From Cladocopium goreaui (taxonomy: Eukaryota; Sar; Dinophyceae; Suessiales; Symbiodiniaceae): a DNA stretch of 64,000 nt. Below, one piece after another: positions 1 to 64,000 of the stretch. A program made the translations under genes and the position numbers. Below the pieces are notes generated by a model. It saw nothing but the letters and a program-made list of their open reading frames with translations, was not told the origin of the DNA and ran no database searches. The stretch covers positions 62,001 to 126,000 of the forward strand of contig CAMXCT020001716.1 of NCBI GenBank assembly GCA_947184155.2. The letters run 5' to 3'. Each line of letters starts with the position of its first letter. Within the stretch, counting starts at the first letter, position 1.

Positions 1-950
1 CACCCCTTAAAGCCGCCAACGTGAGCAAAAACCAGGACGTTGACATGGAAGATTCTGAGGCCCCTTCCCGCGCCCACCTTGCCAAACGGCGGGGGAAAAC
101 GCTGTTGACAAATGGACAAAACGCGAAGCACACAAAAACAGGACGCACACCTGGTGCACCCCATTAAAAATTACAACGGCTCTTTCTTTCACAACCATTT
201 CCACACACCTGCCACAACACCGCCTAGAAGGTAAGCCGGGCGAACCGCGGGACACAAGATTCCCAGACCAAACAACCACCACTTTTTACGACTATTTATT
301 TCCGAACAAAAACCGTTGCACGTCCTCGCGCCTACAAAGAAACACTCGGTCCACCTAAAAGAAAGGCAAGAAGTCCCAAATAGCAGAAACCACCAAAAAA
401 ACACACAGAAGTAATAGGCGAGTTGTACCACCGTAGGTGGTATAGGTGGCGCAAATCAAACACTTGGCTCCAAACCCATGGGCCTAGAAAGAGGCTGTTT
501 GGGCAACGGTAGCCTCGACTCCTGTAATCGACTTGCTTCTCAGTCCGTGGAAGACGCCCCAGAGTGCGCTATAACATGTATGAGGATCATGCTGACAATA
601 GAAAGCGTTCACCTTTGTTGCACAAAATATTTTATGTGGTACTATTATGCACATTGCTTCTGTGAATGTTTCACCGCACATGCCCCACAGAACCAACACG
701 AAGAGGACACGAAACACAATTTCTATGTGCGCAGCTGTTCGCCTGGCGCCAAGAGACAGCTTGACCCTGGCCAATATGGGGTAATGGTTGCTGTGGATAT
801 TACAAAAGGGGTCAGAAAACAGATCTTGAACTATGTCACGAAAGGTAGCCTCCTAGCGGGCTACCTTGAGTTTTATTTTGCGAAGCAAAGGGGCGGGCTG
901 GACCCCTTATCTTTGAACGACCAGGAGAAAGGGACCCCCCCCTCCCCCCC
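1..950. other. No supported gene
   Basis: Open frames occur on both strands but none has recognisable motifs. The longest, on the + strand from 478, runs into the TCA-microsatellite of the following tandem repeat and becomes a serine run. I see nothing that supports coding. Confidence 0.4.
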
Positions 951-956
951 CTCGAA

Positions 957-1960
957 GGGAACTCTCGCCATATGCCTGGCGAGTCTCTTCACGCAGCAGC
1001 CCCTTCGCAGTGTCTCGTCATCATCACCATCATCATCATCAACATCATCATCATCATCCTCCTCCTCCTCCTCATCGCCATCATCTTTCGACTTGAAATT
1101 CGGATTTTTCGACCTCCATTTTCCAAGTACCCAACGGTGCGATGACAGTGACAGGTTCGAGCACCCATAGGTATTGCAAAAAGAGACAGTGGAGTTTGTG
1201 CTAACCCTGATCGTGTTTTTTTCCCCCCGCACGATGCGTGTGTCTGACAATGCATACCTCCAAATGGCTATTTACATGGACTAAGTGATGAGCAACCATG
1301 GACATTGTGCGGTGCTCTCTTTTCGGATCCACATATCTCCGCTCTGCTCTGAATGTTCAGTTGCATGCCCCCCCCCCAAATGAACTGTCGTCACATGCCT
1401 TGTGCGTCTCTTCACGCAGCAGCCCCTTCGCAGTGTCTCATCATCAGCATCATCGTCATCATCCTCATCATCATCATCATCCTCCTCCTCATCACCATCA
1501 TCTTTCGACTTGAAATTCCGATTTTTCGACATCCATTTTCCAAGTACCCAACGGTGCGATGAAAGTGACAGGTTCGAGCATCCATAGGTACCGCAAAAAG
1601 AGACATTGGAGTTTGTGCTAACACTGATCGTGTTTTTTTCCCGCACGATGCGTGTGTCTGACAATGTATACCTCCAAATGGTTTTTTAAATGGACTAAGT
1701 GATGAGCAACCATGGACATCGTGGGGTGCTCTCTTTTCGGGTCCAGATATCTCCACTCTGCTCTGAATTTCCAGTTCCATGCCCCCTCCCCCAAGTGAAC
1801 TCTCGTCACATGCCTTGTGCGTCTCTTCACGCAGCAGCCCCTTCGCAGTGTCTCATCATCAGCATCATCGTCATCATCCTCATCATCATCATCATCATCA
1901 TTCGACTTGCGATTCGGATTTTTCGACATCCATTTGCCACGTCACTTTAACTTTTGCAAG
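957..1960. repeat. About 420-bp tandem repeat, 2.4 copies, with TCA/TCC microsatellites
   Basis: Copies begin near 959, 1382 and 1798, each with a variant of GAACTCTCGTCACATGCC. This is followed by a CGCAGCAGCCCCTTCGCAGTG block, a TCATCA-rich microsatellite, then a conserved tail containing CGCACGATGCGTGTGTC and CATGGACAT. The periods are about 423 and 416 bp. The third copy stops near 1935. Serine- or histidine-rich frames over it are products of the trinucleotide repeat and are not annotated as genes. Confidence 0.8.
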
Positions 1961-2274
1961 CAAACGGGTGAAGCAAAGGAACGTCGGCGTTTCTCCATGC
2001 TTCGGTTGGACAGAAATTTTCCCTTCGTTCTGTCAAAGCGGTGCTTTGCTAGCGCATGACGTCCATATTGACAAGCCTAAGGCTTGGTGTCAGCAGAAAA
2101 GGGCCCGGTCGCATGTCGGCTTTCGCACTGAGTGATCCCCCGCGTCCCCTGTCACACAACTACCTTTCGTGTCATCCCTTCTCAAGTTTTCCTTCTTTGT
2201 CCCGACATAAACAAAAATCAAGCTGAGCAAAATGAGAAGGGCCCCATGAAGCAGAACTTGTTGGGAGCCGGGTT

Positions 2275-2709
2275 GTGCCAGGTTCCTTGTATGTCACCTG
2301 CTTCCAAGAGCTATGTTTGTTGGAACCATGTGCTGGAAACTACGAGCTATTTCTAGAAACTGAAATGGAGGAAGAAACTTCGATTGCCTTGTCCACTACC
2401 AGTTACCAGTTACAAAAGAAAGCTTTACCAAAGAGGTGTGGTCCTAGAACAGCCTCGTCACGCAGCTTACCATGCAGCCTGGCATTATTTAAAGTCACCC
2501 ATGATGACAAAAGACCCTTTAGTTTCCACATGAGCAACGAGTTCAAACCGTGTTGGGATTTCAGTCGGGCCACGGAAGAAACAATCACTGACCTGAATAT
2601 GCAAGTGGGTACACAATGTGCAAACAAACAACTTAATAATGAGCCAGGGCAGACATGGCAGGAGTTGCAAGACATCTATTTAGCGGCGCTTGCCGTCTCG
2701 ACCTTTTAA
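2275..2709 (+). CDS. Hypothetical ORF, 144 codons, doubtful
   Basis: The frame opens at a CTG/ATG-poor region and has no motif I recognise. It lies just upstream of the decayed LINE RT and could be part of that element or chance. No signal peptide or membrane segment is evident. Coding status is uncertain. Confidence 0.15.
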   Translation: MPGSLYVTCFQELCLLEPCAGNYELFLETEMEEETSIALSTTSYQLQKKALPKRCGPRTASSRSLPCSLALFKVTHDDKRPFSFHMSNEFKPCWDFSRATEETITDLNMQVGTQCANKQLNNEPGQTWQELQDIYLAALAVSTF

Positions 2710-2729
2710 CTGCCGGGGGGGGCGCAGAA

Positions 2730-4600
2730 AGATCTTAAGGCTGTGGAAAAAATACGACAAGAGCATTAAGAAATCCGCTCGCCAAGACAAAAACATGGTT
2801 GAATAGTCAGCTCGAGGACGCACATTGGAACCCTATCAAATGTTTGAAAACCCCTTCCCAATCTAGACTTGTTCGTTTGGAACCCCCGTCTGCCGTTAGT
2901 AATCTAACAGCGATGGACTCCAATGCTGAGATCTTCGCCACGCACTTGGAACAGGCGCAATGGGCACCGCCAGCAATTGAGGGAGTTGATGACATTGATA
3001 CTGATCTGTTTTAAGGCCATACCCCGCTTTTTGAGGGAGGACCCCTGACTATGCACGAACTTGTCATTGCCATCAAGCATCTTACAAATGGGAAAGCGGC
3101 TGGCAAGGAAGGTAGCACGTACCTGGACCAGGCTTAGAGACTTTGCTTGACGTTTTTCAATGCTGCTGGACTCAAGGCAAAAGCCCGGACCCTTGGCGAC
3201 AGGCACTTGTGGTAGGCATTTTTTAAAAAAGGTTCCAGCAGTGACCCAGCGGATTACCGCCCGATTAGTCTTTTGCAGACCTGCTACAAGTTGTATGCTA
3301 GGATTCTAGCAGCCAGGCTATCTGCTGGCCTGGGCCCTTCCTTGCGACAAAATAAATATAGGTTTGCACACGGCTGTAGCACTAGCGAGGCGATTTTCCT
3401 CATGAGGCGGTTGCCGGATCTTGTAGACGCGAAAGAAAATCAGGCCTTGTTCCTCCTTTTCCTGGACTGGAGCAAGGCTTTTGACACCATTAAACCTGCT
3501 GCCCTTCACCTCGCTCTCCAAAGGTTGAAAATCTCACCCAGGATGTGTTCTGCCACTAGGGACCTCGCCGCCCCTCCTTATTTTGAAGTTGCTGTCGACG
3601 GGGAGATCTCAATGCAGAAAAAACAAGCAAGTGGCATACGCCAAGGTTGTACCTTGTCACCGTTGTTGTTCATTCATAAATAAATATCTTTTGGCTATTG
3701 CACCTACCGTTCCCTTCTTTGATGTGGAGTTCGCTGATGATACGGCTCGTATTTCCCGAAACAGCGAGCACCTCCAATGTCTTCTTCATTTGGTCCAGAG
3801 GGAAGCGGCGAAATACAACCTGCACCTCAGTCTTGGTAAGTGTGAGCTTATTCTCTACCACGGAGACTGCCATTTGCTTCATTGATGTGTCGCAAGTTCC
3901 ACTGGCTTCTTCGGTTGTGTATTTGGGTGCTCTAGTTGGTTCAAAGGCAAAACAAGGACATGAAGTGTCTAATAAAATTAGAGATGCACGGCAGGCGTTT
4001 AAAACTTTATTGCGTGTTTGGAAACATGCTGGGATCGGTACCAAACGCAAGATTAACATTTATTATGCCTGCGTGGTCAGCAAACTGATGTACAGTCTGT
4101 GTACTCTCTGCTTCACTGAAAAACAAATGCTGCTTCTGGATTCTTTCCACATTCGATGTTTGCTGTCTATCGCCGGCATACCATCTACTGGGGGTAGCAA
4201 CCCTCCTTGGCGTGGAACGGATATCAAATGAGCAAGTCCGTTGCCAGATGAATGTTTTAAGTTTGTTGGACGACGGCCCCCCAACCACCCAGCCCGAGAT
4301 GTGACTTTCAACAGATTTTTACAGCCGCAAATGCTGGGAGGGCCCTTTATGAGGGGAACTCGAAGAAGTAAGCGGAATGATGATGTTCGTCAACTCGCAA
4401 CGACCAATGTGAACGACCATTGCTTCCACGGGGCAGGCGTGGGGAAGTATATTTTACAAAAACGTTTTGAGGTGGCACAAAGCAGGAAAGAATGGTCCGC
4501 ACTTTTGCAAACTGTCCGTGTTTCTTGGCGCCGCCCACGGGATGCTGCTGGTGCCCGATGGCAACGAAAAAAAGTGAAACGGACATCATCCCCCGCCTGA
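2730..4600 (+). pseudogene. Decayed LINE-type (non-LTR) reverse transcriptase
   Basis: Pieces in shifting + frames line up in the order of a LINE RT. A pre-RT segment (about 2,740-2,990) precedes a segment reading LFEGGPLTMHELVIAI (3,030-3,080). Next come DYRPISLLQTCYKLYARIL (3,255-3,310), motif A LFLDWSKAFDTI (3,455-3,495), IRQGC (about 3,640) and the active-site box VEFADDTARIS (3,727-3,760). The thumb/C-terminal segment follows (3,965-4,160, IYYACVVSKLMYS). In-frame stops (for example at 3,012 and 3,137) and several frame changes show that the element is dead. FADD is intact. No endonuclease domain or target duplication was found, so this is probably a truncated copy. Confidence 0.8.
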
Positions 4601-4689
4601 TTCACATTCAGTGTCCTGGCTGTTGCGCACAGGTTTTCAGGTTTCGGCGCGTGAAATTGGTTCGGGTCGCACGGTTTTAGTTGCCACTG

Positions 4690-7150
4690 AATATGGGGTA
4701 TGGTTATATTTGGGCAATCCAACAATTTCGTCCCCAGTGTCGGAATTGCGAAATGAACTGATAAACTGAAATGCTTAAAATCATTTTGCTTCAGCCAAGA
4801 TTGTTGCCTTGCATCAGCGACCAGCTTGCATTGGGCAGCGGCCATATAAGTTTTTACTAGCAACAATGGTTTTGAATCGGTAAGTGAACATATTTTTGGT
4901 TTGGTAGAATCGTGTTTCTTTGTTTTCATGTCCTGCAGAGCCAGGCAGCCGACACATTTTGCAGTGGATGTGAACCAGTTTTTGGTACTTATTGGCGATA
5001 TGATATATGGGTATTTAATGCTGATGTTTTTTGAAACATGCAACATTTATCTTTCTGGATTCCAGCGTTCTTTTTTGCGGTCGATGTATCCCAATGTGGG
5101 CCGGCCATGGTCGATGCGGTGGGACTAGATGCCCAATGCAGCATGGAGTGGGGAGAGTGCAATGACAAAGGTAGTGTTGCACCAAATTCAAACGTATTTG
5201 AACATGCTTCCAAAGTTGTTGGCCGTTTGGTATCTTATTCTCTTCTTTGGGGTCACTTATTCTCGTCAATGACACCTTATTAAATTCAAAGTAAACACTG
5301 TGGACCTGATGTGGTCCTTGCAGGAGGAATTCCTGGCTGCTTGCAATCAATCATGGGGAAGACGCGAACTGCGAGCAGTGCAGAACAAATTGGAACGGAT
5401 AGGTGTCCAAAAGGTGCCGGAATTGCTTCGCAAAACACTCAGTGTTTGAACAAAATTTGAGTTTTCGGATCGCAACTGAAAATGCAGAAAAATTGAATGC
5501 GTTGGAACGTTGCATCAAGTCGCATCCACCACCTTCCTGTTGAGGTTATGAACGTGCTGGGGTTTTGAATGACATGCTTGCTGCAGCTGGTCAACGGTGT
5601 TTTTCTTCGGCTACGCTTACAGCTTTTCGGGCAGCCCAGAGGGACGGAGGCTCATGAGATGAAATGTTTTTCATGCTTTTTGGTGACGTTACATGCGTTT
5701 TGTTCCCCAGATAGCGTCAACTATAGTTTTTTGTTTTTATTTGTCAATGAATGGGATTCAGATTTTCAAAAATTGGATTCCTTCAAATGTGTGGCAGCCA
5801 CCTTGTCTCGTCTCTCTTCATTATTTGGGGGTTTGTTAAAATGGGTATCTCCCCAAAACCATGGGTTACAATACTAAGATGATTTTAGATGATTTCAGGG
5901 TACCTCCATTTTAGGAAACTTCCATTTCTGCCTTGGGGTGGTCCTTGCTGGCGGTGCTGCCTTGTGTCCCAGTCTGGTCTCCCAGCCTTGTCTCCCTTCA
6001 TCAACTTGAAGACTGACACAAAAAATCATTATTTTTTTGGGTCTATGCTGGTGCAATTGGAGACACGCTGTCGGGATACAGTATCCTGTTGCAGCACGTC
6101 GCAGGTGTTCCGGTTTTAAGCACCGGAAATTCAAAACCTGTACCTCTTGAAGGTGCGAATTGAGAATGCTCCTGTCTACTTGTTAGTGGACGCCATGCAT
6201 TCTCCTGTTCCATTAGATTCAGAGCACGGTTTGTGCTCTGATTTGACTGTTCGTTTCTGCATGTTCATTCGTTACTCTTTAGAAATTGGACGTGCTGTGG
6301 TGACCGTTAGCCGTTAGCCCGCAAAGGTGAGAATGACAACGAGAGTGACGCGGATGAGTTGGAAGAACTTCTGAATGATTTCTTTTGCAGGCTGTGATTG
6401 GACAGTTGGCGCCTCTGAGAACCTGACTGCATTCAAAATAATTTCCGGATGCTTGCAAGCTAGAGAGCAGCAGACCCAGCAGACGGATGCAGACTGACGC
6501 AGACGGTGGGAATTTCATGGAATTTCCGCATCTCTTGAAACATCTTGAAACACCCGCCCCAAACTGACTCTGCCAGGGCATCAGCTGTGGCATCACGCTC
6601 ATCGACACGGGAGGCGAATGGTTTTGACGAGGCTACCTTGCGCAGGCTGGCTTTAGTTGTTTTCGGGATCCTGGTCCCCATGTCAACGAAAAATCATGCA
6701 CATACAAGTTAGGAATCTCATGTAATCGCACGTAATCTCAATACTGACTGATATTTTCTTACATCCGCAATGGAAATTCAAACAGTTTGGGCCAGGCAGG
6801 TAAACCGTGGATTATCTTACATCGATGAAGCTGCGAAGGAGGCTGGTATGTGTTTACTAGCAAAGAGGGTACCGTTTTTTTTAGTCATCACCCGCACGCT
6901 CTGAAATTTAAATGCTGATCTGGTTCCCTGGCTGCCGTAAAAGGTACACAGACGCAATGCAAATCTTTCACGCTGTCTTGAAGAAGTTCAAGCTGACATC
7001 TCTCGGATTTCAGAGCGTATGCAGGCCCAGACTCAGTGGTATCTGACAAATCAATCATAGTTAGCAGTTAGCATGTCATTCCCCAGAGAGAGATAGGCCA
7101 GGCTGGATAGCCGATAATCTGATGTACCAACACATACACACACGGATACA
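4690..7150. other. Mostly unassigned DNA with possible exon relics
   Basis: Near 5,325-5,450 a segment after a CAG acceptor reads EEFLAACNQSWGRRELRAVQ and onward. Near 5,480-5,670 one frame with a single TGA reads NDMLAAAGQRCFSS and FRAAQRDGG. These look like real protein but I cannot name the family. A minus-strand frame at 6,460-6,681 is also unassigned. The rest shows no clear coding. Confidence 0.3.
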
Positions 7151-7160
7151 CACACACATA

Positions 7161-7163
7161 TCC

Positions 7164-7224
<61 letters not shown>

Positions 7225-7345
7225 CACAGTACACATACGTATATATAGATATATAATATACATTTTATATATATAATATGCACTATATATAATATACATT
7301 ATATATATATATAATACATTCATACGTGTATATATATATATATGT
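7161..7345. repeat. (TCTA)n microsatellite followed by AT-rich TATA-type repeat
   Basis: About 14 tandem TCTA/ATCT units are followed by alternating TA tracts. They lie directly upstream of the copia-1 5' LTR, so copia-1 inserted at the edge of this low-complexity tract. Confidence 0.9.
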
Positions 7346-7354
7346 ATAATGCAC

Positions 7355-7359
7355 CGTAT
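7355..7359. repeat. Target-site duplication of copia-1, left copy (CGTAT)
   Basis: CGTAT immediately precedes the left LTR. The same five bases immediately follow the right LTR at 16,832-16,836. Five bases is the usual length for Ty1/copia integrase. Confidence 0.85.
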
Positions 7360-7530
7360 AGTTGTTTGACACAATTACACTATGTAAAAACATTCATCAA
7401 GTGTAGTGTCATGAGAACCGCCATTGTCTCACATCATCTCAATATGTTACATTTGGCTCAAGTAAAACAGTGCGGCGCCCTAGCAGTTGCTTGCTTGTGT
7501 GCCGCCTAGGAGTTTTACGCTTAAATAACT
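7360..7530 (+). repeat. Copia-1 5' LTR (171 bp)
   Basis: Identical to 16,661-16,831 except for one base. With the CGTAT duplications as anchors the LTR begins AGTTGTTT and ends AAATAACT. Its ends are thus an imperfect inverted repeat of the AGT...ACT type, not TG...CA. It contains CATTTGGCTCAAG (7,450-7,462), close to the 3' end of the dinoflagellate spliced leader. GTAAAAC/GTTTTAC arms could fold the 3' third of the LTR. Confidence 0.93.
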
Positions 7531-7544
7531 GGTTATCAACCGTA
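7531..7544 (+). promoter_or_regulatory. Candidate primer-binding site of copia-1
   Basis: GGTTATCAACCGTA directly follows the 5' LTR. Copia-2 has GGTTATCAGCCGTA at the same place. The complement reads as an anticodon-loop-like sequence (UUGAUAA in copia-1, CUGAUAA in copia-2) with a GG/CC stem. It is not the usual TGG complement of a tRNA 3' end. This recalls Drosophila copia, which primes from a half tRNA. The tRNA identity is inferred. Confidence 0.5.
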
Positions 7545-7567
7545 CCTGCTCGCCCGAGCGGGTACGG
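7540..7567 (+). other. Strong leader hairpin overlapping the primer-binding site
   Basis: Bases 7,540-7,551 pair with 7,556-7,567 (12 pairs, one of them G-T) around the loop GCCC. A second inverted repeat, TCTGTTAT...ATAACAGA, lies at 7,653-7,670. Their position in the leader suggests packaging or primer-annealing structures, but that is inference. Confidence 0.6.
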
Positions 7568-8120
7568 CCGTGGTCCTTACATATTTCTGGTTACCATCAT
7601 TTGACTTGGGCTTGAGCCACCCATTCTTGTGTTGGAACCACCATTTCTCTTTTCTGTTATCTATAACAGAGGGGCAGCGATCGCGACTGGCGACCTGCTA
7701 CATTGTTATATACACCTTTGAGTGACTTTCCAACCGCTTTATCGGATTGCACAGGTTGGATCCCACTCGAAGTCCCGCTTCACCTTGGCCACAGACCCTT
7801 GGTGTTGAAACAGCGAGCTCGCGTCAGGCGACCGTTGTCATTGAAGCAATAGCCAAAGGGTGTTAGTAGCTTGGGACACCTCGCTCATAGCCTTTGGGAT
7901 TAGACTGTCATACTTGTCGTGCTCTTGGCTAGCAACCTACTTGCTTGACCAACAACCAACATTCTCCATATTGAGTTTGAGCGGAGTTCGCACCCAGCGA
8001 CCCACGAATAGAAGAATCGGATCCCATTTGTGATTCTCGTATCTGGCCCAAACCTTGTCATTCCAATTGATCCAGTGCTTCTTCGGGTGACCAACTCCGG
8101 TGCACATTTGAGTAGTCAGC

Positions 8121-8489
8121 TTGTGCCGGAGCTGCATGCGACGGGGAGGTCGCCGCGGGCTCCGTGACTATCGGCGGGAGCTTCTGTACCCGTTCGCTGC
8201 AGCAAGTGATAGCCTCAAAGTCAGGCAAGACTTGTCCCACCGGGAGGCTCATATTTTTCACAGGCTTCAACAGCTCTTTGTGTTTGCACAGGGCCTTAAG
8301 AAGGATATATATCGTATATCCAGTTCTCGTGCCTTGGGATTAGCCGCTGGTCTGAGCAACGAACTCGTGACTGAGATCATTAACGGTCCAGCAGAGACCG
8401 ATCAGATCAAGTCATCATCTGAAGAGGAGTTTCCGTCTTGGTCAAGGACACGTGGCCTGAGACTCCCGAACGCTCAAGATCACCAGTGA
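8121..8489 (+). CDS. Leader ORF of copia-1, unknown function
   Basis: Open frame in the leader; the first ATG is at 8,136. The product would be basic at its N-terminus and shows no motif I recognise. Its 3' end overlaps the start of the HAD-like frame, which lies one base back (-1 frame). It might be the upstream half of a frameshift product or simply chance. Confidence 0.25.
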   Translation: MCRSCMRRGGRRGLRDYRRELLYPFAAASDSLKVRQDLSHREAHIFHRLQQLFVFAQGLKKDIYRISSSRALGLAAGLSNELVTEIINGPAETDQIKSSSEEEFPSWSRTRGLRLPNAQDHQ

Positions 8490-9118
8490 GGCGGCCTCTT
8501 CGCGACGTGAGGGATCCTCCGAGTGAGACCTCGCAACCGTCAAGGCCTTCAGCTGCGGCTTCTGTGCTCATTGAGGACGAATCGCCTGAGCAGTCAGTGT
8601 TGGAGGAGAACAGTGACGTTTCGGACGAATTGCCTGAGCAGTCAGTGTTGGAGGAGAACATTGACGTTTCTGACGTTCGGCTTGGCTTGTTCCTGGATTT
8701 CCACGGTGTTATTGACAAGGACTTGAGGGAGACGCGGGTCTTGTTGCATAGCGTGCATCAAGATCTTCCGCAGTTGCGGGTCTATTGTATTAGCTTCTGC
8801 AAGGATCCAAGGAAGATTGCCAACATACGCCGTATCTGTCAAGACCTCCAGTTGATTCCCATTATCACTCCATCAAAGTTTGGACGTTGGGACGGCAAGA
8901 GAGCATATCTTGATTGGCAGATCCGAAGGGGCGATCTTCAGTCCGTGTTTTTCGTGGACGATCAACGGGCACTAGCGGAACACGTTTGCTCGAATTCGGA
9001 GATCGCTCGGGGCCATGTCTTGGAAGAACATCAGAGGATCATCTCCTTGCACGGCGAGATCACCGATCATTTTTACGGAATCCTCGGCCTTGTGCGCCTT
9101 GAGCGAGCAAACCCTTAG
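8423..9118 (+). CDS. HAD-like phosphatase-type ORF carried by copia-1, lacking an ATG
   Basis: This frame opens after TGA at 8,420 and runs to TAG at 9,116. It contains no in-frame ATG, so it needs a non-AUG start, splicing, or frameshifting from the preceding ORF. The N-terminal third is acidic and serine-rich, with a direct 17-residue duplication (EQSVLEEN...DVSD, about 8,590-8,670). The C-terminal part has features of the HAD fold. LFLDFHGVID resembles motif I, although the second Asp of DxD is His. VYCISFC sits where motif II falls, a Lys lies in the middle, and VFFVDDQ resembles the acidic motif IV. The fold assignment is by eye, and activity is doubtful because of the His. It lies inside the element between leader and gag, so it is element cargo and not a host gene. 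Confidence 0.5.
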   Translation, partial: RGVSVLVKDTWPETPERSRSPVRRPLRDVRDPPSETSQPSRPSAAASVLIEDESPEQSVLEENSDVSDELPEQSVLEENIDVSDVRLGLFLDFHGVIDKDLRETRVLLHSVHQDLPQLRVYCISFCKDPRKIANIRRICQDLQLIPIITPSKFGRWDGKRAYLDWQIRRGDLQSVFFVDDQRALAEHVCSNSEIARGHVLEEHQRIISLHGEITDHFYGILGLVRLERANP

Positions 9119-9446
9119 AGCGCGTGGGGACAGGAGTCAAGGGATCAGGAAGACAGGGCCATCACACCAATTGATTCAGTGCAATTTGCTCCACCACCAA
9201 TTTGGGGCATTTTCCTGTACTTTGTGTTCTCCTCACTGGGTGAGTTGACTGAACCTCAGTAGTTATCCAGTTATTCTACATTGTTGGTTGTGTTGTGTTC
9301 TCCTGCGAGGGATTTGGCATAACCCTCGTTTTCAGTTGACAGAACCTTCACATCTCCTGTGTTCGCATCCTGCGACCGGGATTGCTCAACAAAAAGGGCT
9401 CCAATTTTGGGGCGAGATTTGGGACGAAAACCAGATCAAATTTTCA

Positions 9447-12400
9447 ATGTCGACTGGGTTTTCTCCACCTGAATCAAGTTCACTTTCCATATCATCTAGC
9501 TCACAGATGGTTTCCTCCACAGAACAGCCGATGGGGGAACGAGCTGCTGCCATGACAACTGTGGTTGAACACCAAGGGAATGCCAGCAGAAGTCATTCCC
9601 GACAATCATCCAGGGAATCAAGCAGGAGTTCTTCAGAAAGAAAAGTGGTTAAGAAATCCAATATCAATAGGAAAGGCAAACCCAAAGTTTTGACTGTATC
9701 AACCCAGAGCGCACATCCTGCGTCACCCAATGTAGGTGTTGTTGCAACTGCACCGGGTTTAGACAGTGCCTGTGCTGGTTTTCAACCTGGTTTTCATGAC
9801 GATGACGAGGTCATTGACCCTCATGGTAGTTTACATGCACAAGGTCACATAGATCAGAGATCCATTCAACAACACCATCATGTTGATCAGACCTTTGTAG
9901 ATCAAAGATCGGTCCATCAGCATGTGCACATTGAGGATCAGCAGTCTCGACGGGAAGCAGACGAAGCCAGGGCAACAGCCCTCAACATCCAGGCGCAGGC
10001 TCAAAGGGCCGTGTTGGAGGCGGAGCATGTTGCAAAAGGGTTAGCTTTTCAGGCAAATGTGGAGGTGAACAGGGTAGTGGAGTCAGCAACACGACAAGTG
10101 AATCAAATCATTGAAACAGCGTCATCTGAGAATGAAGAGTTGAGACGACAAAACATGCATCAACATCAAATCATTCAGACAGCGTCGGCCGAACATCAAC
10201 GACAACAACATCAAATCAACTTGCAACAACAGATGATTCAAGCCTTGCAGGATCAGTTGATGCAACAGCAGAGGCAGATTGAATATTTGTTGACTGAGAG
10301 CCGAAATAGCGCGGATTTTGTTCATGATGTTCCACCCCCAGTTCATCCGTCACCAGTCCATGGAAGCCCAACATCCACATCAGGTAGGCCACCCAGGATT
10401 CCAACGCCAAAGGCACCGTCCGAGGCCTCTAGTGCGACAGCAGAGCTTCACGCTCACATGACAGATGCTGTCAAGGCATTGAGGCAGCAGATTGGGGAGT
10501 CTATGAAGTCCATGCAGGACCAGATCAACCAATTGGCTGGTTCTCGCATGTCACAACCATCACCTCCAAATAATTTCGTTTTTCATGAGGGTTCCCAACA
10601 GGCGTTCGCCTCACGCGACCCTGGAGATGGAGGGGACGATGACGATGATGACGATGATGATGGTAGTGATGATCCTGATGCGGATGAGTCATGGCATGGT
10701 CAGGCACAGCCTTTGATTGTTGCAAGACAGGGGATCCAAAACGGGGGCGAAGGAGGACCACCAGGGGATGATCCACCAAGAGGGAATGGTAACCCATATG
10801 GTGATTTTATGCCGGGTGGTGCTTTCATTGGGGATGAGGACAACATCTATAGGGGAAAGGATTTGTCAAACCTGTCAGTGCCGAGTCTTCCAAGGGATGC
10901 TTCAGCCTTTCGGGGTTGGAGGAACTCGCTGATAGCAAAGCTGTCATCCATCGACAGGACGGGCCTGGGAGTCATCATGAGATGGGCTCAGACGGCCTTT
11001 GAACCTTCGAATGAACAAATCCTTTTTCACCTTGAGAACTTTTCTGATGGCTTGCCTCGTTTGGATGCATGGCTGGCTGGGCAACTCAGTGAACCAAAAC
11101 ACATTTCAAAACACATGTCAGGGAACATTGGCATGAGGTTTCAGGGCTATCTTGAAAGAGCCCAGCCCCAGGCCGTGCCATTGAAGGGTCGCAGAATGTT
11201 GCATGAGGTTTCGAAAGCTTTTGCCTTGGATCGCATGAGGGGTTCACAGCTGACACAGCAGGCTCTTCTTGAGCTCCCGTTGGATTCTTTTGCGCAGTCT
11301 GATCTGCGTCTCTTCTATGATCGTGTAGAGTTCATTCTCAACAGCATTCAGCCAAACATGCAGCCATCAGAGCACACCAAGTATATTTTCTTGTTCGAAA
11401 GATTGAAGAAATGCAATGGCATGAGAAGACACATTGATCGCATCAGAGACAGTGGTGTCAATTCTCAGAAGCGTTCTTTTGGTTGGCTTTGGAACCGTTT
11501 TGGTGAATACCTTGATGAGTTGAAAGAAGACACCAATCAAGAGTCTGTCAAGAAGTCGCTGACCACAACGGCAAAGCCGAGCAATCCAAAGGATAGCACT
11601 GGTCGGACTTCTGCACTTCCGTCATCTCCGGCAAAGCTGGATCCTGTTGCGAAAGCAGCAGCGGCACCGCCTGCAAAGTCGTCGCCCAAGCCGCCTCCAC
11701 CAAAGAACTCAAAGGGAAAAGGTGGAGATACCAAAGGTAAGGGTAAGGGTGATAACAAAGCCAAAGGCAAAGATGGGAAAGGTCAGGGGGGCCCAAAGGG
11801 TTCCCAACCCAGGAGCAAAGCTCCATGTATCTTTTTCCCGCAGGGGACATGCAATAGGGGTGACTCGTGTCCATTTTCTCACGATGTGATCGATGGGGAA
11901 CCGGCACCAAAGGGCAAGGCCCAAACAAAGGCCACTGCAGCGCCAAAGGCGAAGACTGCAGAAGCTGTAGCCTTTGCATCACTTCCTTCCGCATCTGCCT
12001 CTTCCGAGTCGATCATGACTGCAGTTGTGCGCGCGTGCACAGCGCCACTGCGGTATTTCGCTCATATCTTTGCATGCGTAGTGCCAGTGCTGCATTCGAG
12101 TGTTGCGCACACCCAAGTTTCAGAAGGCACAATGTCCTCTTCATTTTGTGTTGATTGGATTTCAGACTCAGGTGCCGGCAGAAGCTTGGGAAGCGTTTCG
12201 ACGCTTGAAGCCGGTGGAATTCCAAGTGAATTGATCAAAGACAATGCCACGTACACGGACCACCCAATTGAGTTTGCCACAGGTGGAGGTGCAAGAAGGG
12301 GCGATCAGACCATTGGATATCAAGGTGAGGTATTTGGTCATACCAATGCATATCTTCTCCCAAAGGGTTGTCCCATGGTTAGGAGCCTTGGTGAGATTGT

Positions 12401-15400
12401 AAATCAACAGGACAAGCCATTCATCTGGTTACCTGGGGAGTTGCCATTCTTTGCAACAAGTAGCGAGCTCTTACAAGTTGCGTGTGCTCCTGATGATCGC
12501 ATTGCGGCACATAGGGTTGAAGAAAATGTTCCAATCTTCCGTGAAAACATCAAGATTGTTCCTGGGATGCCGAGTGAAACCAAAGGCCCCAAAATTGGGG
12601 AAGCTGAGGGCTCCAAAATTGGGGCAAAGGAAGGCTCCAAAATTGGGGCGAAAGAGGGCTCCAAAATTGGGGCGCCGGCATCAGACGCCGACTCCGAGGG
12701 TGGTGTAGAGTGGATCACAGCTGAGATCAGGCGTGCACGATCCATCGAGCATCGTTTGGCGCATTTCCCAAAATCAAGCCAATGTCCAGATTGCAGAATT
12801 GCAAAGTGCTACAAGAAGCGTGTCACCAAAAGGAGGGAATACGAACTCCTTGAACGAGGGCTGGACCCAGTTACCAGTTTTGGAGAGAGAATAGCTGTTG
12901 ACTTCATTGTTGTTGGGAAAACGGCCGAATCCAAAACAGACCGCTATGTTCTGATGATTCGTGACGAATGGTCTGGTTTTCTTCAAGGAGTCCCCATGTT
13001 TTCAAGAGATGGTGATTTGATTGTTTCTCACATCAAACGTTTCCTGGGGCCGCGCGCATCTTTGAGTACTTTGGTATGTAAAGCAGATGTCGCCAAGGAA
13101 TTTCAATATGCTTGTGAACAGCTTGGTGCGTTTTATGAACCTTCCATTGAAAGGTATTGGCCGCACAACTCGCGCCTTGAGCGTGACATACGGACATTTG
13201 AGGAGTCCGTCAGAGCCACTCATCTCGCATCAGGTTTCGCAGCGTATCCATCCCTGTGGTCCATCACAGTTCAGTACTGCACTGTTTCCCTTGCAAGCGC
13301 TTGGACACAACCTGACATAGTACCACCCGAAAGGGAAAGGCCCTTAACTCGACTTGAGGCTGCTTCAGGCCAAAGGTTTGATGGCCCTCAATGGTTGTTA
13401 GGACAACTGGTTTACTACAGGGTTAGTGATAGGACAAAGATCCACAAGTTTTCAGGGTCATGTCTTCCAGGTGTTTTTGCAGGATGGAGACTAGAGAATG
13501 GTTGCCGATACAGGGGTATTGTATTGGTCTTGGATTACGAGAAGATCCGAACCAAAACCGCGGGATTTGAACATCCAATTGCAGTGCCTCAAGAAGAGGT
13601 AGTCTTTGATGATCACTTGACAATGCCCCTCAAAGCTGCGCACCGTGAATCTTTAGCGAAGTTCAGTTTAGAAGACCCAACAAAGATTCCACCCATCAGT
13701 ATTCCTTTTAGTGAAGAACCCATTGAGCTTCCAGCGAAGACTCGTGCTGAATACATCACACTTGATCGTCTTATCAAGTACGGTGGTACTGACGGCTGCA
13801 GGGGCTGTGAAATGGTCACATCAAGACACACCAAAGCATGTCGTGATCGGTTCAATCGCCTCATCAGAGCTGACAAGCCGGTGCCCGTTGAAGTGAAGCC
13901 AAGGCCAATCACTACTGAGGAAGTTCGGGACAGTGTCGGGTCGGAGCCGCATGCGATCGCTTCAGGCGACCTTGCGGGATCCAGGCTCGACGACGATGTT
14001 GTTCCCATTTGTCCTCCAGAAAGTGATGGTGAATCTTCAGGTCCAGCTCCAACGACTCCAATTGATGATATTGACGCTGCAGCAGAAGTGACTGCTGTTG
14101 AATCTTTGGATGGGCTGGTTGTGCAAGCAGTGGCCAAAGAAACATGGGCTGGATTGTCCCGAGTTCGCCGTTTATCAACGGACCTTCCGGGTATTGGGGT
14201 GTTGTATGAATACGCCTGCAGTAGGGACTCTTTGATTGGTCAAATCTTACCACAATACAATGTCAAAGTTGTGCGCCTAAGTAAGGACGTCATTGACCTC
14301 AGCGATTTCCAGCACGTGCTTCAGCTGGTAGAGCAACTGAAAACGCAACATGGAGCTGATCTCTGGGTTTCACTTCCGTGTGATCCTTGGTCGAACCTTC
14401 AAGAACTCAACGTCCATCGTCTTGGGGATTCTTTTCTGAATGATCTCACGCAGAAACAGGAGGAGTCTTCTTACATGGTTGATCTTGCGCTACAAATCGG
14501 CGAATACGTGATCAGTCATAATGGGCGATTTGTTTGGGAATGGCCGGCATTTTGCAAGGGTTGGAGATTACCAAACTTGGTCAATTTTTGCAAAAGGCAC
14601 AATCTCATGATGGTTCAGTTCCATGGCTGCATGCTACAGCTGAAAGGGAAACGAGGTCAATATCTCAAGAAACCATGGATGTTCGCCACAAACGACCGCA
14701 GGATTGTTGAATTGTTCGCGGAAATGCAATGTGACCACTCGCCATCGCAACATGAACCATGTGAAAGTGGTAATGCTGCAAGGACCGCATATTACACAGT
14801 CTCCTTCGTGAACCTCATAGCTGAAGCTTTGTATCCAAAACAGTTCTACTCCACAAACATACCTGCATTCTGTTGCTCCCAGAGTGATCAGGTCCACGGT
14901 AATGAGGAGAGCTCGGTTGAAGCGCAGATGTTTGGTTTGGTCACCAAGGCACTCAACCGTAGCCAGTGGAGTGTTGATCCGAAGGCATTGGATGCTATAG
15001 CTAAGGAGGGACAAGGTTTGAGGGACAACAAGACGTGGGATGATTCAACTGCATGTGATCTTGACCAACTCGTCCATCAGTCAAAGACATTGGGCATGAA
15101 CATTCACGTAGCTGAACTTTTGGTTTTATGTGGCATCAAACATGCGGAATTAGATGAAACACAACACAAATATAAAGGGAGGATTGTCTACAGGGGTGAC
15201 AAAGTGTTCACACAAGATGGGGACATAGTTTTGTTCACTGAAGTGTCCACTTCTCCCACAACACTCATTGCTCTAAACGTTTGTTTGTGGTGGGGAGCTC
15301 TAGAGGGGCATGCCACTTCAACTGCAGACGCAGTACAAGCGTTTCTTCAAAGCTTTCTCCCTGATGACGACCTGACGTACGTCATTTTGCCAAGGCAGCT

Positions 15401-16616
15401 GTGGCTACCTGCATGGAAGTCAAAGTTCCATGGCAAGGTGGCGGTGAGACTGCGCAAATCCCTATATGGACACCCGCAAGCGGGTAGACTCTGGCAAGAG
15501 TTTCTAGAGAGCCGCATCTCTCGGCTTGGAGCTTCACAAATCCCAGGATTTCCTAGTAACTTCCTATTCCACATCGAGGGTCATAAGATGTTACTCAATG
15601 TGTACGTCGACGACTTGACTCTGTCAGGGAAGAGAGGTTTACACGCAAAGTTTTGGAAGCAGTTTTCTGAGCTGATCAAGATCGAAGATCCCAAAACTCT
15701 ACTCCCTAGCAGTTCGGTGTTGATTCTAGGTCGATTACATGAACAGGAAAGTCCTCAAACCGTAGTCATGTCCATGGTAGGTTACGCAGAGCAGTTTGTG
15801 CAGCTGTATCTAGATATCACTGGTGTTGATTCAAAAACATTGCGCAGGGTTGCCACGCCTCACATTAGTGATAGTACTCTGTCGGACACGCTATATGAAC
15901 AATCTGGATCCATGCAGGCTCACGCGTCAAAGATACTCATGAAGGGTCTTTGGTTGGCGCGGCTTTGCCGTCCCGACATTTCGTTTGCCGTAGGCAGGTT
16001 AGCAAGCCGGATCACAGTTTGGAGTCGAGCAGAGGATGTTCACATCCATCGTTTAGTTTCATATGTGTTTTGGACGAAAGGCTATCAGATGGTTTGTCAG
16101 GCTGGGCAAATTAGCAATACAGAGCTGCATGTGTATGCGGATGCGGATCTCGCGTCTTGTGTGCACACGGCCCGCTCAACATCAGGCATGATGATTATGC
16201 TTGTCTCGGGATCCTCGCGTTGGCCGGTCGCATGGAACTCGCGACGCCAAACGTCGGTGGCGCGATCCACTACGGAGGCAGAAATCATCGCGATGGCTGG
16301 GGCCATCTACTCAGAAGGACAGCCGCTCCTTGACTTGCTGCAACAACTTGTGGAGCGCGAAGTCACCATGAGGTTGTTAGAGGACAACGCTGCCACGTTA
16401 TCCATCTTGCATTCTGGATACTCAGTTCGTTTGAGACATGCGTCGCGCACTCACCGAATAGATGTCGCCAGTTTGGCTGACCTCATCCAACAACGAGGCA
16501 TGAAACCAGAACATGTGGGAACTGGAGATCAAGCAGCGGATGGCATGACCAAAGTTGTTGCGCCAATGTCTTGGGAACGTCTGATTCAGCTGCCATGCAT
16601 CAGAACGAAGACGTAG
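9447..16616 (+). CDS. Copia-1 gag-pol polyprotein with methyltransferase-like insert
   Basis: One frame of about 2,390 codons. It is open from 9,288, and the first ATG is at 9,447. In order: a Q-rich coiled-coil-like gag region; an Asp run (10,640-10,690); gag core (about 10,850-11,520); and a Lys/Pro/Gly linker. A CCCH finger C-x7-C-x5-C-x3-H follows (Cys 11,826, 11,850, 11,868; His 11,880). The protease motif DSGAG is at 12,165. A GSKIGAKE tandem repeat (12,586-12,672) leads to the integrase: HxnCxxC region about 12,755-12,800, Asp at 12,900 and 13,086, and Glu in the LERDIR segment. An MTase-like insert follows (about 14,140-14,870; SLPCDPWS with Cys at 14,379, then WEWP). RT has ADAVQAF and YVDD (15,603), and RNase H is at 16,130-16,560. 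No stop or frameshift breaks it, so it is probably competent. Confidence 0.93.
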   Translation: MSTGFSPPESSSLSISSSSQMVSSTEQPMGERAAAMTTVVEHQGNASRSHSRQSSRESSRSSSERKVVKKSNINRKGKPKVLTVSTQSAHPASPNVGVVATAPGLDSACAGFQPGFHDDDEVIDPHGSLHAQGHIDQRSIQQHHHVDQTFVDQRSVHQHVHIEDQQSRREADEARATALNIQAQAQRAVLEAEHVAKGLAFQANVEVNRVVESATRQVNQIIETASSENEELRRQNMHQHQIIQTASAEHQRQQHQINLQQQMIQALQDQLMQQQRQIEYLLTESRNSADFVHDVPPPVHPSPVHGSPTSTSGRPPRIPTPKAPSEASSATAELHAHMTDAVKALRQQIGESMKSMQDQINQLAGSRMSQPSPPNNFVFHEGSQQAFASRDPGDGGDDDDDDDDDGSDDPDADESWHGQAQPLIVARQGIQNGGEGGPPGDDPPRGNGNPYGDFMPGGAFIGDEDNIYRGKDLSNLSVPSLPRDASAFRGWRNSLIAKLSSIDRTGLGVIMRWAQTAFEPSNEQILFHLENFSDGLPRLDAWLAGQLSEPKHISKHMSGNIGMRFQGYLERAQPQAVPLKGRRMLHEVSKAFALDRMRGSQLTQQALLELPLDSFAQSDLRLFYDRVEFILNSIQPNMQPSEHTKYIFLFERLKKCNGMRRHIDRIRDSGVNSQKRSFGWLWNRFGEYLDELKEDTNQESVKKSLTTTAKPSNPKDSTGRTSALPSSPAKLDPVAKAAAAPPAKSSPKPPPPKNSKGKGGDTKGKGKGDNKAKGKDGKGQGGPKGSQPRSKAPCIFFPQGTCNRGDSCPFSHDVIDGEPAPKGKAQTKATAAPKAKTAEAVAFASLPSASASSESIMTAVVRACTAPLRYFAHIFACVVPVLHSSVAHTQVSEGTMSSSFCVDWISDSGAGRSLGSVSTLEAGGIPSELIKDNATYTDHPIEFATGGGARRGDQTIGYQGEVFGHTNAYLLPKGCPMVRSLGEIVNQQDKPFIWLPGELPFFATSSELLQVACAPDDRIAAHRVEENVPIFRENIKIVPGMPSETKGPKIGEAEGSKIGAKEGSKIGAKEGSKIGAPASDADSEGGVEWITAEIRRARSIEHRLAHFPKSSQCPDCRIAKCYKKRVTKRREYELLERGLDPVTSFGERIAVDFIVVGKTAESKTDRYVLMIRDEWSGFLQGVPMFSRDGDLIVSHIKRFLGPRASLSTLVCKADVAKEFQYACEQLGAFYEPSIERYWPHNSRLERDIRTFEESVRATHLASGFAAYPSLWSITVQYCTVSLASAWTQPDIVPPERERPLTRLEAASGQRFDGPQWLLGQLVYYRVSDRTKIHKFSGSCLPGVFAGWRLENGCRYRGIVLVLDYEKIRTKTAGFEHPIAVPQEEVVFDDHLTMPLKAAHRESLAKFSLEDPTKIPPISIPFSEEPIELPAKTRAEYITLDRLIKYGGTDGCRGCEMVTSRHTKACRDRFNRLIRADKPVPVEVKPRPITTEEVRDSVGSEPHAIASGDLAGSRLDDDVVPICPPESDGESSGPAPTTPIDDIDAAAEVTAVESLDGLVVQAVAKETWAGLSRVRRLSTDLPGIGVLYEYACSRDSLIGQILPQYNVKVVRLSKDVIDLSDFQHVLQLVEQLKTQHGADLWVSLPCDPWSNLQELNVHRLGDSFLNDLTQKQEESSYMVDLALQIGEYVISHNGRFVWEWPAFCKGWRLPNLVNFCKRHNLMMVQFHGCMLQLKGKRGQYLKKPWMFATNDRRIVELFAEMQCDHSPSQHEPCESGNAARTAYYTVSFVNLIAEALYPKQFYSTNIPAFCCSQSDQVHGNEESSVEAQMFGLVTKALNRSQWSVDPKALDAIAKEGQGLRDNKTWDDSTACDLDQLVHQSKTLGMNIHVAELLVLCGIKHAELDETQHKYKGRIVYRGDKVFTQDGDIVLFTEVSTSPTTLIALNVCLWWGALEGHATSTADAVQAFLQSFLPDDDLTYVILPRQLWLPAWKSKFHGKVAVRLRKSLYGHPQAGRLWQEFLESRISRLGASQIPGFPSNFLFHIEGHKMLLNVYVDDLTLSGKRGLHAKFWKQFSELIKIEDPKTLLPSSSVLILGRLHEQESPQTVVMSMVGYAEQFVQLYLDITGVDSKTLRRVATPHISDSTLSDTLYEQSGSMQAHASKILMKGLWLARLCRPDISFAVGRLASRITVWSRAEDVHIHRLVSYVFWTKGYQMVCQAGQISNTELHVYADADLASCVHTARSTSGMMIMLVSGSSRWPVAWNSRRQTSVARSTTEAEIIAMAGAIYSEGQPLLDLLQQLVEREVTMRLLEDNAATLSILHSGYSVRLRHASRTHRIDVASLADLIQQRGMKPEHVGTGDQAADGMTKVVAPMSWERLIQLPCIRTKT
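14140..14870 (+). other. Methyltransferase-like domain inside copia-1 pol
   Basis: This is an extra domain between integrase and RT. An aromatic-rich GVLYEYACSRDS sits where a SAM-binding motif I would lie, followed by KDVIDLSD, then LWVSLPCDPWSN, which resembles the PC motif IV of cytosine-5 methyltransferases. Further on is FVWEWPAFCKGW, placed like motif VI but with EWP in place of ENV. The motif order suggests a diverged methyltransferase fold. Loss of ENV makes catalysis uncertain. Similar SLPC...EWP segments are, from memory, common in dinoflagellate copia polyproteins. Confidence 0.5.
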
Positions 16617-16648
16617 TGAGAGGCTTTTGGTTCCACACTCACTTCTCT

Positions 16649-16660
16649 GAATGAGGGGGG
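16649..16660 (+). promoter_or_regulatory. Polypurine tract of copia-1
   Basis: GAATGAGGGGGG directly precedes the 3' LTR, as expected for plus-strand DNA priming. Copia-2 has a comparable TGAGGGGGG before its 3' LTR. Confidence 0.8.
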
Positions 16661-16831
16661 AGTTGTTTGACACAATTACACTATGTAAAGACATTCATCA
16701 AGTGTAGTGTCATGAGAACCGCCATTGTCTCACATCATCTCAATATGTTACATTTGGCTCAAGTAAAACAGTGCGGCGCCCTAGCAGTTGCTTGCTTGTG
16801 TGCCGCCTAGGAGTTTTACGCTTAAATAACT
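16661..16831 (+). repeat. Copia-1 3' LTR (171 bp)
   Basis: Matches 7,360-7,530 with one difference (G at 16,690). It is followed at once by the target duplication CGTAT (16,832-16,836). Confidence 0.93.
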
Positions 16832-16836
16832 CGTAT

Positions 16837-17590
16837 ACATTATATCATATATATCATAGTCGATTTAGTTTGTTTCCCCCTCTCTTGTGTTTTGTAACCA
16901 TTTATGAGCACTTGCAGCTTGTACTAGGCTGCTCGACGAGAAAGGCAACGGGGCCGTGCAGCAACAAGCGCTGCAGCACCCCGCATGTTTTCAGATCGCC
17001 AGTCGATGCCGCTCAGCATTCCTTTGTGCACAGGGGCTGTGGTGGCCAGGTCCGTGAAATTCAATTGACCGAATTACTCTTCACAGCAGGAAAGTACTGC
17101 ACAAGTCGCAGATTGCCAAATAAGGCCGCAGACATCGTCGCAAACCTGTGGCAATGCCAAGAGGCTTCGCATGGCCGTCATTTGGTGGCATAGTTTTGCT
17201 CAAATAGTTTTGCACTGGAGGCGGTATCATGATGAGATGAGCTCGCATTCCAAAGCAGCTTCCAAACCACCAACGCAGCAACATGACCGAGGCCCGTCTT
17301 TGCCTGGTGTCATTCATAGTTGTGCAAGCTTGCTAAACGGTTACTACTTGAAAACTTTGGTGTTCAGTGCTGTGGGGTTTGCCCAGGATTCACACCGCCT
17401 TGCCCACGAGCCGCCAAGGAAGGCTTTTCCTTCGGAGGTGGCAGCATGCCGGCAGGAGTAGTTGCCATTTGGTGTGATGTGACAAGCATTCCATTCCCCA
17501 AATTTTTGGCAGATCATTGGTAGGTTGGCACGCTTTGAAGCCACGACCACTAGCAAATCAGGAGTCATTGCAGGACCACTTGACTTGTTG
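16837..17590. other. No assigned gene
   Basis: Several short overlapping + frames (for example 17,171-17,523) lack recognisable motifs. They may hold exons of the J-domain gene that follows, but no splice continuity could be shown. Confidence 0.3.
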
Positions 17591-17592
17591 GC

Positions 17593-17994
17593 ATGATTCG
17601 GGTGCCACGCATGGGGCTGCGCGATAACATGATGCACTCCCTTGCGCTATCTTGCGCTCACATCCAGGACTCCGTGCGAGCTCAGTTGGCTTCGCTCAAA
17701 TATGAAACTAAAGCGAACCAAAAAGCAGGAATTAAGCGATTGCTTGTGAAATGGCATCCAGATCGAAACCTTGATACTCAGCAGCACAGGAGCTTCAGCA
17801 CGCACTGTGAGGAGGATTTCGTGTTTTTTCTTAGCCCAAACTTCACCACATCATTTCAGGAAAGCGCAGAGACAGCCACTTCTATTTTCCAGTTCATCCA
17901 GCAGGACTGCGAAATCGACACTCTCATGAACTGTTTTCCTTGTGTGCTACACTGGTCAAAGTACGCATGCTCAGTCGTAGACGAAACATATTGA
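17593..17994 (+). CDS. J-domain (DnaJ-like) protein fragment
   Basis: The segment KAGIKRLLVKWHPDRN (about 17,725-17,770) holds the HPD signature of J-domains, which stimulates Hsp70 ATPase. Farther on, AETATSIFQFIQQ (17,863-17,900) looks like the last helix of the domain. Between them lies a stretch unlike a J-domain. Splicing 17,773-17,859 out as a GA-AG intron (87 bp, phase 0, acceptor followed by G) joins HPDRNL to ESAETATS and restores a family-like spacing. The intron is a multiple of three without stops, so the frame reads through either way. The upstream helix is weak and the start uncertain. Confidence 0.5.
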   Translation: MIRVPRMGLRDNMMHSLALSCAHIQDSVRAQLASLKYETKANQKAGIKRLLVKWHPDRNLDTQQHRSFSTHCEEDFVFFLSPNFTTSFQESAETATSIFQFIQQDCEIDTLMNCFPCVLHWSKYACSVVDETY

Positions 17995-18786
17995 CATCTT
18001 CCTTTGTTGACTAAAGCGGTCAAACATTCACTGTCATGAACATGTGTGTCTGATTCTGTTTATTGTTGTGTTTGTTTTTCTCGGAGGAGAAAGATAAGAT
18101 GCTTGGACCAATGTGAGTTCTGAATGGCTTCTCCTTAGAGTCAGTGATGGATATATAGATGAGTTTTAGTGTGATGAGCTCGTCACTCATCAGTTTCACG
18201 CCTTAAGAGGAACATGATGGAACCTTTGTAATGCAGAGGATCCTTTGATTCTTCACGATACATCCTTTACATTCTTTACAGTGGAGGGACCGCTGTGCAC
18301 AAAGTGCCGCTCGTCGCAGAACCTCCAGGCCTTTCCAGCAAGAAAGCACCTGTTTGCTTAGCATGAAGCACTCTTCAAATAAAATCATACAAACATGCTA
18401 TAAATATTTTATCAAATAAGCACTATAAATATGCATTTATAATTAATATGCATGCGTATGCCTTGCAACTGTCAACTGACTGGATCACTTGGCCTTGAGT
18501 CTTGTGCTTTGACTTGATACCGAGATTCATTATTTTGAGGCTGGTCTGGAGAAACCATGGCTTTTGGCTCACGGTAGATTTACGGGGTATAAATGAGCGT
18601 GAGCTATGAAGAAGTATGCAGACAATAAGAAATGATATAGCAAGATATTGACCATCCCAATTCCCACGCATCCTATTGCCAAGATAGGTGGGCTGCAAAA
18701 TCCAGTAACTGATTGAAGCAGTTGTACTTTTGTACAGCCCTTTGCCCTCCGAAATGCGGGCAGGTCACATTCTGAGATTTTCAAGA

Positions 18787-19108
18787 TGTCCCATTCGGAC
18801 TTCAGGGCAGATGATGCCTTCGCACAGTTTCCAGATTTAAGAACGCAGGCTCGAAGAATGCGAAGAACAATGACTGCCAATTGATTTGCCTTGCAGGTGC
18901 CCCAGATCCCTTTGCCTTGCAGGAGAGCATCCTCAAAGAGGCCCTTCAGCAGTGTTGGGATCAGCAACAGGTGATGAACCTTTGCAGGTATTGTGCTCTC
19001 ATTGTTCAAGAGTTTGCAACATCCCCAAAAATTGGTTGACAGTGAGTTGACACAGGAGAAGTGCCGGGAGGAGTTTCTGGCAAAGCTGAAAGCTGGCGAG
19101 GAGAAATG
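18787..19108 (+). CDS. Small hypothetical gene with two or three exons
   Basis: The first exon would begin at ATG 18,787 (MSHSDFRADDAFAQFP...). A second follows the CAG near 18,921 (ESILKEALQQ). The last, after the CAG near 18,987, reads VLSLFKSLQHPQKLVD...FLAKLKAGEEK and stops at TGA 19,106-19,108. The frames join if a GT donor lies at about 18,950. The composition is that of a real helical protein, but I recognise no family. Splice positions are tentative. Confidence 0.3.
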
Positions 19109-20005
19109 AGTTGTTACAATCGGCCTGTTTCTTTTTGGGGCGCCTTTGTTCCTTCTTAGTCCATTTGTTTGCTCCTTTGCTTGCCTGTGCTTGCTGTTGT
19201 TTAAAGTATTTTTTTCGGAAATGCAAAGCAAAAGCTCAAAATGTGGGGTTTGGGAACATGGGGTGAAGTGTCAGCTGTTGGCCATCCGCCCTGAATGTTG
19301 GTTGTCCATGTTCTTCCCTAAGCCCTAGGAAAATATGCTGGATTCAGACCAGGCATCAAATTCTCAGGGCCTTCGGAAGGTGGCAAGATTAAACCCCAAG
19401 GACCTCCTGTGGGATCAACCTTGGCGCTTTTTGTTGTTGTGCTCTCTCTCTCAGCAAATTAAAATCAGAAAGGTCTCGGCGAGAAATGCCCCAGAGGGTG
19501 GGATGTTCCTGCACGCACATGAGCTATCATGAACTATTCATACATTTCAACGAAAATGATTTGTCGTTCTGACATGTTTTGAATATTCTGCTTCAAGGAG
19601 TTTAAGTACCTGCAGCGAGCCCACACAGCGCCCTCCTTCCGAAGCATGCCCGAGCCCCATCCGAGCCCCATTTCTGTGGTCCTCTGGGATCCTCTCTTGA
19701 CTTTTTTCAGTACGGTACGGTACGGTACTTTTTACAGAGTAATAGTTTTTAAATTTTGATGCTTCTGTACAATATATATATACACATACATATACACATG
19801 GAGTTCAATATTCGGTGTGTCCCAAAGTTGTCCAGAGGTGCCGATATCAGCAACGACAGATGCTTTGTTCAAAGCAAGCATTCTTGGATATTCTTGGACC
19901 ACAATGAGCTGAACATGTTTGTGACATCGCGCTAAGGTTGACACGCAAAGACCAGACCCTGCTGGCTGAATTTCGCAAACGGCCTCGACAGGTTGGCGTT
20001 TCAGC

Positions 20006-20419
20006 TTGGTTGAAGAGACATGCAAAGAGGCAGGATGGGTTCATTCACTGTTGGCCAGCTGTGTCCAGGCCCAAATCGACATTGATACACCTTACGCCTT
20101 GGGCCAAGATTCAACAGGAAACCAGGTGAAGTGCAGCCTGCAGCAATTGCATTGCAAGATGTCTCTGATCGCCCACAAGGTGCAAGAATCGGTCAGTCGA
20201 GAAGGGAAGTGTTGCATGACATGCCGTCGATGGACTGTGGAGACTGTCTACTGTTGCCATGTCGCATTTACCGAGTCTGCCATCTTCTCTGATGCAGTTC
20301 GGTCAGAGTACCAGCAGTCGCTGGGAGCCTTAGGCATTCATGGATGGTATCCAGATGGCGTTTTTGCATGTTTTTCGTTCCTTGCAGTGCTTCCATTCAT
20401 TCTTTCGGTTTGTCTCTGA
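20006..20419 (+). CDS. Hypothetical ORF
   Basis: An open stretch of 137 codons beginning VEETCKEAGWVHSLLASCVQ, ending in a hydrophobic segment (FACFSFLAVLPFILSVCL) that could be a membrane helix. No family is recognised. It could be an exon read into an intron; the hydrophobic tail may be artefactual. Confidence 0.25.
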   Translation: MVEETCKEAGWVHSLLASCVQAQIDIDTPYALGQDSTGNQVKCSLQQLHCKMSLIAHKVQESVSREGKCCMTCRRWTVETVYCCHVAFTESAIFSDAVRSEYQQSLGALGIHGWYPDGVFACFSFLAVLPFILSVCL

Positions 20420-20824
20420 TGAGAACCCCCACGGCGGGTCGCAGAGGAAGCATAGTGCATGTTGCCGACATGATTGATTCAGCAGGGCTCGCAACACTTC
20501 ACAGCATGGTTGATTTGTTGTAACGCGAGCATCTCTTTACAGGCTAGGCTTTGATGGCAAGTCAACACATGCTCTTTCATGCAAGCTTAGAGACAGTGAA
20601 ATAGCTATGACAAGGAACTGTCCCCAGCAAACCTCTTACATTTTACATCGAAAATTCCATGTGTCCACCAGAATTTTGAGCTGCAGACTGGTTCCAGAAA
20701 GATGAACGGGTCACAAAGCGCATGGCATGGTTCTGCCTGCGCGGCTGCCTGCGCTGCTACTTGGCAGCTATTTTAAGAGTTCCATGGAGCAGAGGAGGTG
20801 TCACTCACTGGTCTCACTGCGAGG

Positions 20825-22250
20825 CTGCAAAATGTCCAGAAAGATGCCGTGCAGCCGACGCTGTTCTCCTATAACTCTGCAGCTTGCCACCTGTTCTGTG
20901 CAGTAGTATCACAAGGTGTGACTGACCAGGCTTGAAACCGTTCCATATCTGCATGCTTGCAACATTTTGATCATTGGGTTTCATGCCTCCCAAGGCCATC
21001 AAAGGGAGGAACGACTGGGAGGCTGCACTATGTGTGCTCAATACGCACCTGGCTCAGAACTTGTGCAATCCCATGCCACGTCCAGAAGGCCTTGCAGTCT
21101 CGAGGGCAACTGTTACACGCGCCGTACATGCCCTAGACTCGACCTTGTTGAAACCAATTCAAACTTTGCATCCCGAACATCCCGAACTGTATTGAGGCTG
21201 CCTGCAGCAGGGCTTCTTCCAGGCACTTTCATTCTTTTTCATTTCCTTCTGATTGAAGAGTGGTAATTCCCCACACGCTTTGCAAGCTAAAAGCAATTTC
21301 TGTATCTTGATTGATGTTGGTGCAAAATGGTGCAAAGACACATGCTCCATCATGCCCCACGTTAATTCTCAAATAACCCTAGTTTTGAACTGTTTTGGAG
21401 TTTTTTCCAACGATCCTTTTTGATCTGATGAGGCTGCATCTCATATGGCATTGTCATGCGCACTATTGCGCACACCTGCCGTTTGTGGGAACTTGGAATC
21501 AGCATGCTCGGGAAAATGCGGGTTGCTTGTCTAGTTTGCACTCTTTCAGTACGTCCTCCATTTGTGGAAATTGACTTGGTTGTTGCTTGGCATCGGTTGA
21601 TCCATTTTTGTTTGTGAGTCTCACACACACACATGCCGTGGGATATACATTTATATATAACCTTTTTTTGTATACACATCATTTTACATACACCTCCTCT
21701 CCATTCCCAGCAGCGTCGTGCTTCCGTGCAAGCTTTGGATTGTGAAGATGTTGTCCTCTAAGGTTCAGATGGTGCAGGGCAATGAGATCACAGCCAGTAC
21801 AGCAGTGACGACCAGTGGAAGGTCCAATGCGTGGCAGCCTGCTCTTGAGCTGTTTAGTAGGCTGGGCTGTGCTCAGCTTGGTCAATTAATGTCAATTCTT
21901 CAGCTCCAGCAACGCCAACGCAGGATGTAGACGGATTCCTGCATTCGGTGGGGCCCGTGTAACCAGTTTTCTGCCAGGATGCTGCTGCACCAGCTGTGCC
22001 AGGCCCGCATTGGATGTATTGCGGGTGCCCAGATGGACATGACATGGACATGTCATGGACATGACATGGACATGACATAGACATGCAATGAATGAAGGTG
22101 TTTGAGTATGTGAGTTGGGAGTTCAAAGATTGCTTGACAGCCTCAGCATTCCAAGCTAATCCCCCTGAGGACGTCATCTCTTACACTGCTGCCATTGCTT
22201 CCTGCGAGCCAGTGGGACGTTGGCAAAAGATGCTGGACAGAGATCAATTG
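20825..22250 (+). CDS. PPR-protein exons, first cluster
   Basis: Short segments resembling the dinoflagellate PPR consensus (NAAISACEK...W..AL.L) appear on the + strand. They are VQPTLFSYNSAACH (20,855-20,896), GRNDWEAALCVLN (21,003-21,041), NEITASTAVTTSGRSNAWQPALELF (about 21,781-21,857) and DVISYTAAIASCEPVGRWQKML (22,170-22,235). Each corresponds to about one 35-residue repeat and is separated from the next by non-coding DNA, as if each exon encoded one repeat. PPR proteins bind organelle RNA. Stops between segments mean they are exons or a decayed gene; the start was not found. Confidence 0.45.
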
Positions 22251-22302
22251 CTGGGGCGCACGGCTTAGGGGTTGCCAAAGCGTCTAGTTTGGTATGGATA
22301 TA

Positions 22303-22335
22303 ATCGAAGGAAGTTTAGAAGTCAAACTTCCGACA
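22303..22335. repeat. Dispersed 33-nt hairpin element, copy 1
   Basis: The 33 bases from 22,303 recur exactly at 59,615-59,647. Inside, GGAAGTTT (22,309-22,316) and AAACTTCC (22,324-22,331) are perfect inverted repeats around a 7-nt loop. Similarity extends weakly past both ends. It may be a very small hairpin repeat or part of a MITE. Confidence 0.6.
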
Positions 22336-22394
22336 AATGGACAGATGAAACAGCAGATGTTCGGACTGCTTTTGGACGTTCAAGCGTCGCTCTT

Positions 22395-22735
22395 CGTGCC
22401 ACTACAATTACAATTACAATCGCAACTACAGCTACAGCTACAACCACAACTCACTACACCTGCACCTGCACCTGCACCTGCACCTACAACCTACAACCTA
22501 CAACCTACAACCACAACTACAACTAGACTACAACTACACTACACTACACCACACTACACCACACTAGACTAGACTAGACTAGACTAGACTACACGGCACT
22601 ACAACTACAACTACAACCACAATTACAATTACAACTACACTAATACAACTGCAACTACAACTACACTAGAAATAGATAGATAGACAGATAGATGGACAGA
22701 GGGAGAGATAGAGAGACACAGAGAAAAGGTGAGAG
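22395..22735. repeat. CTACAA/CTGCAC/CTAGA microsatellite block
   Basis: Purely low-complexity hexa- and pentanucleotide runs, passing into GATA and GAGA tracts. No coding. Confidence 0.9.
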
Positions 22736-22879
22736 AGAGAGACTCAGAGCCACAGCCACCTTTCGATCCATCAGTGGGTTCGCTCTTCCAACCATGCATC
22801 ACAACAACTCACCTCTCCTATAGTCTATAGTTTCCTATCTGTGAAACTTCTGCCACCGCCTTGTGCGGTATTATTGGTA

Positions 22880-23090
22880 TAATATAATTACTTACTTACT
22901 TACTTACTTACTCACTGACTGACTGACTTACTTACTTACTTACCTTACTTACCTTACTTACCTTACTTACCTTACTTACCTTACTTACCTTATTTACTTA
23001 CTGACCGACTGACTTACTTCCTTCCTTCCTTCCTTACTTACTTACTTACTTACTTACTCACACACACACACATATATATAATTACTATCA
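22880..23090. repeat. (CTTA)n microsatellite with CTGA and CTTC variants
   Basis: Long tandem CTTA units with interspersed ACCTTACTT units, ending in a (CA)n and TATA tract. Confidence 0.9.
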
Positions 23091-23157
23091 AGCTGTAGAT
23101 GTAGTAGTCCTTTGGCGCTGCGAAGTGCACGTGGCAGATCTTGCAGGAGCTGCTGAT

Positions 23158-23235
23158 GGAAATGCCACTCTTGGATGTTGTTGCGTGTGGGGCTGCAGTC
23201 AGTGCCTGTGCAAAGGCCGTCCAAGGGAGAGGGTA
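23158..23235 (+). CDS. PPR repeat exon
   Basis: The frame reads PLLDVVACGAAVSACAKAVQ, matching the dinoflagellate PPR consensus of a conserved AAxSACxKAxQ core. It is probably another exon of the PPR gene whose other repeats lie at 20.8-22.3 and 37.8-38.6 kb. Confidence 0.45.
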
Positions 23236-23574
23236 GTAGCCAGGGAGACACCTTCGTTTCCTGCCGTCATCTTCAAGGAAGGTCGTTCGTCCAGAATCCA
23301 TCTAGATGAAACATGTACCGAGCAAGCAACTGGCACAGATACTGGTCACGAAAGCCAGCCGCTAGGCTAGGCGAAGTTATTTTTGTGAACAAACTGGGTT
23401 AAGGGGGTCTGGGGGCAGAGCGCCCCAAGAGGGACAAAAATGAGGAAATTAGGTGGTAAAAAAGGTGGCCACAGGTAAACTTTTTTAGGGTTATGTACCG
23501 GGTGGCAATTGGGTGACGTTGGGGTATCGATTCCCCCCTGGTCCGCCCTCCGAGGTGGATCTGGGCAGATTGCA

Positions 23575-23960
23575 ATGGAGGGGAAAATGATGAGAAAAAC
23601 AATAGAAAAAATGAGGGATTATGACATAAAACAATGGGAAAAAAATGGGAAAGGAGGGGAAAATGATGAGAAAAACAATGGAAAAAAGGAGGGACTTTGA
23701 CATAAAACAATGGGGAAAAAATGGGAAAGCAATGGAAAATTTGAGTAGAACGCTTGGAAAATTGATTAAAACGCGAGGCGAAACGGTGGAAAGAATAGGG
23801 AGAGGGTAAAATGATGCCAAGTAAAATTGAAGCTCCGATGTGGGACCATTATCGCGTAAAGCACGCGTGAAACAATGGAAAAGCCATGGAAAAATTGCAG
23901 TTTCGATGTGTGACCACCATGGAGTAGAAGCACAGAAAAAAAACCATGGTAGAAACGAGC
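23575..23960. repeat. Purine-rich tandem repeats (about 75-bp unit)
   Basis: Units with AATGATGAGAAAAACAATRG and GACATAAAACAATGGG recur at 23,584 and 23,659, then decay into ACAATGGAAAA blocks. The 34 bases 23,819-23,852 recur at 36,202-36,235 with one mismatch, linking this tract to the minisatellite beyond the LINE. Confidence 0.7.
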
Positions 23961-24095
23961 AAAACCGTTTATACGGTGCAACTGTAGGGATTGTGGAAGG
24001 TGCATTTGGGTAAGCGTTAGACACACTGAGATAATAGAAGGGTAATGATGGAGAAACGTAAGAATGGAAGAGAATGGAATAGAGTGGACAAACAA

Positions 24096-24513
24096 AGCCA
24101 GCTTTCTCCATCCAACCCCAAAATACCCAGCTGGCCCAAAATACCCAGCTTTGTCGATACCCCTAAATGCCCAGCTTGGAGAAATCCTTTAGGCTTTGGG
24201 ACATGGGACAGCATGGGACCACTATCAAATGGAAAACTTTCTCCATCCTACCCTAAAATACCCAGCTGCCCCAAAAATACCCAGCTCTGTCGACACAACA
24301 AAATACCCAGCTTGGAGTCTTTTTGTCGACATCCCTTGGCTTTTGGGACATAGGACAGCATGGGACCACTATAAAATGGAAAACCACCCAAAAAAATACC
24401 CAGCTGCCCCAAAAATACATAGCTCTGTCGACACAACAAAATACCCAGCTTGGAGTCTTTTGTCGACAGGCCTTGGCTTTTGGACATGAGACCGCTATAA
24501 AATAGAAAACTTT
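24096..24513. repeat. About 140-bp minisatellite, left part (interrupted by the LINE)
   Basis: Units contain CTCCATCCTACCC, repeated AAATACCCAGCT boxes, GTCGACATCCCTTGGCTT, GACAGCATGGGACCA and CTATAAAATGGAAAAC. The same unit continues at 34,601-35,480, so the LINE sits inside one array. Confidence 0.9.
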
Positions 24514-24528
24514 CTCCATCCTACCCCA
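24514..24528. repeat. Target-site duplication of the LINE, left copy
   Basis: CTCCATCCTACCCCA (15 bp) is repeated exactly at 34,586-34,600. The sequence also occurs in array units, so a coincidence of repeat phase is possible, but the exact junctions fit a target-primed insertion. Confidence 0.75.
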
Positions 24529-24622
24529 GCCGTGTGTTCTCAAATGGGCACCTCCAAGCTTGGTGCGGCGGGATTCAACTGATCGCCCATTTCTTCTTCG
24601 TGTGTTCCCCCTTTTTGGTGCT

Positions 24623-26362
24623 ATGGACTGCATTTTATCTGGGGGCAAGGTGGCTTGTGAGATATTAGAAAGATGTGGTGAGGGTGTCTTCAACATCCAG
24701 ATTGAAGGTGGTACTTGTGGGATCCTCCATGTTCCTTCGGAATGGGATCAACATGTGCATCAATCATTCAAGGCTACTGTCTTTGACTTTCAGGTTGCTT
24801 GGCAGTCGGACAAGATTCACATTCATGTTTGCTTCGAGAAAGGCAGCGTGCTCTTCCTGCAGTCATCATTGCAAAGAGGACCGGCCAGGGTCGCAGAATT
24901 GTTTGGTGGAATTTCCGGATGGTCACATGCCATGCATGAGTGCAACGTGACACCAGTTGCCATTGTGGAAAAAGATCACAGAACTGCCCAGGTTTGTGCA
25001 GAGACGTGGAAATGTGAGGTCATTAGTCCAACTGTGTTCCTGCAGAGAGCTCTCAGCGGGGACTTGATGTCTCCTATCGTGGTGGAAGGGTCAGCTGTGG
25101 ATCCGACCGTTTGGATGGCATTTGGGATTTTGAACGTCACGACAGTGCTTGCATCACCTCCATGTCCTCCTTGGTCAAGTGCTGGTGTGGAAAAAGGTTT
25201 GAAATCAGAAGATGGGAAGGTGTTGTCCGATTTGTTGCTCAAAGCCGGGCATTTTCATCTCACTGCCTTGTTGATTGAGAACGTACCAGGGATTGTGAGC
25301 CATGCTGACTACCAAGTCTTGTTGGCCAATGCCGCACTTCATGGTATGCAGTTGATTCTTGCTGGTGTACATAACATTAGCCGATGCCTGCCGGTGTACA
25401 GAGACCGTTGGCTTGCCACCTTTGTACATAGCTCCGTACCGCTTGCCGATTTCGATGTACAGGCAGCTGCCAGATTGTCTCTTGCATCCGAGGGTTTTTC
25501 CTTGCCTGGTCCCAGCCTTGTTGCATCCGATTGCATCCTTCCTGCAAATGCATCCGGCCGTGACCACCTGATTCCGTCCCATGAAGTCTTAGCCATGTTG
25601 AGTCGTAGTGACATGATTCCCAAGTGGATGGCTGATAAGATCAATTGGAAGGAAAGCAATGCAGTCCTGAAGGCAAGGATCATCTGCAAAGATCAAAAGC
25701 TTTCAGGCATCATGGCACGATATGGCAGCCAACACTTGTTGCCTTTAGAGCATTTGAAGTCCAAGGGGTTGCAAACTGTTTTGTTCAACGATGAGGGTGT
25801 TATCAGATATTTTTGCCCATGGGAGATCCTTGCTGCGTTGGGATTTCCAAGCAGAACTGTGATTTCATCCGATCTTGCATTTGCTTTTCAGTTGACAGGT
25901 AATGCCATTAGTCCTGTACATGCTTGGATTCAAATTGCACGCACACACAAAGCACTGGGCTTGTTGTCGCCATTTCCACATGACCTCGACGTTTCCAAGG
26001 CATTGAAAGTGATTTTGGAAAAAGCTGCCAAGCTGTCCGCATTCACATGTGTCAACCATGACCAATTTGCTGTACTTGAACTGGCAGTTCAGGAGGTTGA
26101 TGAGATTGAGGCGACTGATCCTCAAGTCAAACGTGCAAGGAAGGCTGCAGTTGGAGGTGAGGTGACCCCCACAGTAGCTTTTGATATCGAGGCATCGGAA
26201 TCAGAGATGGACTTCACACGCCATTTGAAGCAAGAACCAAAGTTCCATGTTGGCAAGATGGATGGTGCTGCCATGCAATCGTTTTGTCCAGGGGGGGATT
26301 CTGTTTTTGAAACATGTTCAGAACAATTGGATGATGGTTGTCCATGGCCCAGTCGATACTAA
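24623..26362 (+). CDS. Cytosine-5 DNA methyltransferase encoded by the LINE
   Basis: 579 residues from ATG 24,623. It should transfer a methyl group from SAM to C5 of cytosine. All key motifs are present: motif I ELFGGISGW (residues 92-100), motif II VAIVEKD, and motif IV ASPPCPPWSS with catalytic Cys181. Motif VI is IENV (Glu219), motif VIII YRDRW (residues 259-263), and motif X QLTGNAISPVHA (about 423-434). The target-recognition region lies between VIII and X. An N-terminal extension of about 90 residues and a C-terminal tail of about 130 are unassigned. The ORF overlaps the next by 116 bp in the +1 frame. Element-borne C5-methyltransferases are known in Symbiodinium; the gene is intact here and probably active. 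Confidence 0.93.
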   Translation: MDCILSGGKVACEILERCGEGVFNIQIEGGTCGILHVPSEWDQHVHQSFKATVFDFQVAWQSDKIHIHVCFEKGSVLFLQSSLQRGPARVAELFGGISGWSHAMHECNVTPVAIVEKDHRTAQVCAETWKCEVISPTVFLQRALSGDLMSPIVVEGSAVDPTVWMAFGILNVTTVLASPPCPPWSSAGVEKGLKSEDGKVLSDLLLKAGHFHLTALLIENVPGIVSHADYQVLLANAALHGMQLILAGVHNISRCLPVYRDRWLATFVHSSVPLADFDVQAAARLSLASEGFSLPGPSLVASDCILPANASGRDHLIPSHEVLAMLSRSDMIPKWMADKINWKESNAVLKARIICKDQKLSGIMARYGSQHLLPLEHLKSKGLQTVLFNDEGVIRYFCPWEILAALGFPSRTVISSDLAFAFQLTGNAISPVHAWIQIARTHKALGLLSPFPHDLDVSKALKVILEKAAKLSAFTCVNHDQFAVLELAVQEVDEIEATDPQVKRARKAAVGGEVTPTVAFDIEASESEMDFTRHLKQEPKFHVGKMDGAAMQSFCPGGDSVFETCSEQLDDGCPWPSRY

Positions 26363-27536
26363 GTTGGAAGTGATGGTGTTTCGAGCTTTACCACATGCCA
26401 CGGACATGCATTTCCAAACTTTTTGGTGGAGAGGTCATGAGGTTGCATGGCATGACATGATCACATGTGCCCCACCTGCCACGGTGGTGTTTGCGCCCAA
26501 GACATTTACAGTCACTTGCCGCATGGAGGATGGTACGTGCATTTGCATGAATGCTGATGTGACATGGACGGTGAAAACTGTGGTTGCTTTCCTGGCTGGG
26601 AAAGTGGGTTTCCAAGCAGAAATCATTTCCTTGGCATTCAATGACCTTGACATGAAGGATTGTGACTACGTTGCTGAGTTTCCGTCGTGGACGTTCCATG
26701 TTCGATTGAATGCATGCCTGCCGGGATATGTGAAGTTTGCACCGGTTGAAATCAAGGTGCAGGAAAAAGGCATGATCCCTGCACACTATGGATGTATGAG
26801 ATTTGTTGCGAAGCACCCTGCCTTGAAAATCATCCGCACTGCATGTGTGCCAAAGTCAGCATCCATTTCTTCTGTACTTCGTGTTTTGTTTCCAGATTTG
26901 TGCAGCACGGTGTCATGGACTGTTCACATTGATGGTGTTCCTGTTGACGCAGAGATGGGAGTGAAGAACAACATGTGTTTTGAAGTGGAATGGGATTGCT
27001 TTAAGCCATTGGAACCCACGAGCATTTTTGCTGCCAGATTTGACCTTCCAATTGATGCCCCACAGTTGCAGGTGAAGTTTCATGACAAACCTGACCGATG
27101 GATCAGATCACCCTTGCGTTCCAAAGCACAGATACTGAGGACTGATGAAGACGCCATGTTGATGCAGCTTGCCATTTCCTTCATTTCCCATGCACAGTTG
27201 GATTTATCCATCGCCTGCCACCTTGGAAGCAAGCTCGTTGACCCAAAGATTGCATTGAAAGATGTGCCAGTGAGTGACGTGATTTGTTTCAAGATCGCTC
27301 CACTTGTGGGTGGAGCAAAGAAGAATGGAGACGCCATCAAACAACGAGTCTGCAAGGCACTTGAGGAACATGGGGTCGCGAAAGAAACATGCAATGACAG
27401 AACTGCAGCTTTTTTCCAGAAGGCCGACATTGAAACACTTGCCAAAGCAGATGATCGCAAGGACGATGATTTTTGGAATGCTGTGAAAGATGAAGCAAAC
27501 AGGCAGGGTTCACTTCCGGTTGGTCTACAGGAATGA
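26247..27536 (+). CDS. LINE ORF with ubiquitin-fold-like segments
   Basis: 429 codons from ATG 26,247. I recognise no enzyme. The pattern in FTVTCRMEDGTCICMNADVT, followed by ISLAFNDLDMKDCDYV, resembles a ubiquitin-like beta-grasp fold. Two more such units seem to follow, the last ending ICFKIAPLVGGAKK, where a Gly-Gly precedes a helical tail. Dinoflagellate LINEs often have such a frame ahead of the endonuclease-RT. It overlaps the methyltransferase frame by 116 bp and the following frame by 47 bp, each time in +1. The ubiquitin-like reading is inference. Confidence 0.6.
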   Translation: MLARWMVLPCNRFVQGGILFLKHVQNNWMMVVHGPVDTKLEVMVFRALPHATDMHFQTFWWRGHEVAWHDMITCAPPATVVFAPKTFTVTCRMEDGTCICMNADVTWTVKTVVAFLAGKVGFQAEIISLAFNDLDMKDCDYVAEFPSWTFHVRLNACLPGYVKFAPVEIKVQEKGMIPAHYGCMRFVAKHPALKIIRTACVPKSASISSVLRVLFPDLCSTVSWTVHIDGVPVDAEMGVKNNMCFEVEWDCFKPLEPTSIFAARFDLPIDAPQLQVKFHDKPDRWIRSPLRSKAQILRTDEDAMLMQLAISFISHAQLDLSIACHLGSKLVDPKIALKDVPVSDVICFKIAPLVGGAKKNGDAIKQRVCKALEEHGVAKETCNDRTAAFFQKADIETLAKADDRKDDDFWNAVKDEANRQGSLPVGLQE

Positions 27537-29130
27537 AATGAAGTCCATACGTAAGGACAACCGTAGGAAGCCACCCAGCCGAGACAACAAACGTTCCCAG
27601 CATGGTCCCAAACGTGATGAGTTTGTTGCAAACGCTTCCAACATTGTGATCGATATGAAACACTTCAAAGCAGATGATGAAGATGTTGAAAGATTGGATG
27701 CATCCAGATTTGGTCCCGACCAGACAGGTGTTGCCATCATGGAATTGACAGAAGCTGACAGACATGTGGTTGGCCATTCCATCTCTGTTGCACCATTGGC
27801 CATTTTGATTGTTGGGAAACGCTTTGGACCCAATGATGAACCTTTCACAATGCCAGCGCACACAGTTAGTGGTTTGCCTATCATCATTCATGCTGCACTG
27901 CGCCAGTTTGGAGACAGGAACATCGACTTCAAAGCGGCGGTGCCTGTGTCCCAGGTTGACACGGCTGCATCAACTGTCATTGAGCTTCACATCCTTCGGA
28001 AAGAGGTTGGAGCATGGAAAGAATGCAACGTGCCTTTGCATTACCTGGGTGTCCATATTTCTGCTGTTAGGGGTTCTAGTCTGATTGCCACATGGTCCAT
28101 GAAAACGTGGTCAGAAGACAGGAAACCTGTTCCCTTCATGGAAGCTGCGTACTGGCATGGTTTCATCCGAGTTCCCGATGAGATTTTGGATCAGGTCCTT
28201 GTCAGATCAGGACATGCTGGAATCTATGTGTCACCCAAAGATGGCAGCAAGAGACATGATGAAAGATTTGCAGCCATTGCCATGCCTGACCTTAATTTAA
28301 TGGAAATTCAGAAGAAAGCCGCCATGCACGACAAGGCATTGGGCATTGTGAAGTTGAGGGATCAATTTGCCATCCGATGCCGTAGGGAGCATTCGTCCTG
28401 CCTCCGTGCCAGTTTGTTACCTGAATCTGCATTTGTAGCATCCGAAGGTGTAGGTGCTGATGACACAATTTGGGTTTTGAAGAACATGCCATTGGAAGTG
28501 GGGAAAGATGGTCTCCAATCAGCTCTACTGCAGTCTGGTTGGGATGCTGTGCCTATTCGTGCCCAGGGTCCGAACAGATGGCTTGTAGCTGCGAAACAGG
28601 AACCGGAGTCAAAGCATTTTTGCATCAATGGATCTTATGTTCTTGTGGAGCCCATCAAACGTCAGCGTGAAAACCATGCTGTGACCATCACAGCCAAGCA
28701 GGTCAAAGTTGACACCACGATCACTGCCACACCTGGGGCCATGCAAGTGGCGACATCGACACGGATTCAGGAGGTGAAGGCTGAGATATCCGACCATATG
28801 GAGATGAAGATGCAAGCAGCGAACCAGCGCATAGAGCAACTTTCATGTGCACTGGAAAGATTGCAGGCAGAGCCGTGCAGACAGGAAACAGAGGTTAAAG
28901 GTGAATTCACTGCCATCAAGAATGAACAAGCCTTTGCAAGACAAAAGATTGGCGAAGTTGAAGCATCAGTTGTGCAGTCAGGACAAACAGTCATCCAGAC
29001 CATGCAGCAGATGATGACCAATCTGGAGGCTAACATGAAGCAGTGGATGGTTAAAAATGATTCATGTGACGCAAAGAGACAACGGGCTGAGGAGACACCA
29101 CGCAATGACAGTTTCTCCATCAAGTCTTGA
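27490..29130 (+). CDS. LINE ORF1-like protein with RRM-like and coiled-coil regions
   Basis: 546 codons from ATG 27,490, with a very basic N-terminus (KSIRKDNRRKPPSRDNKR). A segment near residues 325-395 (DTIWVLKNMPLEVGKDGLQ ... YVLVEPI) fits an RRM-type fold. It is followed by a Gln/Glu/Met-rich stretch (about 430-525) likely to form a coiled coil. RRM plus coiled coil is the plan of many LINE ORF1 nucleic-acid chaperones, which trimerise and bind element RNA. The order is reversed relative to vertebrate L1. It ends 27 bp before the in-frame ATG of the next ORF. Confidence 0.65.
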   Translation: MKQTGRVHFRLVYRNEMKSIRKDNRRKPPSRDNKRSQHGPKRDEFVANASNIVIDMKHFKADDEDVERLDASRFGPDQTGVAIMELTEADRHVVGHSISVAPLAILIVGKRFGPNDEPFTMPAHTVSGLPIIIHAALRQFGDRNIDFKAAVPVSQVDTAASTVIELHILRKEVGAWKECNVPLHYLGVHISAVRGSSLIATWSMKTWSEDRKPVPFMEAAYWHGFIRVPDEILDQVLVRSGHAGIYVSPKDGSKRHDERFAAIAMPDLNLMEIQKKAAMHDKALGIVKLRDQFAIRCRREHSSCLRASLLPESAFVASEGVGADDTIWVLKNMPLEVGKDGLQSALLQSGWDAVPIRAQGPNRWLVAAKQEPESKHFCINGSYVLVEPIKRQRENHAVTITAKQVKVDTTITATPGAMQVATSTRIQEVKAEISDHMEMKMQAANQRIEQLSCALERLQAEPCRQETEVKGEFTAIKNEQAFARQKIGEVEASVVQSGQTVIQTMQQMMTNLEANMKQWMVKNDSCDAKRQRAEETPRNDSFSIKS

Positions 29131-29157
29131 AAGAGAAGGCAGGGAAAACAAGCAGGG

Positions 29158-32100
29158 ATGGTTTCCAACGCCTGCCTCAGAATCATTATCCTTGCAATGT
29201 TTGCAGTTGTCACTCATCAGACATATGCCAATTACAGAGAACACAACCCATTTTGGGAAATGACATGCAAGGGCCTTTTTTCAGAGGCCAAATTTAATGC
29301 AAGCATGCCACACACGACAAGGGTTTCATCAGACCCAGGCTGTTCCATGCATGGTGTTAGGATTGGCGAGGCAGATCATCCCGGCCCAATGCGACTGGGA
29401 ACTTTCAACCCACACCAGATCCTTAACAAAGAAGAAGTGATTGTTGAATGGGGCCCGGGTATTTGGGCTGGTGCAGAGACTTCGCATACCATAGATGCAA
29501 TGAAGGTTTCCAAAGCACGTTTCAAAAAAGCAGGTTTCCATTCGTCATGGAGTTCCCCAGTTGCCAAACATACTGCAGATGCCGGTTTGTACAGAGGAAA
29601 GGCCTCAGGTACATGTGTGATTTCTCACCTTAAGCTTAAGCCTTACCCTGCAGTTCCCACAACCTTAGCTGAGCAGTCTTCCAGATTGTCCGAATGTTTG
29701 GTGGATGTTGGCAATGGTACCCACATGTATGTTGCTGCAATGTATGGTCCTACACATACCACAACCTTCTTTGATCCATGGGCGATTCTGTGTGGGATTT
29801 GCACGGAAGTGTTTGACCATGATCTGGCTTACAAAGGTCCTGCTGTGATCATGGGAGACTTCAACGTCGACATTGACAAGATTCCACGTTGGACTGCAAT
29901 GCAACGGGCTGGATGGATTGATGCTGCAGCTTTTGATGCTAACAGACGTGGTGTTTGCCCCAACCCAACTAGTAAAAACAAAGTTCGTAGATCATTCATC
30001 TTGCTTAATTCACGCCTTGCCCAAGCACTTGAATGGTGTGACACGATTGAGGAGTTTGAATTTGATTCACATCCATTGTTGGCTGCCGATTTGAACGTTG
30101 AAGCCATCACCAGACCGCTTTCTAAATGGTGGCTGCCTGCTTCTACTGACCCATACATGTTTGACCCTGCACTGATGGAAACCAGCGCAGAGAGATGCAT
30201 TATTGAACAAGGACCCAAGTTTGAGAATGCTTTACATCATGCTGATGGGGATGAAGCCATGCGCCAAATCAACATAGCCTTTGACCAGTGCCTGGCCTCT
30301 TCATGCGTTGACTCCATAGGCAATGAGGTGCGTCTTCCGAAGAAATGTTTTGGTAGGGGGTATAAAAGGGTTAAAAGATTGGTTGCGCCGTCTGCACCCA
30401 TTGTTCCACATGGCCGACAAGACCAGTTTAATCCCGACATTTGCCAGCCTTCCATGTGCATCCGCCTCATGATTAAGCAAGTCAGACGTTTGCAAAGCTT
30501 GGAATCACAACTCACGGCAGTTGAAAAGTATGGTAATCCACTTGCTGTTGCTGCATGTGCGACTTTGTGGACCGCAGTGTTAGATAGCAAAGGGTTTTCT
30601 CCTTCTTTCCAAGAGTTTGTGCTCACCAAGTTTGGCATTTTTGTACCCTCATGTTGCCCAGGGGTCGAATACTTGCGTTACTTGATTGCCATCACCAAAA
30701 ACCATGTGCAGGAAATTGTGAATGAAACTAACAAAGTCTTGCGCCATAAGCGTGAATGCAGGATGCTCCGTGACATCAAGAACGGAGGTGCCAATGCTTT
30801 CAGAGCGGTTCGTGATGCTGAGGTACCACCTTTGCATGCAATTGCTCATGAGGTTAAGGTGAAGGTGGTACCAGTTCGATGGCCGAAGCAGGGCCGTGAC
30901 ACTTTGAAAGTTGAAGGTGAATGTCATGACTTTGACTTCCAGTTTCCTGTGTACTTTCAGGAACAAGAGTGTTTTGTTACCCATCAACGTGGCCATTTCC
31001 TGACGCTGGATCGACATGTAAAGTGGCGTAACTGTGATGATTGGTTTCTCACACAAAAGCGCTTCACCTCTGATCCAGCTGGAATGCAGGAGTTGACTGG
31101 GCATGCATGGTCAACAATGTGGAGAAGGGATCCCCGTGAAGATAAAGAAGAGAATTGGGATGAGGTGTTGCGTCACTTGCAGGTGATTGATGCTTTTCCT
31201 ACACTCCAATATCAACCCCTCAATGTTGCTGAATGGAAGAGACATGCTGCAACAACTGCCCGCAAAAGCGCCAGAGGTGCATGTGCATACACCTCACGTG
31301 ACTTAGCCATTATGCCTGATTGCCTTGCCAGTTGGCTACTCCGTGTCCTGATGGCGATTGAACGTGGCCAGTTTAACTGGCCAAGATGTTTGATGATTGC
31401 GCGCGTTGTGATGCTGTGCAAAACTGCTGAACAGCCCACCAGTCCCCTGCAGACTAGGCCCATCACCATTGCGTCACGCATTTACCGTAATTGGGCCAAA
31501 TACCGATCAGCTCAGATCATACAACATGTCCAAACATTTCTCCCTCCGCAGATTGCTGGCACTGCTGCGGGGGTGAGTGCTGATTGTTTAGCTGCAAGGA
31601 TGTTGGTCGAAGTGGAGCAAGCTCTGTTGAACGACACACCACGCATGGGCATTACAGTCGACCTGGTGAAGTGTTTCAATCAGATACCACGTATCCCTAT
31701 CCTATGCGCTATGCAAAAACTGGGCATTCCTTGGCAATATACAACAGCACTGCACAGCATGTTTTTGCAACTTAGACGGGTTTTGGAGCTTTCTGGCGAG
31801 ATTGGTGATGAATGGGATTCAACAACAGGGGTCCCCGAAGGTTGTGCTATGTCATTAGTTGCCATGATGTCTCTTACGGTTTGGGCTACACAGCATATTT
31901 TGGTACAAGCTCAGTCTACTGATGTGTGTTGTTTGGCTTACGCAGACAACTGGGCAGTTATCACCAGTGCTCTTGAGCAACTTGACAAGGCAGTTTCAGC
32001 CTTAACAGACTTGGTGCGCTTGTTGAGGATGCGCATTGCACCAGACAAATCTTGGACATGGGCGACACACACCAAACAAAGAAGAGAACTGAAGGAGATT

Positions 32101-33057
32101 CACATTGACGGAACTACAGTCCCGATGAAACTGATGGGCACTGAATTGGGCTGTGATATGTCATATTGCAGAAAGGTCTCCAAAAAGGTCTCCCAAAAGC
32201 GTATTGGTAAAGCGGTGAGAGTTTTGAAAAGGGTTGGTAAGAGGGTCATGCCAACCAGCTTCAAGAATCGGATGGCCAAACAATTGGTAGCTGGCATAAC
32301 TGGATATGGTAGTGAATTGGTGTATCACACACCATCAGACTTGCGTACGTTGCGCACTGCAACATGCGCTGCCATGGGGAGATCCAGAGCAGGCAACAAT
32401 CCATATCTCACGACGCATGTAACCACAGGTTGCACCGACATTTCGTTGGCTTTGCTGAAACGGAAAATATTTTTCTGGAGAAGATACTTTAAAGTGTTTC
32501 CCGGGACTGAAGATTGGTTTCTGCAAACTTTGACAATTCAAAAGATGCGTGTTGGTGCCACTGCCTTCTTACGTAGGACGCTTGATGATCATGGTTGGAA
32601 ATGCCTTCCTCATGGTATCATTCAACATGAACGTGGTTGGAAGATCAATTGGGTCAAAGACAGCGAACATCATGTTGTGAAAGTTTTGGAGCTTTCATGG
32701 TCCGTACAGGTTTGCAAGCTGGTGCAGCATCGCTCTTCCTTTGATGCAGAATGCCTGGATGTAAAGGGTTTTGAGCAGGTTGTCAAAAAGTTGGACCATG
32801 AGAAAGTTGTCCATTCTATGAACCTTGCTGTCGGTAAACATATTACCAATGAGTCGCTGTCACACTATGCCAAGGGTGCCAAGTCTGCCAAGTGTCCCTT
32901 TTGCCCTGCCAAGGACAGTCGTTTGCACAGGGTTTGGTCTTGTCCTGGCACAGCTAAGCATAGGGATAAACATGCTGAGACCATGCGTTGGCTTCACGAA
33001 CAACTAGACGTTGTCGCTGTTTTTGGTTTTAAGTCCTTTGGACTTGACATGGGTTGA
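29158..33057 (+). CDS. LINE endonuclease-reverse transcriptase
   Basis: 1,299 codons. The N-terminus has a hydrophobic, signal-like segment (LRIIILAMFAVVTHQTYA). A motif GEADHPGP follows (residues 70-77), resembling the 2A-like NPGP box found near the start of some LINE proteins, but with His for Asn. The APE endonuclease shows AGAETS, MYGP, MGDFNVD (Asp233) and DSHPLL (about residue 303). RT shows RPITIASRIYRNWAKY, motif A TVDLVKCFNQIP, PEGCAMS and the active box AYADNWAV (Asp930-Asn931), so YADD is YADN. C-terminal CPFCPAKDSRLHRVWSC is a CCHC finger typical of LINEs. No stops. Confidence 0.93.
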   Translation: MVSNACLRIIILAMFAVVTHQTYANYREHNPFWEMTCKGLFSEAKFNASMPHTTRVSSDPGCSMHGVRIGEADHPGPMRLGTFNPHQILNKEEVIVEWGPGIWAGAETSHTIDAMKVSKARFKKAGFHSSWSSPVAKHTADAGLYRGKASGTCVISHLKLKPYPAVPTTLAEQSSRLSECLVDVGNGTHMYVAAMYGPTHTTTFFDPWAILCGICTEVFDHDLAYKGPAVIMGDFNVDIDKIPRWTAMQRAGWIDAAAFDANRRGVCPNPTSKNKVRRSFILLNSRLAQALEWCDTIEEFEFDSHPLLAADLNVEAITRPLSKWWLPASTDPYMFDPALMETSAERCIIEQGPKFENALHHADGDEAMRQINIAFDQCLASSCVDSIGNEVRLPKKCFGRGYKRVKRLVAPSAPIVPHGRQDQFNPDICQPSMCIRLMIKQVRRLQSLESQLTAVEKYGNPLAVAACATLWTAVLDSKGFSPSFQEFVLTKFGIFVPSCCPGVEYLRYLIAITKNHVQEIVNETNKVLRHKRECRMLRDIKNGGANAFRAVRDAEVPPLHAIAHEVKVKVVPVRWPKQGRDTLKVEGECHDFDFQFPVYFQEQECFVTHQRGHFLTLDRHVKWRNCDDWFLTQKRFTSDPAGMQELTGHAWSTMWRRDPREDKEENWDEVLRHLQVIDAFPTLQYQPLNVAEWKRHAATTARKSARGACAYTSRDLAIMPDCLASWLLRVLMAIERGQFNWPRCLMIARVVMLCKTAEQPTSPLQTRPITIASRIYRNWAKYRSAQIIQHVQTFLPPQIAGTAAGVSADCLAARMLVEVEQALLNDTPRMGITVDLVKCFNQIPRIPILCAMQKLGIPWQYTTALHSMFLQLRRVLELSGEIGDEWDSTTGVPEGCAMSLVAMMSLTVWATQHILVQAQSTDVCCLAYADNWAVITSALEQLDKAVSALTDLVRLLRMRIAPDKSWTWATHTKQRRELKEIHIDGTTVPMKLMGTELGCDMSYCRKVSKKVSQKRIGKAVRVLKRVGKRVMPTSFKNRMAKQLVAGITGYGSELVYHTPSDLRTLRTATCAAMGRSRAGNNPYLTTHVTTGCTDISLALLKRKIFFWRRYFKVFPGTEDWFLQTLTIQKMRVGATAFLRRTLDDHGWKCLPHGIIQHERGWKINWVKDSEHHVVKVLELSWSVQVCKLVQHRSSFDAECLDVKGFEQVVKKLDHEKVVHSMNLAVGKHITNESLSHYAKGAKSAKCPFCPAKDSRLHRVWSCPGTAKHRDKHAETMRWLHEQLDVVAVFGFKSFGLDMG

Positions 33058-33088
33058 TTGGAAGTTGGAACAGCAGTGCGGTATTCCT

Positions 33089-34321
33089 ATGATAAGATGT
33101 TTACATGAAGCCACGGAGTCTCATGTCACTGTTTTCACTGATGGCAGTGCAATTGGTCAGGGTCACCTCAGTTTTTGCGTTGCTGCCTCAGCATACATTC
33201 AATGCACTGCATGGAAGGTGATCAGAAGATGTGCGGAGCCGGTTCCAGGCAATGACCATTCGGCTTTTAGGGCAGAAGTTTGGGCTATTGTCATGGCCAT
33301 GCGAGACTTCCGCAGGATCCACATTTTCACTGATTGTTCGAGCGTTGTTGAAAACTTGTCAGCAATTCTGTCAGCTAGACTTGCCGGCACCAGACCCAAA
33401 TTTCATGACCATGAGGACCTTTGGCACATTGTGTGGGAACTTATGTCTGATCGTGATCATGATGACCTTATGGTTACTAAAGTGCGTGCCCACCAGAATA
33501 TTTCCAAAGTGCTTGATCCCATTGAAAAATGGAAAGCCACTATGAATGACCATGCTGACAAATTGGCCAAGAGTTGCATCCGAAAACACTGGAAGGACGA
33601 AATCCAGGACATTTTGGAATGTTTGCAGTTGCGCGCCAACGATGTATGCAGGCTTCATGACTTTCATGAAATGTGGAATCAGATGAATGAGGAAGCCATC
33701 CAAATCTCCAAAAAACAGTCACATGGTGATGCTTTGCCTAAACCTGCATTTCGTTTGTTGTTTGATGAGCAGCAAGCAGTTAGTATCCCCTGCGTGATTG
33801 CGGAAACAAAAATTGAATCATGTATCTACACTGAGTTGTTTGCCAGAAGGGTTGTTAACTATTTCCATAACTTGGAATGGGACTTCACCCAACCTAATGT
33901 GAGCACTCTGGAGTTGTACATTGACTTTGCGCTATGGTCAGGTACTGTCGCCCCTGCGTTGATTCATGCTGGCAGTAAAAAGACTGGAAAGCACAACCGT
34001 TCCTACCAGCTCCCTGATCAGTGCCCACTTGCTGATCTGGCGCAGTGCACCTTACGGCAGCAGAGTCGAGTTTGGTCCAAGATGCTTGCCTGGCTTAGAG
34101 AGAACTGGCATCAAGCCCCCGGCAAGCCACAATTGGGTTGCACCAGCTTAGCCAAGGTGGGCTACCACCAACAGCACTATGGAGTTCCTGGCACTCCCAG
34201 ATTTCGTTCTGGCTTGCGTGTGTTGCATGAATTAAGATCCTTTTTTGAGACATCCAAAGGTTACAGAACCAATATGGACCGTAGATGGAATGTGCAACAA
34301 GCCCCACTTGGAGGCGCATAA
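33089..34321 (+). CDS. LINE RNase H protein
   Basis: The frame is open from 33,011; the first ATG is 33,089. RNase HI motifs are complete: TVFTDGSA, SAFRAEVWAI, IFTDCSSV and MNDHADKLAK supply the Asp-Glu-Asp-Asp set. The C-terminal 250 residues are unassigned. The open frame overlaps the RT frame by 47 bp in +1, so it may be made by frameshifting, reinitiation, or have been split by an indel. Confidence 0.85.
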   Translation: MIRCLHEATESHVTVFTDGSAIGQGHLSFCVAASAYIQCTAWKVIRRCAEPVPGNDHSAFRAEVWAIVMAMRDFRRIHIFTDCSSVVENLSAILSARLAGTRPKFHDHEDLWHIVWELMSDRDHDDLMVTKVRAHQNISKVLDPIEKWKATMNDHADKLAKSCIRKHWKDEIQDILECLQLRANDVCRLHDFHEMWNQMNEEAIQISKKQSHGDALPKPAFRLLFDEQQAVSIPCVIAETKIESCIYTELFARRVVNYFHNLEWDFTQPNVSTLELYIDFALWSGTVAPALIHAGSKKTGKHNRSYQLPDQCPLADLAQCTLRQQSRVWSKMLAWLRENWHQAPGKPQLGCTSLAKVGYHQQHYGVPGTPRFRSGLRVLHELRSFFETSKGYRTNMDRRWNVQQAPLGGA

Positions 34322-34585
34322 TATTCCCATAATTAGTTTTTCATGGCATCCGTTGCAGAGGCAGACTCCCAGTCTGCACATTGGTAATTCATTGGACCGT
34401 CCAGTGGTCCCCCACCATGCAGCCACCGCTGCTTCAAGCATCCGTGCATCCGCATGTTTTTGTTCCGAATTTGTTTTGGCGACACAATTCGCTGGCAAGC
34501 ACGGTCTAAAGGTTCACGACTGTGACGCAGTAGCCGCACAGTTTTGAGGCCGAACAAAGGCACGCGACAAGAAGAGTCCAAAAGA
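34322..34585 (+). other. LINE 3' UTR with three hairpins
   Basis: Inverted repeats follow one another: GCAGACT-CCC-AGTCTGC (34,361-34,377), GGACC...GGTCC (34,394-34,410) and GCAGC-CACC-GCTGC (34,419-34,432). Stringent LINE reverse transcriptases recognise 3' stem-loops, so these are candidates. The element ends GTCCAAAAGA with no long poly(A). Confidence 0.6.
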
Positions 34586-34600
34586 CTCCATCCTACCCCA
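34586..34600. repeat. Target-site duplication of the LINE, right copy
   Basis: CTCCATCCTACCCCA, identical to 24,514-24,528. Confidence 0.75.
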
Positions 34601-35480
34601 AAAAACCCAGCGGCCCCAACATACCCAGCTCTGTCGACACCCCAAAATACGCAGCTTGGAGTTTTCAAATTTGACATCCCTGACAACATGGGACCACTAT
34701 AAAATGGAAAACTTTCTCCATCCTACCCCAAAATACCCAGTGGCCCCAAAATACCCATCTCTGTCGATACCACAAAACACCCAGTTTGGAGTCTTTTTGT
34801 CGACATCCCTTGGCTTCGGGACATGATAGCATGGGACCACTATAAAATAGACAACTTTCTCCATCCTATCCTGCCCGAAAGCACCCAGCTGCCCCAGAAT
34901 ACCTAGCTCTGTCGATACCACAAAACACCCAGTTTGGAGTCTTTTTGTCGACATCCCTTGGCTTCGGGACATGACAACATGAGACCGCTATAAAATTATT
35001 TTTCTCCATCCTACCCTAAAATACCCAGCTGCCCCAAAAATACCCAGCTCAGTCGACACAACAAAATACCCAGCTTGGAGTCTTTTTGTCGACATCCCTT
35101 GGCTTTTGGGACATGGGACAGCATGGGACCACTATAAAATGGATTTGTTTTTCTCCATCCTACCCTAAAATACCCAGCTGCCCCAAAAATACCCAGCTCT
35201 GTCAACACAACAAAATACCCAGCTTGGAGTCTTTTTGTCGACATCCCTTGGCTTTTGGGACATAGGACAGCATGGGACCACTATAAAATGGAAAACTATC
35301 TCCATCCCACCCAAAAAAATACCCAGCTGCCCCAAAATACCCAGCTCCGTCGATACCAGTCTTTTTGTCGACATCCCTTGGCTTTTGGGACATGGGACAG
35401 CATGGGACCAATGGAAAGCTACCAGAAAATAAGTCTTGGTCTTTGTGTCAGCATCCCTTGGCTTTGGGACGTCCCGGGCT
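34601..35480. repeat. About 140-bp minisatellite, right part
   Basis: About six units of the array that begins at 24,096, each with AAATACCCAGCT boxes, GTCGACATCCCTTGGCTT and CTATAAAATGG. Minus-strand frames such as 35,165-35,590 arise from the repeat and are not genes. Confidence 0.9.
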
Positions 35481-35499
35481 AAAGAAAAATGTGGTGTCT

Positions 35500-35940
35500 T
35501 TGGGGCGATGATGGTGGGAGGATGTGGGACCGCTGCGGCACTATAAAATGGAAACCCCCAACCCCCAGAAAATCCTACCAGGAAGGGCATGTAATCTCTA
35601 TAAAATCAGAGCACCCAACCCCTCAAGAAACCATTCATTTTTGGATGTTGTAAGATACAGGGGGTTGGGGGTTCCTATTCTATAGTAGAAAGTTGGCTAG
35701 TTCCTTCATTTTAAGGCTAGGCTCCAGGGTACGTTGGGGCCTCCCATTTTATAGTGATGGAGGGTTTTGCAGTAAATTTGTAGCTGTAAATATTTGTTTT
35801 TTCAAATAAATTTCTTATTTTATAGAGGTGCACCTGTTTTGTGACCTTGGGTGTTTCCATTTTATAGAGGTCCCACTCCGGGGGGGGATGGGTGCCCCCG
35901 TTTTAGTACTATAAAATGGGGGCACCCAACCCCCCCACTT
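35500..35940. repeat. Direct and inverted CTATAAAATGG / CACCCAACCCC modules
   Basis: CTATAAAAT modules followed by CACCCAACCCC or AACCCCCAACC occur at about 35,541, 35,599 and 35,909. Inverted forms (GGGGGTTGGGG...CTATAG, CATTTTATAG, TATTTTATAG) lie at about 35,665, 35,747, 35,817 and 35,862. The arrangement is a cluster of imperfect palindromes. Confidence 0.7.
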
Positions 35941-35956
35941 AATCTAGTAGGGGATG

Positions 35957-37396
35957 TTAAAAGTATATGGGTGAAAAGTATGTGCACGAAGAGTTTCTGG
36001 GTGAAAGTATATGGGTGAAAAATATGTGCAAGAAAAGTTTCTAGGTGAAGAGTCTCTGGGTGAAAAGTATATGGGTGACATGTATGTGCAAGAAGAGTTT
36101 CTGGGTGAAGAGTCTCTGGGTGAAAAGTATCTGGGTGAAAAGTATGTGCAAGAAGAGTCTCTGGGTGAAAAGTATATGAGGGTAAAAAGTATATGGGTGA
36201 AAAGTAAAATTGAGGCTCCGATGTGGGACCATTATATGTGCAAGAAGAGTTTCTGGATGAAGAGTCTCTAGGTGAAAAGTATATGGGTGAAAAGTTTGAG
36301 CAAGAAGAGTCTCTGGGTGAAGAGTCTCTGGGTGAAAAGTCTGTGCCAGAAGAGTTTCTGGGTGAAGAGTCTCTGGGTGAAAAGATGTGAACAGTATATT
36401 GGTGAAAAGTATGTGCAAGAAGAGTTTCTGGGTGAAGAGTCTCTGAGTGAAAAGTATATGGGTGAAAAGTAGGTGCAAGAAGAGTCTTTGGGTGAAAGTA
36501 TATGGGTGAAAAATATGTGCAAGAAAAGTTTCTAGGTGAAGAGTCTCTGGGTGAAAAGTATATTGGTGAAAAGTATGTGCAAGAAGAGTGCTCTGGGTGA
36601 AAAGTCTCTGGGTGAAAAGTATATGAAAAGTATGTGCAAGAAAGTGAAAAGTATATGGGTGAAAAGTATGTGCAAGAAGAGTTTCTGGGTGAAGAGTCTC
36701 TGGGTGAAAAGTATGTTGGTGAAAAGTATGTGCAAGAAGAGTTTCTGGGTGAAGAGTCTCTGGGTGAAAAGTATATGGTTGAAAAGTCTGTGCAAGAAGA
36801 GTTTCTGGGTGAAGAGTCTCTGGGTGAAAAGTATATGGGTGAAAAGTATGTGCAAGAAGAGTTTCTGGGTGAAGAGTCTCTGGGTGAAAAATATGTGCAG
36901 GAAGAGTTTCTGGGTGAAGAGTCTATGGGTGAAAAGTATATGGGTGAAATGTCTGCGCAAGAAGAGTTTCTGGGTGAAGAGTCTCTGGGTGAAAAGTATA
37001 TGGGTGAAAAGTATGTGCAAGAAGAGTTTCTGGGTGAAGAGTCTCTGGGTGAAAAGTATATGGATGAAACATATGTGCAAGAAGAGTTTCTGGGTGAAGA
37101 GTCTCTGGGTGAAAAGTATATGGGTGAAAAGTATGTGCAAGAAGAGTTTCTGGGTGAAGAGTCTCTGGGTGAAAAGTATGTGCAAGAAGAGTTTCTGGGT
37201 GAAGAGTCTCTGGGTGAAAAGTATATGGGCGAAAAGTATGTGCAAGAAAAAAAATTGGGTGAAGAGTCTCTTTGTGAAAAGTATATGGGTGAAAAGTCTG
37301 TGCAAGAAGAGTTTCTGGGTGAAAAATCTCTGGGTGAAAAGTATATGGGTGAAATGTATTGAAGAGTCTCTGAGTGAAAAGTATGGTGGAAAATAG
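35957..37396. repeat. 60-bp higher-order minisatellite built of four 15-bp subunits
   Basis: The unit is GAAGAGTTTCTGGGT, GAAGAGTCTCTGGGT, GAAAAGTATATGGGT, GAAAAGTATGTGCAA, with some subunit loss. Because 15 is a multiple of three and no subunit holds a stop in most frames, long open frames exist on both strands (for example a 529-codon minus frame over 35,862-37,451). I treat them as by-products. Confidence 0.9.
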
Positions 37397-37654
37397 GGGT
37401 AGATGGGATGCTGGCTTTCGTTCCCCCCTTCTCAGGTAGAGGGTTTGCCATCCTTGTCGCATTTGCTTTAGAACCCCTCTTTCGCCGTATTTTTTTATTG
37501 AGTCGTCAAGTTCCCTGAGTTCATTCGGGGTAGGGGCGTGGGTCTTCAGGGGCAAACAGATAGCACAGCATTGTGAGGCTGGTGCATGGCAAGAAGCCCT
37601 CGGGCTGCTGTTTACTATGCATCTCAGCTACGGAGTCATCTTGTTACAGCGGCA

Positions 37655-37722
37655 GCCATAGCATGCCATAGCATGCCATAGCATGCCATAGCATGCCATA
37701 GCATGCCATAGCATGCCATAGC
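37655..37722. repeat. 10-bp tandem repeat CATAGCATGC
   Basis: About seven perfect copies of CCATAGCATG; the unit contains the GCATGC palindrome. Confidence 0.9.
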
Positions 37723-37850
37723 TACTGAAGTGTGACACAAATTTTCCAAGACTTACATAGACCATCATAGACCAGAAAAAGTCAGCAAAAGGGCTTAGGC
37801 GGCTTAGACTGTCCATCAGAGCTCCGAGCAGCTCAGGTCATCGCAGACTT

Positions 37851-38605
37851 TGCCCAACACCATCTGTGTCAATGCGGCCATCTCAGCCTGCGAGCGCAGT
37901 GGGTGCTGGGAGGTGGCTCTACAACTGCTGTATGGCATGCCACTGCAGGCCAGTGACTCATTAGAGGATTCCATGACTTTGCGGTGTAATGGTGCAATGG
38001 CTCAACGGTGTAACATGTAGGAGTGAAGGGGATGCAGAGACTGCATCGGCTGCGCACACTGCAAACAACATCTTCACTGGATTGAATGCTCCAGGCCCTT
38101 CAGCGAGATGATGTGAGTTGTTGTGCCGCTATCAGTGCTTGCGTGCGAGCAGTTCAATGGCAGGCATCTGGCAAGCAACGATTGCTTGACTTTTGGTCCT
38201 GGTAGCTCAGCTGTGGCGCTGATTCACTGATGTCCAGAAAATACGTCAGCTTGGGGTGCAACATGCGGTGCAGGCTTTCAAAAGGAAACCAGCACCCTTG
38301 TCGCAAGCAGGTGGCTTTGTCCTTGCTGGTTGCCTTCTCATCAATGCTCCTTCAACGGCATCCTGCTTTGGATTACGCTGTTGAGATAGCTGTTTCCAGC
38401 ACATGCAGTGACATTTTGTATCATGGCTTTCGCAAGGAGAAAGGGATTTCATATCAACATTCACATGCTACACCTGAGGACAGCAATCAGTTTCAATGCG
38501 GCAATGAGTGCCTGTGAGAAAGCCAAGCGGTGGCAAACTGTACTGGAACTGGTGTGGGACATGGGCAGCCAAAGCTACTCGCTTCAAATCTACAAAAGGA
38601 TTTAA
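37851..38605 (+). CDS. PPR-protein exons, second cluster
   Basis: Three segments fit the PPR consensus: TICVNAAISACERSGCWEVALQLL (about 37,858-37,930), DDVSCCAAISACVRAVQWQA (38,107-38,168) and TAISFNAAMSACEKAKRWQTVLEL (38,475-38,550). The last lies in the open frame 38,408-38,605. Each covers about one repeat. They match the style of the repeats at 20.8-23.2 kb and are probably one gene interrupted by the LINE and its minisatellite, or separate decayed copies. PPR proteins act in organelle RNA processing. Confidence 0.5.
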
Positions 38606-39089
38606 AAGGGAAATGCTTTGGGCTTCTCCTGCCCTCCATGAAACTGTAGGCCCCCGCGGCCTTGCGAAGTGCAAAGAGTGCAGCTCAGGTTTGCTGCTGG
38701 ATTCGGTGACCGCCGGAGTAGTAGGTTTGGCTTGTGACAACGCAGTCTCTTGGCGATTGTGAAGATAGCATGAGACTGCTGATGCAGACAGTTGTGAGAC
38801 AATTTCAGAAAGACAGGAGGAGCCTTGGAATTGAACCGAGGAGCAGTGGCAAAGATCCCTGCAATTCCAATGGATTTCCTCAGGCAGCTTGACGGTGCTT
38901 GCTGCTTCTTTCGGGCTATAAAGTAACAACCAGATTGCAACTCTTCGCGTGACAATTTTCGAAATGTCAGGCTGTGCAAATTCCAATGCGCTTCAAAACC
39001 TGGCGCAGAGGCAAGGGTGCTGCTAAGATGTGCTAAGGGTGATGCCGTGCTGAGACTCCCTTTGCAAGGATAGGTCGGACAGATGACTA

Positions 39090-39314
39090 GGACCTGACCA
39101 GGATGACCAGGATGACTTGACCTTCTGGAAGTGGTGCAAGATCTGCGCAGTTTTGGATGTTCTTGGCCCAGATCTGACAATGTGGGACACCTGGACCCAA
39201 AGGTTGGTTTGGTCAGAACGTGACCGCGCAGAGCTCGGTGCCTTGCTGGATCCCAAGAAGATGAAGCTGGCTTCGCCACAGAACTTGGTACTGCTGGTGT
39301 CCCTGTTGCGCTAG
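39090..39314 (+). CDS. Possible terminal exon, unknown protein
   Basis: An open frame reads CKICAVLDVLGPDLTMWDTW and ends LVLLVSLLR before TAG at 39,312. It has normal protein composition but no family I recognise and no splice partner I could prove. Confidence 0.25.
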   Translation, partial: GPDQDDQDDLTFWKWCKICAVLDVLGPDLTMWDTWTQRLVWSERDRAELGALLDPKKMKLASPQNLVLLVSLLR

Positions 39315-39634
39315 CTGCTTTATGCCGTTTTCTTTATGGTGCTGAGCTGCACTTCAAGTTTTGAAATGTGTTTGACATCTTCCGCCCATCTTCCAGAAGT
39401 TTCAGCTGAGGTTTCAGTGTTTTCGTTGTGTTTCCGTCATTTTTTGATGCAGTGTTGATTTGCTTTGCAAGGTATGGTGTGCAGCCTCCTTGGCACAATC
39501 AAAACGTATTTTTTCGGACGTCGGGCGACTTGGATGTCACCCGGGTCTTAATTTGGGCACATTTTCAGTCCGTCTTCCGAACCGACGCCTTTTCTCCCCT
39601 CTCGATGTACCTTCCCTGTCTTTGCCCCACCTGA

Positions 39635-39725
39635 AGTCATGATGATGATGATGATGATGATGACGACGACGACGATGACTATGATGCTGCTGCTGGTGGT
39701 GGTGATGGTGGTGGTTGATTATATA
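39635..39725. repeat. (GATGAT)n / (GGTGGT)n microsatellite
   Basis: Trinucleotide tract running from ATGATG to ACGACG to GGTGGTGATGG. Confidence 0.9.
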
Positions 39726-40657
39726 TATACATATCTGGGCAAATTATAACGACCTCATTGCGACCTCACCGGGAATCATGGTTAATACTGTAAGGGGAAT
39801 CATCCCAAAATGGCCTTATTTCAGGTTCGTGAAATAGTATCATTTACCCATACGCACACACACACATATATATATAGTCGTTATTGGTACCGTGATTATG
39901 ATCATGATCATGGTGCAGCGTCAAGAGTTCTGACGGAACAATTGAATTAATTAATCTTAGTTTAGCATGTCATTCGGTATTGACGATGTGTCCGATGTGT
40001 TGTACATTTTTTAGGGATCAGTTTGTCAGTGCAGAGGAAGGGTACCTGAATGATTTGTGAGGACCCAGCTCGTGAACTACCTTATCTCCGGGCAGCTGAC
40101 CTGGCGCGAGAATGCACGGCTAGCATGGTCTTTGGCAAACTTGGAGGTGATGGTTCCTGCGCTCACAGAATGGATCGATTTCTGCTCAGACTGTCAAACG
40201 TCCTTTGGAATTTTGGAGGTTCATGATGGCAGCCTACTTCAGACATTGCAGGAGGACTGAAAGAGAAATGGGCAATGCATACATTCACCTTATCAATGCA
40301 TCCTGTAGGTCTTGGCTTATATTCCATTTTTCGATTTGGATCAGCCACTTTGTGCTTTTACAGCATTGGTCACTAGTTCAGCTGTCGTTTGCAATGTTTC
40401 TGAAGTAGGATCGGGGAAGCAGTGGGCATTGTTATGGGCTGGTTGCTCGGGATGTTCAGATTCTTCTAAGTCTGCAATCCGTCCTAACAGAACCTGAGGA
40501 ATCTGAGAAATGCATTTCTCACATTTTTTAATTTTTTCATTAGGTCCGTAATAACGGTTCTGTTCGATTAACAAATGGGTCTCCCAATTCCTTTTTGCAG
40601 CTTGTCCGCAGCTGGATGGCTCTTGCACAAGGACGGCAAGGCTAGAGCCCACACAAG

Positions 40658-41933
40658 ATGGGAACAGCGGTCTCGGTGTGTCGCAATGTGCTGGATGTAG
40701 CTCTCAAAGAGGAAGGGGAACTGTCAGCAGCTTTGGCTTCACAATATGGGCCACAGCTACTGCTTCGGGTGGACGCTGCTCCTATTCGGGATGGCCCAGC
40801 GGTGTTTCCAAACCCTTTCAGACTGACCGATGAGATCATACTGGAGGGTGTGGAGGGCCTTGCGGCATATGGTCCCTTCATGTCTCGCTTCAATCTAGCA
40901 CGGCGCGCGGAATCAGGTTCGAAGTTTCCCTTCACTTGGCCAGACACAGACCGAGTGTGCATGCCCCATGTTTTTATGCGAGCGCGAATCGAGGGTACTG
41001 GTCGGTACGTTCTGTTACAGATTTGTGCATCTGTGGCCGACCAAAAGCTACATAGAGTGCTTGCAGCCCTTCAGGATTGCAAGGAGGTTGTCCAGCAACT
41101 CCGCCAGCAATTGCGAAACAGGATCGGCATCTACCGATCTGTTTACCTATGTATCTACAGTATCTATTTCATCCTATTCCTGACTTTCTGTCTATTCCAT
41201 CTATCTGTCTATCTATCTACCTATCTATCGTACATGAGTAATTTTGTGTGAATGTGCATGTTCACGTGCATGCACATCCATCCAGGCATCCATCCATGCG
41301 TGCATGCATGTACTAGATTGTGAAGAGCAAAAGGCAGATTCCAGTGAAGCATTTCTCACTTCATCTCACTTCACTCGACCAGGTATGCGGCCAACTTCAA
41401 CAAGTTCATTGCAGAAACTGCACAAGATGTAGGTGGCTTTGAGTCACCTCAGGTGAAAGTCTGTGCTCCGGTGGGCTGCCGTGTTTTGGACAGCAAGATC
41501 CCGCAGCTGACTGGTAGGGACAGCCATATTCTGGTTTTTGATTACCCTTCCGCTGAAGTGACCAAATTCATCCTCGATGGCACCGAAGAATTTCATGAGC
41601 TTTCGCAAGCATTCTTCCATCATGTGGCATGGGCAACAAACGGCAATGCCATGCTCTTCGACCTGAAGGCAAGGATAATAAGATGTGGAAACTAGATTGA
41701 CTGAAATAAACATCCAGGTAGTTTTCTAATTTTGTGTGTTCAATTGTGGTCGACTTGCGTTTACTTGATTGAAAGCAGTGCATTTCCATCAGGGGGCAGA
41801 TCCCGGAAGTGGAGATATTCTGCTGGTGGATCCGTGTATCTTGCGAACTGATGGAGAACAAGCTGTCAAAGATTCAGTCAAGGAGACGGCGTTTGAGGTG
41901 CTGCACAGGACCGGCCAAGCATCACCAAACTAG
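40658..41933 (+). CDS. Alpha-kinase-like protein, three exons
   Basis: Exons 40,658-41,121, 41,383-41,668 and 41,793-41,933 join in frame. Intron 1 (41,122-41,382) has a GA donor, intron 2 (41,669-41,792) a GC donor, and both acceptors are AG|G. The joined C-terminal half reads like the alpha-kinase catalytic core: RYAANFNKF, ILVFDYPSAEVTKF, then HELSQAFFHHVAW and LFDLKG, with ILLVDPCILR after the junction. These match the conserved 'F-H ... DLQG ... TDP' region of EF2K/MHCK-type kinases. The glycine-rich tail motif is not seen. The N-terminal exon (FRLTDEIILEGVEGLAAYG) is unassigned; ATG 40,658 has an in-frame stop just upstream, but a further 5' exon is possible. Confidence 0.55.
41122..41382 (+). 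other. Intron with GA donor holding a CTAT/CATCCATG microsatellite
   Basis: Donor context ACAG|GATCGG and acceptor ACCAG|G. Splicing restores the codon AGG and the reading RNRYAANF. Inside are (CTAT)n and (CATC/CATG)n tracts. Confidence 0.55.
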
Positions 41934-42000
41934 ATGCGACTGCAATTGGCAGCACACCAACAATAGAACTAAAGAGTTACTAAAGAGATAGATACTGTAG

Positions 42001-42024
42001 ATAGAGAGAGAGAGAGAGAGGGAG

Positions 42025-42065
<41 letters not shown>

Positions 42066-42090
42066 GAGAGAGAGAAAGAGAGAGAGCGTT
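42001..42090. repeat. (GA)n microsatellite
   Basis: Near-pure GA dinucleotide tract with single GG and AGGA interruptions. Confidence 0.95.
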
Positions 42091-42814
42091 TGGCATGCCT
42101 GTGATGAAGAATAGCTTGTTTGTTTTCTTTTTGAGACACTCAAGGAAGAATGCTGGGTGCCTAGATCCGGACAAGCTTTTCGCAACTTCCGCTTGAAGAC
42201 ATATCACATTTGCACATTGCAGGAACTGTGGGCAACTGTGCAAAGCCTTTGACCCGAGCAGGCGTTCAGGTAAGGTTAGAAGGATGTGCGGTGTGCCAGC
42301 ATGTGGACTTTCCCATGCAGGCAGATAGGATACTGCGCCAGCCTTAAGTTGCTCTGCCACCATTGTGTTTCGCATGACTGCGTCAGCCGTGTTGAACTCA
42401 ATATTTCATGATATTTCAATATATTTCATGTATTTGATGCCCTGTACTTAACGAAGGCCATAACACGGCCAAACTGCGCCAAAGGCTCTGCAGCTTAAGG
42501 CTGAAGTTTCACCGTTTGCAGGTGCTTGCAGAAATTAGTTTGCGTGCATGAGGTGACACACAACTCAAGCGCGGCTGTCGTGAAAATGAACTACATGAGA
42601 GTGAGTAATCCTTCTGATACTATCCGAAAGCTTTAGAGCACGTGCGGTGGAAATAGCATTGACCACATAGTGAGCTTTCCAAGCAGCATTTTTTTCACGC
42701 TTTGGCCCCAAACCAATCCCCAAATCCTCTTGCCCCAAGTGGCCAATTTCGTTGAATTCACCTATCCGTGTTGTCTTGTGAGGGATTTGTACCTCTCCCT
42801 TGACGTCAATTGAG

Positions 42815-42885
42815 CTTTCTCACCAGCTCACCACCAGCTCACCACCAGCTCACCACCAGCTCACCACCAGCTCCTCAGCTCCAGG
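42815..42885. repeat. 12-bp tandem repeat CACCAGCTCACC
   Basis: About five copies of CACCAGCTCAC upstream of the coiled-coil gene. Confidence 0.9.
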
Positions 42886-43173
42886 ACCTTATTCAAAAAG
42901 TACAGCATTTTAAGGTGTCCAGAACCTTGCAGCCCAATGCTTAGAGGCAATTCGTTTGGGGGCAAGAGCACAACAAGAAACCGAAAGACATCGAAAGACG
43001 ACTGACCCCTCCAGAATCAAAACCGTTCTGCTTGAGCATTGATAGCGTTGCCTCCAGTGTTTTATCCGGAGATTTGGCTGAAGTGTGGGTCTGCCGAACA
43101 ACGGCACTCACCCCGTTTCAGCTTCTCTCTATGTCTAGCAGTTTAGGGATCTTTGCACTTTTGACCTGGCGGG

Positions 43174-46100
43174 ATGGCATTTTTGCGGACTGGAATGCAG
43201 AGACACAGCGGACAGCCAGGTGGAAGCCGCATGGTGCAGATCAAAGAAGGTCTGGATTGCACTGTGGCGAAGATTTTAGAAAGTGCTGGTACTCTGTATG
43301 AAGCCCCACCTCAGCCCGAACATGAGAAGGTTGCTGCAGCACCCCGGCGCGTATCGCGCATGTCATTCACGCATGGCATTGAGAAACGCAAGGAAAAACC
43401 TGGCCGACGCCAGAGTTTGTTGGAGGATTCGAGTGATGAGGACGATAGCAAAAGAAGGGAGGAAGAAGAGGAGGCATTGAGACATTGGACCCTTGAGGTT
43501 GCCGATGAGAGCATACAACATCTCATCAGCTCCATTAGGTGCGATGAACGCCTTGATGCACTCGAAGACTTAAACGAGTCTTGCTCTCGCAATGCAGCCA
43601 GTAGCCAGCAGCTGAATTCAGACATGGATAAACTGGAAACGCAACTTTGCAAAGAATGGCAGGACATAAGTGCTGGACCAAAACAGATCAAAACAGCATG
43701 TTCAAAGATGGCACACCCTCTTGGTACATATCTTGTCAATTAGCACACTGTGAAACCTTGTGCTTCATCATGTGATATCAACACAATTCCTGGACTTAAT
43801 GTTTGACTTGCTGCTGGACCCTTCAGGAAATGAATCAATCCATCAACAATTTCCTCGAAGAACTTGAAGAGAAAGAACGACGGTCCTATGAAGCGCTGCG
43901 CGGCTATTTCCAGTGTATCGAGCAGCAGACCAATCGTAAGAATTTCCGAAGCGGAAGCCGTGGAAGCCCAGCAACTGGTCGAGGGAACCGCCTGCAGGTC
44001 TTGCAGTCCAGGCAAGCGGAACTTCGCTCAGGGCGCGTGGATCCAGAGACTCGGCCTTCCGAAATTCTCGACATGGTGCATCAGATGTATCAGGAGATGC
44101 AAAAGCACAAGGAAACTCTTGAGATGGAATCGAAAAGGCAGGATGCTTATGCTCATGCCCTGCATAAGATGCAACGTGCCATTTTGTTTGATGAAGATCC
44201 AACAAGAGATCAAGTCACGAGTCAGGTTCTCAAGGAGGTTCGCAGATGGGGCCTCGACGCTGCAACGGAATGGGAGCCCGAGTCTGATGAGTATGAAACG
44301 TTGAGCAAAACTGAATATGCCATGAAAGTTGCCCGGGTCAAGACAGAAATCGAGGGCCTCAAGAAGAGATTGGAACGCTACAATGCTAAGAAAGAGGAAG
44401 GGCCTCGACGAACATCACGACGACACTCACTTGCAAATGTGGTGAATGAGGAAGGCAAGGGAGCATGGCGAGCCCGACTTAACGATCAAAACTTGTCGCT
44501 CTTCAATGAGGTTGTCGAGAGGCGTTACCAGGAGGATCTTCGTGAGCTCACTAAGGCACAGAGAAACCTAGAGGGATTTCTGCGGAGATTTGAGGACCTC
44601 AACAGTATGGTTGAACACATCGTGCCAGAACTTGAGGACAGTCGGATGAAGATCTGTGAAGTGACGCTTCGAACTAGGCCCAAACTCTGGCAAATTGAGA
44701 GGCTACCAGTGCTGCCCAGTCCCGAGGAGCAACGGATTGCAAACTTCGCATTCATTCGACGTGTTCACGATGAAGAGGACCAGAAAGAACACAAAGAGAT
44801 TCTTGCCTGAGTCTACTACCGCTTGAATAGTGTGTACCGATCTGTACCGTGTGTGCTGGGTGAACGCTTGTCATCGCTTGTCTTGATGGTTTATTTCCAC
44901 TTCATGTGCCATTCCTGCCTTCTCCGGTTTTCGGTTTTCCCGTGGAATACAGAGTCCTTCTTGAAACCTTAAAAGACATCATACGGTAAACAGTCACAAT
45001 TACACAGAGTTATTATTATGTAGTTATGTGTGCATGTGACATATGCTAGACTTGCTTGCCACAATACTTAACCACATCTAAGGAAGTTGAAGGAGATGCA
45101 GACTGAGAAGGAGGCGATTGAGAGGCAAGCCAACGAACAAGAGAGAAGGAAAACTCAGCTAAAGCAGGCCATCCGACAAGAGCAACACTTACATGACAGC
45201 TTGGCGGCTGAGATTGAAGATGCGAATGGAATGATGGAAGGCTTGGATGACAATGTGAATGTCGTACTTGCCAAAGATTACATGATAAAAGTAGAGGAAC
45301 TCAAAAAGACCAATGCAGAGAAAGGATTCCAGTTATTTGAGCAGGTGAAAGATGCTGAGTCAGCCGAAGCGCTGCAATGGAAGGTGGCCATGACCTTTGA
45401 TGAGGTGAAAGTCCTCACAAAGATGGTTCTCAAAGATCGAGCGGATGAGTTGTCCAGCTCTGAGTCGGAAGCATCCCTGGGTTCAGAGCCCAAGATGGAA
45501 CAACAGATCAGCCAGATGATGGGACAGGTGAATTTTTCAAGAGGAGGAAGCAAGGTTGCAGCTGTCTCAGCTCAGGAAGCCGAGTCGGCTACACCCCACA
45601 GGACCCCATCCTCGAGGAGTTTTGGATTTCAAGATCAAAGCGGCCAAAGTGCGCGCAGGGCATCTGCTTCGTCTGCATCACGACCCGGTTTTGTTCGTCC
45701 TGCCCGAAGATCATCTGTAGCACTGGCTACGTTGGGACAGTCTGACCAGTCACCTGCAGCTCGCAGGCAGTCTTTGGCGCTTGGAGCCACAGGCTCGGAG
45801 TCGCCAAGATGTGTTTCTTCAGGTACATCATTGATGCCCAGTGGCTCACTAATACCCAGCGGATCGCTGAAACCAAGTGAGTCACTGACACCCAGTGGGT
45901 CGCTGATTCCCAGTGGGTCGCTGAAACCCAGCGGGTCACTAGCACCCAGCAGTTCCTTCAGAGACAAGGAGCAGGAGGAAAGGACCAAAGCACGTCGTCA
46001 AACCATGTTGAAAGGTGCAGGTGTCCTTGCAGCTTTGTTGGCAAAAGCAGAGCAAACAGCTGATGAAGTCCAAACAGAAGATCCTCCAACCTCAGGGAAA

Positions 46101-46358
46101 GCTCCGCTGCAGCTCCCAATTGGAGCCCGACGAAGGAAAACAGCGACGCGAAGTGATCAGGCTTTTGCTGAAATTGTGGCGAAGGCCAGGGCTACATCTC
46201 AACGCGAGGACAGCCCGAGCCCCAAGCCCAGTGCAAGCATGCCAAGGATGCCAAGGAGAGCTTCGGCATTGGCTACGTCCGGTCCAGACAGATCCGCCTC
46301 TCAGACAACATCCATTGGCATTGGCTCTGAGCATAGCAAGGGCAAGGGGGCAGACTAG
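43174..46358 (+). CDS. Coiled-coil protein of unknown function, three exons
   Basis: Exon 1 (from ATG 43,174 or ATG 43,231) ends at 43,710, exon 2 is 43,827-44,797 and exon 3 is 45,083-46,358. Intron 1 has a GC donor and intron 2 a GA donor (AAAGA|GATTCT); both acceptors are AG|G. The protein of about 900 residues is charged and heptad-rich: LEELEEKERRSYEALRGYF, LEGFLRRFEDLNSMVEH, and EKEAIERQANEQERRKTQLK just after the second junction. The C-terminal half is Ser-rich, with a hexapeptide repeat PSGSLI/PSGSLK/PSESLT (45,835-45,955). It ends SKGKGAD. It resembles cytoskeletal or axonemal coiled-coil proteins in composition only. The true first exon may lie farther upstream. Confidence 0.65.
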
Positions 46359-47145
46359 ACCTGACCTGACTCCTTTTGGTGCTGTGTGCCCAAAAAGACA
46401 TCTGCGGCCGATGTCAACGTTTCAAGCCTTCCGAGCCCCCCAAATCTGTCCGATCTTCATTTCATTTGGAAGCCTCTTGCTGTTTTGGTTGAAGAAGCTT
46501 GTAAGACGTCAAGCCAGTTCAACCCAGATATCGTAGTAACATGGCGTGACAGGATGCATTGCGATAGGGAGCATGTGCTGATCCTTTAAAACCCAGTATC
46601 CTGATTCTGAGGCAGAGCGGCGTGGTGCTGGACTTCCTCTCTTCCATGCTCACAACAGTATGGTCGTGTAGCACTCTCGGCGCCCTACGCGGCAGGCGAA
46701 GCTGCAGTTTCCGCAACTGAAGGATCCAAATTCCAAGTTCACGATGTTTCCAACTTCCCTAGAGTGACGCGACTCCTAGCACCCGGACACGGTAAAACTC
46801 TCTTCGATCACTCTTCGTACATAAAAATGCTCATTGGGGGAGACACTTTCTTACTATGTCTATATGGTAGTGTGGCGGATGTTTGTTTTGTGCATGATTT
46901 AAGGGACGTTGCCGGATGCTTCAAGGACTTTGCAGGCAGTTGAAGCCTTTCTTCATGATGCGGCTGTGCTTCTCGACAGGATACTGCTTTGATACTTTTT
47001 CTTTGCTTGTTTGTATCATGTGAATCATGTGACAATCATGTGACAATGTGATGTGCTGTATCAACTTTGGCATTCAGCCTATTTCAGTTTGCCTTTTAAG
47101 CCAAGCCAGCCACGCTTTGTATGGCACCCACAGCTTTGGCAGGAA

Positions 47146-47320
47146 GATGGTGGCTGCCCTGCCCGTGCCACCTTCGTATCAAGAATCGCACCTTGTGCGA
47201 TTTGAATCAGAGGACCTAGTGGTGGTCAGCAAGCCACCACATTGGCAGGTGGATTCGAGCACAGATAGAAACAGCAACTCGCTTCAAACTTGCGCAATGA
47301 CGCTAGCCGCACGCCCTCCA
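47146..47320 (+). CDS. RluA-type pseudouridine synthase, first recognisable exon
   Basis: The frame from ATG 47,146 reads VRFESEDLVVVSKPPHWQVD, the 'ylvvnKPaG' entry motif of RluA/RluC/RluD-type pseudouridine synthases. It continues to about 47,315. A GC donor near 47,315 (phase 1) would join it to the exon starting at 55,953, giving an intron of about 8.6 kb that contains copia-2. That junction is inferred; the motif is seen. The enzyme would isomerise uridine to pseudouridine in rRNA or tRNA. Confidence 0.6.
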
Positions 47321-47624
47321 TGCAATGTTTGATAACTTACTTCACACGCTCAAGTTGCAGATTAATGGGGATTTTGTACGGATCAAAGCTGATGTGCCGA
47401 TTGCCAGCTGGTTGGCTTTGATTTTCGGAATTGTAAATCCAATATTGGGTTTATTTAGGCCTGCCGACTATTTAAGTCAAGGGAGGTTAGGTTAGTTTCC
47501 CTTTTGGTTCCCCTGCTAAGCCCGTTGCCACAATCCATAAAATGAAACTTGGAGACCCGACTTGGTGACACCTTCCCCAGATTTTCCATGCCCCCGCTGC
47601 TGCGGTGGTTCGAGTGTGTTTGAT

Positions 47625-47760
47625 GAACACAAAGATGATTGCGAAGATGATGATGAACAGGAGGAGTATGAAGATCAGGAAAACGAGATGATGCTGATGC
47701 TGATGCTGATGCTGATGACGATGCTGCTGCTGCTGATGATGATGATGATGGGAGCAAGAA
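47625..47760. repeat. GATGAT/CTGATG trinucleotide microsatellite
   Basis: Low-complexity tract giving Met/Leu-, His/Gln- or Ser-rich frames on both strands, none considered coding. Confidence 0.85.
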
Positions 47761-48100
47761 GATGGGAATTGGGCCAGCAGATGTTTGCCAGGGTGTCCAT
47801 GGGGGAAGGTTAGGTATGCGCCTCGCATTTGACCCTACCCCATTGTTCTCGCACATGACCCTACAACTGTTCTGCGGTAGGGTCGAATGTGAGAAATAGG
47901 CGGTTGTACTTGAGAAAGACAGGTCGCTATGTCATGCACTTGGAGGTGCGCCATCCTTGGTTTGCAAGTGTTAGTGAACTTTTAACATCCCACCACCCAA
48001 CCCCCACACTGCCTGGAGGTGTGCCACCCCAGCCAAAAGTGGAGGTAGGGTCGAATCTGAACGGACGCAGGTTGTTTTTGCTGTCAAAGTTATTTATTTT

Positions 48101-48105
48101 GATTT
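48101..48105. repeat. Target-site duplication of copia-2, left copy (GATTT)
   Basis: GATTT precedes the left LTR and recurs after the right LTR at 55,746-55,750. Confidence 0.8.
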
Positions 48106-48266
48106 TGTATTTGCACACGCCCAAAAAACACCCTGTAACATAGTATCTCTACTATAGCATGGCGGCTCAGAGAAAAAGAGTTGTGCCGCATAGCTTACCG
48201 GATTCATTAGGTTTATCAGTCTACTTGGGATAATAGTTATTACCCCTGCTGAAACCTGAAAATACA
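48106..48266 (+). repeat. Copia-2 5' LTR
   Basis: TGTATT...AATACA termini. Contains the perfect hairpin ATAGTA-TCTC-TACTAT (48,140-48,155), which is also in the right LTR. Confidence 0.88.
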
Positions 48267-48280
48267 GGTTATCAGCCGTA
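48267..48280 (+). promoter_or_regulatory. Candidate primer-binding site of copia-2
   Basis: GGTTATCAGCCGTA follows the LTR directly and matches copia-1 at 13 of 14 positions, although the LTRs are unrelated. Its complement contains CUGAUAA, a plausible seven-base anticodon loop. Confidence 0.5.
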
Positions 48281-48281
48281 A

Positions 48282-48845
48282 CGGGATTGGCGGTGCCTTC
48301 CGGGGGTATGACCTGGCAGGAGTCAAGCCTGCTGGATTGATCGCTATTGAGTGGGACCACGCAGCACAGCGCGTGACAAGAAAGGCTTGGCCTGGCCCAA
48401 CGTCATAGAGCATGCTGACATTGAGCTCATTACCAAGAGGCATGTTAAAGAGTGGGCCAACATGTTCCCACGGGCAACCCATGTGCACCTCATTGGGGGA
48501 TTCCCGTGTGTGCACTTATCTTCAGCCCGGGCAGGGCGCAAGAATCTCTTGCAGTTCTTCTAGGACCTCAAGCAGCTCATTGGTTGGATCAAGGATGTCT
48601 TTGGCCGCACGGCACTTGTTGACTTCGTGGTTGAAAATGTGCTCAGGATGGATACTGCGGCCCAGGCGCAGATCTCTGTTGAGTTGAGTGTCGAGCCGTT
48701 GGCGCTCTGCCCCTCTGACATGCTGCCCTACAATCGGCCTCGGCTAGCTTGGGTCAGCCAGCCTGTTGTTGCGAGCAAAGGTGTGTGGCTGGAACCGCAA
48801 GATGGGTTCGATCGTGTGCACATGAGTGGAGATGGCCTCCATATG
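48282..48845 (+). pseudogene. DNMT3-like cytosine methyltransferase remnant in copia-2
   Basis: The segment begins in motif I (GIGGAFRGYDLAG) and continues to motif II IAIEWD and AAQRVTRKAW. A tandem 5-bp duplication (TGGCC at 48,388-48,392 and 48,393-48,397) then shifts the frame. After it come NVIEHADIELITKRHVKEW, motif IV GGFPCVHLSSA (Cys at 48,507) and RAGRKNL. A TAG stop at 48,561 precedes a downstream part with motif VI FVVENVLRMD (48,627-48,656). The spacing and the 'GxPC...ARxGRKxL...ENV' pattern resemble DNMT3-type enzymes. The N-terminal side of motif I is missing where the sequence meets the primer-binding site, and no target-recognition domain or motif X was seen. The copy is dead. 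Confidence 0.8.
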
Positions 48846-48849
48846 AACA

Positions 48850-49580
48850 ATGGATGCATACATGCATGCATGCATACATACATTGCATACATATATTATC
48901 ATACATTGATTGACATACATTGACATACATTGAGATACATTGACATGCATTGACATGCATTGACGTACATTGTTACATACATACATACATACATGCATTG
49001 AGGTGCGTTGACATACATTGACATACATTGACATGCATTGACATGCATTGACATACATTGACGTACATTGATACATACATACACACATGCATACATACAT
49101 ACAGACATACATACATACATTGATTGACATACATTGACATGCATTGACATGCATTGACGTACATTGATACATACGTACATACATACATGCATGCATGCAT
49201 GCATACATACACACGCACATACATACATACATGCATGCATGCATGCATACATACATACATACATACATACATACATACATTGAGTGACATACATTGACGT
49301 GCATCGACAAACATTGACACATACATACATGCATACATGCATGCATGCATGCATGCTTGCATGCATACATGCAAACATGCATACATGCATGCATGCATAC
49401 ATGCATACATGCACCCATGCATGCATGCATACATGCATACATGCATACATGCGTGCATACATGCATGCATGCATACATGCATGCATGCATACATGCATAC
49501 ATGCATACATGCATACATGCACACATGCATGCATGCATACATACATACATGCATGCATGCATGCATACATGCATATTGCA
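48850..49580. repeat. CATACATTGA / CATGCATA microsatellite
   Basis: Long alternation of CATA, CATG and CATTGA units. It produces Met/His/Cys/Tyr/Val frames in all six frames (up to 298 codons); none is considered a gene. Confidence 0.95.
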
Positions 49581-49864
49581 GCGCGAAGCAATCCCAGACT
49601 TTTGCGTGTGTTTCCGTCTCAAAGCCCCTGCCAGGAGCATTGTGTCTGTAATGGGCCAAGGCCAGTGGCCAACGGTACAGTTACAAGGAATGGTCTATCA
49701 AGGCCTCAAAAGCTGTTTGCCTGATTGTATTCTGTGACCCCTAATTCATCCGTTTGCAACTCTGATTGACATGGAATTGGACGTGGATCAGCAATGACAT
49801 TGTCTTGAAGACGATCCGGCTTGGGCTCTTTGGCCTCCTGCAGCGCACGGAGTGGGAAGACGAA

Positions 49865-59869: not shown

Positions 59870-60235
59870 AAAATTACACGCCGTTGTGGCGCGAAGCGCG
59901 TTTGCCAGTGAAAAAGCTACAAACACTTCACGTTCGGAGCACTTTTGGAAGTTGTGATGTCGAAAAAGTGCACGCCGTTGTGGCGCGAAGCACATTTCCA
60001 AGTCAAGATGTACAAAGCAACTCAGCTTCGGAGCATTTTCAGAAGTTGTGATGTCGAAAAAGTGCACGCCGTTGCGGTGCGAAGCACATCACAAAACACA
60101 CCAGGTTCAGAGCACTTTTTGAAGTTGAGATGTCGAAAAAGTGCGCGCTGTTGTGGGGCGAAGCACATTTCGAGGTCAAAAGTGGAAAAAACTTAGGAGT
60201 ACGGAGCACTTTTGGACGCTCGGATGTCGCAGGCG
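59870..60235. repeat. About 93-bp minisatellite
   Basis: Four diverged units marked by CACGCCGTTGTGGCGCGAAG at 59,878, 59,970, 60,064 and about 60,145, each followed by CGGAGCACTTTTGGAAGTTG and GATGTCGAAAAAGTG. It lies within the inferred EF-hand gene intron. Confidence 0.8.
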
Positions 60236-60309
60236 CAAGGGATTCTGCACTTTGCTAAAAAGGGAGCAAAACGTGAGGGTTTTGTAGCATTTCAACTACA
60301 ACCACCACT

Positions 60310-60600
60310 ACTACACTCCACGCAAAAACACATCATTTCTTCTTCTCCTCTCTAGTCTATCCTGCTTCATTCCACTCTATTCTCCTCTATTCACTCTAGT
60401 CTGCTCTAGCCTACTCTGCTCTACTACCGTACACTAACTCTTGTCTGTATTCTGCTCTACTCTTGTCTGCTGTATTCTGCCCTGCCCTACTCTAGTCTAG
60501 TCTGGTTGCCTCTACTCTTCTCTTCTCTACTCTACTCCGGTCTCCTCTACTCCAGTTTATTGTATCCTGCTCTACTCTACTCTTCTGTTACTGATCTTTT
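60310..60600. repeat. CTACTCT pyrimidine-rich low-complexity tract
   Basis: Irregular CTACTCTACTCTTCTC-type repeats, no coding. Confidence 0.85.
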
Positions 60601-60855
60601 GAGCTACTTTTCTACTTCGGGCGCATGCCAGCTAGACTTCATGATCTGTTGGGTTAATTCTGTACTTCAGGTGCATGCCAACTAGATTTCATGATATTGT
60701 GAGCTACTTCTCTACTTCAGGTACACGCCAACTAGATTTAATGATCTTTTAAGCGATTTCATGCGATTTCTCTATTTCAGGTACGTGCCAACTAGACTTA
60801 ATGATCTTTTGAACTACTTCTCTACTTCAGGCGCGTGCCAACTGGACTTAATGAA
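60590..60855. repeat. About 58-bp tandem repeat, five copies
   Basis: Each unit has TTCTCTACTTCAGGYRCRYGCCAACTAGA followed by TTCATGATCTTTTGAGCTAC (mixed bases for variation between copies). Each copy carries a TTCAGG that looks like a 3' splice site. Confidence 0.8.
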
Positions 60856-60995
60856 CTTTGGGCTAGTGAGAATGTGAACGTCCGTAACTCGGAGTTTCCT
60901 CTATGGAAATTTCCTTTAATTAAGCAGTCAGTGATTTCAGGTGAGTTGAGACGAGTGCACGGCACTTTTTTTATTTTCATAGTTCCCTGTTTCAG

Positions 60996-61400
60996 GTGGT
61001 GATGGACAAAGATCGGAGCAACCATGTTGGCCTTCCACTATTCCTGGAAGGTTGCAAAGCTTTAGGCTACGAAGATGAGGAGGAGGCAAATTTTTCAGTT
61101 TTTCTTCCATTTCTGATGTATCTTCACGCGGAGCACTTTTCATCTCCATACGAACTTTTGACAAATGCTTCCATGATTGGGGGTTTGAGTTATCACATGC
61201 TTTTGAGGGATAATGTGTTTATGTCAGTTTCCGTTTGTTTCGAGAGTTGGAAATGCTGAATGGGTACCAGTGGTTGCTTGGACACGTTTAATTGCATCGG
61301 GCGTCGAATCTCCGTCGACAGGTCAAGGAACTCTTTGAACATCTCCTGCTGAGAGGCGGTAGTCGCAACCTGTCTGTGGAGGACCTTAGAGCTGAACCTT
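60996..61400 (+). CDS. EF-hand protein, second exon group
   Basis: Exon 60,996-61,085 follows TTTCAG and reads VVMDKDRSNHVGLPLFLEGC and KALGYEDEEE, an EF-hand-like loop DKDRSNHVGLPL. A GC-donor intron (61,086-61,321) joins in phase 0 to KELFEHLLLRGGSRNLSVED, where a degenerate loop (LRGGSRNLSVED) ends in the expected acidic residue. The alternation of 'loop - FLEGCKALGY - LF...' is the dinoflagellate paired EF-hand pattern and continues the gene begun at 58 kb. Confidence 0.7.
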
Positions 61401-61847
61401 CAAGACCAAAGAGCTTTGAATAGAAAATAACATATATAGTTTGATTCAATTGAAGTAATTTCAAGTTTCCTTCAAACTTTTGAGAGGCAACTAAAACTTG
61501 GCAGGGTTTTGAAAATGAGCCAAGAACCACCACAAATCTGACGCAAATGTGTCAGGAAATCAGCTGTGTTGGGAACATGCAAGCTTCGCCGCGGGGAGAG
61601 GTGATTTCAAGACAGAACCCAATTCAAGCTTCGGAAGTTCAATTCCCGTGTTACCCTTTGAGAAGTGAGGTTTCCAAGGGAGAGGTTCCATCGTAAGGTT
61701 TGCTGGTGGAGAGCTGCGTGCAGGATTTCCAGGTCATTGGCTGGAGAGCCACCTGGCCCTGCTTGAATTTTCATTCCAAGACATTCAGCTTGCCGTGATT
61801 TGCTGTGTGGCAAGCAGCTTATCTCATCTGTTCTTGGTGTGTTCCAG

Positions 61848-62085
61848 GACATCGTTTTCTTGCAGAGCTGGGAAAAAACAAAGCGAAAGAAGGCAGAAAG
61901 GAGACGCCTTGGAGTACGCTGGGTGAATCGAGATCCTTTCCTGACAGCGAGGGTCTTGGACCCGAGCAGATCCTCAGATTTGTTCGGAAGTGAAGAGTAC
62001 TCCAATCGGGTGTCTGTGGACTGGGACGAGGAGACAAAGCTGCAGCACGCTGCCAACAGCTTCAGACCTCTTCAGACCATTTGCT
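61848..62085 (+). CDS. Probable further exon of the EF-hand gene
   Basis: After TTCCAG the frame reads DIVFLQSWEKTKRKKAERRR, then LGVRWVNRDPFLTARVLDPS. A 'xxFLxxW' segment after the second EF-hand is common in the dinoflagellate EF-hand family. The 3' end is not determined; the frame stops at TAG 62,085. Confidence 0.45.
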
Positions 62086-62099
62086 AGCTTCATTTGAAT

Positions 62100-63600
62100 G
62101 CATTACAAAAGCTAGCGGTAGCGAGCTGGAGTTGCTCTTCTTCTAGCAAAATGATCGTGTTGGGGATCTGGGCAACTCAGCCTTTGTTCGCGTGAAGTTT
62201 CACTTGACCCTCCCCCCTCTGCGAAGCGCACTGCAGAGGCTATTATGGAGAAAGTTGTACAACAAACGTAACACTTTTACCTCTAATACTAAGCCAGCCG
62301 CTTCGGTTGTTCTGGCACCAGAATGCAACTAAACTAACTTGGTCAACTCACAATGTGCACGACGCTTTCCTCCAATATTTGGCCTAGCGCGTCCTCCTGC
62401 GAGATGATGGAAAGAACTCTGGCGCGACTGTGTGTGGAAAATAATGTGGTTTCTTGCCTTGTTTTGGTGCAGTGCCGAAGGTGACTTTTTCCGGAAACAA
62501 TCCAATATTGATTACAGGCTTGCGGGATACCAGCCATGATGCAGACCTTGGCACACCTTGACACGCCTTTGAATAACTTTGCTCCACCCTCCTCGTGTCC
62601 ATCAAGCCGTCACAACCATGACGCGATGGCGTAGCTTCTGTCCACCGCCACCCGTGGTTCATGTATTGTTTCTACAAGGTGTGCATCGGGTGCAGAGCAG
62701 AAGTGAATGAAGCGGCGTTCGCCAAAAGCTTGTGCACGGACACTTGCTTTGCACGCTTTTATTGATGTTCCGACTGCATTTTGCCCCGGATTGGTTGGCC
62801 GAGGGATGCGGGGGGTACCTGAGGTCAATGTATGGTGATGAGGGCGTTTCTCCAATGCTTTGTTAGTAGAGCTGCTTGGGTGCGTTGCATGTTCAGAGGA
62901 ATGAGTGTGAGAATCACATACATTTTCTCAATTTATTCAGTACGCTTGGAAGTTGCACTTGGCTGCTCGTCCAGGTGGTAGGTTGCTTGAGTGGTTGCAG
63001 TGCTTTACTTTGTTGTGTGTGAATTGCCGCATCTGCTGCCGGCGTTGATAGAAATGCCACCATGCAAGCTTGCAGGTTCAGAAAGGATTACGCCATTGCT
63101 AGCAGCAAATTTTACCATACCATGCCTTGGCCATACTTCAACGCTGGATGCCCTGCTTCAACTGTTTGCGCTGCTAGTATGTACCTACCTTGTTACACCA
63201 ACGCAGCTCTCGAAGACATCAAAAGGAATACCAGGCACAACACACCACCTCCTTGGAGGCGTTGTCACAAGCCGTGACAGACGATAGCATGTTCCGATGA
63301 CATTTTCTTTTTCCATCTGTCCGTGAGTTTCTTGCGCTGTCCGCGTTGGAATGTTGAATTATTGCTTGTATGGGATCTGCTCTCGTTCTTTTGTGCAAAA
63401 CTTTTTTTTTTGCCATTCGTCCCGTCCCTCTCTTTCTGCTCCATTCTACACCCCGTTTTTTCAAACGTTTCCCCCATATTCTTGTTCTTTGCATAGTCAT
63501 AGTCGCGTGTTCGTCCTTCACCCTATGGACATCAATCTACAATGACAACTTTCCACTCACAGAACCCTTTGTTTCTCAAGCGACGGTTTTGGCTGCGAGC
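62100..63600. other. Intron-like DNA, no gene recognised
   Basis: Short frames on both strands lack motifs. The segment lies between inferred exons of the EF-hand gene. Confidence 0.4.
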
Positions 63601-63619
63601 GCCGTTGCAGATGCCATAG

Positions 63620-64000
63620 GAGGTGCGCAAGTTCCGGGTCTTTTTGATCAAGACCTTTGGCTCCTTGCCGCAAGCCTTCGAGGCAATCGATGCCAACAAA
63701 AGCGGGGAGCTTTCGCTGGCCACTTGTTCGCTTCAGATGGGGCGGATGGCGTGGAGTCGTAGAGTGGGTATATCATTTTGCGCCCAGTGCAGGCAGGCCT
63801 CTTTTATAAATATAACTTAAGAGTTAGGAGAATGGGGAGGATGAAGCGCAGAATGAAAGAATATGAAAGAATCCAAAGGCTGTTCAGATGTACACTTTGC
63901 GTTCTCCTTTGATGATAAGGTCGAATTTCAAGCTGCAGTAGCCCAGCTCCTCAAGTATTGTCGACATGGTGAAGCAAAGCAACTCTTCCGGACGCTGGTG
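63620..64000 (+). CDS. EF-hand protein, third exon group, cut by the window end
   Basis: Exon 63,620-63,718 reads FRVFLIKTFGSLPQAFEAID and ANKSGELSL. A GC-donor intron (63,719-63,919, acceptor AAG|G) joins in phase 0 to VEFQAAVAQLLKYCRHGEAK. Joined, the loop is DANKSGELSLVE, a canonical 12-residue EF-hand with Glu at position 12, which neither exon gives alone. The frame is open at the window end, so the gene continues. Confidence 0.8.

Follow-up and report, generated by a model that had tools for sequence, protein, structure and literature searches.

The LINE at positions 24529-34585 of the window (the whole 64,000-nucleotide stretch of Cladocopium goreaui DNA analysed here) is, judged by its sequence, a SymbioLINE-Dnmt, a kind of element already described by de Mendoza et al. 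2018 (PMC5890265). As assembled, this copy is frame-broken; in its relatives, an ORF1 protein of about 1,500 residues probably rides the ribonucleoprotein (RNP) of the element and would there methylate the element's own RNA or newly made DNA. What looks new here is the rest of ORF1 beyond the methyltransferase (DNMT): a set of segments, one of them apparently ubiquitin-like, a PLxGG(A/G)K motif, and a predicted RRM and coiled coil.

A LINE inserted in a tandem array

The element is about 10 kb long and lies on the forward strand, as do all its features given below, with DNMT at the 5' end followed by endonuclease, reverse transcriptase (RT) and RNase H. It is inserted in a tandem array with a unit of about 147 nt, and homology to the array ends at either boundary. 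The exact 15-bp duplications that the initial annotation placed around the element are there: the flanks at 24514-24528 and 34586-34600 (both unstranded) are identical. Because this 15-mer is part of the array unit, with a third copy at 34716, the repeat alone is weak evidence for a target-site duplication. When one duplicate and both flanks were joined, however, they realigned to an intact array unit with no gap at the join and a single 4-nt gap further on, which supports target-site duplication at these two positions. Inspection of the 3' UTR (34322-34585) found no poly-A tail at the end of the LINE, and a search of the window found no dinoflagellate spliced leader at up to five mismatches.

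The CpG value is 0.517 in the element and 0.683 and 0.611 in its flanks. We rejected CpG depletion as proof of self-methylation, since neighbouring bins at 18-24 kb are equally low (0.52-0.54); CpG-type changes among the differences from 99% identical copies were too few for use.

Elsewhere in the window, positions 9288-16616 hold an uninterrupted Copia polyprotein of 2,442 residues (RVT_2, CCCH zinc finger). Upstream of its RT stand the methyltransferase-like words LPCDPWS and VWEWP; a methyltransferase-like domain there is unsupported, the profile comparison with DNMT giving 4.3%. Short tandem repeats make up the open frames, on one strand or both, at 35862-37555 and 48744-49659, which are probably not genes.

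The methyltransferase domain

Pfam, an AlphaFold model, Foldseek and residue counts place the C5-methyltransferase domain at 24881-25957. The first frame matches PF00145 (E 3.2e-12) and holds the motifs FGGISGW, SPPCPPW, IENVPG, PVYRDRW, a CPWE segment and TGNAISP, in order. The catalytic residues, numbered in the frame that starts at 24623, are Cys181 (codon 25163-25165) and Glu219 (codon 25277-25279). The model has a mean pLDDT of 88.9. The DNMT frame with ordered motifs that had been recognized from the sequence is confirmed. Foldseek found M.HhaI to be the solved fold nearest to the model, with DNMT2 close behind. M.HhaI is a DNA enzyme, and DNMT2 an RNA enzyme. Matches by sequence to C5-methyltransferases in the PDB were DNMT2 (E 0.014-0.7) and M.HaeIII (0.57), all weak. 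By its catalytic motifs and modelled fold the domain is a C5-methyltransferase, with cytosine methylation as its predicted activity.

Close matches to this DNMT belong to the SymbioLINE-Dnmt family, an assignment made by protein searches. One of them, P0001, is 99% identical over 341 DNMT residues and starts at the same Met as the 24623 frame. We rejected a bacterial or phage source, prokaryote genomes having given three weak matches among 172 pattern matches and five Thermus phage records matching at 24%; viral contigs gave no relatives by the patterns used.

Three frame breaks and a native two-ORF plan

Three protein searches gave 13, 45 and 45 relatives, which we placed on the window by tblastn and subjected to a strict continuity test at each junction. 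Since the relatives run through all three frame changes, they indicate a native plan with two ORFs, about 1,500 and 1,700 residues long, and the five-ORF layout of the initial annotation is instead the product of three frame breaks. The relatives are partly gene models, possibly spliced; among the Skav models, judged by locus length, exact single frames make up 9 of 13 for ORF1 and 7 of 10 for ORF2.

The first piece of ORF1, the methyltransferase region, spans 24623-26290, and its frame continues to 26362 out of register. At break 1 (26283-26296), 39 of 43 relatives are continuous under the strict test, the four misses (P0028, P0029, P0042 and P0051) being single proteins with an alignment gap there; the 579-residue frame that had been taken as unbroken thus ends in an out-of-frame tail where relatives read on. 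Break 2 (27496-27503) is crossed by all 45 of 45 relatives, and break 3 (33029-33048) by 27 of 32, the five misses (P0093, P0096, P0099, P0100 and P0103) each being less than 25% identical; P0059 reads through break 3.

ORF2 is thereby split into a piece with endonuclease and RT (29158-33057) and one with RNase H (33029-34321). Pfam supports all three enzymes that the initial annotation had listed, with RVT_1 (E 1.2e-15) and Exo_endo_phos (23.1 bits, just under the cut-off of 24.5) in the fourth frame and RNase_H (E 4.8e-10) in the fifth; some relatives carry PF03372. P0059 is an intact ORF2 of 1,720 residues from another public contig, 99.3% and 99.8% identical to the first and second pieces. 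A DNA search of the window's own assembly, which can miss copies, found no second close copy, and a 29-mer from the 3' end is present there a single time; P0059 and P0001 therefore come from other records, perhaps from the corresponding locus of another strain. As assembled, the element could make neither full-length protein and at most a truncated one with the whole catalytic domain.

Might the locus be intact, its three breaks being errors of assembly or else programmed frameshifts? All three shifts go in the same direction, a 99% identical ORF2 stands intact in another public contig (P0059), and P0009 likewise loses its frame near break 1, in its last 25 residues, so that the G-rich stretch there may be indel-prone. 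We reject programmed frameshifting, because the relatives read continuously and need no shift, and we regard an intact locus as a whole as possible, if somewhat unlikely. One relative, P0039, is a predicted protein of 2,423 residues in which the ORF1 tail continues into ORF2 without a stop.

The methyltransferase is cargo of the LINE

The DNMT protein has at least 79 match rows in the window's own assembly of 1,165,616,438 bases and 6,202 contigs (best 78 of 270 candidates scored), including a few that are fragments of a single element (four on C2890, two on C1112); open frames of 1,400-1,600 residues contain 41 of the 79 listed rows, indicating an intronless coding region. The RT protein has at least 37 rows (best 36 of 1,854 candidates scored), which merge to 33 loci including the window's. 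Among the matches listed, a same-strand DNMT row lies no more than 12 kb upstream at 22 of these 33 loci. None is listed at the remaining 11, which are C1243, a second element on C5889, C4258, C937, C3768, C2330, C2685, C5317, C5944, C240 and C130; of these, three begin to match at residue 375 or beyond, and another three adjoin a partial ORF1 tail. Direct reading of C5944 showed an ORF1 tail (E 2.4e-39 against the ORF1 profile) but no DNMT over the 6.2 kb that precede it. On C5981 and C2890, DNMT, middle region, tail, RT and RNase H follow in order on one strand; on C1759, nothing matched between the middle region and RNase H.

Named gene models give a similar arrangement, the RT gene adjoining ORF1 at 11 of 20 loci among the matches listed and lying downstream in all six with strand given; in three of the 11 (P0017, P0023 and P0029), the DNMT is incomplete in the ORF1 model. 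The DNMT domain is spanned by 33 of the 45 ORF1 matches, is partial in five and is missing from seven (P0020, P0021, P0025, P0039, P0053, P0057 and P0058). P0025 adjoins a DNMT gene, by gene-model name, and P0057 and P0058, both possibly incomplete, hold the ORF1 tail without a DNMT match. P0019 is without the PPC motif. DNMT and RT distances disagree among the four elements of the window's group (r -0.77, n 4).

The DNMT is therefore cargo of the LINE and not a neighbour, as had been proposed from the sequence, the 22 of 33 RT loci and the 11 of 20 gene-model loci among the matches listed both bearing this out. The initial annotation had named copies of the LINE lacking the enzyme at this site, together with an enzyme gene alone within its own boundaries, as marks of a chance neighbour. 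A related LINE lacking the enzyme exists at C5944, as a distant lineage, and it is what speaks for a host methyltransferase gene that happens to lie beside a LINE. That explanation we reject as scarcely credible: ORF1 is continuous with its tail in relatives, the linkage of DNMT to RT holds genome-wide among the matches listed, and DNMT and LINE frames stand within one pair of flanking duplicates.

Selection and catalytic residues

The enzyme is under selection in recent copies, as judged from nine disjoint pairs of DNMT copies with 51 synonymous and 34 nonsynonymous differences (pN/pS 0.193), chosen from 17 pairs compared, with groups of four paired by locus order; the pairs come from other lineages than the window's, 29-50% identical to its DNMT, two of them from the Ser-bearing loci L034-L037, and may include segmental duplicates. 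The three of the 17 pairs that involve L037 show no more than two synonymous and five nonsynonymous differences each, with ratios of 0.72, 1.44 or undefined.

Of 44 aligned rows, selected because they have the domain, 42 retain the catalytic Cys and all 44 the Glu. Among the first 30 own-genome loci, 24 of the 29 with letters at the Cys position retain it (L033 has Phe); Glu219 is present in all 30 and Asn220 in 24, with Gln in the other six. Ser replaces the catalytic Cys in all four of L034-L037 (C3147, C338, C580 and C5970; APSEPWS), with Glu219 kept, and this LINE lineage may bear a non-catalytic methyltransferase. That some relatives do without a DNMT, and that 5 of 29 own-genome copies lack the catalytic Cys, shows that the enzyme is not always needed.

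ORF1 beyond the methyltransferase

The middle region of ORF1 (26292-27329) comprises segments A (26292-26501), B (26499-26717), C (26781-27017) and D (27087-27329). Segment B appears ubiquitin-like: hhalign gave 54.9% against ubiquitin, the best of 80 shuffled controls reaching 3.6%, and 13 of 18 rows in a profile search of the PDB were ubiquitin-like (best E 0.024, none below 0.001). By hhalign, A weakly resembles C and C weakly resembles D; a profile search of the PDB with D gave no match. Segment D ends in the conserved PLxGG(A/G)K (27300-27320), with P in 42, L in 41, the two G in 40 and 41 and K in 39 of 42 rows, and its GG recurs in P0057 and P0058, both without a DNMT match. The middle region is partly doubled at two places in the own genome (C5981:648080-650304 and C2890:1107271-1109137) and in P0024 and P0052, as if the number of modules varied.

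Further on, the structure model and its structural matches predict an RRM-like fold at 28450-28680, and the model gives a long helix, probably a coiled coil, at 28762-29049, near the ORF1 stop codon at 29128. Structural matches of the tail bear mainly on residues 321-397, the rest having no named fold. On these models, the ORF1 tail is a probable RNA-binding protein that carries the enzyme. The C-terminal part of ORF1 is better conserved than the DNMT, at 60-67% vs 46-49% identity in P0015, P0016, P0018, P0019 and P0022. No prior description of the tail was found in the openly readable literature on SymbioLINE and LINE ORF1, supplements aside, and 'ubiquitin' and 'RRM' are absent from the main text of PMC5890265, likewise apart from its supplements.

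Discussion

In relatives, ORF1 is a single protein of about 1,500 residues with the methyltransferase domain ahead of predicted RNA-binding segments. Because it is fused to such segments, the enzyme likely rides the RNP of the element: the tail would hold it on this RNA-protein complex, where the tethered enzyme would methylate the element's own RNA or the new DNA copy. Tethering would explain the fusion and why the enzyme is under selection, and perhaps also why the isolated SymbioLINE domain was silent in a yeast assay, which according to the text of PMC5890265 showed no methylation and was deemed inconclusive by its authors.

Two other roles for the enzyme have to be weighed against tethering. 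Acting in trans on the host genome, it might help to keep up CG methylation, which would place the element in surroundings methylated by default, with tethering irrelevant. The fold nearest M.HhaI (with DNMT2 close behind), the own genome's 79 or more DNMT rows and a Symbiodinium genome mostly methylated at CG, as that text has it (PMC5890265), would suit this role, but the same text takes host Dnmt5 and Dnmt6 as the probable origin of genome methylation and finds most intronless DNMTs to be silent (PMC5890265), and fusion to a probable RNA-binding tail would be unneeded; we find it distinctly improbable. Unlikely as well, though less so, is an enzyme that methylates RNA only, be it element RNA or, as DNMT2 does, tRNA, to protect the RNA or aid translation. 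An RRM-like tail would fit, the authors of the 2018 paper themselves suggest RNA as a possible substrate (PMC5890265), and DNMT2 is among the weak PDB sequence matches, with M.HaeIII; the fold search, however, fails to separate DNMT2 from M.HhaI.

A long shot, and the most speculative of our readings of ORF1, is a polyprotein of methyltransferase, tandem ubiquitin-like modules ending in the near-invariant LxGG, and RRM with coiled coil, which a host deubiquitinase-like protease would cut after GG, as in polyubiquitin, freeing the enzyme once the RNP reaches its target. The element would then supply every new copy with a timed cytosine methyltransferase, and the conserved GG is a candidate processing site. 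With the tethered enzyme as our preferred reading, the anatomy of ORF1 is a plain reason to study the whole protein on RNA and nascent cDNA, the isolated domain being silent in the reported yeast assay; beyond that anatomy, the element is one more member of a described family.

Comparison with known elements

The initial annotation thought that the layout might be undescribed; it is known, SymbioLINE-Dnmt carrying its DNMT in an ORF that precedes the one with Exo_endo_phos, RVT_1 and RNase_H (PMC5890265). Target-site duplications, the missing poly-A and the intronless structure are shared too, whereas the window's copy differs in being split by three frame breaks. The text of the 2018 paper further gives CG depletion relative to the genome and a DNMT of an orphan lineage, not Dnmt3, as traits of SymbioLINE-Dnmt, and reports related LINEs without the enzyme (PMC5890265). 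SymbioDIRS-Dnmt3 and the charophyte Dnmt3 retrotransposons, treated in the same text, are likewise retrotransposons carrying a cytosine methyltransferase; SymbioDIRS, unlike the window's element with DNMT and RT in separate ORFs, has a tyrosine recombinase and its DNMT in Pol (PMC5890265). No Pfam match to a tyrosine recombinase was found in the element's five frames. In L1-type LINEs, the protein of the first ORF has a coiled coil and an RRM, both of which are predicted here as well. Their order differs, the RRM preceding the coiled coil in the window's element, and so does what stands before them, a methyltransferase and at least one apparently ubiquitin-like segment.
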